Positions 1-64,000 of a DNA stretch of 64,000 nucleotides are shown here, piece after piece; positions within the stretch are counted from its first letter, which is position 1, and each line of letters opens with the position of its first letter. The notes under the pieces are model-generated. The model did not search any database. It was given only the letters and a program-made list of their open reading frames with translations, and had not been told where the DNA came from. The DNA lies in assembly GCA_016208495.1 (NCBI GenBank), contig JACQXX010000043.1, forward strand, positions 1 to 64,000, written 5' to 3'. A program made the position numbers and the translations under genes. Source of the stretch: Acidobacteriota bacterium (GTDB lineage Bacteria; Acidobacteriota; Blastocatellia; Chloracidobacteriales; Chloracidobacteriaceae).

Positions 1-1
1 G

Positions 2-316
2 CTTGAACGTCTCAATCTCACCTTGCGCCAGGCGCTGGCCCCTCTGGTTCGCAAAACCTTGCACTTTTGCAAACAGCGCCAGCAGTTGGAGCGCCGGGTT
101 GTCTTCTTTCAGGTGTATTACAATTTTGCCCGTCCTCATTTAAGTCTGCGTCTCCCTCTGCCTGACTCTGAGCGTCGCTCCTCGGGTGTGATTCATCCCA
201 AATGGAAACCCCGTACCCCAGGGATCGCGGCTGGGTTAACCGACCATGTCTGGACCTTTCGCGAGCTTTTAACCGCCAAATTTGAGCCGATTCAGAATCA
301 CAGTATTAGCCGATGA
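2..316 (+). CDS. IS1-type transposase, C-terminal part (cut by window edge)
   Basis: The reading frame is already open at the first bases of the window, so the 5' part is missing. The visible ~104 residues start LERLNLTLRQ and continue LVRKTLHFCK, then YNFARPHLSLR, which is the C-terminal catalytic segment pattern of IS1-family InsB-like DDE transposases (ERFNLTLRQ...LVRKTLSFSK...YNF.RPH.SL). It would bind element ends and catalyse strand transfer. Nothing here shows whether the element is intact. The downstream element end cannot be placed by eye. It is followed by 260 bp of noncoding DNA packed with other short repeats. Family assignment is from motif memory; another IS family with the same core is possible. 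Confidence 0.65.
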   Translation, partial: LERLNLTLRQALAPLVRKTLHFCKQRQQLERRVVFFQVYYNFARPHLSLRLPLPDSERRSSGVIHPKWKPRTPGIAAGLTDHVWTFRELLTAKFEPIQNHSISR

Positions 317-390
317 GCACCAAGGAACCAACCAACAAATTTAATCCAAACCTCCAGGTCCCAAGTGTTAACCAACAGGCAATAAAATTC

Positions 391-577
391 TCGCATTAGA
401 AAGCAGTCAAGTGATTTAATACCAGTTTGTAGTCAGTAGATCGTAGTCAGTAGTCCACTAACTCTATTTGATCAAATAATTTAACTGTTCTCTGATACGA
501 TGGCTTCATTCCAAAATGGTATAACCAAATAAACTGAGCGAACTACTGACTGCTGACTACTGACTACGAACTGATAT
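391..577 (+). repeat. 104-bp MITE-like element, + copy split by a second copy
   Basis: Bases 391-418 (starting TCGCATTAGAAAGCAG) and 523-577 (ending CGAACTGATAT) match the two halves of the ATACCA-ended element seen intact at 59621-59724. The halves are separated by another, oppositely oriented copy at 419-522. The left end is degenerate. The right end overlaps the first base of the stop codon of the lipoprotein hydrolase gene on the minus strand. Confidence 0.6.
419..522 (-). repeat. 104-bp MITE-like element (ATACCA ends), intact copy
   Basis: The element starts ATACCAGTTTGTAGTCAGTA and ends CCAAAATGGTAT, giving short inverted ends (ATACCA/TGGTAT). Its reverse complement aligns along the whole length with 59621-59724, also exactly 104 bp, differing at roughly a dozen positions by eye. 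It has no coding capacity. Being inserted inside another copy shows that the family moved more than once. Confidence 0.75.
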
Positions 578-1536
578 TATTTGATGATAAACAGGTCATT
601 GAGTTCTTTGTCTTGAAACTCCAGATTGACGATTGGGCTGGTATCAAGCTTAATTTTCGTGGCAATCACCTGCGTTACAGGCGACAGGATGTTGAAGTGA
701 TCGGCCCCAATCACGGAATGAAATCGCATGACCGGGTTTTGTGATGACCGTGAAAGCTCCTGGAGCGATTCCCAGTTGCCGACCGTGCCTTCAAACACAA
801 AGGTCGGCGTTTTAATCGAATGCAGCCACAGTTTGGGGGCTCTGAGGTCAAGTTCGCGATCATTGGTGGTGTCAAACGGGAGGTTATCCGGGCCATAGCC
901 CCAGACGTCTTCGACCGGTCCAAAGGAAAACACAGCCCTCAACCGATCTGTTGAAGCCGCCACCAGCAGGGCCAGCGTGCCTCCGGTGCTGTGTCCGCCC
1001 AGGTAAATTCGGTTTGGGTCTACAAATTCCTGTTTCGAAAGATATTCAATCGCGGCTAAAACATCGTCAACTTCGCCGTAAAAGGCTTCTTTGTACCCCG
1101 GATTCAGATTCCCACCGCGAAGCGACGGAAACATCAGGATCATCCCCGCCTGGCGAAAAGCACTCGCTGACTGGTCATTGTCAGGAGTGGCTGGGGCCCA
1201 CGGCGTATTGTCAATGCTATTGCTAAAGCCACCGGTGAGCCAGATCATCGCCGGACGTTTCTGTTTATCCGGCGGAGGCTGGCTCACATATGCCGCCAGT
1301 TTCCCAATCGGCGATTGATAATAAACAATCTGAAATAATGCTTTGGGAGGCACGACAACCAGCTCGCTGTCGGTTTCCGTTTTGATGAGCCGGGTTTTGA
1401 ACCCGCGTCTGGCTTCTGACAAGGTTGGTTTTTGCTCTGGTTTGGAATTGGATGCTGGCTGAGTCGGTGGTTTGAGTGAACAGGCACCCAGAGCAATGAA
1501 AACCACCAGACTGAATAAAACAGTACCCTGTCGCAT
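577..1536 (-). CDS. Lipoprotein with alpha/beta hydrolase (prolyl-oligopeptidase-like) domain
   Basis: Predicted lipoprotein of 319 residues. Residues 1-18 form a signal peptide and LGAC at 16-19 is a lipobox, so Cys19 would be lipidated and the protein anchored in the envelope. The body is an alpha/beta hydrolase: an oxyanion-type segment WLTGG near 99-103, the nucleophile elbow GGHSTGG with Ser183, and a C-terminal GADHF with His280; the acid is probably near residues 249-255. This arrangement resembles S9/dienelactone-hydrolase-like esterases and peptidases. The substrate cannot be told. It lies 42 bp downstream of the transporter/synthase gene on the same strand and may be cotranscribed. 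Its stop codon overlaps the end of a short repeat element. Confidence 0.8.
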   Translation of the reverse strand: MRQGTVLFSLVVFIALGACSLKPPTQPASNSKPEQKPTLSEARRGFKTRLIKTETDSELVVVPPKALFQIVYYQSPIGKLAAYVSQPPPDKQKRPAMIWLTGGFSNSIDNTPWAPATPDNDQSASAFRQAGMILMFPSLRGGNLNPGYKEAFYGEVDDVLAAIEYLSKQEFVDPNRIYLGGHSTGGTLALLVAASTDRLRAVFSFGPVEDVWGYGPDNLPFDTTNDRELDLRAPKLWLHSIKTPTFVFEGTVGNWESLQELSRSSQNPVMRFHSVIGADHFNILSPVTQVIATKIKLDTSPIVNLEFQDKELNDLFIIK

Positions 1537-1578
1537 TGCATTCCCCTTCCAGAAGTCTGTGCTTCAACCACTGATAGA

Positions 1579-3795
1579 TTATTGAGGATTTCGCATAACT
1601 CTCAGAAAATAATACTCGTTAAAGGGACGGTCATCCGTAATTCTCACTTCAGGGTTTGGATCAACCAGCTTTGAAATTGGGATTTCATTGGTCAACATCC
1701 GGTTAAAAATTGCTTCAACCGTCTTATCGGGAATATCAGGTTGAAACCATTCAACCAGATCTTTTCTGGCAGTATCAGATAATCTGGCAAGTAATTGAGC
1801 CCCTGTGACTTGTGGGAGTGGTGACATTGAAGCAATAAAGTGATAGCCCCACCCTTCGGCTGAAGGAAAAACCCGAACGTATGGAAATGAGTTGGATAAC
1901 GAGCGAGCGACGGCATTCACCGTTTGTGGTTCGCCAAATCCATACCATTGCTGGACAATTCCATTGGGTTTCAATCGTTTTTTCAAGGTTTGGTAGAACT
2001 CTTCACTGTACAATAAGCTGGAGCCGGCAGCGGCAGCGGGCGGGGGAGGATCAATTGTAATGATGTCAAACTGGTCGCTGGTCCGATTCAAAAACCGTCG
2101 GCCATCATCAATGACAATTTTCCCTTTGGGATTTGAAACCACCACCTGCGCATCAGGAAAGAAAAACCCAAACGAATCTCGGACAGCCGGAGAAAGCTCC
2201 ACGGTCGTGGCCTTGACACCCCAACTGAGCATGGACCGGTGGGTGGTCCCCATTCCAAAACAGATAGTAAGTACTGATTCCGGCTTTCCTGAGTGAAATA
2301 CCATTGGTAAATGAGCCATGAACTTGGTAATGGGAGTCAGCGCCGTAATATTGTACCCGTTGACAAACATCAACCGATCAAGACCCGTCCCCGCACTGAC
2401 AACCGTTGCCAGATGGTCTCTTTTAACCAGTTGCGGAAATCCAGGGGGGACTGGGTTTTCATGGCTGTGAATGACAAACAGGGAACAGAATAAACTCACC
2501 CCGGTCAACCCGGCGGAAAAGAAGCGCACGTTTTCATCTAATACCTGGAAAGTCCTGGCTAAAAAGAAGATAAACGGGACCGCCAAAAGGACTAACGCAC
2601 CCTGGACGCCCATCCAGGACAGCAACAAATAGCCGGCAACCAAAGGACCCAAAATACAACCAAACACATTGACGGCATAGGCTTTCCCAGCACGGTCAGG
2701 AGCACCAACCGAGTATTCGTCTACAATTTTTGGGGTCAGATATCCCAACAAAGCACAAAAGGGGAAAATACTGACCAATGCTGGAATTGCCCGGAGGTTG
2801 CCAAATGCCCAGGGAACACTTGGAATGAGCCGCGGGTCATTTATCAGTAACGGCAGAAACGCACTGACTGAGATAAACGCAACCAGTTTTGAGATTGATT
2901 GAACCTGACCAGAGGCAACATCCCGGCGATACAGGAGCGACCCAATCCAGGTGGCCAGCAAATAGACAAACAACAGGGCCGCAAAGGCATACACCTGGGT
3001 TGATAACACTGAAGCAAAGGCACGCGTCCAAACCACCTCCATGGCCATTGAGGTAAACCCGGTCGTAAACAACAACGCTAATAGCAAAGATTCAGATGAC
3101 ATCTCGGCAGGTGCGGTACTTTCCAGTTCAACTGGGGCTGGTTCTTCTGGCTGGTCAACCTTCTCTTTGGGTGACATGCCAAGCCAAAAACTCACCACCG
3201 CGATAGCAAAATTTGAGATTCCCGCAACCCACAGCGTGTGGCGAAACCCAAACAGCTCAACCAGGATCAAGGCTGTAACCAGGGTTCCGCACATGGCGCC
3301 GATCACATTGGCCAGGTAAAGAAAGCTAAAACTTTTGGTGTCCGTTTCAGTTCGTTCTTTGACAAACGCCATCATAAAGGGGAACGTAACCCCCATACAA
3401 ACACACCAGGGAAAGATGGAAATGGTTAACGCACCCGCGGAAAACAATAAATATCGAACTGAGTCAGATTCACCGGCACCCAAAAGCCACCGCCCACTCA
3501 ATTCAAAGAGCCACGGAACAACAATTGAACCAAAAGCAATAACAAGTTCAGCCAAACCATAAAACATGGCGGCTGAGCGGTTTGATTTTTGGGTTAGGGA
3601 ACCAATCCATTTTCCTCCAGCCCAGGATCCCAAAGACAAACCAAGCATAAAAACTGAAACCACAATTGAAAGGACTGGTGTGATAATCCCAAAAGTCGCA
3701 AAGGCAAGTCGCAGCCAAACCGTCTGGTATAACAAACCGCAAAAGCCTGAAATGAAAAAAAGTGAAAACAGAATTCGTCGAAGGTGGAGAGTCAT
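1579..3795 (-). CDS. Fused MFS-like transporter / spermidine synthase-like protein
   Basis: A 738-residue membrane protein. Roughly the first 430 residues hold a dozen or more hydrophobic helices in MFS-like arrangement (first one around residues 7-28). The soluble C-terminal part, about 450-720, resembles the Rossmann methyltransferase fold of spermidine synthases: FGMGTTHRSML as the nucleotide-binding glycine-containing loop, TTVELSP with the acidic ribose-binding residue, and DIITIDPPPP with the catalytic-loop position. Such fusions are common in Acidobacteria and Planctomycetes. Whether they make polyamines or methylate or transport something is not settled for the family. The protein precedes the lipoprotein hydrolase gene by 42 bp on the same strand. 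Confidence 0.8.
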   Translation of the reverse strand: MTLHLRRILFSLFFISGFCGLLYQTVWLRLAFATFGIITPVLSIVVSVFMLGLSLGSWAGGKWIGSLTQKSNRSAAMFYGLAELVIAFGSIVVPWLFELSGRWLLGAGESDSVRYLLFSAGALTISIFPWCVCMGVTFPFMMAFVKERTETDTKSFSFLYLANVIGAMCGTLVTALILVELFGFRHTLWVAGISNFAIAVVSFWLGMSPKEKVDQPEEPAPVELESTAPAEMSSESLLLALLFTTGFTSMAMEVVWTRAFASVLSTQVYAFAALLFVYLLATWIGSLLYRRDVASGQVQSISKLVAFISVSAFLPLLINDPRLIPSVPWAFGNLRAIPALVSIFPFCALLGYLTPKIVDEYSVGAPDRAGKAYAVNVFGCILGPLVAGYLLLSWMGVQGALVLLAVPFIFFLARTFQVLDENVRFFSAGLTGVSLFCSLFVIHSHENPVPPGFPQLVKRDHLATVVSAGTGLDRLMFVNGYNITALTPITKFMAHLPMVFHSGKPESVLTICFGMGTTHRSMLSWGVKATTVELSPAVRDSFGFFFPDAQVVVSNPKGKIVIDDGRRFLNRTSDQFDIITIDPPPPAAAAGSSLLYSEEFYQTLKKRLKPNGIVQQWYGFGEPQTVNAVARSLSNSFPYVRVFPSAEGWGYHFIASMSPLPQVTGAQLLARLSDTARKDLVEWFQPDIPDKTVEAIFNRMLTNEIPISKLVDPNPEVRITDDRPFNEYYFLRVMRNPQ

Positions 3796-3909
3796 AGTGC
3801 GTTTGCCAGGAGTGAGTAATGGGTTGAAAAAACCAAAAGGCTGAAAAAAATTTGAAGTCAGCCCAGGAGGATAAACCGATGGCGATTTGCTCCTGAGCCA
3901 AGGTGCAGT

Positions 3910-5934
3910 TCAGGACTTCACTTTAAACACATTGACTGATTTCGGGGCCACACTAAGCACAACTTCCGGTACCCCAGTGCTCCAATCAACTTCGATTGGA
4001 ACCGGCAGATTGCGGGTTAAATCCTGCCCGGCGACCGGTTGCCGAACAAGTTTGGCCCCCTTCGAAATCAATGGTTTGCCATCGCGAGATACCAGCTTGA
4101 CTCGTTTTTGGGCGGTGCCTGCCGATTTGGCCTCTTTTTCATTGGCGTTGACGACCACCACGACACTATCTTTGGTTGCAATGAAATTTCCACGCTGGAT
4201 GAAGCGAGCAAAGGCAAACACTCCGTCATCTTCAGTACTCTCTGATGAATCAGCCCAGAGCGTCGAAATCTGACCGCTTTCAAGTGCCGGCAGTGATTTG
4301 CGATATTTCATCAAAGACGAGAGCACCACAAAGCTCCGGTTGCTTCGGGTTTGCTTGAGGGTTTCCAGGTCATTTGGTTTGCAAAAGGTCAACCGTCCGG
4401 CTTCGCTGTCGCCTTCAATTTTGCTGTTGGCAATCAGGCTGGCTTCCGTCCCGTAGTACAAACAGGGAATCCCTTCCAGCGTAAGCACCAGCGCCGAGGC
4501 CAGCAGATTGTTTTGTTCGCTGACACCATTGGCTCGAAACCGGTTGAGTCCATCGTGATTTTCGGCAAAATTGACCATTTTCCGCCGGGCGGAAAGTCCA
4601 TCCAGACCTGGTTTCGGGTTGTACATCGGCCTACCACTGTTGTCCTTTGTGACATAGGCATCTTCAATCATCTGAGCCAGCGAATTCGGTGTTTTATATC
4701 CATTTCCATCCACCCGCAGAAAATCACGAATGGCATAATTCGTCTGAAAATGAATCAACGAATCCAAACATGGCGTGGCCGTTCCATCAGCTCGATAGGT
4801 GTATTTCCCAAGGTCACGTGGATTGCCGCTATACACTTCACCAAAGAGAATCAATCGTTTGGCGGCATCAGGCGTGAGTTTTTTCCGCAATCGCTCAGAA
4901 AACACATCCCAAAATTCATGGTGAACGTGCTTGACCGTGTCAATCCGCAGGCCATCCACGCCAAGTTCCTGAATATAAAACCGATAGACTTCGACAAACT
5001 CATCAACCAGCTTGTCGAATACCGGATTTTTCTTTGACGTCCAGAAATCGCGAAGGGCAAAAAAGTCGCATTCGACTTCTTCGCCGTCTGATTTCCCAAG
5101 GCTGCCATCGCGGTATCCTTTGCGAGTGTAGGCATCAAAGCTCTGAAAAATGCCGGACGTCTTGAGTTTCACGGGGCGCGAACCAGATAACTTGATCACT
5201 TCGCCCGCCGCCGGGCCGACTTTGGCCATGTTCCAATTCGCGACTTCAGCCCATTTGGCATTGGTATGGCGACCATCCGGCAGAAAGGGTTGAATCCACT
5301 CGCTGTTGTTTTTGTCAGTATAGCCCTGATCAAATTGCCCATTGCCATTGACGTCATAGTAAAAAACAGGGCCCGCGTGATTCATCACGACATCTTGAAT
5401 CACCTTGATATTCTTTTGATGCGCCAATCGGATGACATCGCGATAGTGCTCAAGGCGGCCCTCGCGGGTGTCGGGGTATTCGCCTCCGCCAAGTCTGGTT
5501 CGACTGACCACATGTGGATCAATATCAAGGAAATCCTGCGCCCAGTAGCCGTGATACCCGCTTTTATCCTCAACTTTTGAATACCAGGTGTTGCGCACGG
5601 GCGGTGTGATCCACAGGGCGGTCACTCCTAAATCGGTGAAATAGTTGTTTTGGAGCGCCAGTTCGAGGCCGCGCAAATCACCGCCGTGGTACCGGTCAAG
5701 GTTTTGTTGTGATGTATCATAGAGTTCCGGGTCGCTTCCGGGTGGAATGTTGTTTGCCGGGTCACCATCCATAAAGCGATCAATCAACAGAAAATAAATG
5801 ATGTCCTGGTTCCATTTTCGAGTTTTATAGCTTTTGCCCGACGCACCCGACGTCGGTACAGGAATCATCATTAAAAGGAGAAAGAACAGGCAGCGTCGCC
5901 GGAGCCAGTTCGTCAAAGGGTACCTTGCGGTCAT
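3910..5934 (-). CDS. Secreted GH13 alpha-amylase
   Basis: About 674 residues from the ATG at 5934, chosen because GAGGA stands 6-7 bases upstream and because the protein then begins with a typical signal peptide (MTARYPLTNWLRRR then a hydrophobic stretch ending near PTSGASG). The longer open frame upstream would put this signal inside the protein. GH13 regions are present in order: DVVMNHAGP (region I), GLRIDTVKHV (region II, Asp nucleophile), LFGEVYSG (region III, Glu acid/base), FAENHDGLNR (region IV, His-Asp). The enzyme should hydrolyse alpha-1,4-glucans outside the cytoplasm. The C-terminal 80 residues look like the beta-sandwich domain C. It lies 115 bp upstream of the transporter/synthase gene, on the same strand. 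Confidence 0.92.
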   Translation of the reverse strand: MTARYPLTNWLRRRCLFFLLLMMIPVPTSGASGKSYKTRKWNQDIIYFLLIDRFMDGDPANNIPPGSDPELYDTSQQNLDRYHGGDLRGLELALQNNYFTDLGVTALWITPPVRNTWYSKVEDKSGYHGYWAQDFLDIDPHVVSRTRLGGGEYPDTREGRLEHYRDVIRLAHQKNIKVIQDVVMNHAGPVFYYDVNGNGQFDQGYTDKNNSEWIQPFLPDGRHTNAKWAEVANWNMAKVGPAAGEVIKLSGSRPVKLKTSGIFQSFDAYTRKGYRDGSLGKSDGEEVECDFFALRDFWTSKKNPVFDKLVDEFVEVYRFYIQELGVDGLRIDTVKHVHHEFWDVFSERLRKKLTPDAAKRLILFGEVYSGNPRDLGKYTYRADGTATPCLDSLIHFQTNYAIRDFLRVDGNGYKTPNSLAQMIEDAYVTKDNSGRPMYNPKPGLDGLSARRKMVNFAENHDGLNRFRANGVSEQNNLLASALVLTLEGIPCLYYGTEASLIANSKIEGDSEAGRLTFCKPNDLETLKQTRSNRSFVVLSSLMKYRKSLPALESGQISTLWADSSESTEDDGVFAFARFIQRGNFIATKDSVVVVVNANEKEAKSAGTAQKRVKLVSRDGKPLISKGAKLVRQPVAGQDLTRNLPVPIEVDWSTGVPEVVLSVAPKSVNVFKVKS

Positions 5935-6047
5935 AGCAATCCTCGTGAGCAAAAATGTGGGGCTGTCAAAAACACAACTTGATGGGAATGCAAAAACTTG
6001 GGGGAAAAACGGTTGGCGATTATGGTCTGGAGTGTGGAAGGGAATCA

Positions 6048-6469
6048 AGCATCATTCGGGGTTTAGGGTTCAGGGTTTCAATTATTGAAGATCGGTTGGT
6101 ATAGAATTTCAGAGCAAGAAACCACGGAATACACGGAACACACAGAAAATAAAACCGGCTTCTTCTGCAGTGGTTGAATTGAGGCAGGTCGTTTACTTTG
6201 AAAAACATGTGGAAATTTACACATTCGGCTCCAATCGAAAATCTATCTGGGGTCAACCTCAGCCGGGGAAAGCATCTTTTGAAGCCTGCTGGTCAATCAA
6301 ACCAGTAGTCCACTGCCGGCGGCGAGATACCTTTTGTGTCCTTGTGTTCCCTGGGGCTCGACCGCCGGAGTGAACGCTCCCTCCCAAACAACCTTCTGAG
6401 AAAAATTCCTCTGGCACAAAACTTGCACCTCAATCTGAAGACGAAAATTTCAGAAAGGGGCTGAGCACT
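6048..6469. other. Intergenic region with dispersed repeats, no gene
   Basis: No supported gene. It contains a short GGGTTCA-type stretch (6058-6080), a copy of the ACCACGGAATACACGGA repeat (6117-6155) and a 30-bp segment at 6169-6198 (TGGTTGAATTGAGGCAGG...) that recurs with one change at 56035-56064. The divergent promoters for the amylase and the OsmC protein should lie here but I cannot point to convincing -10/-35 boxes. Confidence 0.5.
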
Positions 6470-6934
6470 ATGGCCATGCCATATTTTTATGAAGTCGAAG
6501 TGAAATGGGATCGGGAAAAAATCGGAGACCTGAAGGTTGCGGGCCTTCCCGGAATGAAGGTGGCTACTCCGCCGGAGTTTGGCGGGCATGAAGGCTACTG
6601 GAGCCCCGAGCACCTGTTTGTGGCTTCAGTGAATTCCTGTTTTATGGCCACTTTTTTGGCAATGGCGGGAAATTCCAAACTTGAGTTCGAAAGCTTTGAT
6701 TCAACCGCGACTGGAAAGCTGGAAAAAGTGGAAGGTGTCGGCCTTCAGATCACCGAAATTTCAATCCGGCCAGTGCTGGTCATCTCCAACACCAAAGATC
6801 TGGAGCGAGGGTTGAAATTGCTTGAAAAGGCCGAAAAATACTGCCTGATTTCAAACTCGATCAAATCGCGGATCACGCTCGAACCAGTGATTTTGACCGA
6901 ACATGCTCCAGTTTTAAACGGCGAATTATTCTAA
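6470..6934 (+). CDS. OsmC/Ohr-family protein
   Basis: A 154-residue soluble protein of the OsmC superfamily, thiol-dependent peroxidases that reduce organic hydroperoxides or act on oxidised thiols. The two family cysteines are visible: Cys57 in SVNSCFMATFL and Cys125 in KAEKYCLISNSI. The segment EGYWSPEHLF before the first Cys is typical. The start is the ATG at 6470 (a second ATG follows at 6476); AGAAAGGGG lies about 11 bases upstream. The subgroup (OsmC versus Ohr versus YhfA-like) cannot be fixed; the YWSPEHL pattern fits the OsmC-like group of general function. Transcribed alone, divergent from the amylase. Confidence 0.85.
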   Translation: MAMPYFYEVEVKWDREKIGDLKVAGLPGMKVATPPEFGGHEGYWSPEHLFVASVNSCFMATFLAMAGNSKLEFESFDSTATGKLEKVEGVGLQITEISIRPVLVISNTKDLERGLKLLEKAEKYCLISNSIKSRITLEPVILTEHAPVLNGELF

Positions 6935-6945
6935 CAATTTTTTCA

Positions 6946-7006
6946 CCACAGAGGACACAGAGGGAATTTCCTTTGTGGAAGCCTCTATGTTCCTCTGTGG
7001 TGAGAT
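6946..7006. repeat. Inverted repeat, terminator-like or dispersed hairpin
   Basis: CACCACAGAGGACACAGAGG at the left and CCTCTGTGGTGA at the right pair across a 25-base loop that contains a further GAGG/CCTC match. It sits 12-70 bases after the OsmC stop codon and can form a stable stem, but no clear T run follows. Confidence 0.5.
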
Positions 7007-7605
7007 TCAGCAATCAAAATCTCAAATTATCTTGTGATTTTTCGTTGAGCCTGAAGAAAGCAATTCCTTCATTAAAATGTCAGAAAACAATAAAAAACAC
7101 TTGAATTCATTTCACGATCAATTTACTGTTGCGGATCAATAAAGTATTCAATCATCAAATCAATCTGCTTTTCTTTTTGAGCTTCCAGGTTTTTGGATTC
7201 TGATATGTGAAACCCAACTCCACATATCTTCACGTGTTTCTCATCAGATGAGTTAGTCCCCCTAATTTTCATTTGAGAAGCAAACTGTTGATATCAAATA
7301 GATTAAATACTCTCAAAGGAGATGTCATCTTTTTTCAGTAGATAAAAGAGCCATCCTGGAACCGAGCCTTTCTGTGTCTTTGCCGTGTATTTGACCAGTC
7401 CAATTTCAACTCTGGTTGAATAGCTGAAGTGTGCCTGACTTCACTTGCAAACTGGGTAATCGGAATATGATCAATATAACTGGAAAAAACACTAACAATT
7501 CCTTCTTAGAAAAAACAGGTACTCATTTAAACCCTGACTGCCCCACACCAACAAGAACGGGAGGGGAGAGAACTTTAACTCAACTAACTTTGAGGAGATA
7601 AACAC
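7007..7605. other. 600-bp AT-rich intergenic region, nothing recognised
   Basis: The stretch is AT-rich and has stops in all frames. I see no tRNA, hairpin or known regulatory element. It must contain the promoter of the serine protease operon; a good ribosome binding site (GAGGAGA) stands just before 7606. Confidence 0.5.
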
Positions 7606-8586
7606 ATGCCGCCGATTACCGTCTCAAACGCGCTGTTACAGGAAGCCCACCAATATAAGCGCGAGCTTCTCGAACGAATGTTTGGTACAACGCCGCTTTT
7701 TCTCAGCCTGGCGCCAACGGTTTCTTCGCAAGCTGCCGCAATCCTGAGACCAGGCAGTAATATTTCTGGATTCGGCTACGGTGCCAAGGAAACGCTCGGT
7801 GCGGGAACTGAGGAACTCGCCGTCCGGGTTTATGTTCGTTCGAAGCTGCCCAATTCCCTGCTGAGTGCCGGGGATAAAGTTCCATCCCAGATTAATGGAA
7901 TGCCAACCGACGTCATTGCCGTCGGAGATGTGGTCGCCACGGCTCGCCCGGTCAAATGTGGTGTTTCAGTCGGTCATTTTCAAATCACGGCTGGAACACT
8001 TGGCTGTCTGGTCAAAAAAACCGGACTTTCGACTGGAGACCATTATATCCTCTCCAATAACCATGTTCTGGCTGATTCAAATGCGGCTAGCATTGGCGAC
8101 GACATCCTGGAACCTGGACCGGCAGATGGAGGAACCAGTCGGATTGCTGAATTGACCGACTTTGAAGCGATGGATTTTACAGGGAACGCCAATACAATGG
8201 ATGCCGCCATTGCCAAAGTTGACAACCTGGGAGATGTATTTCCGGAAATCGAAACCATCGGGCGGATCTCCAATCCTCCGATGCCTGCGGCGCTATATCA
8301 ATCCGTCCGCAAGCATGGCCGAACGACCCGGCATACAATCGGAGTTATCATGGATTTATCGGCTGATATTTGGGTAAGATATGGCGGGAACCGGGCCTGG
8401 TTTGAAGATCAAATTTCCATTATTGGCGCCGGCGGCAATTTCAGTGCTGGAGGGGATTCAGGATCACTGATTGTTGACGGAGTGACCAAACGTCCCGTAG
8501 CGCTCCTGTTTGCCGGAGGCGGCAATACAACCTTTGGAAATCCGATTGAACCAGTGTTATCCCGATTTCAAGTGGAAATTTTGTAA
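7606..8586 (+). CDS. Trypsin-fold serine protease with N-terminal proregion
   Basis: A 326-residue protein with a chymotrypsin/trypsin-type triad: His153 in SNNHVLAD, Asp199 in TMDAAIAK, Ser285 in AGGDSGSLIV. The order and spacing fit a two-barrel serine protease of the kind found in plant NAL1-like and bacterial relatives. Residues about 45-110 form a separate N-terminal domain (GFGYG..., VRVYVRSKL..., VIAVGDV) that is not part of the protease fold and probably is a proregion. No signal peptide is evident, so it may be cytoplasmic or exported by an unusual route. GAGGAGA precedes the ATG by 8 bases. The following gene, 17 bp downstream, encodes a free-standing version of the N-terminal domain. 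Confidence 0.75.
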   Translation: MPPITVSNALLQEAHQYKRELLERMFGTTPLFLSLAPTVSSQAAAILRPGSNISGFGYGAKETLGAGTEELAVRVYVRSKLPNSLLSAGDKVPSQINGMPTDVIAVGDVVATARPVKCGVSVGHFQITAGTLGCLVKKTGLSTGDHYILSNNHVLADSNAASIGDDILEPGPADGGTSRIAELTDFEAMDFTGNANTMDAAIAKVDNLGDVFPEIETIGRISNPPMPAALYQSVRKHGRTTRHTIGVIMDLSADIWVRYGGNRAWFEDQISIIGAGGNFSAGGDSGSLIVDGVTKRPVALLFAGGGNTTFGNPIEPVLSRFQVEIL

Positions 8587-8603
8587 GCAGGAGGTAGCTC
8601 CAC

Positions 8604-8828
8604 ATGATAATTACCGAACCGGACAAGCAGGCGCTTATGGCGGCCAAAGCGGAGCTGCGACGACAATTCAAAAACGTACCGGGAGTCCAGGGGTTTGGAA
8701 TCGGCGAACACAGCGTCCGAGTCTACATCCAGGACACCAGTCTCCGGGCTCACATCCCGGAACAGATCAACAACATTGAAGTCGAATGCATCGTGGAAGG
8801 CGACATCCGCGCCCTGGCTCATTCCTAA
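8604..8828 (+). CDS. Small protein resembling the protease proregion; possible inhibitor
   Basis: A 74-residue protein. Its middle part (VQGFGIGEHSVRVYIQD... IPEQINNIEVECIVEGDI) parallels residues ~50-110 of the upstream protease (ISGFGYG... AVRVYVRSKL... VPSQINGMPTDVIAVGDV) in order and spacing. AGGAGG lies 7-12 bases before the ATG, giving strong predicted translation, and the gene follows the protease by 17 bp. Stand-alone proregions often inhibit or help fold their protease; that role here is inference. It has no signal peptide or membrane segment. A transcription terminator follows. Confidence 0.7.
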   Translation: MIITEPDKQALMAAKAELRRQFKNVPGVQGFGIGEHSVRVYIQDTSLRAHIPEQINNIEVECIVEGDIRALAHS

Positions 8829-8848
8829 GGATTAACATCAATCAACCC

Positions 8849-8881
8849 GAGGCGGATTCATTTCATGACATCCGCCTTTTG
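8849..8881 (+). terminator. Rho-independent terminator of the protease operon
   Basis: GGCGGAT at 8851-8857 pairs with ATCCGCC at 8870-8876, followed by TTTT. It stands 20 bases after the stop codon of the small protein. Confidence 0.75.
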
Positions 8882-9120
8882 GGCACTTCCATCAGGGTTG
8901 GAGTCATTCAGACCAGCCTTTTCTGTTGAAGCAATTTTCATTTCTTCAAAGCTTTTCCAAACAGGCAACCCGACATTTTTTCATTGGACACAATCAGCCA
9001 CCAAAACTCACTTAACCGGACCATTCCGATCAAAACCACTTTGTCTTTTTCCAGTAGAGATTTTGAACAGGATGGGATCACCCGTGACTCAATATCGCTC
9101 CTTCAAGCTATTCGTGAACC

Positions 9121-11988
9121 ATGTCTAATTTTCTTGTGGAATTCATTGAACTTACTGCACGCCACCTTCCAGAGATGAAGCTCATCGCATCGCTGATGGC
9201 TTCCACCTGTGCGATGGGTTTTTTTGTCCTTTGTAAAAGCACCGAAAATGATAGAGAAGGTCAGGGAGTTGATTGGACCTTCTACTTTTTGGGAGGTTTT
9301 ATTGCCTTTGCGGTCAGCTATTTCCTCCAATGGGTTTTCCAAAAATCATCAAAGGAAGTTTTAGATGTCATCTCGATTTCCGGGTCTGCCATAAACAATG
9401 TTTTCTTTTTTGCCGCCGCCGCCACGCTGTATTTAAAGCGGCTATCTCACCGTGGATGGGTCACGATTATCACTTTAATGGCTATCCCAGCTTTATTTTC
9501 GATTGCGTTGAATTGGTATGGAAAGGGTGCTGAGTCTTTTAATAGATCGTTGGATTCAATCCCATCAGTATTTTGTCTTATGTATTTTGGGAGAGCCCTA
9601 AGCGCCAATATTGACTATCAAAAAGGAAACGCTCATTTAGAATATTTTTGGAAAGTGGCTGCATATGCTGTTTCAATACTTTATTCGCTCACTTCAATCT
9701 GTTATGTAATAGTTCCAATATCTTCCTTTGCTGATCAAGCAAATAGTGTTTTGCTTGTATCAGGCATTCGTATAGAAGATATTTCTAATGGGCTTGATTC
9801 AATTATAGTCTTACTTCTAATAATACCTTTAAGATTCAGCTATTTTGTCATTGCAATTGTTGTAATGGCGAGAGCAAGAATAGTTGGGCTACTTCATTCA
9901 ACATTTTTGATGTTGGAGAGACTTGCTGAAGCACAAAGCGCTGAGGAATTATTATATATTCCACAGACAATTCAGGAGCGATTACAGGTTGATACAGTCG
10001 ACTTTTCTATCCGAATCCCTGTATCTCATTCTCCTAAAATGCTCATCTTTAAGTATCCTGGTCAGTATCCAGACAATATCGACATCATTGACCTACCAGA
10101 TCAAAAGACAATCGTTGGACAGGTGTTAACAACAGTCAAAACAGTCTGGCTTTCAAATTTAAGAAAAAGTACCGGATCTATCTTCTCAAAATTCATTTTT
10201 ACTGATGACCCAGATAAGTATAAACAGCTTGGTGTTAGTGATTGGGAAATAGAAAGTGAATCATTCGTTCTAGTTCCAATTGTTTTCCAAAAGAGTGTTG
10301 TTGGATATATTCAAGCAACGACAAAAAACCCTCGAAAGATAACGGCTTTTGCTCGTAGCTATTTACGAAGACTCGCAACGCTATTTTCTCCGTCTGTTCA
10401 AGCCTTTCGCGAGCATGCCGCTACTGATCAATTTGGAATTGAATTTGCAAAATGGCAAGTGAGCCAGGAAAAAGCAACCATACAAAGCAGTGAACGAGGG
10501 ATACAGGACGATATAAATCAACTCGCTGCGATGATTCAAAATATTTTGTCTCCGCTCAAAACTGAATTATTGATTGATATTGGTTTTACAAAGTTCCCCT
10601 CAGAGCAACCTGATTCTCACAATGAATATAATTCTCTCCATAAAACACAAAAACTATATTCGGGTTTGAGAGTGCGAGGAACAGAACACCACCCAGAACT
10701 TACCATTGGAAACTTGATATTAATTATACCTCAGCACGATGATGGAACTTCTGCAGATAATCATCTCGCTTTAGGCACTCATTATTTACACCGGCGAGCC
10801 TTTGCAGCACTCACCTCAGAATACATCCTTGAAATTTATCAAACTCATTTTAATATTGCAATAAATGGACTTAGTATTAAACTCAATAGTTCAAATACGT
10901 TTGAAGATTGGGAAGCTCAAATTGAACAAACAGTACTTCGCTTGGGCATTCAAATAACGTTTGCCAGAAATCCGGAAACTGAGGAAATAATCGGAGGTAA
11001 GAATGAACCTGAACTGAGACAATTTCTAGAATCTCAACCGATTTACCCAGCTTTTAGCGTAGAAATAGAAGAGGTTTCAAATTCTCCTTTATCAGGTCAA
11101 AAAGTCATAAGCCTCTCACTCCCTAAATCAAAAACCTCTATCTGGTTTGGTATCAGTCGTAAAGATTTTGGTCATGAGATAATCCCCCCCTCTCCGTGGA
11201 GAGTCTTCCTTGAACGTTTGGGTGAAATTGCGGATATTAGCCTCGCTGGAATCATTACTCAGCAGAAACTTCACGAGGCAGCCAAAGTTGAAGGGTTAGC
11301 CGTTGCAGCAGTAACAATTGACACTCTGTTTCACCAAATTGTGAATATTGTTCGGAATGTATCACTTTCCCTTCCATTGCTGAGGGAGGCATTAGAAGAT
11401 CATACACTCACAACAACTGACGAAGAAATTGCAGAGTTGATCCGAAAATTACCTGAACAAACAAGCCATTTAGAACAACTTGCAAAAAAATTAAGAGGCT
11501 TCACCCAGTATGAAGGTCAAAAACCTTGTCTTTTATCTGAAGCAGCCATACATGCCCAAACTCTTCTCGATGGAAACTTAACGCTTCGAAAAATACAGCT
11601 CCAAATCAAGATTCCAAATGATCTCAAAATTGATTTTCCACTCAATGTCGCTTCAATGGCAATTTCAAATTTGGTGATGAATGCCAGTGATGCAATTAGT
11701 ACTATGAGTGTTCGACGCGATGGGATTATTCACATTAATATTGAAAAACTTGGTGATTGGATTCACTGTCATATAATTGATAACGGCCCTGGTATCCCTG
11801 AAGATCTAAAGGATAGGATCTTCGATCTAGGTTTTTCGACCAAGAGGGAAGGGAGAGGCTGGGGACTGTATCTTGTGAAAAGAGCGATGAGAGAAAATGG
11901 AGGCAAAGTTGAATTGACTGAATCCCGGCCAGGATTTACCAAATTCTCCCTCATATTTCCGAAACTCAAAGAAGGAACAAACCAATGA
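9121..11988 (+). CDS. Large membrane sensor histidine kinase
   Basis: A 955-residue kinase, first gene of a three-gene operon. About seven hydrophobic helices span residues ~15-255, followed by a GAF-like region (~265-440) and a second GAF-like or unknown region (~450-735). The phosphoacceptor is probably His738 in LFHQIVNIVRN, a non-classical H box. The ATPase domain has an N box (NLVMNASDAIS), G1 (DNGPGIP), F box (DLGFSTK) and G2 (GRGWGLYLVK). The gene is clearly AT-richer than its neighbours, which suggests acquisition by transfer. The ATG at 9121 lacks a clear Shine-Dalgarno. The stop codon overlaps the start of the receiver gene (ATGA), indicating translational coupling. Confidence 0.85.
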   Translation: MSNFLVEFIELTARHLPEMKLIASLMASTCAMGFFVLCKSTENDREGQGVDWTFYFLGGFIAFAVSYFLQWVFQKSSKEVLDVISISGSAINNVFFFAAAATLYLKRLSHRGWVTIITLMAIPALFSIALNWYGKGAESFNRSLDSIPSVFCLMYFGRALSANIDYQKGNAHLEYFWKVAAYAVSILYSLTSICYVIVPISSFADQANSVLLVSGIRIEDISNGLDSIIVLLLIIPLRFSYFVIAIVVMARARIVGLLHSTFLMLERLAEAQSAEELLYIPQTIQERLQVDTVDFSIRIPVSHSPKMLIFKYPGQYPDNIDIIDLPDQKTIVGQVLTTVKTVWLSNLRKSTGSIFSKFIFTDDPDKYKQLGVSDWEIESESFVLVPIVFQKSVVGYIQATTKNPRKITAFARSYLRRLATLFSPSVQAFREHAATDQFGIEFAKWQVSQEKATIQSSERGIQDDINQLAAMIQNILSPLKTELLIDIGFTKFPSEQPDSHNEYNSLHKTQKLYSGLRVRGTEHHPELTIGNLILIIPQHDDGTSADNHLALGTHYLHRRAFAALTSEYILEIYQTHFNIAINGLSIKLNSSNTFEDWEAQIEQTVLRLGIQITFARNPETEEIIGGKNEPELRQFLESQPIYPAFSVEIEEVSNSPLSGQKVISLSLPKSKTSIWFGISRKDFGHEIIPPSPWRVFLERLGEIADISLAGIITQQKLHEAAKVEGLAVAAVTIDTLFHQIVNIVRNVSLSLPLLREALEDHTLTTTDEEIAELIRKLPEQTSHLEQLAKKLRGFTQYEGQKPCLLSEAAIHAQTLLDGNLTLRKIQLQIKIPNDLKIDFPLNVASMAISNLVMNASDAISTMSVRRDGIIHINIEKLGDWIHCHIIDNGPGIPEDLKDRIFDLGFSTKREGRGWGLYLVKRAMRENGGKVELTESRPGFTKFSLIFPKLKEGTNQ

Positions 11989-13682
11989 CACACTTGATCA
12001 ACACCCCATCTTTATCTCTTTCCCAAAATAGAATTCCCGGAAAAATCCTGGTCGTCGAGGATGAATTTGCTCAACGGTTAGCATACACAAAAGCTTTGCA
12101 AAAATGCGGCTTCCAGGTGGTTACCCCAAAAAATATCAAAGAAGTTCGAAAACAGGCCCAGGAACTTGGTGATGAGTTAGCTGTAGCCTTACTTGACATG
12201 AGGCTGATTGAGCCAGATTACGAAGACCCAAACGACCCAGGATTAACAGGTGCTGATCTTGGGTTAGAAATTCGCAAAGGACGAAAAAGGGCAGGAAAAC
12301 TATCATCTCAACAATTTGTGATTTGCTCAGCCTGGCCGAACATTGAGTACTACAAGAGTGCGGTCCAACTGGGCGTTGCAGCATATCTCTTAAAGGATGA
12401 ACTGATTGGGATTGCTGGACTTGCTCGACTCGTAAGCCATATTCGGGCTCTGTATTTACGCTGGGCAATTGAAACTGATTGCCTTGGTAGTTCACAACTC
12501 CTAAAAGAAATTGCGTTTACCTCTCGAAACCAGGAAGAGAGTATTGTTAGGTTTTGTCAGGAAATAATCGCCCCTCGACTCGAAGAAAGCCTGGGAGCAC
12601 CGTTTGTGATTTTGTTAACCGACAACAAAGGCACCAAATGTTGTGCAGGAAGCTTAGATATTCCACAAGGGTATTCTCGGGAATTAGATGGTATTCAATT
12701 GATGACCTTTGTGGACTTTAAAGGGGCGGACCCATTTATTCTGAATGCACAGGAATCCTTTTGGCGGGAACGCCTCAGTCCAGAGTTATCACTCACGTTA
12801 GATGGAGCTGCTTTTATCCCGTTCTCAATCCGAGAACTGAGATTAACCCTGGGTATTCTTAAGAACAATTCAACGGAAAATCAATTTACAGAAGATGTTA
12901 AGGAATTAGGAAAAACCCTTGTCCAGTTTTTCAATCCAACACTGATTGAACTGATAATCAACCTTCTTTCTGAATTCTACGAGCGCTCAGGAGAGTTAAA
13001 AGGAGAACTACAAGGACTGGCTAAATTGTGTTCGATGGTTGGACAAGAACAGCTTAACCTCTTATCTGATTTGAACCCCGAGGCTCCTCAAGGCATATTA
13101 GATGGACTTCAAATCTGGGCACGGGATCTCTTGAGTATAGGAACTTCATTGATGTCCCTTAGTACAGACAACCTTGACCCGGACTATTTGGAAGAAATTC
13201 AAGTCGCGGAATTTATCACTGCACTCCTGGAAGGTCATTTGCCCATGTTTGATTGCGAAATCCATGGGGACTGTACTGTAATTGCAACTCGTGAGGACCT
13301 TTACACTATTGTCTCCAGAATGCTGCAATGGTTTGAACGACAAGCGGAAATTGGTAAAACATCCACCAAAATGGCCATCTATTGTTCAGAAACAAAAGAA
13401 CGAGCCCATCTAATTTTTGAAGACCAAAGCTGGCGACTCCCCAAACCTGCACGAAACCGTTTATTTGCACCATTTACTTATATCCGGCCATTTCATGGAA
13501 AACCGGACAGCAAAGAAAAGGAAGAAAACACTGGTCGGTATCTATCTTTGTATCTGGCGGGTAAGTTGGTTGAAATACGCTATAAAGGCAGGATTGAAGA
13601 TCGAACAGATGAATTGGCTGGTGAAGAAGAAGCTGAATTGGGCCATCGCTTTGTCCTTACCTTTCCAAAAAATAATGAGTAA
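11985..13682 (+). CDS. Receiver-domain protein with degenerate histidine-kinase-like C-terminus
   Basis: A 565-residue protein. Residues ~18-150 are a response-regulator receiver: acidic pair in VVEDE, phosphoacceptor Asp71 in LLDMRL, Ser in FVICSAWP, and Lys in YLLKDEL; a loop of about 12 residues (EPDYEDPNDPG) is inserted after the Asp. The middle (~170-380) may be a GAF-like region. The last ~150 residues follow the outline of an HATPase domain but lack intact N, G1 and G2 boxes; only the end (LYLAGKLVEIRYKGRIE ... GHRFVLTFPK) is recognisable. There is no DNA-binding domain, so output is probably protein-protein. It is coupled to the kinase (4-base overlap), and the CHAT protease gene follows 22 bp later. 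Confidence 0.8.
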   Translation: MTHLINTPSLSLSQNRIPGKILVVEDEFAQRLAYTKALQKCGFQVVTPKNIKEVRKQAQELGDELAVALLDMRLIEPDYEDPNDPGLTGADLGLEIRKGRKRAGKLSSQQFVICSAWPNIEYYKSAVQLGVAAYLLKDELIGIAGLARLVSHIRALYLRWAIETDCLGSSQLLKEIAFTSRNQEESIVRFCQEIIAPRLEESLGAPFVILLTDNKGTKCCAGSLDIPQGYSRELDGIQLMTFVDFKGADPFILNAQESFWRERLSPELSLTLDGAAFIPFSIRELRLTLGILKNNSTENQFTEDVKELGKTLVQFFNPTLIELIINLLSEFYERSGELKGELQGLAKLCSMVGQEQLNLLSDLNPEAPQGILDGLQIWARDLLSIGTSLMSLSTDNLDPDYLEEIQVAEFITALLEGHLPMFDCEIHGDCTVIATREDLYTIVSRMLQWFERQAEIGKTSTKMAIYCSETKERAHLIFEDQSWRLPKPARNRLFAPFTYIRPFHGKPDSKEKEENTGRYLSLYLAGKLVEIRYKGRIEDRTDELAGEEEAELGHRFVLTFPKNNE

Positions 13683-13704
13683 TTTGAAGTGATGGAGGAA
13701 ACAT

Positions 13705-15270
13705 ATGCCAGTTAGCATTTTTGTCCTTAGTGAAGGTTCCCCGAGACCACTTGCTTATTGGATTGAAAATGACCCTCAAGGGCATGAACCCAGTTTTCAA
13801 CAAAAAAAGTGGAATGACCTTGTCCTGGATTTACCAACCCATTACACCAATGAGCCATCCCAAAATAAACGGTATCATGTTTTTCTCTGCCTCTATGGAC
13901 CTCACATTTCACAAACATTTGAACTGGATTATTACCAGGAATTGATACAACAGGCCCAAAATTTCTCCTGGGGGGCCAGAGTTACCTTTGTCATTAGCCA
14001 GGAAGTGAGTCGCAAATTTGACCTCACGTACATTGACGCACTTCACGTCTGGTTCCGTAAAATTTTTCCAGTTCAGGAAGAGAATCACAAGCCAAACATT
14101 TATGCTGATGACTTAATTGAGTTACCAGAAGCGTATTTTGATCGGATTACTGCCGAAGCTGATAGATTTGCAAATGAACTGCACAAGCACTCCCTACGCT
14201 CTCTTGCACGAGCAAGTCAAGTGAAAGAAATTATCTATAAGGATTCAAAACTATGGATTCCAAAAATCTCAGAATTGAGAAGCTTTTTTCCTGAAGAAGT
14301 CAGAAACATGGGGGATGGGTTTAAAAAAGGTGAAGCTCAAGAAATTGCAATCATCCATGTTGATGACCAAAGTAAAATAAAGCAGATTGCGCCAGGCAGG
14401 GCAAAATTTGAAACAGTTATCCTGTGTAATGACAAATCATCTGGTTCAAAGCTGGAACCTGCTTTTGAAGAATGGGTAAAAGGAAAAAGACTTATTAAGG
14501 CTACAGGGATTTTTGAAACAGTATTCATTTGCCTGCACATTAAACAAAAAACTCCTCCTCCATTAAGACGGATCGGGAAAATCGAAGTTATCCCCCCACG
14601 TCGGTCACTCTTTCCTCCAAACTCGAAACAAACTGAGCCCCATCTTTTGGTTACGAGTTCTTTTAACAAGAATGTAGATCGGCTGCCATATCTGTTTGGC
14701 GCCTCTGAGCACATTGCACGGATAAGAAGAAAACTGCCTTTTGGGTATCATTTTCATGTTCACCCATCTTTGAATGGAGAAACTTTGGCCAGTTTTGTGA
14801 GTGGCCATCTGTTTCGGGAAAAAGAGTTAACGGCCTGGGTTTACATCGGACATGGTTTTGGTGGGAACCTTCAAACTTCCGATACTGTTTGGAAACCTCT
14901 CCCTGACGGTAAAATCACGGCAGAAGCGGTTCGAGAAAAACCTCAATTTTGGCTTGATCAGTTTCGAGGCTATGAAAAGGGCTTACCGCTGGTGCTCTTT
15001 TGTGCCTGTGAGTCAGAGAAAATTGCACGCCAATTTGCACAAGCTGGGGTTGGTGTGGCAATCGGCTTCAAAAAGAAGGTTTTGCTTGAGCAATGCTGGG
15101 CTATATCAGAAGAAGTAATCCCAGCCGCTATCAAGACGCATGGTGACCGGATGGCAATAGTTAATGCATTTCACAGAGCTTGCTTGAGATTGCCAAAACC
15201 AAAAATCATTGAGAACGGCCAGGAAACATACCATGACCCTGAACCGGTTGCTTTTTTACATCGGACCTAA
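13705..15270 (+). CDS. CHAT-domain caspase-like protease, two-component associated
   Basis: A 521-residue protein, third gene of the kinase/receiver operon, with GGAGGA 7 bases before its ATG. The C-terminal ~200 residues carry the CHAT pattern of caspase-like peptidases: His383 in WVYIGHGFGG, and Cys435 in LVLFCACESEKIA, followed by AGVGVAIGFKKKV and a helix that ends in an AIVNAFHRACLRL segment. The N-terminal ~310 residues match nothing I recognise; they contain two alpha/beta-looking parts and no membrane helix or TPR motif. CHAT proteases act as regulated executioner peptidases in several bacterial defence systems; here control would be by phosphorelay. Coupling of CHAT to a dedicated kinase and receiver is unusual. 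Confidence 0.78.
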   Translation: MPVSIFVLSEGSPRPLAYWIENDPQGHEPSFQQKKWNDLVLDLPTHYTNEPSQNKRYHVFLCLYGPHISQTFELDYYQELIQQAQNFSWGARVTFVISQEVSRKFDLTYIDALHVWFRKIFPVQEENHKPNIYADDLIELPEAYFDRITAEADRFANELHKHSLRSLARASQVKEIIYKDSKLWIPKISELRSFFPEEVRNMGDGFKKGEAQEIAIIHVDDQSKIKQIAPGRAKFETVILCNDKSSGSKLEPAFEEWVKGKRLIKATGIFETVFICLHIKQKTPPPLRRIGKIEVIPPRRSLFPPNSKQTEPHLLVTSSFNKNVDRLPYLFGASEHIARIRRKLPFGYHFHVHPSLNGETLASFVSGHLFREKELTAWVYIGHGFGGNLQTSDTVWKPLPDGKITAEAVREKPQFWLDQFRGYEKGLPLVLFCACESEKIARQFAQAGVGVAIGFKKKVLLEQCWAISEEVIPAAIKTHGDRMAIVNAFHRACLRLPKPKIIENGQETYHDPEPVAFLHRT

Positions 15271-15297
15271 ATGTCTTGAAAATGCTCAATGGCGACA

Positions 15298-16347
15298 TTA
15301 TTTCCCTTCGGCAACCAGGAACGCATTCACTCTCAGGCCAAGTGGCAATCGGGTGTCTGGTTCGAGTTCAACCAGGACTTCCAGGATTTTGGTGTCTACG
15401 CGTTCGGTTGGTTCTTCGGTCCGAATGTTTTTCTTCCCCAGGATTTGCCCGACCTGGACGACCTTCCCGTAAAATTGCTTCTCGCCAAACGCATCTGCCG
15501 TAACATAGGCTTTTTGCCCGAGTTTGACTTTGGCCACATCCGATTCATCAATATCAACCCGCACACGCTGGGCCAGCCGATCTGAAATGGTCACAATCGG
15601 GTTTGGATTGGTGTCGGAAACACTTTCGCCAATGTGCAGATGTTTGCGAAGCACAATTCCAGAAATCGGGGAGCGAATAATCGTCTTGGCCAGTCGCGCC
15701 TGGGCTTCCTGCACTTCGGCCTGAGCAAGTTGGACTTCAGCTTCGGCGCGAGCCAGATCTTCAGCCCGAGTTTGGGTTTCGATGAGGTTCATCCGTTCGC
15801 GAAGGGCTTCGAGCCGGGCCTGGGCCACCTGATAGTTTCGATCCAGCGTGTCTACGTCGTGGCGAGCAATAAACCCTTCAGCGAGGAGCTTTTGTTTGCG
15901 TTCGTACTCAAGTCTGGCATTCGCAACCTGAGCCTCGGCTTCGCGAACGTTGGCCTGGGCTTCGCGGCGCTCTTCAGTGCGTGAACCATTTTTGAGCTTG
16001 AGCAATTCGGCCTCACGAATCTTGAGCCGGGCCTGGGCCGAAGCCACCAGCGCTACAAAATCAGCGTTCTCAAGTTCGGCCAGCACCTGACCTTTTTCGA
16101 TCACATCACCTTCTTCGACCAGCACGGATTTCAATTTTCCGCTGACTTGCGAACTAATTTTGATTTCTTCAGAACGTGGTTCAATCCGTCCCGAGCCTGG
16201 AACGAGATTGGTAGGTGATTTTTCTTTGGTGGTCGCCGCGGCTTCAAAAGCTTTTCCAGGTTCAACCAGTTTTACGGCATACCCGGTTAAGGCCAGACTG
16301 CCGACCATCGCCACTGAAACCATCGCTACAAAAAAATTCTTTCGCAT
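15298..16347 (-). CDS. HlyD/DevB-family membrane fusion protein of ABC exporter
   Basis: A 349-residue periplasmic adaptor. Residues ~7-25 form one N-terminal membrane anchor. The segment SSQVSGKLKSVLVEEGDVIEKGQVLAEL is a split biotinyl-lipoyl half (given here in outline, residues ~66-95), followed by a long Ala/Glu/Arg-rich coiled coil (~100-235) and the second half at TIIRSPISGIVLRKHL. It should connect the inner-membrane ABC exporter to an outer-membrane channel. It is the last gene of the tetR-permease-ATPase-adaptor run on the minus strand and converges with the CHAT operon, with only 27 bp between the stops. The exported substrate is unknown; DevBCA exporters move glycolipids. Confidence 0.85.
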   Translation of the reverse strand: MRKNFFVAMVSVAMVGSLALTGYAVKLVEPGKAFEAAATTKEKSPTNLVPGSGRIEPRSEEIKISSQVSGKLKSVLVEEGDVIEKGQVLAELENADFVALVASAQARLKIREAELLKLKNGSRTEERREAQANVREAEAQVANARLEYERKQKLLAEGFIARHDVDTLDRNYQVAQARLEALRERMNLIETQTRAEDLARAEAEVQLAQAEVQEAQARLAKTIIRSPISGIVLRKHLHIGESVSDTNPNPIVTISDRLAQRVRVDIDESDVAKVKLGQKAYVTADAFGEKQFYGKVVQVGQILGKKNIRTEEPTERVDTKILEVLVELEPDTRLPLGLRVNAFLVAEGK

Positions 16348-16442
16348 AATTTTCTCCGTTTCTGGTGCATTGTGCTGGGTACCTGACCATGATTTCCCAG
16401 ATACCTGACAATGCGAATGAACTGATTGAAAAAATTGTCTTT

Positions 16443-17189
16443 CTATAAACCCTGAACCCCGAACCCTGAACCCTGGTTTGAGTGTGCTGCGACTGTCACC
16501 AATTTCTGAGTTGGCAATTCCTTGAGTTTGCCGTCTTCAATTCGAACCATTCGGTCCGCATAATGCAAAATCCGATTATCGTGGGTCACAATGACCACCG
16601 CGCGTCCACGTTCGTGGGCCAGTTCGCGCAACATTTCCATCACGGTTTGGCCGCTGGTGCTATCGAGCGCCGCCGTGGGTTCGTCTGCCAGAATGATATC
16701 TGGATCTCCGGCCAGGGCACGGGCAATGGCGACGCGCTGTTTCTGTCCTCCAGAAAGATCAGCCGGATACGAATACAATTTGTCAGCCAGGCCAACCCGT
16801 TCGAGCAATTCCTGGGAAATCCGGCGTGCTTTGCTGCCACGAATCCCTTTCAGATCGAGGGCGACCTCTACGTTTTCACCTACATTTAAGGCCGGGAACA
16901 AATTGAACCCTTGAAAAATGAATCCAATGTGTGACCGACGCACTTTTGGAAGCAGGGAATCAGATAAAGCCGACACGTTCTGACCTTTGATCCAGATACG
17001 CCCAGAGGTCGGCGTCAAAATACAACCCATAATTGACAAAAGTGTCGTTTTTCCACTTCCAGACGGCCCCATCATCAACACCAGCTCGCCTGGAACCACC
17101 TTCATTGAGACTTCGTGGAGCGCGTGAACGGCACTGGCGCCGCTCGAATAGGTTTTCGTGATGTGTTCAACTGAAATTGCGTGTTGCAT
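16443..17189 (-). CDS. ABC exporter ATP-binding subunit (DevA/MacB-type)
   Basis: A 248-residue nucleotide-binding subunit with Walker A GPSGSGKTT, signature LSGGQKQRVAIARAL, Walker B IILADEPTAALD and the switch His in VIVTHD. It pairs with the FtsX-like permease upstream and the adaptor downstream. Oddity: the last residues (GSGFGVQGL) are encoded by GGGTTCA-type heptamer repeats, so the natural stop codon was apparently lost and the frame now ends inside the repeat. A second heptamer array (17199-17275) stands directly before the ATG, where a Shine-Dalgarno would be expected. Confidence 0.9.
   Translation of the reverse strand: MQHAISVEHITKTYSSGASAVHALHEVSMKVVPGELVLMMGPSGSGKTTLLSIMGCILTPTSGRIWIKGQNVSALSDSLLPKVRRSHIGFIFQGFNLFPALNVGENVEVALDLKGIRGSKARRISQELLERVGLADKLYSYPADLSGGQKQRVAIARALAGDPDIILADEPTAALDSTSGQTVMEMLRELAHERGRAVVIVTHDNRILHYADRMVRIEDGKLKELPTQKLVTVAAHSNQGSGFGVQGL
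16449..16475 (-). repeat. GGGTTCA/G heptamer array at the 3' end of the ATPase gene
   Basis: Four heptamer units in the sense of the minus strand, lying inside the final codons of the ABC ATPase gene. Confidence 0.8.
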
Positions 17190-17198
17190 ATATTTTTT

Positions 17199-17275
17199 AG
17201 GGTTCGGGGTTCGGGGTTCGGGGTTCGGGGTTCGGGGTTCGGGGTTCGGGGTTCGGGGTTCGGGGTTCGGGGTTT
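17199..17275 (+). repeat. GGGTTCG heptamer array
   Basis: About eleven near-perfect GGGTTCG units between the permease and ATPase genes of the exporter. It occupies the leader of the ATPase gene. Confidence 0.9.
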
Positions 17276-17317
17276 TCGAAGGTAGTCATTCTCTTCAGCC
17301 CTGAGTCCAGGAGTTTT

Positions 17318-18442
17318 TCAACCCTTAAAAACCATGGCTGGATCAATTTGAGTTACTTTCTTAATCGAGACAATCGAAGCCCCAATGCACATCATCAGCG
17401 TGAGGACAAACAGACCGAGGCCAACCTGCCAGGGCATAAAAATCGCAGTGACTCCGTTTTGACTGGCCTGGACGACGAGCAAACTGACTGAAATTCCAAG
17501 CACATATCCAATGACGGCACTGATGACAGCCTGTTCAATAATGACTCGATAGATATAGCTGTTGTCAGCACCCATGGCCTTGAGAGTGCCATATTCTTTG
17601 AGGTGATCAACGGTGGAGGCATAAATTGTCTGAGCGACGACCACCACGCCGACAATCAACCCCAAAATGGCCGCCACAATCACGGTGACACCGGCGCCGG
17701 TGCTAAACAGCCAGTAATCTCGGGTCATTTGGCCAAATTCGGCAGCCGTTGAAATATCCACGTCTTTGATTCGCAAACCAAGTTCACGCCTGACCTGCTC
17801 GACGTCATATCCAGGCGCAACTTTTACCAGAATGTACTGGGTCTGGTCTTCGCGAAAATTGGCGTAGTTGAGTGCGTTTTTAAATGAGGTGAAAATGGCC
17901 GGAGACGTGGTAAAGGTTCGAATCCCTCGCGTAAACCCAACCACTTTGGCCCGACGATTATTGATTTCAACCACCTGGCCAAGACGAGTCACTCCCAGTT
18001 TTTCTTGATAGAGTTCGTCAATGATGATGGTGTCATCCGCTTTCAGGTCTTCGATTTGACCAGCAGTGAGATTCCACGGGCCGCCGAGTGGGCGATCCGG
18101 GTTGAACCCAAGCACCATTCCGCCTTCATTTGAACCATCCGGGCGTTTCCAATCAATGAATTGCAGAATGAATTTCTCGGCCCACTGAACGCCTGGCACC
18201 GCACGTGCCTGATAGAGCTTGCGTTCGCTAAACACAACGCCAACTTCGATATAGGGAACATCCTTGGATCGAATCCAAAGGTCAGCTCCTGAATGATGGA
18301 TGATGTCTGAGGTAGCCCGGCTAAACCCAACCAGCAACCCAATTTGAATCGCCACCAGAATAACGGCAAACACCACACCTGTCAGAGTCACGCCAAACCG
18401 AACCTTATCGTGGATTAAGTTGCGCCAGGAGAGCCGTCTCAT
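17318..18442 (-). CDS. ABC exporter permease (DevC/FtsX type)
   Basis: About 374 residues from the ATG at 18442 (MRRLSWRNLIHDKVRF), chosen because GAGG lies 10 bases upstream and because the longer frame starts with TTG inside the TetR operator. Topology is that of FtsX/MacB permeases: one N-terminal helix (~20-40), a large extracytoplasmic domain (~45-235), then three helices near the C-terminus (~245-370). It forms the membrane channel with the ATPase and adaptor encoded downstream. The 17-bp palindrome at 18478-18494 lies 36 bp upstream of this start, so the gene is probably repressed by the TetR protein encoded just before it. Confidence 0.87.
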   Translation of the reverse strand: MRRLSWRNLIHDKVRFGVTLTGVVFAVILVAIQIGLLVGFSRATSDIIHHSGADLWIRSKDVPYIEVGVVFSERKLYQARAVPGVQWAEKFILQFIDWKRPDGSNEGGMVLGFNPDRPLGGPWNLTAGQIEDLKADDTIIIDELYQEKLGVTRLGQVVEINNRRAKVVGFTRGIRTFTTSPAIFTSFKNALNYANFREDQTQYILVKVAPGYDVEQVRRELGLRIKDVDISTAAEFGQMTRDYWLFSTGAGVTVIVAAILGLIVGVVVVAQTIYASTVDHLKEYGTLKAMGADNSYIYRVIIEQAVISAVIGYVLGISVSLLVVQASQNGVTAIFMPWQVGLGLFVLTLMMCIGASIVSIKKVTQIDPAMVFKG

Positions 18443-18477
18443 TCGGAAGTACCTCGTTCGTTTAACGCAAAAAAGAT

Positions 18478-18494
18478 GCTTAACGGCGTTAAGC
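18478..18494. promoter_or_regulatory. TetR operator, copy 2 (before permease)
   Basis: GCTTAACGGCGTTAAGC is a perfect palindrome with 7-base arms and a 3-base centre. The same core (CTTAAC, three bases, GTTAAG) stands at 19167-19183 upstream of the tetR gene. Confidence 0.85.
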
Positions 18495-18508
18495 AACAGG
18501 CAAAAAAA

Positions 18509-19120
18509 TCAGGCTTTTAAGCCATTGACCAGAGTATCAATCAGATGGGTAATGAGTTGTTCGCGATCTACCCATGGAAAATCCTGATGATCAATCAAGA
18601 GCACCACCAGCCCGTGAATCGCGGCCCAAATCGTTTGACTGGCCGTGGCCACATCAACCGGGCGGAACGCCTTCTGGTCAATACACGCCTGAACGATCCC
18701 AACCAGATAGCTGAAAGCTTCGTGCCCAAGGGATTGTTCAAAGGGGAATCGCTTCTCAAAATCACAATTGTGGTTCATCCCGCTGAAAACCACTTTGTAG
18801 TGATTAGGGTGTGACAAACCAAAGTCAATATAGATGCGCAGACCACGTTTCAGAGCCGAAACCGGATCCGGTTCCAATTCGCCCAGTTTGCTGTAGGACT
18901 GAATCAGTTCGCCAAACATTTCCTGGCAAATGCCATAGAGGAGTTCGGCTTTATCCTGAAAATAGAGATAGATCGTGGTTGGAGTGTATTCGATCTTTTC
19001 GGCAATCTTGCGCATGGAAACATTGTCATAGCCTTCAACCGCAAACAGTTCGCGGGCGGCGTCCAGGATTTCCTGGCGCAAAGATTCTTTTTCACGTTGC
19101 CGACGTTCTTTCACACCCAT
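18509..19120 (-). CDS. TetR-family repressor of the adjacent ABC exporter
   Basis: A 203-residue regulator. Residues ~14-60 are the TetR N-terminal helix-turn-helix (ILDAARELFAVEGYDNVSMR, then KIAEKIEYTPTTIYLYF). The C-terminal ligand domain has the common pattern with AAIHGLVVLLIDH near its end. The gene is first of the run tetR-permease-ATPase-adaptor on the minus strand. Two copies of one palindrome flank it: upstream of its own start (19167-19183) and between it and the permease (18478-18494). That layout predicts autoregulation together with repression of the exporter, relieved by an unknown ligand, probably an export substrate. Confidence 0.9.
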   Translation of the reverse strand: MGVKERRQREKESLRQEILDAARELFAVEGYDNVSMRKIAEKIEYTPTTIYLYFQDKAELLYGICQEMFGELIQSYSKLGELEPDPVSALKRGLRIYIDFGLSHPNHYKVVFSGMNHNCDFEKRFPFEQSLGHEAFSYLVGIVQACIDQKAFRPVDVATASQTIWAAIHGLVVLLIDHQDFPWVDREQLITHLIDTLVNGLKA

Positions 19121-19166
19121 ATCGAGTTCAACTTCTTCAAAACAATTCGAAAAACAAAGAAAATTT

Positions 19167-19183
19167 ACTTAACAGCGTTAAGT
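19167..19183. promoter_or_regulatory. TetR operator, copy 1 (autoregulatory)
   Basis: ACTTAACAGCGTTAAGT is a perfect palindrome with 7-base arms and a 3-base centre, about 45 bp upstream of the tetR start; it shares CTTAAC/GTTAAG with the site at 18478-18494. Confidence 0.85.
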
Positions 19184-19216
19184 ATACTTTTTTTGACTTG
19201 AGTGTCAACTACAAAA

Positions 19217-19392
19217 TGAACGAACAAGAGCGAGTAGCGAGATAGCAAGTAGCGAGTAGTTTTAAACCAAAACCAAAACTTTATGCACTTTCACAAAACT
19301 GAAATGATGTCCAATTACAGATTTCTTGTCCTGGGTTGGCTACTCGCTATCTCGCTACTCGCTATCTCGCTACTCGCTCTTGTTCGCTACTG
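19217..19392. repeat. Inverted pair of TAGCGAG heptamer arrays
   Basis: Left arm 19219-19260 (GAACAAGAGCGAGTAGCGAG...) and right arm 19337-19389 (reverse complement of the same, ending CTCGCTCTTGTTC) enclose about 75 bp. The region lies between the divergent tetR and Cys-tail protein genes. Confidence 0.8.
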
Positions 19393-19503
19393 GCTTTTTT
19401 TCTGATGTAACATCCTGTTTACGTGGGCTCCGTACCACACCAAACGCCTCCCAAGCGTTCCTTTCCAACCGGCAACCACCTTTTCCAACCCAAGGAGGTC
19501 ATT

Positions 19504-20655
19504 ATGTCAAACGTTGCCGCCAGACCGACACCACCGACAACAACCTGCCCACGTTGTGGTTCACTTCAACCCCTTTCCCAACCCTGTCCACACTGTCAGA
19601 CGTCACCCGAATCAGTTCCTCAACCTGTTCAATCGAAATTGGTGGCCAATGCCCTGATCATTCTGGCCGGAGTTCTGTTTCTCTGTGCCACGGCGCTGCT
19701 GATTTCCAAACCTGGAATCCAGTTTCTGGGATTCTACCTGGCAGCGGGAATTGGTGTCTGCCTCGGAAATATCTGGCTACGCTATCGCCGGGAAGGCGGT
19801 CAAAGCCCCAAACTCGATTTCAAAGACCCATATTTAATTGCCTATCTTCGTGGAGGAGAGGCTGAAACCCTCCGACTGGCCGCGATTGAATTGCTCCGCC
19901 GAGGGTTGCTGGTCGAACGTGAAACAACTTTTCTGGTCACTGCTGCTCCCGAGACCCCATCCAAAGCCGAAGCGCCGCTTGAAGCTTCTTTGCTGGTCTG
20001 GTTTCAAACTCCAAATGTCGCCAATTCGATTTTCAAGGATGCAAAACCAAAAAACAGTTGCCTCTATTTGAAAGACTGGCTGAAACAACTTGGATTGCTT
20101 CCGGATGAACATATCACGCGGGCCCGCCGCCTTCGGTTTGGGATTTCACTTTGTATCCTGATTGGGCTGGCGGCGATAAAAATTGGCTATGCCCTCTCAA
20201 CCGGGCATCTCAACATCCTGTTTTTGATACTCCTGGCGATTGGATTTTCGGTTGTGTTGGCCCTCACCTCGTTTCCGCGAAGAACACGCCTTGGCGATAC
20301 GGTTTTAAACGACCTTCAAAAACTCTATCAACCAGTTTGGTTTGAGAACCAATCGGTCAACCCGCTTCCCAACAACCAGCTTCCTGATCTGAGCGACCAT
20401 GTAACCTCACTTGCGGCGGTTTATGGGTTAGCAGCCCTTCCGCCCACCAGCCTGGACCTGGCTCAAAAACATTACCCGTTGGCGGTTGCAAACCCATCAA
20501 CCACCAGTTGCAGCAGTTGGAGTTCATCAGGTGGTGGCAGTTGTGGTGGGGTGAGTAGTTGCAGCAGTGGTGGTAGTAGTTGCGGTGGTGGAAGCAGTTG
20601 TGGTGGCGGCAGTAGCTGCGGTGGCGGTGGATGTGGTGGCTGCGGTGGAGGGTAG
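19504..20655 (+). CDS. Membrane protein with zinc ribbon and Cys/Gly/Ser-rich tail (TIGR04222-like)
   Basis: A 383-residue protein; AAGGAGG lies 5-11 bases before the ATG at 19504, which fixes the start. Order: an N-terminal zinc ribbon (CPRCG ... CPHC, ~15-35), two membrane helices (~48-90), a cytoplasmic domain (~95-215), two more helices (~218-262), another domain, then a tail from ~330 built of SCGGGSS-type units with eight cysteines in about 50 residues, ending GGCGGCGGG. This matches my memory of the TIGR04222 family, whose low-complexity tails often sit beside DUF692 genes, as here (next gene). I infer that the tail is a substrate for Cys modification. Confidence 0.72.
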   Translation: MSNVAARPTPPTTTCPRCGSLQPLSQPCPHCQTSPESVPQPVQSKLVANALIILAGVLFLCATALLISKPGIQFLGFYLAAGIGVCLGNIWLRYRREGGQSPKLDFKDPYLIAYLRGGEAETLRLAAIELLRRGLLVERETTFLVTAAPETPSKAEAPLEASLLVWFQTPNVANSIFKDAKPKNSCLYLKDWLKQLGLLPDEHITRARRLRFGISLCILIGLAAIKIGYALSTGHLNILFLILLAIGFSVVLALTSFPRRTRLGDTVLNDLQKLYQPVWFENQSVNPLPNNQLPDLSDHVTSLAAVYGLAALPPTSLDLAQKHYPLAVANPSTTSCSSWSSSGGGSCGGVSSCSSGGSSCGGGSSCGGGSSCGGGGCGGCGGG

Positions 20656-20735
20656 AACAAACCATCCTGGGGCTGAGGGCTGAAAAAGATGAACTGAATA
20701 ATTTTCCCCAGTCTCTCACCCCACTCACTCTTTAT

Positions 20736-20835
20736 TTATGGAAGCCTCGCATTAGAAAACAGCCAGGTAATTCAATCAACTCAATTTATTGAACTACTGA
20801 CTACTGACTACTGACTACTGACTACAAACTGGTAT
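20736..20835 (+). repeat. 104-bp MITE-like element, + copy with damaged left end
   Basis: The right two thirds (from CGCATTAGAAAAC to ACTACAAACTGGTAT) match 59621-59724, with extra ACTGACT heptamer units. The terminal AT of the element forms the first two bases of the ATG of the DUF692 gene. Confidence 0.7.
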
Positions 20836-21691
20836 GAAACCACATCGTGTTGGCCTTGGCTGGAGACCTAAATTAGCTCCTGAAATACTTGGAAACCTCG
20901 ACCAGATTGATGTGGTCGAGGTCATTGCCGATGATTATTTTTCGGCGCCAAAGGTTGATATTCGGGCCCTGCGAACACTGGCGGCTCAGGTGCCGGTTGT
21001 CCTGCACGGGGTTTCACTTGGAATGGCTTCGATTGCGCCAGTTGAACCCAGACGACTTGACCAGATGGCCCGGCTGGTCAATGAACTTGAGCCCGAATTC
21101 TGGTCCGAACATCTGGCGTTTGTTCGGGCCGGAGGCGTCGAAATTGGTCATCTGGCGGCGCCTCCACGAACCGGAGCCAACATTGAAGGCACGCTGGCCA
21201 ATCTGGAACAGGCACGCCGGGTTGTTGGCACCGCACCGCTCGTGGAAAACATCGCCACTCTGATTGATCCTCCTGGCAGCCAGATGACCGAAGTCGAATG
21301 GCTCAACGGCATCCTTTCCCAAACCCAAAACGGGATGCTCCTGGATTTGCACAACCTGTATGCCAATGCAGTCAACTTTGACTTCGACCCGGTCGAGGCC
21401 CTGCACCAGCTTCCGCTTGAACGAGTTCGTAGCATTCACCTGGCTGGAGGACGATGGATTTCAGCAAATAAAACCAGGGGGCGAAGACTCCTGGACGATC
21501 ATCTTCACGATGTTCCCGAAGCGGTATATGCTCTGCTCACCGAAGTTGCCAGACGAACCTGTCACCCGCTCACGGTTTTGCTTGAGCGTGATGGGGCATT
21601 TCCACCTTTTACCGTGCTACTCGAACAGCTTCGACAAGCCCGACAGGCCCTCCGTTTGGGCCGTAACGCAAATCTGAGTGAAGACAGTTAG
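20834..21691 (+). CDS. DUF692 / multinuclear iron-dependent oxidase (MNIO)
   Basis: A 285-residue TIM-barrel enzyme of Pfam DUF692 (PF05114). Likely metal ligands are visible in the family order: HGVSLGM, WSEHLAFV, VENIATL, DLHNLYANA, IHLAGG and LERDGAF. Characterised family members (MbnB, TglH) oxidise cysteine residues of peptides with a di- or tri-iron centre. The gene follows the Cys-tail membrane protein, which is the obvious candidate substrate, and precedes a small LigA-like protein. The annotated ATG sits on the last bases of a MITE-like repeat and has no Shine-Dalgarno, so the insertion may have replaced the original leader. Confidence 0.88.
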   Translation: MKPHRVGLGWRPKLAPEILGNLDQIDVVEVIADDYFSAPKVDIRALRTLAAQVPVVLHGVSLGMASIAPVEPRRLDQMARLVNELEPEFWSEHLAFVRAGGVEIGHLAAPPRTGANIEGTLANLEQARRVVGTAPLVENIATLIDPPGSQMTEVEWLNGILSQTQNGMLLDLHNLYANAVNFDFDPVEALHQLPLERVRSIHLAGGRWISANKTRGRRLLDDHLHDVPEAVYALLTEVARRTCHPLTVLLERDGAFPPFTVLLEQLRQARQALRLGRNANLSEDS

Positions 21692-21830
21692 TGATTAGTG
21701 GTTAGTGGTTAGTTATTATAGCCTTTCAGGTGCGACACGAAGTCGCACCTGAAAATCTATAGTTCTTCTCCGAAAGTATTGATTTCTAACCACTAACCAC
21801 TAATCACTAATCACTTTCTTCATTTTTCAT
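21689..21830. repeat. Inverted GGTTAGT arrays around a perfect hairpin
   Basis: AGTGATTAGTGGTTAGTGG starts at the DUF692 stop codon and is mirrored by 21787-21813. Between them, 21724-21736 and 21742-21754 form a perfect 13-bp stem (TTTCAGGTGCGAC) with a 5-base loop, which could act as terminator or processing site. Confidence 0.75.
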
Positions 21831-21850
21831 TCCCAATTCTTCATTCTGCT

Positions 21851-22117
21851 ATGTCCAGTGAACACTTCGAAGCTTTTGTCGCTCGACTGTATGCCGATAC
21901 CAGTTATTGCGAATTGTTTCTGTCCAATCCGCAGCAGGTAGCCCGGCAGGCAGGGTTATCTGAAACGGAGATCGCAGCACTTGACCAGATTGATTTGGTG
22001 GGCCTGGATATTGCCTGTCAGAGTTTTGCCCGAAAGCGAGATCAAAAAGCCAGACATCAGCCAAAATTATCCAGGTGGCGAAAATTGCTTCAGAAAGTGA
22101 TTGCCTGGTTTGGGTGA
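21851..22117 (+). CDS. Small LigA-like protein, probable DUF692 partner
   Basis: An 88-residue protein. Its centre (FVARLYADTSYCELFLSN, then GLSETEIAALDQID and a SFARKR segment) has the helical pattern of the LigA/nitrile-hydratase-alpha-like fold that also serves as leader or partner in several peptide-modifying clusters. I recall similar small proteins beside DUF692 genes, but cannot verify this. Possible roles are substrate recognition for the oxidase or a precursor-like function; the C-terminus is basic and Cys-poor, which speaks against its being the modified substrate itself. No Shine-Dalgarno is obvious. It is separated from the DUF692 gene by the repeat at 21689-21830. Confidence 0.6.
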   Translation: MSSEHFEAFVARLYADTSYCELFLSNPQQVARQAGLSETEIAALDQIDLVGLDIACQSFARKRDQKARHQPKLSRWRKLLQKVIAWFG

Positions 22118-22174
22118 GGAAGCAACATAAGAGCTATTATCAGATGCAAATTATTTCCTTGACACTTTTAGGAA

Positions 22175-23023
22175 ATGCTTTTGAATTTTCTTTTCTACCC
22201 ACACGCTCTCCTGATTGACTCAATGAAGCTTATGTCATTTCAAATTTTTGCTCAGCGCCCAGCCCAAAGATGCGACGTTTGCCATCAGTCAGATTGTTTT
22301 GACCCGATTACCTGTCGGTGTAGCCGCTGTCAGCCAATCATTGACCAGGGTATGACTTCGAAAGTGGCTGTTCATCGGCGTCAACGACCAGTTTCAATCC
22401 CGCTCCCCTTTCGATCAGACTGGTTTTTTCAGCCGTACTTTCCCAAATCAATCAAACAGAAAGCATTTGATCCGAAACCAGGACTCCCCTGGTGGAAAGT
22501 TGTGCTTCCAGGACTCACCCTGGTTGAAAAACTCGCGTTTTACCTGCTTCTCCTGGCACTGCTTCCCGCCTGGCTGGTGCAACAACGCGTGCAAAATGCA
22601 ATCACTGCCCGCGCTGTCCTTGGGCAAGTCCTTGTGATGCAAGACACAGCCTGCGACCTGATTACTTTTGATAACTACACTGACAATCATCTGTACTACC
22701 CGGTCATTCAAATCCAGGGATGCAGGCATGTCAACGAGACTCCCTCGGAAGAAATCAACCGCAAAATGGGGATTTACAATGGTTATCGGTTGATTTGGAA
22801 AGCCCGAAAAAAAACCGATTCCGAGCCTTCCAGTTTTACCGCCGTCATGGTGCCGTTGGTTCAAACCGGAATGTTCCGAACCGGAGATGACTGCTTTTAT
22901 ATTGATGAATATGGAGTTATGAGACATTCAGGGAGTCCAGCGGTTATTCCAAACCGTTTGAGCCCGGTGTGTGAGCGAGATTTCAGCCTGTTTGGTTCGT
23001 GGTTTCATCCTGTCCGATACTAA
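22175..23023 (+). CDS. Unknown membrane protein with Cys-rich N-terminus
   Basis: Family not recognised. Up to 282 residues; the start may instead be the ATG at 22223. Residues ~32-52 hold a cluster of six cysteines (RCDVCHQSDCF, then CRCSRC), probably a zinc site. Residues ~115-135 form one membrane helix (LAFYLLLLALLPAWL). The C-terminal ~140 residues have three or four further cysteines and look like an extracytoplasmic beta-rich domain. It lies in the run that begins with the Cys-tail protein and DUF692 enzyme, all on the plus strand, but the spacing does not prove cotranscription. Confidence 0.55.
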   Translation: MLLNFLFYPHALLIDSMKLMSFQIFAQRPAQRCDVCHQSDCFDPITCRCSRCQPIIDQGMTSKVAVHRRQRPVSIPLPFRSDWFFQPYFPKSIKQKAFDPKPGLPWWKVVLPGLTLVEKLAFYLLLLALLPAWLVQQRVQNAITARAVLGQVLVMQDTACDLITFDNYTDNHLYYPVIQIQGCRHVNETPSEEINRKMGIYNGYRLIWKARKKTDSEPSSFTAVMVPLVQTGMFRTGDDCFYIDEYGVMRHSGSPAVIPNRLSPVCERDFSLFGSWFHPVRY

Positions 23024-23058
23024 CCTTCTGATGAAAATTCAGTCTCCCCACTTTGCGT

Positions 23059-23596
23059 ATGCTCTTCACACTGCGACTTGCCGATCATTCAGACGTGTCA
23101 CTCCTGCAGAAATTGATCCCGCTTTCGGTTCGTGAACTCAGCCGGGATGTCTACACCGCTGATCAAATTGAAAGCGCCATCGTCCACATTTTTGGCGTTG
23201 ATACCCAACTCATTGACGATCAAACCTATTTTGTAGTGGAAGCCAGCGGCGTAATTGTCGGTTGCGGTGGCTGGAGCAAACGCAAGACGCTCTTTGGCGG
23301 AGACCAGACCAAAAGCCGCCACGGTTGATTCCCGGCTTGATCCAGCCGTTGAAGCCGCCCGGATTCGGGCATTTTTTGTTCATCCAGACTGGAAGCGCCA
23401 GGGTATCGGTCGTCTGATTATCAATGCCTGTGAATCAGCCGCTGTTCAGGCTGGGTTTCGACGCTTTGAACTGGTGGCAACGCTTCCCGGCGAGCCATTG
23501 TATGCGGCGATGAGGTATTGCGTTACCAATCGGTTTGAGATTCCAATGCCAGATGGCAATTCCCTGCCAGCTTCACGCATGATCAAAAAATTGTAA
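23059..23596 (+). pseudogene. GNAT acetyltransferase, broken by a frameshift
   Basis: The N-terminal part (TLRLADHSDVSLLQKLI ... VVEASGVIVGCGGWSKRKTLFGG) and the C-terminal part (IRAFFVHPDWKRQGIGRLI, with the acetyl-CoA loop RQGIGR, then LYAAMRYC) are in different frames. The change of frame falls near the AAAA run at 23312-23315; adding or removing a base there would join them into one ~180-residue GNAT enzyme. The initial ATG at 23059 is preferable to a TTG two codons earlier. Either the gene is inactive, it is rescued by slippage on the A run, or the assembly has an error. Confidence 0.75.
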
Positions 23597-23603
23597 GTAC
23601 GCT

Positions 23604-24011
23604 ATGGCTCAAATCTTCATTGAAGGCTATACACTTGACGAGGTTTTTCATTTTCCGCTGCCTGATCTTGAAGCTTTGATTTTTACCGGCGAGCCAATCG
23701 AATTGAAGATTGGATCGGCCAAAATCCTGGCTCAATTTCAGAAAACAGAGTGTACATTGACGCTTGAACTGGCCCACATTGATGGTGGAGGCGAAGGCGT
23801 TCTCCTGACACTCGCCCTCCTGGTCGAAAAATATGCACAACTGACCAACCTGACGCAAATACACTGGATCGTCCATGCCGTTCACTGTGCCAAACCAAAT
23901 CTAAAACTCCAGCGGATGCTCATTCGGAAAGGTTTTCAAATCAAAGAAATGGAAGGGTTTGGTTTGGTCTATTTTCGAAACCAAATGTTAGGTTCCCATG
24001 GAGAAAATTGA
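23604..24011 (+). CDS. Conserved-looking small protein of unknown function
   Basis: A 135-residue soluble protein with no motif I recognise. It is mixed alpha/beta; the C-terminal third (WIVHAVHCAKPNLKLQRMLI, then RKGFQIKE) resembles the last part of some GNAT-like folds. It starts 7 bp after the acetyltransferase remnant and its end overlaps the radical SAM gene by 14 bp, which argues for translational coupling with that enzyme and against its being spurious. Confidence 0.6.
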   Translation: MAQIFIEGYTLDEVFHFPLPDLEALIFTGEPIELKIGSAKILAQFQKTECTLTLELAHIDGGGEGVLLTLALLVEKYAQLTNLTQIHWIVHAVHCAKPNLKLQRMLIRKGFQIKEMEGFGLVYFRNQMLGSHGEN

Positions 24012-24975
24012 ACTACCTAAAAAACCAAAACTGAAAGCCGACGCGATACCAGCCGCGCCCTGGCCGCCAGCGCCGAAATACTATTCTGGCGGATTTGAAG
24101 CCACACCCCATCCAACCACGGGAGTCATCACCTGGAACATCAACACCACGTGCAATTACCGCTGTAGCTATTGCACACAACGGTTTCTGGACAATCGTGC
24201 CCGCTGGGCGCGAGACACACAGGCTTTTTTGGAAGGCTTCGCGCGATTGCCGGGACAATGGGAAGTCAAACTTTCGGGGGGCGAACCCTTTTTGCATCCG
24301 ACGCTGTTGGAAATTGTGGCTGGACTTCAACGTCTGGGACATCTGGTCAGCGTAGTGACCAATTTTTCAGCAACAGAGGAAAAACTCCTGGCTTTCCTGC
24401 ACGCCGCCGGAACGGCATTGCGGGTATTTTCGGCCAGTCTGCATCTTGAATATGTCTGCGATCAGACGTTACTGGTTCAATTTACAGAAAAAGCCAGACT
24501 GGTTCAGGAGCGGTTACCCGAAAGCGCATCCTTGAACATCACCTGTGTCGCCACCCGTGATACCCTTTCAAAACTGGCTGAACTGGCCAGGTGGTTCGCC
24601 AATCAGGGTCTCAGGTTTAAAATTCAACCTGAAAAACAAAACCGGGATGTGATTGAGTACACGCCGGAAGAGCAACAGCACCTGGTCCAGCTTGGGGGGC
24701 ATAACGGGCTTGGAAAAATCGCCTGGTCATTTCAAGGCCGACCGTGCTGGGCTGGGGCGTGTTCCTTCACGCTCGATGATCTGGGGAATGCCTGGCGCTG
24801 TTATCCCGCCCGTCGGTTTCGTACCCAGTATCTCGGGAATTTTCTGACACCTGCCTTTGTCCTTGCTGAGGGACCATCTCCCTGTTTATATGCTTATTGC
24901 AATTGCACCGTTCCTATTGAGCGGGGAATGATGCCTACAACTGAGGGAGAAATTTTTCATGGCGATGAAATTTAA
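23998..24975 (+). CDS. Radical SAM protein with SPASM-like Cys-rich C-terminus
   Basis: A 325-residue radical SAM enzyme. The cluster motif is Cys52-x3-Cys56-x2-Cys59 (CNYRCSYC), followed by KLSGGEPFLHP, the SAM-contacting GGE segment. C-terminal cysteines in PCWAGACSF, NAWRCYPAR and SPCLYAYCNC suggest one auxiliary iron-sulfur cluster of SPASM/twitch type, typical of peptide- and protein-modifying enzymes. The gene overlaps the preceding unknown gene by 14 bp and the following Pro-rich protein gene by 17 bp. Its presence a few genes after a DUF692 oxidase and a Cys-tail protein hints at a shared modification pathway, which is inference. Confidence 0.85.
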   Translation: MEKIELPKKPKLKADAIPAAPWPPAPKYYSGGFEATPHPTTGVITWNINTTCNYRCSYCTQRFLDNRARWARDTQAFLEGFARLPGQWEVKLSGGEPFLHPTLLEIVAGLQRLGHLVSVVTNFSATEEKLLAFLHAAGTALRVFSASLHLEYVCDQTLLVQFTEKARLVQERLPESASLNITCVATRDTLSKLAELARWFANQGLRFKIQPEKQNRDVIEYTPEEQQHLVQLGGHNGLGKIAWSFQGRPCWAGACSFTLDDLGNAWRCYPARRFRTQYLGNFLTPAFVLAEGPSPCLYAYCNCTVPIERGMMPTTEGEIFHGDEI

Positions 24976-25489
24976 GACATTTCGAAACATCCTGATCGGT
25001 GGAGTTCTGATTTCCGTGGCCGGAATAGGTGCCTGTACAGTCATTAGTTTTTACTTTCTCGGTAGCCGACCAGCCCCCTCAGCCCCAGTGGCACCAGCGG
25101 CCCCGAGCGCGCCACCAGCACCGGTTGCGCCACCAATTGGCCAGCCCCCCAATGCCCCAACGCCACCGGCACCACCAGCCATTCCACTTGCTCCTGGCGC
25201 CCGCCGAATGGATCAACTCATCATCGAACAGCTTTCCAAACCCGTTTCCGGCGATAAAATTAAAGATGCCTTCAACCGTGAACCGTTTAAAGTCAACTTT
25301 TATCGGGATGGCACTGAGCCTCACTGGTCACGGCTTAAAATTGACTACAATCGGAATGAAAAATGGGATGAAAAGTGGGATCTCGAACAAGGTCAACCGG
25401 TCAAACGCCATGTCGCCAGTCAGGATGATGAGCAATATGACCAGGAATACCGCTGGGTTGGCGGTAAATGGGAACTCAAAACGAAATAA
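24959..25489 (+). CDS. Membrane-anchored proline-rich protein of unknown function
   Basis: A 176-residue protein. One N-terminal membrane helix (~10-34, containing GIGACTV, possibly a lipobox-like site), then a Pro/Ala linker at ~37-80, then a charged C-terminal domain of ~95 residues rich in Asp, Lys and Trp (IDYNRNEKWDEKWDLE, VGGKWELKTK). The C-terminal domain resembles small periplasmic beta proteins I cannot name. The start overlaps the radical SAM gene by 17 bp, so it is coupled to it; a second in-frame ATG lies 6 bases later. Confidence 0.65.
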   Translation: MAMKFKTFRNILIGGVLISVAGIGACTVISFYFLGSRPAPSAPVAPAAPSAPPAPVAPPIGQPPNAPTPPAPPAIPLAPGARRMDQLIIEQLSKPVSGDKIKDAFNREPFKVNFYRDGTEPHWSRLKIDYNRNEKWDEKWDLEQGQPVKRHVASQDDEQYDQEYRWVGGKWELKTK

Positions 25490-25564
25490 CCGAATACAAT
25501 TTGGAGTGCGATGACCTGTCATCGCTTTGGATTCCAGCGACTTGTCGCTAATTGGCCGAGTTTT

Positions 25565-25625
25565 GCTATAGATTTTCAGAATAAGAAACCACGGAATACA
25601 CGGAATACACGGAAAATAAAACCAA
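25565..25625. repeat. ACACGGAAT nine-base repeats, dispersed element copy
   Basis: TTCAGAATAAGAAACCACGG followed by two further ACACGGAAT units and AAAATAAAACC. The segment at 6105-6155 is a second copy (about 80% alike), and 50370-50402 is a weaker third. Confidence 0.65.
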
Positions 25626-25866
25626 ATTTTTCAATAGTTTCTGAGATTTCCCACAATAGAAACTCAGGAAATATTTATCTGAAAAGCTATAGATTCCGAA
25701 TGCAACCGACCTTTCCACGATTATCACGTTGCAGGAATGCTCCTGCTTGACAGTAGAACTTGTTCGGTGGAATGGTTTGCTGCCTTCGCTTCCCCTTCCA
25801 GCCTGAATACCGGCATTCGCCACAATCCTCAAAACACGATCAATATCAATTTTTTTGGAGACCCCT

Positions 25867-26304
25867 ATGCTCAAAGAGTTTAAAGAATTTGCCATGCGTG
25901 GAAATGTGCTCGACATGGCTATTGGTATCATCATCGGAGGCGCCTTCGGCAAAATCGTGACTTCGTTTGTGGGCGATATTTTAATGCCACCGATTAGCAA
26001 GATTTTAGGAAATATTGATTTTTCAAATAAATTCATCAACCTCTCAGATAAACCAGCCGCCACCCTGGCTGAAGCCAAGGCGGCGGGACTGGTCACAATT
26101 AACTATGGTCTGTTTTTCAACACCATTCTTGATTTCTTGATCGTTGCGTTTGCCATTTTTTTGCTCATCAAACAGGTCAATCGGTTTAAGAAAGCAGAAG
26201 AACCAGCACCTCCAGCAACGAAAGATTGTACATACTGCTGCTCACCAATTCCGGTCAATGCCGTTCGGTGTCCACAATGCACGTCCCAGTTAAATGCCGC
26301 GTGA
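25867..26304 (+). CDS. mscL: Large-conductance mechanosensitive channel with C-terminal zinc ribbon
   Basis: A 145-residue MscL homologue; GGAG lies 8 bases before the ATG at 25867. The N-terminal helix and TM1 ([18 protein letters not shown], then IGGAFGKIV) and TM2 ([18 protein letters not shown]) match the family, a homopentamer that opens under membrane tension. Instead of the usual short C-terminal helix alone, the end carries four cysteines in CTYCCSPIP ... CPQC, a zinc-ribbon-like extension on the cytoplasmic side. Such extensions are known in some MscL groups; their role is unclear. It is transcribed apart from its neighbours. Confidence 0.92.
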
Positions 26305-26517
26305 GTCAAATCATCCAAAACCTGGGCACAGCGTTCACTGTGCCCAATCGTTTTTCCAACGGCAGAATCGGCTTTCAGCCGGACCATAAAATGTGCAGTT
26401 GATTCAACACTCAAACATTGCCAAACCTGCCTCATGTGCTGTTATTATCTATGTTTCCATCTGCACCTGAGCGTCGGTTGCTTGTCCTCATTTATATTTT
26501 AACAAAGTACTATTTTC

Positions 26518-27054
26518 ATGAATCAACGGAAGCCTTTTCCCACCATCAGTCCTGAAGATTGGGCAGCAACCCCCCCGGCGGTTCGAGAGTTGCTCGACCA
26601 TTTCGTCCAGATTGCAACTGAAATCGAACTGGTCCGAACCCGGGCCGCTTCTCACGATGATCCAGACCTGACCCATCACGAAGTCCATGCCACGATGGGA
26701 AACCCGATTGCCAAACTGGTTGTCCTGGCACCAAACCGGGCCATGGTCTACAGTTTTCCAATCTTCAAAAAAGAAGTCTTTATTGGCCGCATTGACCGCC
26801 GAAGCGCTTCGGAACCCGATATTGATTTGTCGGAATTTGACATCAAAACCCGAGTCTCCCGCCGCCATGCCCGAATTTTTTGTGAAGATAACAGCTTCTA
26901 TATTGAAGATTTGGGCAGCGTCAATGGAACCGTCATCAACGATTCACGCAAACTACGCCCCAATACCCCCTACAAGCTCAACGACCAGGATGAAATCCGG
27001 GTCGGCAGCAGCATCTCGCTGATGCTTCGAACCGAGCCAACCACGGTTGAGTAG
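26518..27054 (+). CDS. FHA-domain protein
   Basis: A 178-residue protein. Residues ~85-175 are a forkhead-associated domain that binds phosphothreonine: FIGRIDRRS, VSRRHARIF (Ser-Arg-x-His core), LGSVNGTVIN. The N-terminal ~80 residues are helical and unknown. FHA proteins usually read out Ser/Thr kinase signals, but no such kinase is in this window. No membrane segment. A heptamer repeat region follows the stop codon. Confidence 0.88.
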   Translation: MNQRKPFPTISPEDWAATPPAVRELLDHFVQIATEIELVRTRAASHDDPDLTHHEVHATMGNPIAKLVVLAPNRAMVYSFPIFKKEVFIGRIDRRSASEPDIDLSEFDIKTRVSRRHARIFCEDNSFYIEDLGSVNGTVINDSRKLRPNTPYKLNDQDEIRVGSSISLMLRTEPTTVE

Positions 27055-27067
27055 GCGGGTTCCGCGC

Positions 27068-27182
27068 TTCCAGGTTCGGGAAAAGGACAAAAAGGATGAA
27101 AGGGACGAAAAGGACATAAATTCGAAAACCCCGAACCCCGAACCCCGAACCCCGAACCCCGAACCCCGAACCCCGAACCCTA
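27068..27182. repeat. Composite repeat: GGACATAAA-type nonamers plus GGGTTCG heptamers
   Basis: CAGGTTCGGG, then GGACAAAAAGG/GGACATAAA-type nonamers, then ATTCGAAAACCCC and eight CCCCGAA units up to the 3' end of the sigma-54 regulator gene. Related composites are at 28550-28774, 32709-32971 and 63032-63178. Confidence 0.8.
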
Positions 27183-27187
27183 TTTTC

Positions 27188-28543
27188 TCAGTCCAACCCA
27201 AATTTCTGAATTCGATAGAGCAATGTATCCCGCGTCATATGCAAATAGCGGGCGGTGTGCGTCCGGTTTCCGTTGTGTTTGGCCAGTGCCTGACGCAGGA
27301 TTTCTTTTTCCATGACTTCAAGGTCCAATCCCGAATCCGGCAAAGAAAACGGCAACTCACCTGATCCGGCAGTGACCTGGAGGATTTCCTCAGGGAGATC
27401 CTGAGGCTGGATGATTTCACTGGCGGCCAGGATCCCCAACCGTTCAATTGTGTTTTTGAGTTCCCGGACATTCCCTGGCCACGCGTATTGCTGAAAAATC
27501 CGAAAGACTTCTGGTGAAAATCGAAGCGTGGTTCGACCATAGCGAGTTCCAGCTTCGATCAGAAATCGGTTGGCCAGGAGCGGAATGTCTTCTTTTCGTT
27601 CGCGTAACGGAGGGAGCTTGACGGGTATCACATTGAGCCGGAAGAACAGGTCTTCGCGAAATTTTCCTTCGGCCACCATTTTGGAAAGGTCACGATTGGT
27701 GGCGGCAATCACTCTGACATCAACCCGGCGCGGCTGGGTCTCGCCAAGTTTGGTAAATTCCCCTTCCTGCAAGATTCGAAGCAACTTTGGCTGGAGCAGC
27801 AGTGGCACCTCGCCAACTTCGTCCAGAAAAACCGTCCCGCTATTGGCTTCTTCAAACAGTCCCCGCTGATCGGTCATCGCTCCGGTAAACGAGCCTCTCT
27901 TGTGCCCAAAAAGCGTTGATTCCATCAAGTTTTCCGGGATGGTCCCGCAATCAATCGTGACAAATGAAGCCTTTTTCCGGGCACTGTGTTGATGAATCGC
28001 TTTGGCAACGAGCTCCTTGCCAGTCCCGCTTTCGCCCAGGATGAGCACCGCCACTTCAGTTCGGGAAACACGTTCCAGGATATGAAATAAGTCCTGCATC
28101 CGCTTTGAGGTACCAATGATGGCGCCAAACTGAAGCCGCTCTTCAACCAGAGCGCGCAACTTTCGGTTTTCATCTTCGAGTTCAGTCACTTTACTGACCC
28201 GGTCCAGCGTGAGCCGCAGTTGATCCATCTCCACGGGTTTGGTCAGGAAATCAGAAGCACCGGCTTTCATGGCATTGACCGCCGTGGCGACGTCCCCAAA
28301 CGCAGTAATCAGGATGACTGGCGTATCGGGCGAAATGGCTTTGATTTTTTGCATCAGTTCGAGGCCGTTTAATTCGGGCATCGAAAAATCAGCCAGCACT
28401 AGGTCGGGGTGCTCTGAAAGAAAAAGTTCCAGTCCACGGGCTCCATGTTCGGCAGTGGAAACCTGATACCCAAATTCCTTGAGCCGAAAAGCCATCACCT
28501 GGCGAAACGAAGCTTCATCATCAACAAAAAGAATGTGTTTCAT
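27188..28543 (-). CDS. NtrC-family sigma-54 response regulator (metal locus)
   Basis: A 451-residue activator: receiver with phosphoacceptor Asp52 in VLADFSMP, AAA+ domain (~140-370) with Walker A GESGTGKE, the sigma-54 contact loop GSFTGA (Ser replacing the usual Ala), Walker B VFLDEVGE, and a Fis-type helix-turn-helix at the end (RTHTARYLHMTRDTLLYRI). It is the last gene of the minus-strand run that begins at 34202, downstream of its probable cognate kinase. The sigma-54 promoter at 34251-34265 with an upstream 16-bp palindrome is its likely target, which would make the locus autoregulated. Confidence 0.92.
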   Translation of the reverse strand: MKHILFVDDEASFRQVMAFRLKEFGYQVSTAEHGARGLELFLSEHPDLVLADFSMPELNGLELMQKIKAISPDTPVILITAFGDVATAVNAMKAGASDFLTKPVEMDQLRLTLDRVSKVTELEDENRKLRALVEERLQFGAIIGTSKRMQDLFHILERVSRTEVAVLILGESGTGKELVAKAIHQHSARKKASFVTIDCGTIPENLMESTLFGHKRGSFTGAMTDQRGLFEEANSGTVFLDEVGEVPLLLQPKLLRILQEGEFTKLGETQPRRVDVRVIAATNRDLSKMVAEGKFREDLFFRLNVIPVKLPPLRERKEDIPLLANRFLIEAGTRYGRTTLRFSPEVFRIFQQYAWPGNVRELKNTIERLGILAASEIIQPQDLPEEILQVTAGSGELPFSLPDSGLDLEVMEKEILRQALAKHNGNRTHTARYLHMTRDTLLYRIQKFGLD

Positions 28544-28549
28544 AGGATT

Positions 28550-28774
28550 GGGGGTTCGGGGTTCAGGGTTCAGGGTTCAGGGTTCAGGGTTCAGGGTTCA
28601 GGCAAAACAGAAAAGGACATAAAGGACAAAAAGGACGAAAAGGACATAAATTCGAAAACCCGGAACCCTGACAAGGTGACAAGATGACAGGGTGACAGGG
28701 TGACAAGGTGATTTTTTTCATCCCTCATCCCTTCCGAAAACCCTGAACCCCGAACCCTGAACCCTGAACCCTAT
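28550..28774. repeat. Composite repeat with three unit types between kinase and regulator
   Basis: GGGTTCA heptamers (28550-28602), GGACATAAAGG-type nonamers (28613-28650), GTGACAGG heptamers (28672-28712), then inverted CCCTGAA heptamers (28738-28773) that reach the stop codon of the kinase gene. Confidence 0.85.
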
Positions 28775-29862
28775 TGTATCGGCAGACTCACGACAAATTC
28801 ACTGCCAAGGCCAGTGACGTCTACCAACTTCAGGTCTCCGCCATGCTGTTTGACAAGCTGATAGGCAATCGCGAGCCCGAGCCCGGTGCCGTCAGGCTTG
28901 GTCGTCACAAAGGGTTCAAAGATAGAGTCACGGGCCTGGGGTGGAACACCAGAGCCATAATCACGAATCGAAATTTCAATCATATCTGGCACGGTGCGGG
29001 TTTTTACCTCGACGGTTCCGCCTTGAGGTTGGGCCTGAATGGCATTGAGCACCAGATTGAGGAACACCTGTTTCATTTGCTCATCGTCAACCAGCAGGTG
29101 AGGCAGCGTTTCAACCAGATCGGTGACAAACACCACATTTCGTTTCTGAGCCTGGGGCGAAGCAAACATCAAAACCGTTGAAATCAGAGTATTGATTGAA
29201 ATCGGTTTTTTCTCAGGTGGTCGAGGTCGGGAAAATCTCAGAAAATCTGAAACGAGGGTGTTGAGTCGTTCAAGTTCGGTTTCAACAACCGTTACAAACT
29301 CGCGGCGTGGATTATCAGCCGGTACGGCTTCGGCCACAATCTCAAAGGCGCCTTTGATCGCGGCCAGTGGATTGCGAATTTCGTGCGCAACGGAAGCCGC
29401 CATTTCCCCAAGTGAATTGAGCCGGGCCGTATGGAGCAAGAGATTCACGGTTTCACGCAATTCCCGATAGGCACGACTGAGGTCGAGCGAAGCCTGTTCA
29501 AGTTTGGCTACCTGGCGCCGTTCGGCATTGCTCAAGAGTCCAGTCGCGATGCCGACCACTTGAAACATCACCGCTTCGACCACTTGATTGACGACAATTT
29601 TTTCTGATTCGTGGCGATGCCCTGAAAGATGAGACAAATACAAACCAGCGGCAAAGACCGAACACAACACACTCCCTTTGAGTCCAAACCGATAGGCGGC
29701 AAAGATAATCGGGAGATAATACAGCCGTTGTGAAATCTCGTGGAGCAGCACACTGGCGGCCTGCATACTTGCAAAGTGAAAAAGCGTGATCAGGACCACG
29801 CTTAACGGAATGAACACGATTTCAACACGGGTGCGGGTCAGTTCAATTGGCATGGGGCGCAA
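28771..29862 (-). CDS. Membrane histidine kinase (ZraS/AtoS-like)
   Basis: A 363-residue kinase. Four or five hydrophobic helices at ~12-110, with very short loops, so sensing is probably in or near the membrane; HLSGHRHESE around 78-87 is a His-rich loop. Phosphoacceptor His160 in SVAHEIRNPL; ATPase boxes NLVLNAIQAQ, DYGSGVPP, GTGLGLAI. It probably phosphorylates the NtrC-type regulator encoded next. Its start overlaps the end of the upstream membrane-DHp gene by 20 bp, showing coupling. The stop codon is directly joined to a heptamer array. Confidence 0.9.
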   Translation of the reverse strand: MRPMPIELTRTRVEIVFIPLSVVLITLFHFASMQAASVLLHEISQRLYYLPIIFAAYRFGLKGSVLCSVFAAGLYLSHLSGHRHESEKIVVNQVVEAVMFQVVGIATGLLSNAERRQVAKLEQASLDLSRAYRELRETVNLLLHTARLNSLGEMAASVAHEIRNPLAAIKGAFEIVAEAVPADNPRREFVTVVETELERLNTLVSDFLRFSRPRPPEKKPISINTLISTVLMFASPQAQKRNVVFVTDLVETLPHLLVDDEQMKQVFLNLVLNAIQAQPQGGTVEVKTRTVPDMIEISIRDYGSGVPPQARDSIFEPFVTTKPDGTGLGLAIAYQLVKQHGGDLKLVDVTGLGSEFVVSLPIQ

Positions 29863-30358
29863 GCGACTCGTCTGAAGTTCGGGTTGGGGAAGTTGAAATA
29901 CTGGTGGCTTTACTGTCGGGTGTCAAAGATGAACCAGGGGGCGGCAATTTTTCAATCAATTGATTCATCCGGTCAGCCTGATGCTGAATTTGTCGAATGA
30001 GTTCAACCGTTTCACGCGTGACAGGAAAGCCTTCTTTGGCTGGCAGCATCCGGGTATAGCCGTAAATGAGCAGCAAAGGCGAAGCAACTTCTTGATGAAA
30101 TGTGTCGAGTGTCGCCTGTAAACTCTGCATCTGCTGCCGCCGCCGGTTACTCAACCACAGGACAAATCCAGTGGTGGTCGTCGTGATCACGACCAGGCAG
30201 CGCAACAAACACTGAGGCATGGTGCCCAGCACCGCATTTTCAGCGCAGTGCGGGCAACAATATCCGCCAAAAATGCCCATATTCATCACGGCATCCAGCG
30301 CCCAGATTCCGCCGCCCAACGCAATCCCAATCCAGACTTCTTTGTAGTTTTTCAACAT
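29843..30358 (-). CDS. Two-helix membrane protein with DHp-like domain but no ATPase
   Basis: A 171-residue protein. Two membrane helices (~8-30 and ~50-70) are joined by a loop with YCCPHCAEN (Cys34, Cys35, His37, Cys38), a likely metal site. After them, DTFHQEVASPLLLIYGY with His88 resembles the H box and first helix of a histidine-kinase dimerisation domain, followed by a second helix (IRQIQHQADRMNQLIEKL); no ATPase domain follows. It overlaps the kinase gene by 20 bp. It could be a metal-sensing partner that heterodimerises with the kinase or passes phosphate; both are inference. The C-terminal ~30 residues are Ser/Thr/Pro-rich. Confidence 0.7.
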   Translation of the reverse strand: MLKNYKEVWIGIALGGGIWALDAVMNMGIFGGYCCPHCAENAVLGTMPQCLLRCLVVITTTTTGFVLWLSNRRRQQMQSLQATLDTFHQEVASPLLLIYGYTRMLPAKEGFPVTRETVELIRQIQHQADRMNQLIEKLPPPGSSLTPDSKATSISTSPTRTSDESLAPHAN

Positions 30359-30364
30359 AAGCCA

Positions 30365-30650
30365 CCCCAGGAAGAATGAAGAATGGAAAAAGTGGCTAGT
30401 GATTAGTGGTTAGGGACCCAGAAGAAAATAAAATCCCACTGAAATCGGGTTCAGGGTTCAGGGTTCAGGGTTTCGGCGATGAGTTGACTGATCCGACTCA
30501 AGATGAAGACTGGGGAACTGGCGGGTACCACTCAACGTGGAGTATCTGGCCCTAGAAATCAATGCTTTCCAAGAACCAAGAACCAAGAACCAAGAACCAA
30601 GAACCAGGATCTAACCACTAACCACTAACCACTAACCACTTTCTTCATTC
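30365..30650. repeat. Intergenic block: inverted GGTTAGT arrays enclosing AAGAACC and GGGTTCA arrays
   Basis: GAAGAATGAAGAATGG...AGTGATTAGTGGTTAG at 30374-30406 is mirrored by 30609-30646. Inside are a GGGTTCA array (30446-30473) and five AAGAACC units (30573-30607). No gene. Confidence 0.8.
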
Positions 30651-32687
30651 TCAAAAAAGTCCCCACCGTTTAAACCGAAACCGAACAAACACGTTGGTGG
30701 AAATTGGATTATTGCCATAGACGGGGTTCAATGCCGAGGGAATGGCGTGAAAACTGATCGAGCCGCCGACGCCGATTTGTAAATCCCCCGGAACTGGCAG
30801 GTTTTGAACGCCGCCAATGGTAAAGCGATTGATTCGAAAGATCTCAGGATTGCCTTCGTCGTGATGAACCGGGGTCCGAGCGGGGCGGTGCTCATCATTT
30901 TCACCAACAAACAATTCATCTTTTTCGACATTTTCATAGCGCCAGAAAATGCTCTGCTGTTCTTTGCGAACATAGGTCGCTTCATACAAGAACGCATTGG
31001 TGCCATATCCGTCAAATCGAGGATTGCGTTTTTCGTTGCGTCCCCAGACAAAAGCGGAGGCCAGATAGGAACCGTTTGAAAACGGGTGGTTATACAACAC
31101 CGATGCCGTGTAGCGATGGATATTGGTTCCAGCTTCGAGTGCTTCGGGTTCGCGCAGATGGCCATAAGAAAATTGCATGGACAGATTTTTGTGCGGATTG
31201 ACCGAAAACCGGGTTGACCAGGAATCAAACTTCGGCTGGTCAATGTTCCAGCGGTTTTCATCGGGTTCAGCGCCGGTAAAAATCGAACTTTCCAGTTTCC
31301 ATTTTTCCGTTCCCAGGCCAAGGGTGAAAACACCTGCCGCAATATGAGTTGAATCCTGCCAGTGGTGGCTGAGCGGCGCTTCGGGGTTATCCATCGCCGA
31401 AAGCCGGTGTGGAAAGGCTGATGGGCCAAGGGCGGGTTCACCGACTGGCGCGGCATACAGCGAAAGCACCAGGTTTTTAGTAATCGGAGCGCTATAGGCC
31501 AGTGCCAGTTCCATAATTAAATCATGGGGATGCTGGCGATCAACCAGTGGATTTCCGCGATTGCTTTCCCCAGTCTGGAACAACAGTGGATACCCGGCTC
31601 GGCCAACCGTGATCGGATCAAACGAGAACATTCCCCGAATCATCAACACGCCGTTTCCATTGTCGGTCAGCCCCTTCACTTCGCGCTGGGCCGACGCCAT
31701 AAACCAGTTGGCACTGTAGAATTTTGAATCTCCGCGTGGACCGGTGTGGTTGCTGTAGGTCGTAAACGCATAGGGGTGATACATCAACATCCAGTCGCCA
31801 ACGTCCTTCATTTTGGCATACATCGCGGTATTTTCCGGGAGCCACGATGTTCCAGAGCCCTGACGAAACATGGTGCCCACGGCAAAGGAGGACGGCATGC
31901 TGTCCATCGGCGCCAGTTTGACTTCGGCTGAATCAATCCCGGCATAGGCACCACGACCGGCGTGCCATCCGTCATAACATTCGCCGCAGACACCATCTTC
32001 ATCTTTGGTCTTTTTGGTTGGAGTGCCGGTTCCATTCTTCTTTGTGTTGAGGGCTTCGACCAGTTTTTCACCACAACCACATTCGCCTTCATAGGCACAG
32101 GAATCACACCCACCTTTGATGCAACACACATAGCGACCTTCGGCCACCAGCGTCCGTTTGGCCTGATTTAACATCGAACGGGCTTCGGTCAGGTGCTGAT
32201 GCGAAGGTGCTGGTGCTGCGGCTGGTTGAACAGATTCAGTTGCTGGTTGCGGGGCTTCCGGTTCAACTGGTTTGGGTTCTGGTTTGACCTCAATCGCCGC
32301 GACGGGTTGAACCAGAGTTGGGAGCAACTGGACCTTTTCGGCAGTAACACCCTTTAAACTCCCCTTGCCCGATTGCCAGCCTTCCATGCATTCGCCACAG
32401 GCGCCTTTGCCTTGCAGGACATTGACGGCACACAGGCACGTTCCAGAAATTTTGGCGCACATATCACAGGCCGGTTTGATACAGCATGCATATTTGCCAC
32501 CAGTGATCAATTCAGCCTTGGCTGTGTCCATTTTGGTCCGCGTCTCTTTGAGGAGTTTTGTCGCCGCCGATTTTTTGCGGAATTTCTTTTTGGTTGGATG
32601 AGCCTGAGTCGGGGTATCAACCACTGTCAGCCCAGCCAGCAATCCAAGAAAAACAATGAGCGTGAAAACAATTCGGTCAAATCGCAT
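30651..32687 (-). CDS. Outer-membrane beta-barrel protein with two Cys-rich N-terminal modules
   Basis: A 678-residue exported protein with signal peptide (~1-29, ending PTQAHP). Two related modules follow: ~50-125 (KYACCIKPACDMCAK ... CGECMEGWQSGKG) and ~168-255 (RYVCCIKGGCDSCAY ... CGECYDGWHAGRG), each with about 8-9 cysteines and probably binding metal. From ~285 to the end the sequence has alternating strands with aromatic girdles and ends in ...FRFKRWGLF, an outer-membrane barrel signature; it is rich in HHP-type His (MYHPYAF, DRQHPHDL). Function unknown. Neighbours suggest a role in metal (copper-type) handling. Same strand and run as the secreted His-Met protein upstream. Confidence 0.7.
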   Translation of the reverse strand: MRFDRIVFTLIVFLGLLAGLTVVDTPTQAHPTKKKFRKKSAATKLLKETRTKMDTAKAELITGGKYACCIKPACDMCAKISGTCLCAVNVLQGKGACGECMEGWQSGKGSLKGVTAEKVQLLPTLVQPVAAIEVKPEPKPVEPEAPQPATESVQPAAAPAPSHQHLTEARSMLNQAKRTLVAEGRYVCCIKGGCDSCAYEGECGCGEKLVEALNTKKNGTGTPTKKTKDEDGVCGECYDGWHAGRGAYAGIDSAEVKLAPMDSMPSSFAVGTMFRQGSGTSWLPENTAMYAKMKDVGDWMLMYHPYAFTTYSNHTGPRGDSKFYSANWFMASAQREVKGLTDNGNGVLMIRGMFSFDPITVGRAGYPLLFQTGESNRGNPLVDRQHPHDLIMELALAYSAPITKNLVLSLYAAPVGEPALGPSAFPHRLSAMDNPEAPLSHHWQDSTHIAAGVFTLGLGTEKWKLESSIFTGAEPDENRWNIDQPKFDSWSTRFSVNPHKNLSMQFSYGHLREPEALEAGTNIHRYTASVLYNHPFSNGSYLASAFVWGRNEKRNPRFDGYGTNAFLYEATYVRKEQQSIFWRYENVEKDELFVGENDEHRPARTPVHHDEGNPEIFRINRFTIGGVQNLPVPGDLQIGVGGSISFHAIPSALNPVYGNNPISTNVFVRFRFKRWGLF

Positions 32688-32708
32688 AGGAAAATACCTT
32701 TAGGTGAC

Positions 32709-32971
32709 AGGGTTCGGGGTTCAGGGTTCAGGGTTCAGGGTTCAGGGTTCAGGGTTCAGGGTTCAGGGTTCAGGGTTCAGGGTTCAGGGTTCAGGGTTCA
32801 GGGTTCAGGGTTCAGGGTTCAGGGTTCAGGGTTCAGGGTCTTCGAATTTTTCAGGGTTCAGGGTTCAGGGTTCAGGGTTCAGGGTCTTCGAATTTATGTC
32901 CTTTTCGTCCTTTATGTCCTTTATGTCCTTTTCCGTTGTTCTCAACCCCTGAACCCTGAACCCTGAACCCG
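32709..32971. repeat. Long GGGTTCA heptamer array with inverted partner
   Basis: About 24 GGGTTCA units in two blocks (32709-32838 and 32852-32885), then TCTTCGAATTTATGTCC and nonamers TTTATGTCC, then three inverted CCCTGAA units ending at the stop codon region of the next gene on the minus strand. Open frames across this block encode only repetitive GFRVQGS peptides and are not genes. Confidence 0.92.
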
Positions 32972-32972
32972 A

Positions 32973-34202
32973 TTACTCGGCTTTCACTTCAAACACAAAC
33001 TCGGCTCGTGAAACTTTGCCGTTGCGTTGGAATTCAAAAAATCCCCGATAAAGCCCTGGTTTAGGTGGGCGAACCAGAAACGTAATTGAACCATTTTTGC
33101 CGTTGGTCGCATCGCGTTCATCCGGGTGCGAATGGACAAAAGTCTGGCTGTCTTGATTGATCATAATCAGGTGGCCCATTGCGCCCAGATATGGTTCGAC
33201 ATCGGTTACCTTCTCACCGGTCGGCTTATTGAGCAAAAAGGTGAGCAACGAAGTTTTTCGAGCCGGGACAATATTGGCGTCCTGACGCGACACTTTCACA
33301 CCATCAACCGTCATTTCGGTTTGTTTGGTTTGTTCGAGGGTAATTGGCTTCACTTCAGGTTTTCCCTTGCCTTCAACTTTGACATTGGCCAGCAACACCT
33401 GACTGCCAGCCCCTTTCGGCGCCACATCGGCAAAAAGTTGATACTCACCAGGAGTTGGGAAAACAAAGTCCTTATAGATAAATGAGCCGTCAGGCTGGAT
33501 AACTGGATGCTCGTGGATATAAAACCCAAGATCTTTGCGGACCACAATCATGTGCAGGTATTTTTCGTGGGCAATATCAAACTGCTTAATTTGAACCGTT
33601 TCCCGCTTGCCAGTCAGTTTCCCGGTGGCATCAGCCGTTTCCAGGTTTCCAAACACCTTGAGTTTGAGCGTGGTTGATTCACCGGCTTTGACTTTTCCAG
33701 GCTCGGTTTTGAGTTCGACGCGATACGGTTTTGGACGGGCAACGCGCTTCACCGCAGGATCAAAATCGGCGACAAAGAGTGGAAACTCAGCCACAAACGG
33801 TTCACCCCCCGGAGGTGTAATCCGAAGCAAAAGCGTGTAGTCGCCTCCGTGGGCAAAAGTCGGGTGGAGGCCATAATCACCCGGAACGCCTTCAGGGTGG
33901 GCAACTTCCTCAACTTTGGGCATTGACGGCATTGACGGCATCGAAACAATTGATTCGATATTGGCTCGTACAATGGCGGCGGGTCCCAAAACCGGGTCTT
34001 CTTTGGTGTGATCAACCACACGAAATTCGATTTGTTGCTCTTCTTCAGCCACCAGCCCACCTTCAGGAAGGCGGAGTGAAATCGTGTAATTTCCAAATTT
34101 TTTTGATGGCCCTGGCACCATCGTCAAATCCTGGGCAAAAGCGGTTTGGGCCATTATCAGGCTTAACACCAACCCAATCAGGACTACCCATCGGTTTTTC
34201 AT
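32973..34202 (-). CDS. Secreted His/Met-rich protein, likely copper-binding (YtkA/FixH-like)
   Basis: About 409 residues from the ATG at 34202 (MKNRWVVLIG), with GGAG 9 bases upstream; a signal peptide ends near QTAFAQ. Several immunoglobulin-like beta domains follow. Two have the same metal-type motif: YLHMIVVRKDLGFYIHEHPV and HLIMINQDSQTFVHSHPDE, each with a His-Met pair and a later His-x-His-Pro. This motif is familiar in periplasmic proteins near copper and heavy-metal resistance genes. It is the first gene behind the sigma-54 promoter at 34251-34265 and should be the most strongly induced member of the locus. Confidence 0.72.
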   Translation of the reverse strand: MKNRWVVLIGLVLSLIMAQTAFAQDLTMVPGPSKKFGNYTISLRLPEGGLVAEEEQQIEFRVVDHTKEDPVLGPAAIVRANIESIVSMPSMPSMPKVEEVAHPEGVPGDYGLHPTFAHGGDYTLLLRITPPGGEPFVAEFPLFVADFDPAVKRVARPKPYRVELKTEPGKVKAGESTTLKLKVFGNLETADATGKLTGKRETVQIKQFDIAHEKYLHMIVVRKDLGFYIHEHPVIQPDGSFIYKDFVFPTPGEYQLFADVAPKGAGSQVLLANVKVEGKGKPEVKPITLEQTKQTEMTVDGVKVSRQDANIVPARKTSLLTFLLNKPTGEKVTDVEPYLGAMGHLIMINQDSQTFVHSHPDERDATNGKNGSITFLVRPPKPGLYRGFFEFQRNGKVSRAEFVFEVKAE

Positions 34203-34250
34203 AACAGTCATCTCCATTGATTCTTTTCAAAGATTGCTGCCTCTGGTTGG

Positions 34251-34265
34251 GCAAGTGACGTGCCA
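34251..34265 (-). promoter_or_regulatory. Sigma-54 promoter of the metal locus
   Basis: On the minus strand the sequence is TGGCACG, four bases, TTGC, a full match to the -24/-12 consensus. It lies 49 bp upstream of the ATG at 34202, and an NtrC-family activator is encoded in the same run. Confidence 0.85.
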
Positions 34266-34340
34266 GTGGATGAATCTGATGTAACTCTATGAAAATGCAG
34301 TAGTAAGGAAAATCATACAAGAAACTTCCAGGTCAAACCT

Positions 34341-34377
34341 TGTGGCATATGCAGCACCGGGTGTGGCATATGCCACA
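34341..34377. promoter_or_regulatory. Enhancer-type palindrome upstream of the sigma-54 promoter
   Basis: TGTGGCATATGCCACA at 34362-34377 is a perfect 16-bp palindrome, and TGTGGCATATGC at 34341-34352 repeats three quarters of it exactly 21 bp (two helical turns) away. It stands about 100 bp upstream of the promoter, the usual place for binding of an NtrC-type activator. Confidence 0.75.
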
Positions 34378-34498
34378 GTACGATGTTTGACTTTTTGTCT
34401 GCGGGCAAAGTGAACAAATTTTTCGATTTCAACGTAGCACCCCGCACCTTCCAGTCAAAACCATCCCCAAAAAATAACAATCAGGAACGTGCAAAAGT

Positions 34499-35263
34499 AT
34501 GCAGAAATCTTTGCGTTTGCTTTGTTTATGCACTCTTATGGTGCTGGCGACGTTTACCTTTCCGACACTTTCAATACCTTCAATTCAGGCTGGGAGCCCG
34601 CTTCCAGCCACGCGTCAGAATCCATTTGAACACGAATTTTCCTTTGATTTTAGCGATGGGCGACAGGGCTGGACGGCTGGTTTTGCCGACAGCACCACGG
34701 ATGTGATCAATCGCGAGAAGGTCGTTTTTAAACTCAAGAAGCTTCCGAAAAACCTGGGTGAACGGCGAAAAGTGCTCTTCATCGGCGGGACCAACCAGAC
34801 CGACGACCTGTTTATGTTCATCAAACGGCAGTTGACCGGGCTCAGACCAGACACGATATATTCAATCCAGTTTGACGTCCAGATTGCCTCCAATGCCCCA
34901 ACCGGCTGTGTCGGGGCTGGTGGTGCTCCGGGAGATGGCGTTTATTTCAAGGTTGGGGCTTCGCCGATTGAACCGGTTGCCGATCCACAAACAACGTTGC
35001 TCAACATTGATAAAGGCAACCAGTCTCAAGGCGGCAAAGACGTCATTACGATTGGAACGATTGCGACCACCGGGCCAAACTGTGATTTGAGCACCTACGA
35101 CTTCAAAACGCTGGGCACTGATGGCGCCAAATTCCAGGCCAAAACCGATGCCAGCGGCAACATCTGGGTTTTACTTGGTACGGATTCAGCGTTTGAAAGT
35201 CGAACCGAGCTGTTCTATTCCAAAATCAAAATCCTGCTCAATGAAGCCACTGATGGCCAGTAG
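34499..35263 (+). CDS. Secreted protein of unknown function
   Basis: A 254-residue protein with signal peptide (~1-31, ending IQAGS). The remainder looks like an all-beta fold, with FDFSDGRQGWTAGFADS near the N-terminus, a start pattern seen in carbohydrate-binding-like jelly rolls, and a GCVGAGGAPGDGVYFKVG loop. No catalytic motif is visible. It is transcribed divergently from the metal locus; the palindrome at 34341-34377 is 120 bp upstream and could influence it also. A good hairpin terminator lies downstream (35400-35450). Confidence 0.6.
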   Translation: MQKSLRLLCLCTLMVLATFTFPTLSIPSIQAGSPLPATRQNPFEHEFSFDFSDGRQGWTAGFADSTTDVINREKVVFKLKKLPKNLGERRKVLFIGGTNQTDDLFMFIKRQLTGLRPDTIYSIQFDVQIASNAPTGCVGAGGAPGDGVYFKVGASPIEPVADPQTTLLNIDKGNQSQGGKDVITIGTIATTGPNCDLSTYDFKTLGTDGAKFQAKTDASGNIWVLLGTDSAFESRTELFYSKIKILLNEATDGQ

Positions 35264-35271
35264 TGAAAAAG

Positions 35272-35287
35272 TGTCAACGCGTTGACA
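35272..35287. promoter_or_regulatory. Perfect 16-bp palindrome after the secreted protein gene
   Basis: TGTCAACGCGTTGACA starts 8 bases after the stop codon. It could be a short terminator stem or a protein-binding site; there is no T run. Confidence 0.45.
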
Positions 35288-35399
35288 ACCATTTAAACAA
35301 CTGATTATTCAAGCTTTACGTGGGGAAACTCAATCGAGCATCTTTGGGCAAAACCTGATGTAAACTGACTATTCCTCAAACAGAAAACTTGATCAATCC

Positions 35400-35450
35400 C
35401 AGAGCACAGCGTGTACAATCAAACAGTCACGCGGTGCTCTGTGTGTTTTT
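35400..35450 (+). terminator. Hairpin terminator
   Basis: CAGAGCAC (35400-35407) pairs with GTGCTCTG (35434-35441), with GCGTG/CACGC extending the stem, followed by TGTGTTTTT. It is 137 bp after the stop codon of the secreted protein. Confidence 0.7.
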
Positions 35451-35716
35451 AAGGAGAGGTTGAAAAACGATATGCAGGTCCTTCCCATCCGGGTTAAGTT
35501 CAAACAAGGCATTTCTTCTCAATAAAACTCTTCAGAAAGAAAAAAAGGCTCTGGTTTCGGAAACTGCTCATTCCCGCAACCAGAACCTGACATGGCAGCC
35601 TCTCTGAATCAAAATTCACGATAAGAGGACAAACCACGAATTAACCAGAAGGAAAATTACAGAACAATAAAATTATTGGAAGGGCCTGGAATGGCACTGT
35701 CTCACCAACCTGGTGG

Positions 35717-36697
35717 CTATCGGAAAATTGCATACCCGGCTGCCGTTCCAAAACCGGTGGTAATCGCCCGCAGAAACGCATAGCCGATGCTGCGTGATTC
35801 CGACCCGCGGATATAGACCACATCGTTGGCCAGCAAAACCGGGTCGGCCACTTTTCGGGTTTCAATGTCCCGGAGTTTAAACACCAGCTCCTGGCGTTCG
35901 GTTGAACCCGGTATCCCTCGAAATACACTGATGTTTGATTTCTGGGCCGTAGGGGTGAGTCCCCCGGCCAGGGCAATTGCCTGGGAGAGTGTCACACGCT
36001 CACGTGGCGTAAACGAACCAGGTTTGGTCACATTCCCGGTGACATAAATCGTGTCGGCTTCGGGCACACTGATCAAATCTCCATTCACCAACGGCTGGTT
36101 GTACTCAGGACGACCTGTCAGTAAATCGGCAAGCTGGATTGTCACAAGTTCGACAGCATCCGAAGTGAGCGCTGTGTCAGATGTGGCACTCACTGGCCGC
36201 CGTAAAAGCTGGATTGATTTTCCAGCGGTTTCAGTCAACCCGCCTGCCATTCCCAGGACATCCAGTATTCGTTCAGGTCGTCTCAGCGGATATTTTCCCG
36301 CTGTTTTGACCGCACCGACCACCGTGACCGACTGGGATAAAAACTCACTCACGGTGACGCTTAACTCAGGTTGTTTCAAATATTTGGTCAGTTTCTCGCG
36401 GATGACTTCGGTCAGCTCGGCTTCAGTTTTCCCACCGGCCTGAATTACCCCGACAAATGGAAGATTGAGATTTCCCAGTTCGCTCACTCGAAAGCGCCCC
36501 GACATTTCAGGCTGTTTAAAAATCCGGACATCAACGGTATCACCCGGTCCAATAATGTAATCAGTCTGATCGGACTCTCCTTTATCTACCAAGGCGGCGC
36601 CAGTTTGGGCCCAGATTGCATTTCCTGAGTTCCATCCCAACCCCAAAACACACATCAATACCATCACGAATGTCATCACGAATTTTGCTGAGTTCAT
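35717..36697 (-). CDS. Polysaccharide export protein (Wza-type, SLBB domains)
   Basis: About 326 residues from the ATG at 36697, chosen because GGGAGG lies 8-13 bases upstream and a signal peptide follows (MNSAKFVMTF ... NAIWAQ). After it come the polysaccharide-export domain (YIIGPGDTVDVRIFKQPEMS, LNLPFVGVIQAGGKTEAEL) and two SLBB beta-grasp domains (VTVVGAVKTAGKYPLRRP; IYVTGNVTKPGSFTPRER). Such proteins form the outer-membrane exit of capsule/exopolysaccharide machines, although the typical lipobox Cys is not evident. No other export gene is adjacent. A sigma-54 activator is encoded divergently 580 bp away and might control it. Confidence 0.88.
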   Translation of the reverse strand: MNSAKFVMTFVMVLMCVLGLGWNSGNAIWAQTGAALVDKGESDQTDYIIGPGDTVDVRIFKQPEMSGRFRVSELGNLNLPFVGVIQAGGKTEAELTEVIREKLTKYLKQPELSVTVSEFLSQSVTVVGAVKTAGKYPLRRPERILDVLGMAGGLTETAGKSIQLLRRPVSATSDTALTSDAVELVTIQLADLLTGRPEYNQPLVNGDLISVPEADTIYVTGNVTKPGSFTPRERVTLSQAIALAGGLTPTAQKSNISVFRGIPGSTERQELVFKLRDIETRKVADPVLLANDVVYIRGSESRSIGYAFLRAITTGFGTAAGYAIFR

Positions 36698-37276
36698 AAA
36701 TATCCAACCTCCCACAGTCCAAATTTTGGTCACCTCTTGCTGACAGACCCTGTTCACTAACCTGTTATACAAGCCTGGTGCCATACCGTGCAGGATTGCC
36801 TGATTCCAATTTCAAAAGAATTGAACTCAGTCAGGTAACCTTTTGGGTTCCAATTTGATAGCCTCGACAAACCCGGCCTGAACCGGCTTCAAAATTTTTG
36901 TATAAAGTCCAAGAATTCAGTGGCGATCTTTGACCCAGCACCAATTTTCAGTCAGAAATCACCAATCATTCTGACACTGGCGGAAAAGCGTCAGCCCATC
37001 CATTGAGGGTGGATAAAACACGGCTGTGACTGACTCGAATTTGACGCTTGAAACAAAGTCTTTGAAATCAAAGAAAGGAAAACTGGGGCTGCAGTTCGAT
37101 CAGTTGTTAATCCGCACGTGAGTCATCCGACGAGTAACACTTTACTGATGACTGATGTGGTGGATAACTGGTCGTTTCAGATGTTTCATCATTTTCTTCC
37201 AGGTTTAGGCTTCAAAGACATCACCGAAGTAAGGTAATATCTCGCACCCTTCAATTCTTCTGTATTCATAAAGCTT
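36698..37276. other. 580-bp divergent intergenic region
   Basis: No gene seen. It must contain the promoters of the export protein and of the sigma-54 regulator. I searched by eye for a TGGCAC/TTGC promoter on both strands and did not find one; no convincing hairpin or repeat array either. Confidence 0.5.
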
Positions 37277-38686
37277 ATGCCAGCACGGATTTTGTACGTC
37301 GAAGACGATAAACTGACCCGCGAGATCGGAGTCAACATCCTCAGTAAATCCTTTGAGGTCGAGGGCGTTGCCTCGTCTGAAGCTGCAATTGTCCTGGCTT
37401 CTCAGAAAAAATTTGATATCGCAGTGTTAGATGTGAATCTTCCTGGGATGTCGGGAATTCAGCTCATTCCTCATCTCCTGCGGCTGAGTCCTGGAATTTC
37501 AATTTTCGTGACTACGGGTGAAAGCACCGTTGAAATGGCGGTTGAAGCAATGAAATGCGGTGCTGAAGATTTCCTCTCCAAACCCTTTGACCTCAATCAC
37601 CTTCTCAATTTGATCAATGTTGCTGCCGCCCGGCTTGAAGCCACTCCGGCCAGCGGAACCGGTGATCAGTCCAAAGGAAGCGAACTAATTGCCACCTCCC
37701 CGGCCATGCAAAAAGTTCTGGCCCATGTCGCAGCGATTGCCCCCTATAACACCACGGTGCTGGTCACAGGCGAAACCGGATCGGGTAAAGAGTTGCTGGT
37801 TCGCCGGGTTCATCTGCAAAGCCTACGGGCTGACAAACCTTTTATCGCTCTCAACTGTGCGGCGATTCCGGAACATCTGCTCGAAGATGAATTATTTGGC
37901 CACGTCAAAGGCGCTTTTACGGGGGCGGTGACAGCTCGCGACGGGCGATTTGAACAAGCCGAAGGTGGCACCTTATTTCTTGATGAAATTGGAGATATGA
38001 GCCTTCCGCTCCAATCCAAGTTATTACGGGTGTTACAGGAACGCGAATTTGAAAAACTTGGTTCTTCGCGGACCGTGAAGGTTGATGTCCGCATTGTGGC
38101 TGCCACCAGTGCTGATCTGGAAAAACGAATTGAGGAAGGCAAATTTCGGCCAGATTTATATTATCGGCTCAACGTCATCAATATTCACCTTCCTCCGTTG
38201 CGCGAACGACCAGAAGATATTCCCGTCCTGGCCGAGTATTTTCTCAAGCGATTTTGTCTCAACGTCGGCCTGCCTGAAAAATCTATTGAGCCAGGCACCC
38301 TGGAAATTTTGAAGTCCTATAAATGGGCGGGAAACGTGCGGCAACTCCAGAATTCAATGGAACGCGCCGCGGCTTTGAGCGGCGCCACCACAACCATTCT
38401 GCCCAAGGATCTGCCAGAAGATATCCTGCGAGCGGTGACTGCCAGTGAAGGCACAGCCAAAACCCCTTTGTTTCAACCCATTGACACCATTCCCGATCAG
38501 GGCCTCAATTTTGATCAGATTGTGACCGAACTGGAGCGCGACCTGCTGTGCAAATCGTTGGAAAAAACTGGCGGAAACAAAATGCAAGCCGCCAGGCTCT
38601 TGAATATGAAACGCACCACGTTTGTCGAAAAATTGAAACGATTGGGCATTTCCAATGACGATGACGAGGCTTCAACCAAAGAATAA
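37277..38686 (+). CDS. NtrC-family sigma-54 response regulator
   Basis: A 469-residue activator. Receiver with Asp52 in IAVLDVNLPG; AAA+ domain (~140-370) with Walker A GETGSGKE, the canonical GAFTGA loop, Walker B LFLDEIGD and arginine-finger region PLRERPEDIP; C-terminal Fis helix-turn-helix (NKMQAARLLNMKRTTFVEKL). It activates unknown sigma-54 promoters after phosphorylation. No kinase gene is adjacent, so it is an orphan regulator within this window. A sigma-70-type factor gene follows 221 bp downstream. Confidence 0.93.
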   Translation: MPARILYVEDDKLTREIGVNILSKSFEVEGVASSEAAIVLASQKKFDIAVLDVNLPGMSGIQLIPHLLRLSPGISIFVTTGESTVEMAVEAMKCGAEDFLSKPFDLNHLLNLINVAAARLEATPASGTGDQSKGSELIATSPAMQKVLAHVAAIAPYNTTVLVTGETGSGKELLVRRVHLQSLRADKPFIALNCAAIPEHLLEDELFGHVKGAFTGAVTARDGRFEQAEGGTLFLDEIGDMSLPLQSKLLRVLQEREFEKLGSSRTVKVDVRIVAATSADLEKRIEEGKFRPDLYYRLNVINIHLPPLRERPEDIPVLAEYFLKRFCLNVGLPEKSIEPGTLEILKSYKWAGNVRQLQNSMERAAALSGATTTILPKDLPEDILRAVTASEGTAKTPLFQPIDTIPDQGLNFDQIVTELERDLLCKSLEKTGGNKMQAARLLNMKRTTFVEKLKRLGISNDDDEASTKE

Positions 38687-38907
38687 TGGCTCAATCCCCA
38701 AACAGGTTCTGGTTCTCAAATCCACCTGGAAAAGGAGTGGTTCCCAGTTGGATGATGACCCCGATTTCGTCAACCCGGTCATCCCTGACGGCGAAATATC
38801 TTTTTGGGGTTAACATTCCTCTTGATCGCATCTAACATGGCTTTGCACAAATTGAATTCAACCAGATCGAATTTGATTGAGTACTTACCGAGGAAGTCAA
38901 CCTACCC

Positions 38908-39558
38908 GTGGTCAACAAAAGTGTTTCTTCTTCCCTTCAAAATGAACTGAATGAGTTTGAAAGCCTGCTCCAATGGCTCAATTCAGATCGAGAAGCGGCT
39001 GGAGTGGCTTATGAAAAGCTGCGAAGTCGGCTGTTGAAGGTTTTCATCAGTCAGGGGGCAGCTTCATCTGAAGATCTGGTTGATGAAGTCTTCACTCGTA
39101 CGGCACGAAAGCTGAGTGAAGGAGTCCAGGTCCAGGCAACGGATCCCTTTATCTATTGTTATGGCATTGCCCGCAACGTGCTGCGTGAATATCGCAAAAT
39201 CCAATTGCGTGTGGGTGAGTCCATCGAGCGGGATGAAAGAACCAACCGCCAGCCGCCTGAACCAGCAATCCACCCAACCATCCTCGAACTTGAAGAAGCC
39301 GAACGCCAGGAGCGTGAACAACGGCTCACCTGCCTCGAACACGCTCTCTCTCGTCTGACAACCGAAAATCGCTCGCTCTTTCTCGAATATTATCGCCAGG
39401 ACACCGACTCAAAGATCAACCATCGGGAACACCTGGCTGAAGTACTCGGATTGCCCATGAACGCTATTCGAATCCGGGTTCATCGAATGAAAACCAGGCT
39501 CGAAGAAAGCATCCGAAAATGTTTGACCCGCTCCCTCAGCCTTCAGAAAAAAGCATGA
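38908..39558 (+). CDS. Sigma-70-family (ECF-like) RNA polymerase sigma factor
   Basis: A 216-residue factor with GTG start at 38908; GAGG stands 14 bases upstream. Region 2 is seen at SSEDLVDEVFTRTARKL and FIYCYGIARNVLREYRK, and region 4 at ALSRLTTENRSLFLEYYRQ ... HLAEVLGLPMNAIRIRVHRM. It directs polymerase to a small regulon. The gene downstream encodes a membrane protein with an anti-sigma-like N-terminus, so the two probably form a sigma/anti-sigma pair. The promoter recognised is unknown. Confidence 0.85.
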   Translation: MVNKSVSSSLQNELNEFESLLQWLNSDREAAGVAYEKLRSRLLKVFISQGAASSEDLVDEVFTRTARKLSEGVQVQATDPFIYCYGIARNVLREYRKIQLRVGESIERDERTNRQPPEPAIHPTILELEEAERQEREQRLTCLEHALSRLTTENRSLFLEYYRQDTDSKINHREHLAEVLGLPMNAIRIRVHRMKTRLEESIRKCLTRSLSLQKKA

Positions 39559-39882
39559 AACATTTTTTGAGAAATGGCACTTGATGATAAATAGGCATTG
39601 TTCCGCCATTGTGCAAAATCGGGAAACCCTGGTCTCATTTAAACAAGTGCCCTGGATTCAAGCTCTCACAGCGTTCTATTGAACCACTTCTGGTAAGAAA
39701 GGATTTCAAGCTCAACTCCCTTTTGGAAAGCAAACCTCAGGATCAATTCACGCTCATTTGATTCATTTTCAGAGGCCCCACAACTGACGCGGGACCTGAC
39801 TCAACACCCCCTCATCAGGTGTCATTCAGCCCTGACCTGATCATTGGGATGTGTCTCACCCACATTCGCTGAAAAATTACTT

Positions 39883-41025
39883 ATGACCCTTCCTGATGAA
39901 AAACTAACCGCCTATCTGCTGGGTGAACTTCCTGAAACAGAACAGGTTGAACTCGAACAACAATATCTCAAGGACGATGAGTTGTTTGAGCAAGTAGAAG
40001 TACTTGAAGATGAATTGATTGTGGCATATTTGCTCCATCAACTCCCTACGGATCAAACCCAGCAGTTTGAGTCAGTGTTTCTCCGAGCGCCAGAACGGCA
40101 AGAAAAATATAAAAACCTCAAAGCCATTCTTGAATTTGTCAATCATTCCGAATCAGTTCCAGCTTTCAACACCTCGGTTTTGGGTGAAAGGGAAGGCTGG
40201 TGGGAAAAAATCAAAGACTTTTTTCGCCCTGCTTTTTCACCCGGAGGGTTAATTCTGGCCGGGTTGACGGCCATGTTTGTTCTGGCGACAACCCTTTCGA
40301 TTATCGCGTTTCGGTCACACCAGTCACCTGAAGGACCTCCGACCACCGCCGACAACACCCCGCCACCCGTCCCAACTCCGGTTGCAACCAACCCGAATCC
40401 AGAACTATTACAGCAAATTGAAACCCTTCAAACTGACCGGGAACGGGAACGAACCCAACGCCAACAGGCTGAAAAACAAATTGCCGAGCTGACCACCACC
40501 ATTGAACGATTGAAGGTTGCAGGCAAAAAACCAGTTGTGGTCAAGCCTGAAGAAGATCAAACCCGAGCTGCCGATTCCGCCAATTCCAATCAGGCAGTGA
40601 CCACCATTCCCGCCAGTCCTCCCCTGCCTCCACTGGATGATGATCTGTTATGGCAGTTCATTTCCAACAGCCAAAAACCGGAAGACTTTTTTGGTTATCT
40701 CAAACTCTACCCTGAAGGAAAACATGCGGAAGAAGCCCGGACGGCACTGGCGGATTTGCGTCCACAATTGTTGAGCGAGGCTCACAATACCCTTGGAATC
40801 AGTCATTTTCGATTGGGTGAATATGACCAGGCGCTGATCGAATTCCAAAAAGCAATTGAGCTTCGCCCACAATTTCCTGAAGCTCAATTTAACCTTGGAT
40901 TGGTTCTGATTAAGCTTGGAAGGTTGGACGAAGCCCAAAAACTGGTGCAAGCGATAAAGCCGGCTAAACCATCCCTGGCTCGACAACTTGAAGCTGAGTT
41001 ACGCAAGGCTCGGAAAACGAATTAG
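39883..41025 (+). CDS. Membrane anti-sigma-like protein with coiled coil and TPRs
   Basis: About 380 residues from the ATG at 39883 (MTLPDEKLTAYLLGELPE), a helical N-terminal domain of the kind found in anti-sigma factors in which a second copy may follow (VAYLLHQLPTDQTQQFE). One membrane helix lies at ~118-142 (LILAGLTAMFVLATTLSII), then a Pro-rich linker, a Gln/Glu/Arg coiled coil (~175-215) and two TPR units near the C-terminus (GISHFRLGEYDQALIEFQKA; NLGLVLIKLGRLDEAQKL). It probably holds the preceding sigma factor at the membrane, with the TPR part outside the cytoplasm reading a signal; that is inference. AGTCAGT repeats follow its stop codon. Confidence 0.75.
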   Translation: MTLPDEKLTAYLLGELPETEQVELEQQYLKDDELFEQVEVLEDELIVAYLLHQLPTDQTQQFESVFLRAPERQEKYKNLKAILEFVNHSESVPAFNTSVLGEREGWWEKIKDFFRPAFSPGGLILAGLTAMFVLATTLSIIAFRSHQSPEGPPTTADNTPPPVPTPVATNPNPELLQQIETLQTDRERERTQRQQAEKQIAELTTTIERLKVAGKKPVVVKPEEDQTRAADSANSNQAVTTIPASPPLPPLDDDLLWQFISNSQKPEDFFGYLKLYPEGKHAEEARTALADLRPQLLSEAHNTLGISHFRLGEYDQALIEFQKAIELRPQFPEAQFNLGLVLIKLGRLDEAQKLVQAIKPAKPSLARQLEAELRKARKTN

Positions 41026-41034
41026 GGTGGGAGT

Positions 41035-41217
41035 CAGTAGTCAGTAGTCAGTAGTCAGTAGTCGAGTGTTGGGATTTTGAAGTGTCTGTCAAGTGTATTT
41101 TGTTCGATTTGAGTCAGTTAGGAACAATTCTTTTCAAGAATTCGACGAATTCAACGATCCGGGTTTTGTCTACTGACTACTGACTACTGACTCATCAACT
41201 ACTGACTACTGACTCAC
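41035..41217. repeat. Inverted pair of AGTCAGT heptamer arrays
   Basis: 41033-41063 carries GTCAGTA units and 41170-41217 carries the inverted units, enclosing about 105 bp. The left array starts 8 bases after one stop codon and the right ends 2 bases before the other, so it fills the gap between two convergent genes. Confidence 0.85.
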
Positions 41218-41218
41218 A

Positions 41219-43963
41219 CTAAAACTTGATGGTGTAGCGGGCGGTAAAGTTAATTCCCGGTCCGTCAATCCCCCAGTTAATTCCCCGATGCGAAGCGTCA
41301 GTAATGTTTTCCAGTGCCAGGAAAAGTTCCTGATTGTCTGTCAGTCGAATGCCACCTCGAACATTGAGCAGTCCATATCCAGGAACATAGGGAAACATCG
41401 GGGATTGCTCTAAATTTCCCAAAACACGATTTTGAACCTGCTCAAGGGTTTCTCCGGTTTGGCGTAGTACGTCATCGGCGGTACCGAAACGGCCATCCGT
41501 GCCCGGTGCAACCAGCCCTCGAACCGTTGCTCCGTTGTAAAAGAAATTGCGGATTGAGGTCCGTGAGCGATTGGCGCCAGTTCGGCGATCACTTAAATCG
41601 AGCGAAGACAGACGATCTTGCCGATACGCCGCAAATCCTGATACTTCAACCCAATATCGTTTTCCAGAAGGATTGTATCGCAAACGGAGCGTCCCATTGG
41701 GTGCCGGGGTTCCGCCTTCCAGGTTGGGAGGTACTCCGGTGGCTTTGTCGCGGGCATAAATGTAGGTGAAATTTCCACCCAGGCTCCAGGCAGCGTTCAG
41801 TTTGGCATCCAGCGAATATTCAAGGCCCCACAGTCTGATATTGTCAAAATTGGAGCGGACCAAAACCGGATTGGTTGAGGCATCAACAAAGACCACGCCC
41901 GAAGGAAGCTGACTGGTTATCACTTCACCTCCCAGGGATTTCCCAACGGCGCCTTGTGGCAAAATCAGGGCTTGTTTCTGGATATTGTCGTCAATATCGG
42001 TAATAAACCCACCAAAATCCGTATCCAGCCAGTCATTGCGAAACCGCAGGCTCAATTCGTAATTTTTGCTGACTTCCGAACCGACCTGCGTGACGGGTCG
42101 CCCCGTGGTGACGGCTCTTGAACTGGCTGAATTGCCAACCTCGCCCCCCAGACCGACCACGTCGGGTGCGGCAATTTCAAAACCATCTCCGGTTAATCCC
42201 AGGGTGCCCAGATCCGTCATGTGCGGCGCCCGAAAACCACGGCTAAAGTTTGCTCCCAACGATAACCCGCCGATCAACTTGAGAACCCCGCTGGTTCGAA
42301 AGGTCACTTGATCAACCCGCAAGGAATCATCTGGCCAGAGTCGCTCGCCCCGCACAATTGGGCTGTCTATGGCTCTGGATTTGTAAGATGCGGCGCCATA
42401 TCGAACACTGGCCGAAATGTTGAGACGTTCAGGAATTGCTTTCCACACATCCTGAGCATAAAACCCATAGTTGTGATAGAAGGCATTGTTGGGTACCCGG
42501 GGTCGCGAAAAGTTTTGAGAGTTCGAAACCACACTCACGGTAAAGGCTGGAGAAATGAGACGGTCGTGGTAGTAATCTCCACCAAGCAGCAAGTTATGGT
42601 TGCCGACCCGTTTGTTCCCAAAGAATTGCAGCCCATAGGTGCGCGTCCGTTCTGGTTGATACGTGATGGAACCAAGCGGATTCCCGTTTCCGCCCTGATT
42701 GATACGTTCTTCCCGCTGGCTGTTAAAGGAAAAACTCACGGCAAAATTGTCGGCAATCGCCAGGCGCTGGGTATCAAACCGGACATATCCGAAATCAAGC
42801 ATCAGGTTTTCCAGTTCAGCAATGTTGTTGCCGTCCCCGCCCAGCAACTGGTCATAGCGTTTTCCGCCATCTTGCTGACTGCGCTGATAGTTGAAAATAA
42901 ACTGATTTCCGCCGCCAAAAGCATAATTGAACCGAATGTTTCCGCCATATTCCGTAAATCCGGTGTCGGGTAGCCGGTTTCCATTGATGATATTGGATGG
43001 AAGTCCTAAAAACCGGGTCACCGCAGCATGGGTATCAATGCCATTTCCCGGCCTCAGCGTATTGGTGCGACGCGCTGCCAGGTTCACCAAAAAGCCAAAG
43101 TTGTTCCCGCCAAAACCAAACCGGGTGGCCTGTCCAAACGTGGCACTGGCGGAATTAGCAAAGAGGCTGGTTTGCCCATGAAAATCAAACCCGGTGGTGG
43201 AAAATGTTGCCGGGCTTGATACAAACTGAATGCTGCCCCCTAAACTGTCGCTGCCATATTGAGAGCTGTTTGGTCCTCGTAACAACTCGACGCTGCGCAG
43301 GTTTGAGGGTTCAATCAAGTTCAAAAACGTATTGATTCCACCGCGTTGGGCGGAATTTGAATATCTGACGCCATCAATGAACACAACCACGTTTTTCCCA
43401 GTCAGCCCCCGGACGTAAATTCCGCCAATCGTGGGACTCGTTCTTTGTAACGCGGCACCAACCTCCCCGGCGGCAACCTGGGCGATCACCTCAGTGGCAC
43501 GTTCCTGAATTGTGGTTGCCGGAATAACATTCACCTGTTGACCCAATTGATCTTTATCCTGAACCTGGCCGACATCTGCCGTCACGGTTACCACATCGGT
43601 AAACGGGCTAAAGTCCAGGATCAATTCACATTCCACTGGACTGCCATCCGTGACCTGAATTGCCTGACGAGCCTGTAAATTCCCCAGCCCTTCAACATTG
43701 ACTTCAAAGGTTCCTTGCGGAACGGCTGAAAAGACAAATTTTCCCTCAGCATCAGTCCGTGCCGTGGCAATGATGGCTTGCTGGCTATTGAGCAAGGTAA
43801 TTCTGGCATCCGGGAAGGATTTTCCGGTTCGGTCCTTTACCGTTCCGGTTACAGTGGTTTGAGTTTTTGCTTGGGGGGCGGCCAGCGTTTTGAATGAAGT
43901 CGCACCAGGTGAGACCGCAATGAGACCCGCCACCAAACAACAAAAGATCCATCGGCTATACAT
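41219..43963 (-). CDS. TonB-dependent outer-membrane receptor
   Basis: About 914 residues from the ATG at 43963 (GGAG 6 bases upstream; an ATG four codons earlier is possible). After a signal peptide comes a carboxypeptidase-regulatory-like Ig domain (~38-125: VTGTVKDRTGKSFPDARI), then the plug domain (QRTSPTIGGIYVRGLTGKNV, VFIDGVRYSN, LRGPNSSQYGSDSLGG) and a 22-strand barrel ending in FTARYTIKF. It takes up a siderophore, metal complex or glycan using TonB energy. The upstream anti-sigma and ECF sigma genes on the same strand suggest FecIR-like control. Confidence 0.92.
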   Translation of the reverse strand: MYSRWIFCCLVAGLIAVSPGATSFKTLAAPQAKTQTTVTGTVKDRTGKSFPDARITLLNSQQAIIATARTDAEGKFVFSAVPQGTFEVNVEGLGNLQARQAIQVTDGSPVECELILDFSPFTDVVTVTADVGQVQDKDQLGQQVNVIPATTIQERATEVIAQVAAGEVGAALQRTSPTIGGIYVRGLTGKNVVVFIDGVRYSNSAQRGGINTFLNLIEPSNLRSVELLRGPNSSQYGSDSLGGSIQFVSSPATFSTTGFDFHGQTSLFANSASATFGQATRFGFGGNNFGFLVNLAARRTNTLRPGNGIDTHAAVTRFLGLPSNIINGNRLPDTGFTEYGGNIRFNYAFGGGNQFIFNYQRSQQDGGKRYDQLLGGDGNNIAELENLMLDFGYVRFDTQRLAIADNFAVSFSFNSQREERINQGGNGNPLGSITYQPERTRTYGLQFFGNKRVGNHNLLLGGDYYHDRLISPAFTVSVVSNSQNFSRPRVPNNAFYHNYGFYAQDVWKAIPERLNISASVRYGAASYKSRAIDSPIVRGERLWPDDSLRVDQVTFRTSGVLKLIGGLSLGANFSRGFRAPHMTDLGTLGLTGDGFEIAAPDVVGLGGEVGNSASSRAVTTGRPVTQVGSEVSKNYELSLRFRNDWLDTDFGGFITDIDDNIQKQALILPQGAVGKSLGGEVITSQLPSGVVFVDASTNPVLVRSNFDNIRLWGLEYSLDAKLNAAWSLGGNFTYIYARDKATGVPPNLEGGTPAPNGTLRLRYNPSGKRYWVEVSGFAAYRQDRLSSLDLSDRRTGANRSRTSIRNFFYNGATVRGLVAPGTDGRFGTADDVLRQTGETLEQVQNRVLGNLEQSPMFPYVPGYGLLNVRGGIRLTDNQELFLALENITDASHRGINWGIDGPGINFTARYTIKF

Positions 43964-44084
43964 TGGTTTCTCCATAAAAAAAAGGAGCTAAGCCCTTTCT
44001 GTGCAAGATTTATTTCTTTTTTGAACGACCTGGGAAAATGACGAATTTATCTCTATCCCCGCAATGTTCCGTCATCGCTGAGGT

Positions 44085-44810
44085 TTATTTTTCATTCTTG
44101 ACGATTTCAATATTCATCACCGGGTGTACCTCATACCACTGGTGGGTATGTTTGTTGTCATAACGGCTGACGCCATACACTCTTACCCGCTCACCTGGTG
44201 AAGGCGGTTTGATTTGACGGGGATTGAGCACTTCACAGACCACAAAGGGCGACGATTGGTTGACGTGTTCAACCAACCGGAAAGTGAGGTCTCCGTCGGC
44301 ATCAATTCTGACTTCGTTGACCACACCTTCGACCACAATATGAGGCTCGGTATTGCTTTCAATCTTCGAAATTGATACCTCGTGAAAAGCCTGGTCTTCC
44401 TCTTCCCCAACCAGGTTTTTAAGTATTTTGCCTTTCACGGGACTGGTGATGTCAGAGTTCAACGCAAACCAGACTGAAAAAACAAGCACTGCTCCAACCA
44501 CGAACCCGGCTGTCACCGCCATTCCGTGCCAGGTTAGCCATTCCAGGCGGAATCGAGGGGGGTCCGGTTGAGTTCGCTCATTGGGGGTGGCATCCAGTGC
44601 CGATTCCAATGCCTCCCAGCCTGAATCAGAGGATTGATGCCGTTCCAGGGCCAGGGCAAATCGCTGGCCACGGCGGAGGTGATCCACTCTGACCCGGCAC
44701 GAAGGACAATCCAGCAAGTGTTGTTCAATTTTGAATTCCGCCCGTGGGTTCAGTCTTGAATCCACATAGGGCATCAATTTTCGTTGTATATCAATTCTCC
44801 AACACCACAT
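44085..44810 (-). CDS. Zinc-finger anti-sigma factor
   Basis: A 241-residue protein. Residues ~15-45 hold a zf-HC2-type anti-sigma motif (IEQHLLDCPSCRVRVDHL: His, Cys, Cys). One membrane helix at ~98-118 (VTAGFVVGAVLVFSVWFAL). The part beyond it, ~150-240, looks like an OB-fold-type domain (VVEGVVNEVRIDADGDLTF ... VRVYGVSRYD). It should bind and inhibit the ECF sigma factor encoded 55 bp upstream. The TonB receptor gene is 121 bp downstream on the same strand. Confidence 0.87.
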   Translation of the reverse strand: MWCWRIDIQRKLMPYVDSRLNPRAEFKIEQHLLDCPSCRVRVDHLRRGQRFALALERHQSSDSGWEALESALDATPNERTQPDPPRFRLEWLTWHGMAVTAGFVVGAVLVFSVWFALNSDITSPVKGKILKNLVGEEEDQAFHEVSISKIESNTEPHIVVEGVVNEVRIDADGDLTFRLVEHVNQSSPFVVCEVLNPRQIKPPSPGERVRVYGVSRYDNKHTHQWYEVHPVMNIEIVKNEK

Positions 44811-44865
44811 ATCAGCCTCACAAAGGTTCAGTTTTAGTAAATTCTGGGATTATTGAAAGCGGCGG

Positions 44866-45456
44866 TTACAGCATCCGTTTGAATGGGCGCAACTGCGCCT
44901 CCATTTCCGTCAATGCCCGATGAAGTCGCGATGAAACCGTCCCAATGCTGCATTCCAAAACATCTGCTATTTCTTCATAACTCAATGATTCAACATATCT
45001 TAATATGATTACTGTCCGTAATTTCGGTGAGAGTTCGAGTAGCACCTGGGCCAACACCTCCTGTCGCTCCGATTGCAGGTGTAGATCGTCTGGAAGCCGC
45101 GAATGGTCTATTTCCTCCTGGCTGCCAAAAAGATCTTCGATAGGGACCATGTCTGGGTGATTTCGTCTCAGAGCGTCGGTGCATTCGTTGTGGGCAATGC
45201 GGAGAATCCACGTCTTAAAGCTTGCTTCAAATCGAAAACCAGCCAGGGCCCGGTAGGCTTTGAGAAAGGTGTTTTGGAGCAAGTCTTCTGCTTCCAGACG
45301 GTTTCCAATGAGGTACACGATCAGGTTATACACTGTGTCCCGGTACTGGTCATAAAGTTGTCTGAATGCAATTCGGCTCCCGGCCTGCGCGGCGCGCACG
45401 CACTCAAATTCATTTTCGGTGGAACCATGGAACTGAAATTGGGTTTGGATATTCAC
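44866..45456 (-). CDS. ECF sigma factor (RpoE-like)
   Basis: A 196-residue ECF factor with a GTG start and poor Shine-Dalgarno. Region 2: IAFRQLYDQYRDTVYNL, EAEDLLQNTFLKAYRAL, FKTWILRIAHNECTDALRR. Region 4: LSPKLRTVIILRYVESLSY, then EEIADVLECSIGTVSSRLHRA. It is followed by its zinc-finger anti-sigma factor and then a TonB receptor, a signalling arrangement for surface uptake systems. Confidence 0.92.
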   Translation of the reverse strand: MNIQTQFQFHGSTENEFECVRAAQAGSRIAFRQLYDQYRDTVYNLIVYLIGNRLEAEDLLQNTFLKAYRALAGFRFEASFKTWILRIAHNECTDALRRNHPDMVPIEDLFGSQEEIDHSRLPDDLHLQSERQEVLAQVLLELSPKLRTVIILRYVESLSYEEIADVLECSIGTVSSRLHRALTEMEAQLRPFKRML

Positions 45457-45724
45457 CTGCTTTTTGGGGATGAATGTCGGAATTCAAGATGGTTTTTTGA
45501 CGGTATCTGGGTGAATAGACGTTGCTGGTTGAAATTTCTTCCCTGCTTGAGTCGCTTTTTTTCTTTTTTTCTTTTCATTGATTGGTTTTTGTTTAACAAA
45601 ACAGGTTGAATATTCTTTGTAAACAGAAAATTTTTTCAAAGCCAAAAACGACTCTATTCGAAGTTTTCTATGCGTTCTTATCACATTCTGTGTCAGGTCA
45701 AGTTAGGGCTGGAAAATAAAAGAC

Positions 45725-45764
45725 TTTTCACCCCTGCTTACATAAGCGGAGGCAGGGGTGAAAA
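45725..45764. repeat. Perfect 13-bp hairpin
   Basis: TTTTCACCCCTGC (45725-45737) and GCAGGGGTGAAAA (45752-45764) form a perfect stem with a 14-base loop. It lies in the 840-bp gap between the ECF factor start and the partition module and may be a bidirectional terminator or a REP-like element. Confidence 0.65.
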
Positions 45765-45866
45765 CAAGCCAACCCACTACATTGGCGCGGGTAAGGTTGA
45801 CTCACCGACTCTCCTGATTTATCTCGAACACAAAGTTCAGTAGAAGTGCGAATAATCCCACTCAAG

Positions 45867-45983
45867 AGAGAAAAATACTTTAATTTTCCGTGAGAAAATA
45901 ACAGGAATTAAGTCGTCTTTTCGGGATTTTCTATAAAATTATTTCAAGCTACTATTTCCCGAAATTTAAAGTATTTTTCCTGG
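45867..45983. other. AT-rich inverted repeat beside the partition module; possible origin or centromere part
   Basis: GAGAAAAATACTTTAATTTT (about 45869-45888) is mirrored by AAATTTAAAGTATTTTTCC (45962-45980), enclosing 70 AT-rich bases with a smaller inverted pair TCGGGA/TCCCGA. Downstream, GCGTTTA occurs at 46104, 46114 and 46194 and GCGTTTTT at 46203. Such features accompany replication origins, but no DnaA box or initiator gene was recognised. Confidence 0.4.
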
Positions 45984-46299
45984 AGATTTTCAGTCCACAA
46001 TCCCGGCCCGGCCCTCGAAAACTTTTCAAGGTTGTTTGTGGAGGGAAAACGGGAGTGATTTGGTTTTTTGTCTTTTTCGGGGGTGTGACGTAATCGTGAA
46101 ATAGCGTTTAATGGCGTTTATTTGGCTTTCCTGAGGTTTTTTTTCAAAAAACGAGTAGTAAATCGTTCCTGGTTTTTAAAATCGCTCCACGGGCGTTTAA
46201 AGCGTTTTTACCTTGGCTCGGGATGCTGGCTTTGAGGTGATTTTACCGATCTGACCTTGCTTCATTGTTACTAACAAAAAGAAAAAAAAGGACTTAGGG

Positions 46300-47358
46300 T
46301 TATTTCTTCTTTTTTGGCGATTGTTTTTCCGGGGAGGATTCGTTGAGCTGCCACTTTTCGTCCCGGAGAGGCTTGATTCGCCGTTCCCAGGCGTCCAGGA
46401 CGTAACGGTGGTAATCATCGAGCGAAAGTGGCAGCCGGTTTTCCCGGTGATCCTCGATGAGGCTTTCCAGCTCAGGGACAAAGTAGGAAAAACTCTTGAT
46501 CGGGATGCGGGAGGTGTTTCCCCGGAGTTTGCGCTCAACCGTCAAGATCATCGCGATGTCGATCAACCTCGGATCTGTCCCGTTGAACCGCCTCCCCACG
46601 CGATCATCGCGCGGCGACCAGGGTTGTATAGCAAATCTCGCATGCGCGCGGATGATATTATCATCAATCATCAAAATATCATCATGGGGGGGTGCAGGGG
46701 GGGAGTTATACACGGGGTTCGAACGCTGTATAGCAGCTTGTTTTAACCGCTGTATAGCAGCCGACTCAATAAACACTGTGAATGTTTCACCGGATTGCTG
46801 GCATTCTGATTTTATAAGTTCAATTAGGTCAATATTTAGTCGGATTGCAACCAGTTTTGTCTTCTTGCCTTTGAGAGGGTTTTGAACTTCTGTATAGCTT
46901 TGGGTTTGAACGTCTGCTATACGAGGGTTTGAACCCTTGTATAGCGAGCTATACAGCGAGCTATACAGTTCTGAACTTGTATAGCTAGGGGTTTGACCTT
47001 CTGTATAGCCCTCACTTTGAATGCTGTGCTGTTCTTTATTTTCAATAGTTTGGGAGGCTAAATAGGGTTTTGTATAGCTAGGGGTTTGAACCTCTGTATA
47101 GCTAGGGGTTTGAACCCCCGTATAACCAGGGTTTGAAATGTCTGTATGACGTGTGTTTTGAGGCGGTGAAGGCTCTGATCCCCTGGCCTCAGGCATGATG
47201 GAAGGGGCTGGTGTCAAAGGCTCAGATTCGGCTTTTTCTTGATTTCGCAGCAGAAAATCATGAGGCATCCCAATCGGATTGATTTTTAACCCAAGCTTTT
47301 TCGCCGCCGGTTTGCGCAGGACATCTTCATTTGAATTTTTTGATTTAGGTTTTGTCAT
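46300..47358 (-). CDS. Ribbon-helix-helix-type protein with internal YT repeats, ParA partner
   Basis: A 352-residue protein encoded 7 bp downstream of a ParA gene. The N-terminal third contains repeats of eight residues around PSYTEVQT (~70-160), encoded by 24-bp DNA repeats. At ~165-205, TKLVAIRLNIDLIELIKSEC, then QQSGETFTVFIES, resembles a ribbon-helix-helix DNA-binding fold. The C-terminal ~110 residues (GRRFNGTDPRLIDIAMILTV, etc.) are unknown. By position it should be the centromere-binding partner of the ParA, as in type Ib partition systems; the DNA repeats inside its own gene could be the centromere. A replication-initiator role is an alternative. Confidence 0.6.
   Translation of the reverse strand: MTKPKSKNSNEDVLRKPAAKKLGLKINPIGMPHDFLLRNQEKAESEPLTPAPSIMPEARGSEPSPPQNTRHTDISNPGYTGVQTPSYTEVQTPSYTKPYLASQTIENKEQHSIQSEGYTEGQTPSYTSSELYSSLYSSLYKGSNPRIADVQTQSYTEVQNPLKGKKTKLVAIRLNIDLIELIKSECQQSGETFTVFIESAAIQRLKQAAIQRSNPVYNSPPAPPHDDILMIDDNIIRAHARFAIQPWSPRDDRVGRRFNGTDPRLIDIAMILTVERKLRGNTSRIPIKSFSYFVPELESLIEDHRENRLPLSLDDYHRYVLDAWERRIKPLRDEKWQLNESSPEKQSPKKKK
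46715..47150 (-). repeat. Iteron-like array inside the ribbon-helix-helix gene
   Basis: The octamer TGTATAGC occurs ten times exactly (starts 46727, 46751, 46891, 46938, 46978, 47002, 47071, 47095 on the plus strand; 46948 and 46960 inverted), plus variants at 46916, 47120 and 47143. Neighbours are often 24 bp apart within a larger unit TATAGCTAGGGGTTTGAACC. The inverted cluster at 46938-46967 forms palindromes. Confidence 0.85.
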
Positions 47359-47365
47359 GGCTCAC

Positions 47366-48181
47366 TTACCTCACCACCGAAATTTTTTGGCGAGTCATAT
47401 TCAGTCGGTCCAGAATCTCATCCGTTAAGGCCCAAAACAAATCTGCTGCCCGATGATCCTCGCTGTAGATAACGACGGGTAAATGTTGAGATGGTGCCTC
47501 GGCAATCTTGGCGTAGTCGTGAATATTGGTGTCAAAAACGTGTTTGACCAGCGGGAGTACATCCTCGATTGCCGCCCTGGACTCAGCCGATAAATTCCGC
47601 GTCGGTTTGTATAAATTGACGACCACCCCAAGGGTTTGTAATTCAGCATTCACATTGCTCCGGACCTGGTCAATGGTATGAGCCAGATCAGCCAGGCCCT
47701 GCAATCCCATAGCATCTGCCGCACAGGGAATCACCACAAAGTGGGCGGCATACAGAGCGGCAGACAGCAATTTGCCAAGCTGAGGAGGGCAATCAATCAA
47801 CACCAAATCATAACTGGAGGCATGCTCATAAAGCTGTTTCCGGAGGCGATGCATTAAATATTCAGGTTGCTGTTCAAAACGGGCCAGCCGGATATCACAG
47901 GGAATCAGATCGAGGTTTTTAATCGGTGACTCGACAATCGTATCCGCAATCGAAAGCGGTTCGCGCCGTTGGCCCTGTTGAATTTCAGGTTCAATCAGTA
48001 CGTGGGCCAGGGTGCCTTCAAACACATCCGTATTGACCCAGCTTTGGGTAAGATTTCCCTGTGGATCACAATCAATTGCCAGAACCTGATACCCACGTAA
48101 CGCAAAGCACGCTGATAACTCACGTGTAATAGTCGTTTTGCCAACCCCACCTTTCTGGTTGGCAACAGCGAGAATATGCAT
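47366..48181 (-). CDS. ParA-type partition ATPase (copy 1)
   Basis: A 271-residue ParA/Soj-type ATPase without the N-terminal helix-turn-helix extension. Deviant Walker A KGGVGKTT (signature Lys present), Walker A' IDCDPQGNLT, Walker B LVLIDCPPQ. It drives segregation of DNA through a partner that binds centromere sites, here probably the ribbon-helix-helix protein encoded 7 bp downstream. It belongs to the same group as the second ParA at 51350-52195, but the two are clearly diverged, so this is not a recent duplication. Confidence 0.9.
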   Translation of the reverse strand: MHILAVANQKGGVGKTTITRELSACFALRGYQVLAIDCDPQGNLTQSWVNTDVFEGTLAHVLIEPEIQQGQRREPLSIADTIVESPIKNLDLIPCDIRLARFEQQPEYLMHRLRKQLYEHASSYDLVLIDCPPQLGKLLSAALYAAHFVVIPCAADAMGLQGLADLAHTIDQVRSNVNAELQTLGVVVNLYKPTRNLSAESRAAIEDVLPLVKHVFDTNIHDYAKIAEAPSQHLPVVIYSEDHRAADLFWALTDEILDRLNMTRQKISVVR

Positions 48182-48542
48182 GACGAACCCCTTTCCAAAT
48201 CATTGAGAGTAAAACCAAATGGAACCGTTGAGTCCGCTAATAATAGGGTTGAACGGCTGATTTGCAAAGTGGAGTGAAAACCAAACAGATTTCGGTTTGG
48301 AAAATCCTGGCGGACAAAACCGAGGGCATCAGGTATCGGCGGCATTCAGACACTTTGTTTTCCAATAACCAAACTTCCAAATGGGAAAATGGGTGAATAA
48401 ACCGCAGAAAACAAAAAAGTGACTTCAATTTTGGCCAGAACGACCAGGTTTGGGAAAGAAAATTCCGATCAATGAAAATAAATTGGCCTGACTGGGATTT
48501 CAGGCCAACATCGGGGAGCACATAAACCGTAACCTCGAAATA
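48182..48542. other. Noncoding region upstream of the first ParA gene
   Basis: No gene. It should contain the promoter of the parA/ribbon-helix-helix pair. Imperfect inverted GGTTTGG/CCAAAC motifs occur at 48232-48410, but nothing regular enough to call parS. Confidence 0.4.
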
Positions 48543-48603
48543 TTCACGAAGGAACGCGAGCGGCCTCATCTAACTTTGGGGTTTTCCTTCGTGAATTTTT
48601 TTT
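48543..48603. terminator. Terminator-like hairpin after the TerD-domain gene
   Basis: TTCACGAAGGAA (48543-48554) pairs with TTCCTTCGTGAA (48584-48595); eight T follow on the plus strand, and the stop codon of the minus-strand TerD gene lies at the base of the T run. Probably bidirectional. Confidence 0.65.
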
Positions 48604-50269
48604 AAGGTTGTTTCCACCCGTTACCTCCTGGCGCTGGTGTTTCCTCGGAATCACTGGCTGGAACTGTGGGACTGGCGCTGGATGATTTTGATGAACCAGA
48701 GGCTGAATCAACCTTTCGGTCTAATTTTTCAAGAAATTCAATCACTTTTGGATAGCCACCGTACTCGGCTGTCCGATCCCCTTTTTTCCGTTTGATGTTC
48801 AGTGGTGGGTCTGAACCGGCAATTTCGTCTTCGATAGTGATCAACTTGTTTTTCAAATCAATCACGGTGACTGTCCAAATGTGAACTTTGGCATCAACTT
48901 TCCCGCCGTTGCCTTCCAGGTCATACTGGCCGATTACCTTCTCATCTTTTTTGACCAAAACCACGGTTCCGATTTCATCTTTGCTTTTCGCCTGCCAGTC
49001 AGCTTTGACCGAATAGTTCAGCGAATCACCAATTCCCAATTCCTTATCCACAACATAGATCTTCCCGGTTGTGTACCCTCGCCCGGAGGCGGAGTCCAGA
49101 CCTGTGAGGGCCGCCAGCTCTTTGGCATAGGCTTTGAGCTCGGTTTCCTGACGTTCGCGGGCAACTTGTTCAGCCGTGGGTTTATTAAAATTAGACACCA
49201 GCAAACCAATCCCAATCAATCCGCCAAACAAAACCACGACCAGCAAGGCGCCAATGGCCAGGATTTTGCCAAGTTTTGACCCTTGCTGGCGCGGTTGATT
49301 GATGGGTGGACCGTGAGGGGTGTAGGGATTGGGGTTGGGTGGTGGCGCACCCCAGGATTGGTTCTGGGGTGGAGGAGAATGGGGCACCTGTCCATATGGT
49401 GAATTGACCACGGGTGGTATACCAGCCGCCACGGTTGGAATCCCGGATCCAGCAGGTGGTTGACCGCCGGGGTTGTATGGTGGTGGTGGCGCCATCGGTG
49501 CCGCCACGGTTGGTGGCATTGGTGCTTGAGGGGCGCGAGGTGCGGCGGGCGGGGGGGGCATCACAGGTGGCAAGTTACTCTGTCCAAATGGGGTCGTGGC
49601 CTGGAGCGGGAGGTTTGGTGAAGTGTCAGGCCGGGCACTACTTATCGGCATGGTTTGATAGGCGGCTGGGGGCCGTGACGCCGGAGCCGGTTGAACCAGT
49701 GTCGGAATTTCAGGCGCTTGCCCTGGGCTGGGGGAACCACTCGCCGGCTGGTTTCCACCAAACTTCCGCAGGAGCGCACTTAATCCTTCACCAAATCCCT
49801 GACCGACCGCCGCAAATCGCCAATCATCTTTCAGATAAATTTCACCGATGATAATTGATTTTTCAGCCGAAAAATCGGCGCCACTCAATGGAAATTGGAT
49901 GGCTGGACCAGTGCTGGCAATAATTTGCAAGGCACCATAGGCAAGCTGGCTCATGACTGGAGCGCCATTGATGGTCGCCGTGAATACCAGCTTTTGCGAT
50001 TGTTTGGGTAAACTGCCGAGGTTGACCAGAAATCGGGCGGCGGGGCTCCCTGGACCGTCAAGCAACCGAACTGATCCGCAGGGGGACTGCATTTGGCGTG
50101 AATAAATTAAATACCGATCATCAATGATCCGTTGGGAGGCATCAACCACAAAACAACAATAATCAATTGGTGTTGGGCTGGAAAAACCAACCTGCAATAC
50201 AACTTCAAACGATAAACCACTGACGAGTTCAGATAATCGAGCCTTTTGTCCGCGAATAAAATTTTGCAT
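48602..50269 (-). CDS. TerD-domain membrane protein
   Basis: A 555-residue protein. Residues ~1-180 are a TerD/CABP domain (LSFEVVLQVGF, DYCCFVVDASQRIIDDRYLI, SGADFSAEKSIIIGEIYLKD, WRFAAVGQGF), a calcium-binding fold linked to tellurite/stress resistance and to membrane-associated signalling. A Pro-rich linker of ~140 residues follows, then one membrane helix (~340-362, LAIGALLVVVLFGGLIGIG) and an extracytoplasmic beta-type domain. It lies between the two partition gene pairs, all on the minus strand. A TerD protein in this place is unusual; a link to replicon maintenance or stress sensing is inference. Confidence 0.8.
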   Translation of the reverse strand: MQNFIRGQKARLSELVSGLSFEVVLQVGFSSPTPIDYCCFVVDASQRIIDDRYLIYSRQMQSPCGSVRLLDGPGSPAARFLVNLGSLPKQSQKLVFTATINGAPVMSQLAYGALQIIASTGPAIQFPLSGADFSAEKSIIIGEIYLKDDWRFAAVGQGFGEGLSALLRKFGGNQPASGSPSPGQAPEIPTLVQPAPASRPPAAYQTMPISSARPDTSPNLPLQATTPFGQSNLPPVMPPPPAAPRAPQAPMPPTVAAPMAPPPPYNPGGQPPAGSGIPTVAAGIPPVVNSPYGQVPHSPPPQNQSWGAPPPNPNPYTPHGPPINQPRQQGSKLGKILAIGALLVVVLFGGLIGIGLLVSNFNKPTAEQVARERQETELKAYAKELAALTGLDSASGRGYTTGKIYVVDKELGIGDSLNYSVKADWQAKSKDEIGTVVLVKKDEKVIGQYDLEGNGGKVDAKVHIWTVTVIDLKNKLITIEDEIAGSDPPLNIKRKKGDRTAEYGGYPKVIEFLEKLDRKVDSASGSSKSSSASPTVPASDSEETPAPGGNGWKQP

Positions 50270-50454
50270 ATCGTTTCCTTCCCGAATTGAGCGAATTGAA
50301 ATCCAGTAATCTCAGTCTGCCGGAAAAGGTTCCTGGTGACCCAGCACGGATCGAATTTTAAACAAGGAAATCACAGCATACACAGAATACACTGAAAATG
50401 AATCAAGTCGGTTGCGAAAAGGGTGATTTCCTCAGCAGAAGTTCGGAAGAAAAT

Positions 50455-51357
50455 TCAGGTTAAAACTGTCTGTTCCGATTCAGAGGCCAGGCGTTCTCGA
50501 AGTTGATCGGCAGCCAGTTGTAAACAGTGCCGCACGTCTTCATCCGACAAAACCGCCCGATGGGCATTGGATCGGACCTCAACCGTGCAGGAAAACTCCC
50601 GTTCCGGGAGGTATACCTTAAAGCGTTGAGCCGCGACGGATGAGGCTTGAGTTTTTAGCGGTTCGGATTGTGCCTTTGATCCCTGATCCTTAATCCGCAA
50701 AAGCCATCGTTTGGCCGCTGGAACCTGCTGGTTGGAAGCCAGTCGGGAGAGTTGAAGCATTCCATTGAGCGTCGCTTCCGGGTTTTGCCGGCACAGCGCC
50801 AGGACTGCTTCACTCAGTTCAGCAATCCGAAGCCAGTTGGCCAGGGTGGTGCGTTTTAAGCCAACCACCCCTGCCGCATCTTTTGTGGTTGGCAGATTTT
50901 TTGAAAGATCGGCCAAGGCCAGGGCTTTATCCACGACGTGCAGGTCCTCGCGTTGGATATTTTCAATCAGCGCCAGTAATTTCAGCTCGGGTTCATTCAC
51001 GGTTCGAACCATGAGCGGCACATGTTTGAGCCCAGCCTGGCGAGAAGCTGCCCACCGACGATGACCGGCAATCAAGGTATAACTCCCATCTTCATTTGGG
51101 GTTCCAACCAGAGGTTGTAACAAGCCGTGTGCCTGGATACTGGAACTGAGTTCATCAAGCCGGTCTGCTGACATTTCGCGTCGAGGTTGAAAGGGATTTG
51201 GGCGGATTTGATCCAGATCAACCCAAATGACCTGTGGATTTTCAAGGATCTGCTGGGGTGGTTCGACGGGCATTGAGCCTGGTGGTGAGTCCTGGCTCAT
51301 TTGGGAAAGTTGGGCCAGTCGTTCAGCCGAAACGCTCCAGCGCAATTTTTTAGCCAT
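50455..51357 (-). CDS. ParB-family partition protein
   Basis: About 300 residues from the ATG at 51357 (MAKKLRWSVS), preferred because GAGGTGG lies 4-10 bases upstream; it overlaps the ParA gene by 8 bp. The ParB N-terminal CTPase domain is visible (VDLDQIRPNPFQPRREMS, LLQPLVGTPN, LIAGHRRWAA, ENIQREDLHVVDKALAL) followed by the helix-turn-helix (TKDAAGVVGLKRTTLANWLR). It should bind parS sites and spread on DNA, working with ParA copy 2. I found no obvious TGTTTCACGTGAAACA-type parS nearby. Confidence 0.92.
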   Translation of the reverse strand: MAKKLRWSVSAERLAQLSQMSQDSPPGSMPVEPPQQILENPQVIWVDLDQIRPNPFQPRREMSADRLDELSSSIQAHGLLQPLVGTPNEDGSYTLIAGHRRWAASRQAGLKHVPLMVRTVNEPELKLLALIENIQREDLHVVDKALALADLSKNLPTTKDAAGVVGLKRTTLANWLRIAELSEAVLALCRQNPEATLNGMLQLSRLASNQQVPAAKRWLLRIKDQGSKAQSEPLKTQASSVAAQRFKVYLPEREFSCTVEVRSNAHRAVLSDEDVRHCLQLAADQLRERLASESEQTVLT

Positions 51358-52195
51358 TGACCACCTCACTCAACGGACTGGGCACTTTGATTTGGTCAAA
51401 GAGCCTATCCGCCACAGCACTCACATCCTGGTTGGCGGCACATCTGGCATCATAGGCTTTGAGCGGCATTCCTTGCGTGCCGGCTTCGGCCACGCTGACG
51501 TAATCGCGAATGGCCGGAAACAACGGGTATCCAAACGAAGCACAAATCCGGTCGCGAAGTTCTTCCAGATGATGACGGTGCAAAACCAGTCGCGGGTTAA
51601 ATATCGTGGGGACAACTCCCAAAACTTCAATCGTGGGCAGCCGCATATTGGTTCGTCGTTGTTGAACCTGCAAAATTTCGCGATGGACCTCGGCAAACGC
51701 AACCACAGCTTTTCCTTCAGGTTGAACCGGGATCAAAAGCGCATCCGCCGCCAGCAGCACCTGATGGGTGAGTTCAGCAATTTTGGGAGGGCAATCAATC
51801 AAAATCAGATCATATTTAGCTTTGAGGCGGTCAAAAACACCCAGCAGGCGGGCCGGGTCGTGTTGTTGCGCCAGTACCCATTCATCATCAATCAAGGTAT
51901 GGTTGGCCAACCCGAGGTGGACTCCAAATTCTGACTGAATTCGGATCGGATCCCCTTTTGGTCCCCCACGCATGCAGATTGATGACCAGAAGAGATCCGT
52001 CACGGGCCGTTCGGCGGGTGTTTCGCCAAAGAAAACCCCCAGCGTTCCCTGTGGATCAGCATCCACCAGCAATACTCGTGACCCACGCCCGGCAAGTTCA
52101 AATCCCAGATCCCGAGTCAGGGTGGTTTTTCCGACACCTCCGGCTTGATTAAACACCGCTACTGTTTTGACACAATTGTTTTGTCCCTTTGTCAT
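51350..52195 (-). CDS. ParA-type partition ATPase (copy 2, with ParB)
   Basis: A 281-residue ParA with deviant Walker A QAGGVGKTTL, Walker A' VDADPQGTLGV and Walker B LILIDCPPK. The Lys of the first KGG is replaced by QAGG, but the signature Lys position cannot be fully judged by eye. The gene overlaps ParB by 8 bp and heads a run with ParB and the TerD-domain protein. Together with ParA copy 1 this makes two partition ATPases within 5 kb. Confidence 0.9.
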   Translation of the reverse strand: MTKGQNNCVKTVAVFNQAGGVGKTTLTRDLGFELAGRGSRVLLVDADPQGTLGVFFGETPAERPVTDLFWSSICMRGGPKGDPIRIQSEFGVHLGLANHTLIDDEWVLAQQHDPARLLGVFDRLKAKYDLILIDCPPKIAELTHQVLLAADALLIPVQPEGKAVVAFAEVHREILQVQQRRTNMRLPTIEVLGVVPTIFNPRLVLHRHHLEELRDRICASFGYPLFPAIRDYVSVAEAGTQGMPLKAYDARCAANQDVSAVADRLFDQIKVPSPLSEVVNG

Positions 52196-52306
52196 GGTAA
52201 AACCGAAACGTAATTGAAGTGGATTGATTTCTCAGTTGGACCGAGGGCTTGAAACTAAACCGAATTGCCCGAGAACTCAAGCCATCCGAATTGTGGAGGA
52301 TAAAGA

Positions 52307-52411
52307 ATGCCGGTTTATAGTCAGTAGTCAGTAGTCAGTAGTTCCCTAAGTTCATTTGATTGAATTACTTGATTGTTTCAGGATGCGAGGCATCCACTTC
52401 AAAATTGGATA
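52307..52411 (-). repeat. MITE-like ATACCA-type element, diverged copy
   Basis: ATGCCGGTTTATAGTCAGTA to CTTCAAAATTGGATA, 105 bp, aligns with the reverse complement of 59621-59724 with several differences at the ends. It is directly upstream of the parA/parB genes. Confidence 0.65.
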
Positions 52412-52436
52412 AAAAGATGAAAAAAAACAGGGAAAG

Positions 52437-52790
52437 TGAGACAAGATGACAGAGTGACAGGGAGACAGGGTGACAAGGAGACCGGGTGACAAGCTGACTG
52501 GGTGACAAGGTGACAAGGTGACAGGGTGACAAGGGGACCAGGTGACAAGGTGTCAGGGTGACAAGGTGACATCACTTCAGTTGAGACTTTTTAGTTTTTT
52601 GTGCAAATGGCTAGACTGGATTTTTTAGCTCGTTTTTAAGTTTAGATAAACTGTTTATATTCAATGCTTAATGACTAAAGAAAGAGCCAGTTACTTGGTT
52701 TTTCCAGGTTAAATTGACTGGTTACAGAAAAAATTGAACAGTCCTCATTTGTCACCTTGTCACTTTGTCACCCTATCTCCTTGTCATCAA
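52437..52790. repeat. Inverted pair of GTGACAR heptamer arrays
   Basis: About 18 units of GTGACAAG/GTGACAGG type at 52437-52573; inverted units (CACCTTGTCACTTTGTCACC) at 52749-52790. The enclosed 175 bp is AT-rich and has no gene. Confidence 0.85.
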
Positions 52791-52800
52791 CGAAGGTCTT

Positions 52801-53124
52801 TTACTGCGTGGCCACCGCGCCATGGTCATCACAGTGATCACCGTGGATGTGGTGAAGCCGCCCATTGACCAGAAAATCCATATGATCGCCATGCGGAACC
52901 TGCAGGTGTCCGCAGCCATCGTGGTGGCATTCGCATTCAGTTGGAGCGCAGCTATCGGGATTGGTTTCGCTGACGGCGAGGGTGTGTTCGTCTACGTGGT
53001 CACCGTGGGCGTGGTGGAGGTGGCCATCGTGCAGATAATCAACATGGTCTTCGTGTTGAACGCGTACGTGGCCGCAATTTTCGGTATGAACGTGGGTGTG
53101 ATCGTTGTGAACAGTACAGGACAT
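52801..53124 (-). CDS. His-rich metal-binding protein
   Basis: A 107-residue soluble protein with about 29 histidines and 6 cysteines. Two related halves are seen: GHVRVQHEDHVDYLHDGHLH, then HAHGDHVDEH, and GHLQVPHGDHMDFLVNGRLH, then HIHGDHCDDHG. It probably buffers or delivers zinc, cobalt or a similar metal. It follows the ArsR/SmtB-type repressor gene by 49 bp on the same strand and should be under its control. Confidence 0.75.
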   Translation of the reverse strand: MSCTVHNDHTHVHTENCGHVRVQHEDHVDYLHDGHLHHAHGDHVDEHTLAVSETNPDSCAPTECECHHDGCGHLQVPHGDHMDFLVNGRLHHIHGDHCDDHGAVATQ

Positions 53125-53173
53125 AGGAAATTCCTTTCTCTTTCGGGGTCGGTATTGAACGAGCGGAAGTCAA

Positions 53174-53533
53174 TCACCCGTGCTGGATGTGCTCCACTCC
53201 TTGTTTAAAAAGACTGCGAATGTGGTCATCAACCAGAACATAGAATGCATGCCGGCCATCTTTGCGAACCGTCACCAGTCGGAGCGTTCTGAGTAACCGC
53301 AACTGATGTGACACAGCGGATTGGGTCATTCCAAGCAACAGGCAAATTTCACCCACGCACATTTCCTTTTCAGCCAACAAACTGATGATTCGCACGCGGG
53401 TGGGGTCAGCCAGAGCTTTAAAGAGTTCGGCGACCTGGAAGGCCGTGGTGCCATCCAGCAAGTAAACGGTTGAGTCTTTTACCAGAGCGTCTCCGGCGTG
53501 TTCAGTCAGGCAGGAAGTGGAATGTTCGGGCAT
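53174..53533 (-). CDS. ArsR/SmtB-family metal-responsive repressor
   Basis: A 119-residue winged-helix repressor. The core LADPTRVRIISLL, CVGEICLLLGMTQSAVSHQL and VRKDGRHAFYVL is typical; Cys in EMCVGE is at the alpha-3 position, and the C-terminal helix DDHIRSLFKQGVEHIQHG has the Asp/His and His/His pairs of an alpha-5 zinc site. That combination resembles ZiaR-type zinc sensors. The palindrome at 53548-53567 just upstream is its likely operator. It probably controls itself, the His-rich protein and perhaps the divergent Czc pump. Confidence 0.92.
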   Translation of the reverse strand: MPEHSTSCLTEHAGDALVKDSTVYLLDGTTAFQVAELFKALADPTRVRIISLLAEKEMCVGEICLLLGMTQSAVSHQLRLLRTLRLVTVRKDGRHAFYVLVDDHIRSLFKQGVEHIQHG

Positions 53534-53547
53534 ATGAACCTTTCAAC

Positions 53548-53567
53548 ATATGAGCAAGTGTTCATAT
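53548..53567. promoter_or_regulatory. SmtB/ArsR-type operator
   Basis: ATATGAGCAAGTGTTCATAT is an inverted repeat of ATATGA with an 8-base centre, close to the known SmtB/ZiaR operator pattern, 15 bp before the repressor's start. A further half site CATATGAAC covers the start codon. Confidence 0.75.
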
Positions 53568-53692
53568 ATTAAGCAAGGATTTGGTTCTGTCAACCTTTAT
53601 TTTTTTGGTGCTTCCCTGATACACAATGGTTATTCCTGCTTCTACCGAATTTTGTGTTGGAGACACATCAGAGAGTCAGGGAGTCAGTACCA

Positions 53693-53755
53693 CCCGCGTC
53701 AGTGGGTGAGTCTGGTTGCTTTCAACTCCCACCCGCTCACGCAGGTGGTACTGAC
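53693..53755. repeat. 63-bp imperfect palindrome
   Basis: GTCAGTACCACCCGCGTC at the left mirrors GCAGGTGGTACTGAC at the right, with GGGTG/CACCC inside. REP-like hairpin, noncoding, between the repressor and the pump genes. Confidence 0.7.
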
Positions 53756-53899
53756 AAGTCTTTCAACGGCTTGACACCAGTTGAATGGCCCGATTGTTTG
53801 TTTGAAGACAAGCTAAAGCTTGAACTCTGGGCTCATTTTGCGTAAGGTTTGCCCATTACATAAGCAGTTGTGCATATTTCAGCCGATTGGACAAGGCCC

Positions 53900-54286
53900 A
53901 TGTCGTTTCAGTCAGTCCACAAAATGCTGGCTTTCGCGTTCCTGCTCTGCGTCGGGTTTGACCTGATGATTGCGGATGTTTTATTTCCACATTGTGTGGG
54001 ACATATCGAAGTGTGCGCTGACCAACATTCCACTCCGGCCCATCAGTCGCTGGATGAACCCGCTGCCTCCGCAACTAACCAGCCTGAGATGTATTCGGGA
54101 AACTATGTTGGGGATGACGATGCTGGCTGTGACCATTGTTGTTTTGGCTGTTGTTCACACATTACATCCACCACGGTCTTTACCTTTGCCCGACCTGATA
54201 TACCTCCGCTGGTTTTTGCTGCGGAGAGGGTTGTGCTGGGGTCTTCCCGGCTGCAGCGGTTGTTTCGCCCTCCAAAATCACTCTGA
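53900..54286 (+). CDS. Small exported Cys/His-rich protein at the head of the Czc operon
   Basis: About 128 residues from the ATG at 53900; the ATG 30 bases earlier is less likely because a signal-peptide-like helix then begins at MLAFAFLLCVGFDLMIADV. The mature part has an acidic/His segment and CDHCCFGCCSH, a probable metal site. Proteins of this size and composition are common as first genes of heavy-metal RND operons; their function is not known to me. It is followed at 236 bp by the adaptor gene, with a MITE-like element between. Confidence 0.6.
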   Translation: MSFQSVHKMLAFAFLLCVGFDLMIADVLFPHCVGHIEVCADQHSTPAHQSLDEPAASATNQPEMYSGNYVGDDDAGCDHCCFGCCSHITSTTVFTFARPDIPPLVFAAERVVLGSSRLQRLFRPPKSL

Positions 54287-54353
54287 TTCAACAGACTCTT
54301 TGACCCATACAATTGTGTTTTGTTCCCCAATTCATCGGTTCCATCAAGCAATA

Positions 54354-54459
54354 ATACCAGGGTGTCGTCGGTAGCCAGTCGTCAGTAGCTCACTTCGGTT
54401 CAGTTGATTGAACTACTTGCCTGTCTTCGGATACGAGCCTTTCATTCCCAAAATGGTAT
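54354..54459 (-). repeat. MITE-like ATACCA-type element
   Basis: ATACCAGGGTGTCGTCGG to CCCAAAATGGTAT, 106 bp, aligned with the reverse complement of 59621-59724; the inverted ends are intact. Confidence 0.7.
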
Positions 54460-54522
54460 TACTTTGAAGCGTGGAATTGTGTGAAGTTTGGGTTCCAGAC
54501 CCACATTTCAGGAGAAGGTCCC

Positions 54523-55938
54523 ATGAACGTTGAACCAGAAATTGAAGATGGCCTCCGTCCGTTTAAGACGCCGGTTTTTTTGCGACCAGCTCTCTTTATT
54601 CCCCTTTGTTTTGTATTGGTTGCCGGAATTGTCGGGTTTATCTGGCTCCGGAGCGGCAACAAAAGTGCAACTCATACCGATGACCATGCCGAATCAGAGC
54701 ATCACGAAGCGGAAGTCATACTGTCACCTGAGGCGCTCCAGGCTGCCGGAATCACAATTGAGACTGTGGATTCAAAATCAACTGCCGGGTTGATTCAGGT
54801 CACCGGATCGGTTGAGCCCAACCAACTGCAAACCCAGCAAGTTTCATCCCTTGTTTCCGGACGTCTGGATGAAGTTCTGGTGATACTCGGCAGTCGGGTC
54901 AAAACCGGCGATGTGCTCGCCAGGCTTTCGAGCCCATTGATTGCCGAAATGCACGGTAAATTGCACGAGGCTGAAACCCGGCTGGCCATTGCTCAGCGAA
55001 CCTACGAACGTGTCCAACAAGTGGAAAATCGAGTTGGCGTGCTCCAGGCACGGGCCCGGCTCGATGAAGCGTCAATCAACCTGGATCGAACCCGCAAACT
55101 GGCTGATTCTGGAATTGTCGCTGGTCGAGATTTGACGGCGGCTGAAGCGGCTTACAAAACCGCAAAAGCCGAGTTCGATTTTCAAAGCAACATCAATCTC
55201 AATCGCGAAGTCCAGGAAGCCAAAGCAGCGGTTGAAACGGCTGAAGTGGATGTCGCCCATATGCGCGACAGCCTTAAAGCCCTTGGCGCGCCAGTGGTTG
55301 GCGAACATGGTGACCACCACGAAGATACCGCGCAGGTTACGATTCATTCTCCGCTGTCGGGCATCGTCACCGAACGGCTGGTCAACGCCGGGGTTGGCGT
55401 TGATCCGGGAAAGCCGATGTTTACGATTTCGAATCTGGCTTCTGTCTGGGTCATGGCCAGTGTGCCAGTGTCACAAATTGGAAAACTCAAACCCAACGAC
55501 CCGGCGACGATTCGGACTCCCAATCCTGAAGATCAGCCGCTGACAGGTGCCATCAACTATCTTGATCCGCTCATCAATGAAAATACCCGCACGGCGTGGG
55601 TTCGAATCGAGGTCAACAACCCGAAAGAGACGTTACGGGTCGGAATGTTTGTCACCATTGAATTTAGAGTCAAACCTGACGCCAGTGCTTCCCCGCACAA
55701 TGAAGTTGTCATACCAGCACAAGCGGTCCAACAGGTCGGTAACCAGGCAATAGTGTTTCTCCCGAAAGCCGATGAAGCTGGCGCCTTTGAAGTGCGTGAA
55801 GTCGAAATCAGCGAAGAATCAAACGGGTTGGTTCGCCTTCGAACTGGACTCCAGCACGGCGAAAAAATTGTCACCCAGGGCAGTTTCACGCTGAAAACCC
55901 AGTTGCTCAAAGGTGAAATGGGTGAGCACGATCACTGA
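54523..55938 (+). CDS. czcB: CzcB-type RND periplasmic adaptor
   Basis: A 471-residue adaptor; AGGAGAAGG lies just before the ATG at 54523, so the longer GTG-start frame is rejected. One membrane anchor (~22-42), then a His-rich stretch (THTDDHAESEHHEAE, ~48-62), a barrel-sandwich domain (VSSLVSGRLDEVLVILGSRV, ... IHSPLSGIVTERLVNAGVGV), a helical hairpin (~130-245) with HGDHHED inside, and a C-terminal beta-barrel/MPD. It links the RND pump to an outer-membrane channel and probably loads metal. The czcA gene follows after 213 bp of repeats. Confidence 0.88.
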   Translation: MNVEPEIEDGLRPFKTPVFLRPALFIPLCFVLVAGIVGFIWLRSGNKSATHTDDHAESEHHEAEVILSPEALQAAGITIETVDSKSTAGLIQVTGSVEPNQLQTQQVSSLVSGRLDEVLVILGSRVKTGDVLARLSSPLIAEMHGKLHEAETRLAIAQRTYERVQQVENRVGVLQARARLDEASINLDRTRKLADSGIVAGRDLTAAEAAYKTAKAEFDFQSNINLNREVQEAKAAVETAEVDVAHMRDSLKALGAPVVGEHGDHHEDTAQVTIHSPLSGIVTERLVNAGVGVDPGKPMFTISNLASVWVMASVPVSQIGKLKPNDPATIRTPNPEDQPLTGAINYLDPLINENTRTAWVRIEVNNPKETLRVGMFVTIEFRVKPDASASPHNEVVIPAQAVQQVGNQAIVFLPKADEAGAFEVREVEISEESNGLVRLRTGLQHGEKIVTQGSFTLKTQLLKGEMGEHDH

Positions 55939-56145
55939 GGGTTCAGGGTTCAGGGTTCAGGGTTTAAGGCTTCTGAAAGGATGAAGCATGAAAAAAGTAT
56001 CATATTACCTTGTCAGGGTTTTCGCTGCGTAGCAGTGGTTGAGTTGAGGCAGGTCGTTTACGGCCTGTTGCAAAATAAAAAAGCCCAAAAATTCCAAACC
56101 CCGAATCCCGAACCCTGAACCCTGAACCCCGAACCCCGAACCCTA
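55938..56145. repeat. Inverted GGGTTCA array pair between czcB and czcA
   Basis: GGGTTCA units start at the last base of the czcB stop codon (55938-55964); inverted CCC(C/T)GAA units fill 56097-56144, ending 7 bp before the czcA ATG. In between lies the segment at 56035-56064 (TGGTTGAGTTGAGGCAGG...), also present at 6169-6198. Confidence 0.88.
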
Positions 56146-56151
56146 AGAATT

Positions 56152-59100
56152 ATGATCAACACCATTATTCGATTTTCAGTCACTCACCGCCTGCTGATTT
56201 GGTTGGTGGTGCTTCTGCTGGTCGGCGGCGGATGGTACAGCTTTCGTCGGTTGCCGATTGATGCCGTGCCGGATGTAACCAACGTCCAGGTTCAAATTTT
56301 GACGGCGGCGCCGGCCCTGTCGCCACTCGAAGTCGAACGGCAAATTACATTCCCGGTTGAAATTACCATGACCGGTTTGCCGGATGTCGAAGAAATTCGC
56401 TCGGTCTCAAAATTTGGGTTGTCGGCGGTGACGGTCGTCTTTCACGACGGTGTCAATATTTACTTTGCCCGCCAACTGGTTTCAGAACGGCTGGCCCAGG
56501 CTCGCGAACAGATTCCACCAAACCTCGGTTCGCCGGAACTGGGCCCCATCACCACCGGCCTTGGCGAAGTGTATCAATATGAATTAAAAGCTGATCCAGG
56601 CAGCGATTATGACCCGACTTCGCTCCGAACGGTCCAGGATTGGATTGTTCGCCGCCAGTTGCTTGGCGTGCCAGGCATCACCGAAGTCAACAGCTTCGGC
56701 GGGTTGGAAAAGCAATATCAGGTGCAGGTTGATCCGACCAAACTTCACGGTCTTGGGTTGACGCTACGTGATGTTTTGGACGCGGTGGCCCGGAACAATG
56801 CCAATGTCGGCGGTGCCTATATCGAACATGGCGCGGAACAATATGTCATGCGGGGAATTGGATTAGTAAACAATTCAGCGGATATCGCGGAAATCGTGAT
56901 CAAGACCGGCCCCGAAGGCATCCCTATTTTTGTTCGAGACGTGGCCACGGTTGTCACGGGCGCCGTGGTTCGGCAGGGAGCGGTAACGGCTGACGGAGAA
57001 GGTGAAATCGTGTGCGGCATCACCTTGATGCTCAAAGGCGCCAATTCTCGAACCGTGGTCGAAGGTGTCAAAAACAAAGTGGAGCAGGTGAAAAAATCAC
57101 TTCCCGAAGGCGTGTCCCTGATTCCCTTTTATGACCGGACGGAACTGGTGAACCGGACCCTGCGAACGGTCATCACCAATCTGGTCGAAGGCGCGCTGAT
57201 TGTGATCCTGGTTCTGATTGTCCTCCTTGGAAACTGGCGTGGCGCCGTGCTGGTGGCGACTGTCATTCCGCTTTCGATGCTCTTTGCGGCCATTGGTATG
57301 AATGTATTCGGAGTTTCCGGAAATTTGATGAGCCTGGGTGCGATTGATTTTGGGCTGGTTGTGGATGGTGCGGTGATCATGGTTGAAAACGCCATTCGAC
57401 GTATTGGCGAACGACAACACCAGCTTGGTCGGACGCTTTCAAAAGAGGAGCTCAAAGAAACAATTTGCTCGGCGGCGGCGGAAGTCCGCAAGGCGACGAT
57501 GTATGGTGAATTGATTATTGCCGTGGTGTATTTGCCGATTCTCAGTCTGACCGGAATCGAAGGGAAAATGTTCCGCCCCATGGCGATGACCGTCATTTTT
57601 GCTTTGGCCGGTGCGATGATTCTGTCGTTGACCTTTGTTCCGGCTGCCATGACACTGGTGTTTCGCGGCCCGGTTTCCGAGCGCGAAAGCGGGTTGATTG
57701 CTCTGGTGAAACGTCTGTATCACCCGACATTGGCCTGGGTATTGCAGTTCCGGTCGCAAACGCTCGCGGTGACAACCGGGCTGGTCGTGATTGCAGCGGT
57801 GGTTTTTCCATTGCTTGGAGCGGAATTCATTCCACGGCTGGATGAAGGTTCGCTGGCGATTCAGATACAGCAGCTTCCAAGCGTGTCTTTGACCCAATCC
57901 ATCAAAACCACGACCGAGGTCGAGCGTGTGCTCAAAACGTTTCCTGAAGTGACGCGCGTCGTGTCAAAAACCGGTCGCGCTGAAGTTGCCACTGACCCGA
58001 TGAGCATTGATTTCAGTGACCTGTATGTTGGACTTAAACCACCTTCGGAGTGGACCAGCGCCAAAACACGCGAAGCCCTGGTTTCCAAAATGGCGGCGGC
58101 ACTCGAAAGCAAGGTGCCCAATGCCCAATTCAGTTTTTCTCAGCCGATTGAATTGCGTGTCTCCGAATTGATCTCCGGCGTGCGGTCGGATGTGGCCATC
58201 AAGTTGTTTGGTGATGACCTGGAAATCCTCAAGATCAAAGCTGATGAAATCGCTCGTGTTGTAAGTCGCATCCCTGGGGCGGCGGATGTCAAAGTCGAAG
58301 CAACTGCCGGGCTGCCGCAATTACAAATCATTCCCAATCGTCGGGAAATTGCCCGCCAGGGCATCAACGTTGAGGATGTCAACACGCTGGTTGAATCCAT
58401 CGTGGCCGGGAAAGAAGCCGGAGTCGTCTATGAAGGCGAACAGCGGTTTGGACTCGTCGTCAGGCTGGATGCCGCCGTCGGGCGCGACATTGATTCAATT
58501 AAAAATCTGCAAGTGACAGCCCCAAACGGTGCTCGTATTCGCCTGGCCGAACTGGCAACCGTGACCGTGGTTGAAGGCCCAGCCCAAATTTCACGCGAAG
58601 ACACCCACCGCCGGATTAGCGTTGAACTCAACATTCGGGGACGCGATATCGCACGTTTCGTCGCCCAGGCCCAGGCTGAACTTGATCGAAAAACTCAGCT
58701 TCCAGCCGGGTACTATGTGACCTGGGGCGGGCAATTTGAAAATTTGCAGCAGGCGTCCGAGCGATTGCTGATTGTGGTGCCAATCGCCATGTTTTTGATT
58801 CTTATCTTGTTGTTTGCCTCGTTTGGTTCGGTTTGGCAGGCGGTATTGATTTACACCGGAATTCCTTTTGCCGCCGTGGGCGGGGTGGTGGCGCTGTGGT
58901 TGCGTGGAATGCCCTTTTCAATCTCAGCCGGGGTCGGCTTTATTGCGCTTTTCGGAGTTGCCGTGTTGAACGGTCTGGTACTGGTCAGCGCCATCAATCA
59001 GCTTCAGAAATCGGGACGGACACTGATTCAGGCCGTTCGGGAAGGTGCCGCCTCACGCCTGCGACCAGTGATGATGACCGCGCTTGTGGCCAGCCTTGGA

Positions 59101-59238
59101 TTTTTACCAATGGCGCTGGCCACTTCTGCCGGCGCCGAAGTCCAGCGTCCGCTCGCCACCGTGGTGATTGGGGGGCTGATCACGTCTACGTTATTGACCC
59201 TGGTGGTTTTACCGATGCTCTATGGATGGAAAAAATAG
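56152..59238 (+). CDS. czcA: CzcA-type heavy-metal RND efflux pump
   Basis: A 1028-residue inner-membrane proton-driven pump of the HME-RND family. Typical segments: VPDVTNVQVQILTAAPALSP near the N-terminus, DFGLVVDGAVIMVENAIRR in TM4 (acidic proton-relay residues), periplasmic pore region and a second set of six helices after ~850. The family exports Co, Zn, Cd, or Ni/Cu depending on subgroup. The CzcB-type adaptor is upstream, but no CzcC outer-membrane factor is present nearby. The gene has no Shine-Dalgarno; a heptamer array occupies its leader. Confidence 0.93.
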   Translation: MINTIIRFSVTHRLLIWLVVLLLVGGGWYSFRRLPIDAVPDVTNVQVQILTAAPALSPLEVERQITFPVEITMTGLPDVEEIRSVSKFGLSAVTVVFHDGVNIYFARQLVSERLAQAREQIPPNLGSPELGPITTGLGEVYQYELKADPGSDYDPTSLRTVQDWIVRRQLLGVPGITEVNSFGGLEKQYQVQVDPTKLHGLGLTLRDVLDAVARNNANVGGAYIEHGAEQYVMRGIGLVNNSADIAEIVIKTGPEGIPIFVRDVATVVTGAVVRQGAVTADGEGEIVCGITLMLKGANSRTVVEGVKNKVEQVKKSLPEGVSLIPFYDRTELVNRTLRTVITNLVEGALIVILVLIVLLGNWRGAVLVATVIPLSMLFAAIGMNVFGVSGNLMSLGAIDFGLVVDGAVIMVENAIRRIGERQHQLGRTLSKEELKETICSAAAEVRKATMYGELIIAVVYLPILSLTGIEGKMFRPMAMTVIFALAGAMILSLTFVPAAMTLVFRGPVSERESGLIALVKRLYHPTLAWVLQFRSQTLAVTTGLVVIAAVVFPLLGAEFIPRLDEGSLAIQIQQLPSVSLTQSIKTTTEVERVLKTFPEVTRVVSKTGRAEVATDPMSIDFSDLYVGLKPPSEWTSAKTREALVSKMAAALESKVPNAQFSFSQPIELRVSELISGVRSDVAIKLFGDDLEILKIKADEIARVVSRIPGAADVKVEATAGLPQLQIIPNRREIARQGINVEDVNTLVESIVAGKEAGVVYEGEQRFGLVVRLDAAVGRDIDSIKNLQVTAPNGARIRLAELATVTVVEGPAQISREDTHRRISVELNIRGRDIARFVAQAQAELDRKTQLPAGYYVTWGGQFENLQQASERLLIVVPIAMFLILILLFASFGSVWQAVLIYTGIPFAAVGGVVALWLRGMPFSISAGVGFIALFGVAVLNGLVLVSAINQLQKSGRTLIQAVREGAASRLRPVMMTALVASLGFLPMALATSAGAEVQRPLATVVIGGLITSTLLTLVVLPMLYGWKK

Positions 59239-59506
59239 GGTTCAGGGTGTTCGACAGTATTTTCTTTTGTTCTTTTGAAACTGGGTGTCCTGATGGTCAT
59301 GAACACCAGGATAAGGGAACACCGTCCGATCTGGACAACGAGACAAGGCAACACAGTGAATCGCTTTATTTCCCTGCTCCCAACTGGAGGTGATTCAAAC
59401 CTGTACCGCCTGGGCCGTGTCACCTTGTCTTGATCCCTCCTTCTCGTTGTCCCAAATGTACTCAACTTTCCGTACCCTGGCGCTTATGCTGAGTACAAGT
59501 CCTCAT
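59239..59506. other. Intergenic region after czcA, no gene
   Basis: A short GGGTTCAGGG stretch follows the czcA stop codon directly. Nothing else is recognised before the inverted-repeat elements that start at 59507. Confidence 0.5.
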
Positions 59507-59619
59507 AAGTACCTTGTCATAAGTTTCCTGAGATATTGGGTTTGGTAAGTGTTTGATTCTTTTCGTGTCGTTCGTGTGTTTCGTGGTTAAAATGTCTGGA
59601 AATTTTCGGTAAGGTACTT
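59507..59619 (+). repeat. 113-bp element with AAGTACCTT ends, left copy
   Basis: Begins AAGTACCTTGTCATAAG and ends TCGGTAAGGTACTT; the 9-base ends are inverted repeats. Its reverse complement recurs at 59725-59838. Confidence 0.8.
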
Positions 59620-59620
59620 A

Positions 59621-59724
59621 ATACCATTTTGGAATGAAGTGATCGTATTAGAGAACAGTCAAGTAATTTAATCAATTGAAGTTAGTGAACTACTGACTAC
59701 GATCTACTGACTACAAACTGGTAT
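59621..59724 (+). repeat. 104-bp MITE-like element (ATACCA ends), reference copy
   Basis: ATACCATTTTGGAATGAAG to CTACAAACTGGTAT; lies exactly between the two inverted copies of the 113-bp element. Other copies: 419-522, 391-577 (split), 20736-20835, 52307-52411, 54354-54459. Confidence 0.85.
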
Positions 59725-59838
59725 AAGTACCTTACCGAAAATTTCCAGACATTTTAACCACGGAAACCACGGAAACCACGGAAAAAAATCAAGCACTTAC
59801 CAAATCCAATATCTCAGGAAATTTATGACAAGGTACTT
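59725..59838 (-). repeat. 114-bp element with AAGTACCTT ends, right copy
   Basis: Near-perfect reverse complement of 59507-59619; the main difference is a run of GTTTCCGTG-type nonamers where the left copy has TTCGTGTCGTTCGTG. Confidence 0.8.
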
Positions 59839-59887
59839 AAAAGGGGGATGAAATTCGATCACTCGCTGGCAGAAACATTGGTTTTCG

Positions 59888-59962
59888 CCCGGATGGGCGC
59901 CGAAGATCCGGTGGTGTGCCCAAAGCGGCAAACCACCGGCTATTTTCCGGCGCCCATTCGGG
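59888..59962. repeat. 75-bp imperfect palindrome, GC-rich
   Basis: CCCGGATGGGCGCCG mirrors CGGCGCCCATTCGGG, and inside CCGGTGGT mirrors ACCACCGG, giving a long stem around GTGCCCAAAGCGGCA. REP-like or terminator structure, noncoding. Confidence 0.7.
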
Positions 59963-60081
59963 TGGGAGGTGTCTAGCCCAGGCGACCTTTCCGCAACGGA
60001 GATGAAATTTATTGTGTTTTCACCCTGCTTTCCTACAATAGGCACTCCGTTTCGATTACCCCATTTTTCACAAGGATCTCT

Positions 60082-61380
60082 GTGCCGATTACCCCTTCTA
60101 CCTTTGTCCATCAAGGGAATATGCGTCTCGGTGAGTTACGCCAGTTGCTGGCGGCTTTGGAATCATCGTTTTCAAAGCATCACCAAAACCTGCAGGAGCT
60201 TGAAGCCTCGCGCAACCGGGCGCTCGACCAATTGACGCTGGTAAATTTGCCTGATCTGAGCCAGGAAGCGTTCAATAATGTGCGGACCTTTACCGGCTAC
60301 GGCCAGTTCCACGTTCGCAACCCGCTGGCCAGAATTGATGAGGAGCGGCGTACCCTCACCCAAACCATTGCCCAGATTGAAGGCGACCCACGGTTTCAGC
60401 GCGCCGATGAATTGATCAATCCAACGTCGGGCGAACTGATCCTGAAAACTGAAGCGTTTCGCCGTCAATGCCAGCCGGTGTTTGATGCGGCACACCGGTA
60501 TGAAGCCTTGCCGCACTTTTTGATCCTGATCGAACGCAACTATGGCACTGACGAATACCCGCTCCGGCCCTGGAATCTGGATTATTACCTCGATTGGAAA
60601 CATGCGGATGAAATCGTCGAACAGTTGGGCAAGGAAAACTTCGATTTCTGCCGCCATGATTATGTGCATTTGCGACAGGCCCGCGACGAAATGAACCGTG
60701 AATTGCAAATCCTGGAACAGGAAATCGCCGCCGTTCATCAACTGGTCGAGCACCATCGCCAGGCAAGGTACCGGCTGGCGAATCTTCCAGAGCTGATCCT
60801 GCAGGAAAGCCGGCTGGCTCTGCGCGAACACCTGGCGTTTGTGGACCGTGATCAATTGTTTTCCTGGGCTCAGGGCGACCGCAGCCGTGAAGCGCTGATC
60901 AAAATGCTGCACGGCGTCGAAAAGAAAAATGACTATGTGAAACAAATGGCCAACCATCAATTCGTGTATGAACGCGAAATGCTCCAAACCGCCATTGCCA
61001 GGCTGGAAAAGAAAATCGCCAAATTTTCACGCCCGAAATATGCCGGGATGGGCGCCATTATTTCGGATCAGGAAGCCGCCGCCTGGCTGGCTGACCCACG
61101 ACAGAAGCTTGGGGAACGCCGCGACCGGTTCTGGAAAAATTATGATCGGGTCATCGTGTTTCAGGAATATGACCGGTATGACTATGGTCGCGACCTGCTC
61201 TGGTGGGATGTGATGACGGATGGCCGGGTTGATGGGTCGTTTATTCCCGAAGTTCGCGAATATTACACTTCCCATCCGGGCTACGATCCACATTCCAGGG
61301 ATTATCACCACGCTGGACGCACTCTTTCGAGTTATGACAGTTCATACCCTGGCGATACCAGTTTTGTGGAGATTTCATAA
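60082..61380 (+). CDS. Unknown helical protein, coupled to glycosyltransferase
   Basis: Family not recognised. 432 residues with a GTG start (AAGGA 5-6 bases upstream); an ATG at 60121 is an alternative. Mostly charged helices with coiled-coil character (~25-60, ~205-250, ~285-330), no membrane segment or known motif; the C-terminal ~70 residues are rich in Asp, Tyr and His (EYDRYDYGRDLLWWDVM). The stop codon overlaps the next start by one base (TAATG), so it is coupled to the glycosyltransferase gene and may act on the same pathway. Confidence 0.6.
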   Translation: MPITPSTFVHQGNMRLGELRQLLAALESSFSKHHQNLQELEASRNRALDQLTLVNLPDLSQEAFNNVRTFTGYGQFHVRNPLARIDEERRTLTQTIAQIEGDPRFQRADELINPTSGELILKTEAFRRQCQPVFDAAHRYEALPHFLILIERNYGTDEYPLRPWNLDYYLDWKHADEIVEQLGKENFDFCRHDYVHLRQARDEMNRELQILEQEIAAVHQLVEHHRQARYRLANLPELILQESRLALREHLAFVDRDQLFSWAQGDRSREALIKMLHGVEKKNDYVKQMANHQFVYEREMLQTAIARLEKKIAKFSRPKYAGMGAIISDQEAAAWLADPRQKLGERRDRFWKNYDRVIVFQEYDRYDYGRDLLWWDVMTDGRVDGSFIPEVREYYTSHPGYDPHSRDYHHAGRTLSSYDSSYPGDTSFVEIS

Positions 61381-63032
61381 TGCGCCGATTGACGATTGTG
61401 GCCTATGCGGTGAACGGTTCCGGGCTTGGCCATTTGACCCGTGTGACAGCCATTTTGCGCTGGGTTCGGCGATTGGGAAAACTGGTCGGTGTGCAACCAG
61501 ATATCTACATTCTAACCTCCTCCGAAGCCTCAGCCCTGGCGTTTGAAGAAGGATTCGCGGCCTTTAAGATTCCCAGTAAAACAGCAATTCGGCTGACCAA
61601 TATTCAAAAAGAAGATTACCTGCGGCTGGCCAAACAATGGATCTGGCATAGTTTGGGATTGCTGCGGCCCGACATTTTGCTGGTTGATACATTTCCCGGC
61701 GGTTCGTTCGGAGAGCTGTTTCACGCCCTTGATGGAACCGGCGCAAAGGTGTTTATTCACCGGGCCATGAAGGACGTGTTTTCGCAACAGGAAGTCTTTC
61801 AGGCGATGCTCCCACTCTATGATCGAATTTTGGTTCCGGAAGAACCGGGCCAGATGCGAAGTGAACTTTCGTCACGGCTGGCAGCTCGAACCCGATACCT
61901 GGGGCCGATTTTATTACGTGATCGGGTGGAACTCCATTCGCGGGCAAAGGCCCGGCACCGGTTGGGAATTCCAGAAAACTCACATGGCGTCTGGGTCAGT
62001 GCCGGTGGCGGTGGTGATCCAAAAGCGGCTCAGGTATTGCAACGGCTGGTTGAATCACTTCGAAGCGAACCGAATGTGCATCTGGTGATTGGGGCGGGCC
62101 CGTTGTTTCGCGGAGAGCCGATTCGTGGCGCAAACATTACCTGGGTGACCGAATTTAACGCCGCGCTTGATTTTCCGGGTCTGGATTGTGCGTTTTCGGC
62201 GGCTGGGTTTAATTCCTACCACGAACTGCTCCACGCCGGCGTCCCGACAGCTTTTTTTGGTCAGGAAAAAATTGCCGACGAACAATCCCGCCGGGTTGAG
62301 CGAGCGGTCAAAGCCGGTGCCGCCCAGCTCTTAAAACTTGATGCTGGTGGAATTCCAGAACCTTCATCTATTGTAGAGACCCTGACCTGGTTTCGGGATC
62401 CGGAAAATCGTCAGGCGCTGGCGATTGCCGCCAGTGAATTTGTCCCCCGCAATTGGGCCCGGGAAGCCGCATTTGAAGTCCTGGCCACGCAACTCCCGAA
62501 ATCGCAGTTGGAAGAGGCGCTTGAACTTGGGACGCCGGAATTTTTCTGCCAGCTTGACCGATGGGAACTCGACTTTGATCTGGTTCAGGAAGTGCTCAAA
62601 GAACTTGGACCAGACTCGGAAGTTGACGGAAGCGAGCGGCGGGAATTGTTTTTCGAATTGATTGACAATGCCGGCGCCCGTCCCGAAACAACCGCCCGAC
62701 ACTTTCTGGCGCTCGCCAAACGCATGCCGAAACTCACCGATGAAGCGGGCGCGGAAGAGCGCATTGCCCTCGCAATTCAGGTCATCCAGCGGCTCAATTT
62801 GTTTGATGATGATCGTGGCGCGACAGCTTTTTTGCGACTGCTCCCAACTGAACGCCAGCCGCAGGCCAATCAATTTGCCGACCAGCTTGCCCTTTTTCTC
62901 GAATCGTTACACGCTGCCGGAGAATCACTCTGGCGCGGAATGGCCATCCTGAGCCGGTACCAGGACCAGTTGCCAGCCGGAAGCTCATTTTTGTCAGTTC
63001 TGGAAGCTGCCCGAAAAGAAGTTGAGAAGTAG
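61380..63032 (+). CDS. MurG-like glycosyltransferase (predicted)
   Basis: A 550-residue protein. The N-terminal ~370 residues have a GT-B glycosyltransferase outline like MurG/UGT and COG4671: AVNGSGLGHLTRVTAILRW (N-terminal glycine-rich loop with His), LLVDTFPGGSFGEL, VSAGGGGDPKAAQ, and the donor-site region CAFSAAGFNSYHELLHAGVP with FFGQEKIADEQ. The C-terminal ~170 residues are helical and unusual for the family. The acceptor and sugar are unknown. It is translationally coupled to the unknown gene upstream; a radical SAM gene follows after a repeat. Confidence 0.78.
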   Translation: MRRLTIVAYAVNGSGLGHLTRVTAILRWVRRLGKLVGVQPDIYILTSSEASALAFEEGFAAFKIPSKTAIRLTNIQKEDYLRLAKQWIWHSLGLLRPDILLVDTFPGGSFGELFHALDGTGAKVFIHRAMKDVFSQQEVFQAMLPLYDRILVPEEPGQMRSELSSRLAARTRYLGPILLRDRVELHSRAKARHRLGIPENSHGVWVSAGGGGDPKAAQVLQRLVESLRSEPNVHLVIGAGPLFRGEPIRGANITWVTEFNAALDFPGLDCAFSAAGFNSYHELLHAGVPTAFFGQEKIADEQSRRVERAVKAGAAQLLKLDAGGIPEPSSIVETLTWFRDPENRQALAIAASEFVPRNWAREAAFEVLATQLPKSQLEEALELGTPEFFCQLDRWELDFDLVQEVLKELGPDSEVDGSERRELFFELIDNAGARPETTARHFLALAKRMPKLTDEAGAEERIALAIQVIQRLNLFDDDRGATAFLRLLPTERQPQANQFADQLALFLESLHAAGESLWRGMAILSRYQDQLPAGSSFLSVLEAARKEVEK

Positions 63033-63178
63033 GGTTCCGGGTTCCGGGTTCCGGGTTCGAGGACGAAAGGGACATAAAGGACATAAAGGACATAAAGGAC
63101 GAAAAAAGAGCCCAACCAATCTTCGAAAACCCGGAACCCCGAACCCCGAACCCCGAACCCCAAACCCCAAACCCCGAA
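63032..63178. repeat. Composite repeat: inverted GGGTTCC/G arrays around GGACATAAA nonamers
   Basis: GGGTTCC units begin at the last base of the glycosyltransferase stop codon (63032-63060), GGACATAAA units follow (63061-63105), then TTCGAAAA and CCCCGAA units to 63178, touching the radical SAM coding sequence. Confidence 0.85.
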
Positions 63179-63180
63179 AG

Positions 63181-64000
63181 GTCCGGGTTGGACCGCAAAC
63201 AGTGCATTTTGATCTGTCCAACGGCTGCAACACCAATTGCACGACGTGCTGGGATCATTCGCCGTTGCTCTTGCAACCGCGCAGCACGGAGTGGAAACGA
63301 AAACAGGTTTCGCTGGCTGATTTTCTTCCGCTGGCGGATGACATTGCTTCGATGAGGTCGGTGGAAGCGGTGATTCTCTCCGGGATGGGCGACCCGTTTG
63401 TCAATCAGGATGTGTATTCGATCATTCGGGTGTGCAAACAGTACGGCTGGCAGGTGACGACGCTGACCAATGCGTTGCTGGCTGACCCGGTGCGAATCCT
63501 GGAACTCGACGTGGATATGATGTTGATTTCGGTCAATGGCGTGAGTGACCGGTCCTACACCGCTTTTCACCCAAACTTGACGGCACGTGATTTTGCCAAA
63601 CTGTGCCGCCTGCTCGAACAGTTTGCGACTGTCGGGAAACGATTCAAACACGTCCAGGTCATCAACTGTGACACGGCGGACGAAGTGGTTGAAATGGTTC
63701 GCTTTGCCGCCCGTTACAATGCCGAACACATTACTTTTAAACTGGCGAGCCTCGGGCACGGCACCGAACGCTGTGCCATAAGCGAACTTCAACGCGAACG
63801 ACTGCTTTCCGACCTGATTCCAGCGGCCCGAAGTGAAGCCCAAACCCTCGGCGTATTGACCAATCTGGATGTTTTCGAAGCCCAGGTCCGAACTGGCGGG
63901 CTCGCTACCGCACCAATGGCCGACATTGGGTGTTTTATGGGCTGGACCTATGCCCGGGTAACCGTTGACGGCACCATCCTGTATTGTTGCTCCACCGAAG
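63181..64000 (+). CDS. Radical SAM/SPASM protein, 3' end beyond the window
   Basis: The frame is open from about 63013 to the window edge. Conserved sequence begins VRVGPQTVHFDLSNGC at 63181 and includes the cluster motif CNTNCTTCW (Cys at 63226, 63238 and 63247) and VILSGMGDPFVN in the position of the GGE segment. Near the window edge, GCFMGWTYARVTVDGTILYC, then CSTE, is a SPASM-type iron-sulfur site. The start is unclear: GTG at 63202 is too close to the motif for comfort, and no ATG lies upstream within the repeat; TTG at 63022 would put the repeat in the protein. The repeat may have removed the original 5' end. Its role with the upstream glycosyltransferase is unknown. Confidence 0.75.

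Follow-up and report, generated by a model that had tools for sequence, protein, structure and literature searches.

A tightly coupled set of three genes on the plus strand (positions 9121–15270) of the analyzed window, which is the whole stretch of 64,000 nucleotides and belongs to an Acidobacteriota genome of 8.4 Mb (99% complete), encodes a membrane histidine kinase, a receiver protein, and a protease of the caspase/CHAT fold. This operon joins two known kinds of system, two-component signaling and a CHAT-like peptidase, and its recurrence in four related genomes suggests that the protease is switched by phosphate transfer. The kinase and receiver genes overlap by four nucleotides (ATGA), a gap of 22 bp separates the receiver and protease genes, and the GC content of the locus (0.41) equals the lowest among all 6.15-kb stretches of the window, whose mean is 0.49. 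A preliminary description of this DNA had reported the gene positions, the close coupling, and the AT-richness, all of which we found again, and had singled out His738, Asp71, His383, and Cys435 as key residues, which are unchanged across five copies of the operon. It missed the pseudo-histidine kinase nature of the receiver protein and two partner genes that accompany the trio in relatives. We found no description of a histidine kinase–receiver–CHAT operon in the open literature, which is no proof of absence. The features of the operon are listed in Table 1.

Table 1. Features of the operon, in window coordinates
Feature	Position	Strand	Description
Sensor histidine kinase, 955 aa	9121..11988	+	About seven segments in the membrane, weak GAF domain, DHp carrying His738, intact HATPase_c
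Membrane part of kinase	9178..9915	+	Residues 20–265; seven hydrophobic segments, hydropathy scan
His738 codon, predicted phosphoacceptor	11332..11334	+	HQxxN, invariant in five homologues
Receiver protein, 565 aa	11985..13682	+	REC–GAF–pseudo-histidine kinase
REC domain	12039..12404	+	Asp71 at 12195–12197; profile match, invariant residues, model
GAF-like domain	12531..12929	+	Residues 183–315; inferred from predicted secondary structure
Pseudo-kinase part	12933..13673	+	DHp-like helices (Gly353 in phospho-His place), HATPase-like domain without DxGxG
CHAT-like peptidase, 521 aa	13705..15270	+	Predicted fold, conserved residues
Peptidase N-terminal part	13705..14625	+	Residues 1–307; residues 99–289 are a low-confidence model
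Caspase/CHAT-fold domain	14626..15267	+	Residues 308–521; best match SAVED-CHAT, Z 16.5
His383 codon	14851..14853	+	GHG motif, invariant in five homologues
Cys435 codon	15007..15009	+	ACxS motif, invariant in five homologues

The first protein had been described as a GAF-type kinase with seven helices. Seven hydrophobic segments are indeed present, and the GAF domain is weak, scoring below the cut-off in the window copy (E = 0.014) and above it in one homologue. The HATPase_c domain is clearly recognized (E = 1e-17). His738, D887, G889, G891, G913, and G915 do not vary among the five copies, and the same holds for the residues of the N-box, G1, and G2. These motifs are most naturally read as those of a functional kinase. 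Judged by the kinase motifs and by the Asp and Lys of the receiver, the first two proteins are predicted to form a two-component system.

The profile of the receiver protein matches solved response regulators (E = 2e-13), and its acidic pair (E25 and D26), D71, and K137 are invariant in the five copies. In a structural model with a mean pLDDT of 77, the REC domain is followed by a GAF-like domain, a DHp-like helical pair, and a domain resembling HATPase. The C-terminal halves of the receiver protein and the kinase align modestly in profile comparison (probability 49%), and all fold matches of this kinase-like part are histidine kinases, with DivL (PDB 4q20) as the top VIA match at Z 17.8 (210 aligned residues, rmsd 4.6), a score tied with several other kinases. 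The place of the phosphoacceptor is apparently taken by Gly353, which lies in a conserved VGQ/IGQ motif that we aligned by eye with HQxxN of the kinase; in all five copies, DxGxG has become D-x-S-x-R and the G2 motif is gone. We thus predict that the receiver is joined to a pseudo-histidine kinase, in which the phosphoacceptor His is replaced by Gly and the ATP motifs are lost. Since its kinase body appears catalytically dead, the protein should not signal as a kinase. The “decayed ATPase” of the preliminary description can accordingly be refined to GAF-, DHp-, and HATPase-like domains that lack the phospho-His and DxGxG. That description had also assigned the protein no DNA-binding output, and this holds: there is no DNA-binding domain, and the dead kinase body is the only output candidate. 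The top Foldseek match of the receiver protein is LvrB (PDB 8vc9), a hybrid response regulator that likewise carries an N-terminal REC domain ahead of a kinase body. The features of an active hybrid regulator of this type, the phosphoacceptor His and DxGxG, are missing from the kinase part in all five copies; LvrB of Leptospira retains kinase motifs that the receiver protein has lost. DivL of Caulobacter is also a pseudokinase. Neither DivL nor LvrB is known to be encoded with a protease.

The C-terminal domain of the peptidase has a confident AlphaFold model, whose best solved match is SAVED-CHAT (PDB 8tl0; 185 aligned residues, rmsd 2.9, 12% identity). Caspases, legumain, C11 proteases, Craspase, and a region of the anti-sigma factor DdvA reach Z scores of about 11, well below SAVED-CHAT. 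His383 and Cys435 each follow a core strand, as in the SAVED-CHAT fold, and occupy the expected positions of the dyad, in agreement with the earlier assignment of these residues. Sequence profiles do not recognize the protein: Pfam, PADLOC, and NCBIfam gave no assignment, the sole NCBIfam match being a rhodanese-related model far under its cut-off; three family members yielded no match to the Pfam CHAT family (PF12770) up to an E-value of 5; and hhalign comparison with 12 canonical CHAT proteins of the class was negative. The earlier designation as a CHAT protease is therefore borne out by the predicted fold and the His–Cys dyad and not by sequence profiles, and we call the protein CHAT-like because of the former and divergent because of its sequence. 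Its N-terminal half, previously noted as unrecognized, remains silent in profile searches; hhalign comparison of this part with seven SAVED domains was negative, and residues 99–289 have no confident model. Canonical CHAT proteins (PF12770) are present in 73 of 78 genomes of the class, with at least 26 matches in the genome of the window, which represents a large expansion. CHAT chemistry is therefore common in these bacteria, with the peptidase family forming a separate one in sequence.

The trio recurs in relatives. A search of 396 genomes of the phylum with the protease as the query revealed two full relatives, and an alignment-based search of the class Blastocatellia (Acidobacteriota) added two more, so that the three genes are found in identical order and orientation in 4 of 161 other genomes of the class (5 of 162 with the genome of the window). 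This recurrence, on which the preliminary description had made its reading depend, indicates that the operon is more than a chance arrangement. An alignment search with the receiver protein returned exactly the same five genomes (E ≤ 1e-14), and the two families are adjacent every time. The relatives share only 23–38% identity with the window proteins, which makes the conserved positions informative. A scan across all phyla, which is insensitive to distant relatives, confirmed one genome that was already among the five, and all five known copies fall within one class.

In the relatives, the operon is extended. Three genomes (G251, G484, and G299, a Pyrinomonadaceae MAG) share the gene order calcineurin-like phosphoesterase, kinase, receiver protein, protease, and sigma-54 activator; the fourth, G408, has the activator and no phosphoesterase. 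Both additional genes are absent beside the window copy, which identifies the kinase, the receiver protein, and the protease as the core of the system. The activator gene starts 1–9 bp downstream of the protease gene; its product combines an AAA+ core with a Fis-type HTH, has an N-terminal domain of about 125 residues, and matches RtcR models over the AAA+/HTH part only. Neither a domain shared between the protease and the activator N-terminus nor, in profile comparison with the receiver protein, a receiver at that N-terminus was detected, and the N-domain had no match in the genome of the window in a search run without a positive control. In G299 and G484, similar sigma-54-like sites precede the operon (TGGCATAACAAGTGCT and TGGCATAGCTAATGCT), with shuffle p values of 0.003 and 0.04 that are uncorrected for the six regions tested. 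Sites ahead of the other operons score no higher than expected by chance, and none was found upstream of the window kinase.

Several further observations concern the surroundings of these operons. At loci L006 and L026, small ORFs (54 and 60 aa), which have ribosome-binding-like sites, lie upstream of the phosphoesterase gene and just downstream of the sigma-54-like sites; by eye, they have R-S-I-x-I-R-S in common, and they possibly encode a small partner or substrate, which we regard as a lead. In the genome of the window, the only clear phosphoesterase relative is found on another contig (C174, L030; region 1942–6126, minus strand), flanked by a class 3 lipase gene and by a gene whose product joins a trypsin-like domain to an AAA_35/NACHT-like ATPase, an arrangement of the conflict type. 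A search for an empty insertion site led to an HlyD/ABC/TetR cluster in a family member as the closest counterpart, which is only 29–44% identical, so that no insertion boundary can be drawn. Within the window, a trypsin-like gene upstream of the operon (7606–8586) was considered as a system member and rejected, as its GC content is ordinary, it has no match in the four relatives, and it is not adjacent to the other operons. The region 7606–8828 (plus strand) comprises this gene, whose Trypsin/Nal1-like product has weak Nal1_C and Trypsin_2 matches, and a 74-aa ORF (8604–8828) that by eye resembles the N-terminal domain of that protein standing alone; both probably lie outside the system. Arrays of 7-base repeats (GGGTTCA/GGGTTCG and others) are numerous between the window genes, with 65 matches versus 0.3 expected, including those at 17200–17274, 27127–27180, 28552–28602, 32708–32885, 55938–56143, and 63032–63178; some neighboring arrays are oppositely oriented, and 8- and 9-base arrays are interspersed. 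Finally, a plasmid-like partition cluster, called by eye, occupies 46300–52195 on the minus strand and contains ParA-like genes (47366–48181 and 51350–52195), a ParB-like gene (50455–51369), and a gene whose product has YTEVQTPSYT-type repeats (46300–47358).

We propose that the operon encodes a post-translational switch, in which a phosphorelay runs from the kinase through the receiver–pseudokinase as an adaptor to the protease, and we give this model an even chance. The membrane kinase would sense a signal and autophosphorylate at His738, from which the phosphate would be handed to Asp71 of the receiver protein. Phosphorylation would most likely alter the dimeric pseudokinase scaffold, which may bind the neighboring CHAT-like peptidase, probably via the N-terminal part of the latter, and the change in the scaffold would turn proteolysis on or off, as the motifs and the gene linkage suggest. 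In the relatives, the sigma-54 activator and the phosphoesterase may serve as added outputs or regulators, with the window copy reduced to the core. The conserved gene order in five genomes, the joint occurrence of receiver protein and protease in exactly these genomes, the invariance of His738, Asp71, Lys137, His383, and Cys435, the fold match of the peptidase to SAVED-CHAT, and the pseudokinase traits of a receiver protein that has no other output domain argue for this model, and the protease is its main output because the window copy keeps the protease without either additional gene. Against it stand the missing sequence match to the CHAT family, the poor model of the peptidase N-terminal part, and the restriction to five examples from one class. 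The adaptor reading of the preliminary description is thus retained in part: the two-component pair is genetically locked to a CHAT-like peptidase, and the receiver protein is a probable adaptor.

As the activator follows the protease in four of the five genomes, the phosphorelay might act on the activator instead. A related and less probable reading is a transcription circuit based on regulated proteolysis, in which the peptidase cuts a transcription regulator, in the relatives the co-encoded sigma-54 activator or its inhibitor, as part of a stress or developmental response and not as a killing device. Besides the position of the activator and the similar sigma-54-like sites upstream of two operons, the match of the CHAT-like fold to the region of DdvA (Z 11.6) is consistent with such a circuit, as is the cleavage of an anti-sigma factor by the CalpL protease in type III CRISPR (PMC11417357). 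However, the window protease is kept without an activator, whose N-domain went unmatched in that genome in the search without a positive control, and the upstream sites of the remaining operons do not exceed chance.

The preliminary description raised the possibility of a defense or programmed-death system, for which the genomic context gave no support. The kinase would in this case sense infection or envelope damage and the released peptidase would kill or arrest the cell, which we consider unlikely. In favor of this reading, the CHAT-like fold is closest to a CRISPR-associated executioner protease, the distribution is patchy, the GC content is low, and calcineurin-like phosphoesterases and caspase-like peptidases recur in predicted conflict systems (PMC7159879). 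On the other hand, the operon proteins have only weak matches in PADLOC-DB 2.0.0 (SduA, E = 0.002–0.015; PDC-M60, E about 0.001), and the scanned neighbors contain no convincing defense family, their ABC and AAA+ cores giving the expected cross-matches. Moreover, searches of plasmid, phage, and viral-contig collections returned no copies of the operon, and its layout is stable despite low mean identity, unlike the fast exchange of effectors. A role in defense is possible, and a stress response linked to transcription has a probability no lower than that, given the two sigma-54-like sites and the sigma-54 activator, whose presence in four of the five operons suits a stress or regulatory response equally well or better. 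It is very improbable that, within an ordinary two-component pathway, the CHAT-like domain serves as a scaffold or binding module without catalysis: a common fold alone is no proof of activity, but all five copies retain His383 and Cys435 at 23–28% identity, and both residues stand at the expected dyad places after core strands.

Guide RNA or cyclic nucleotides act as the switch in those CHAT proteases that have been studied best. If a CHAT protease is wired to a two-component system, this would show that bacteria can use phosphate transfer to control a caspase-like protease, a dead kinase serving as the adaptor, and would give a role to a receiver protein without a DNA-binding output. It is doubtful that the operon encodes a caspase-fold executioner gated directly by a phosphorelay through this adaptor for programmed death or anti-phage immunity; if true, this would place a novel mode of activation alongside the nucleotide, RNA-guided, and NTPase switches. 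With the catalytic residues defined and the partner genes optional, the set of five makes these proposals directly testable.

Among known systems, predicted conflict systems include caspase-like peptidases, calcineurin-like phosphoesterases, and receivers as parts, and the vWA-associated effectors are reported to include no histidine kinases (Kaur et al, 2020; PMC7159879). The MoxR–vWA ternary and related NTP-dependent conflict systems are built on MoxR/vWA cores, none of which is present among the operon ORFs; the AAA+ gene of the relatives is a sigma-54 activator with a Fis HTH. CalpL/CalpT/CalpS couples a protease to transcription control through cleavage of a regulator (PMC11417357). It differs in having a Lon-type, cyclic nucleotide-activated protease and an ECF sigma factor, whereas the relatives described here contain a sigma-54 activator. 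TPR-CHAT proteins, represented by Csx29 of Craspase and the canonical PF12770 family, have the CHAT fold (Z about 10.9) and the HG and xAC motifs in common with the peptidase. However, neither the PF12770 search nor profile comparison links the two, the peptidase has no TPR, and its catalytic His and Cys are 52 residues apart, compared with about 83 in TPR-CHAT/PF12770 proteins. SAVED-CHAT of type III CRISPR resembles the peptidase in total length and in its C-terminal peptidase domain, but at 12% identity, with no SAVED domain detected in the poorly modeled N-terminal part (residues 99–289); no CRISPR genes were seen with the operon, where the partners are a kinase and a receiver. In Detocs, the defensive two-component system, a histidine kinase and receiver proteins drive a non-transcriptional effector. 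The Detocs effector is fused to a receiver, whereas in this operon the CHAT-like protein is encoded separately and a pseudokinase carries the receiver.
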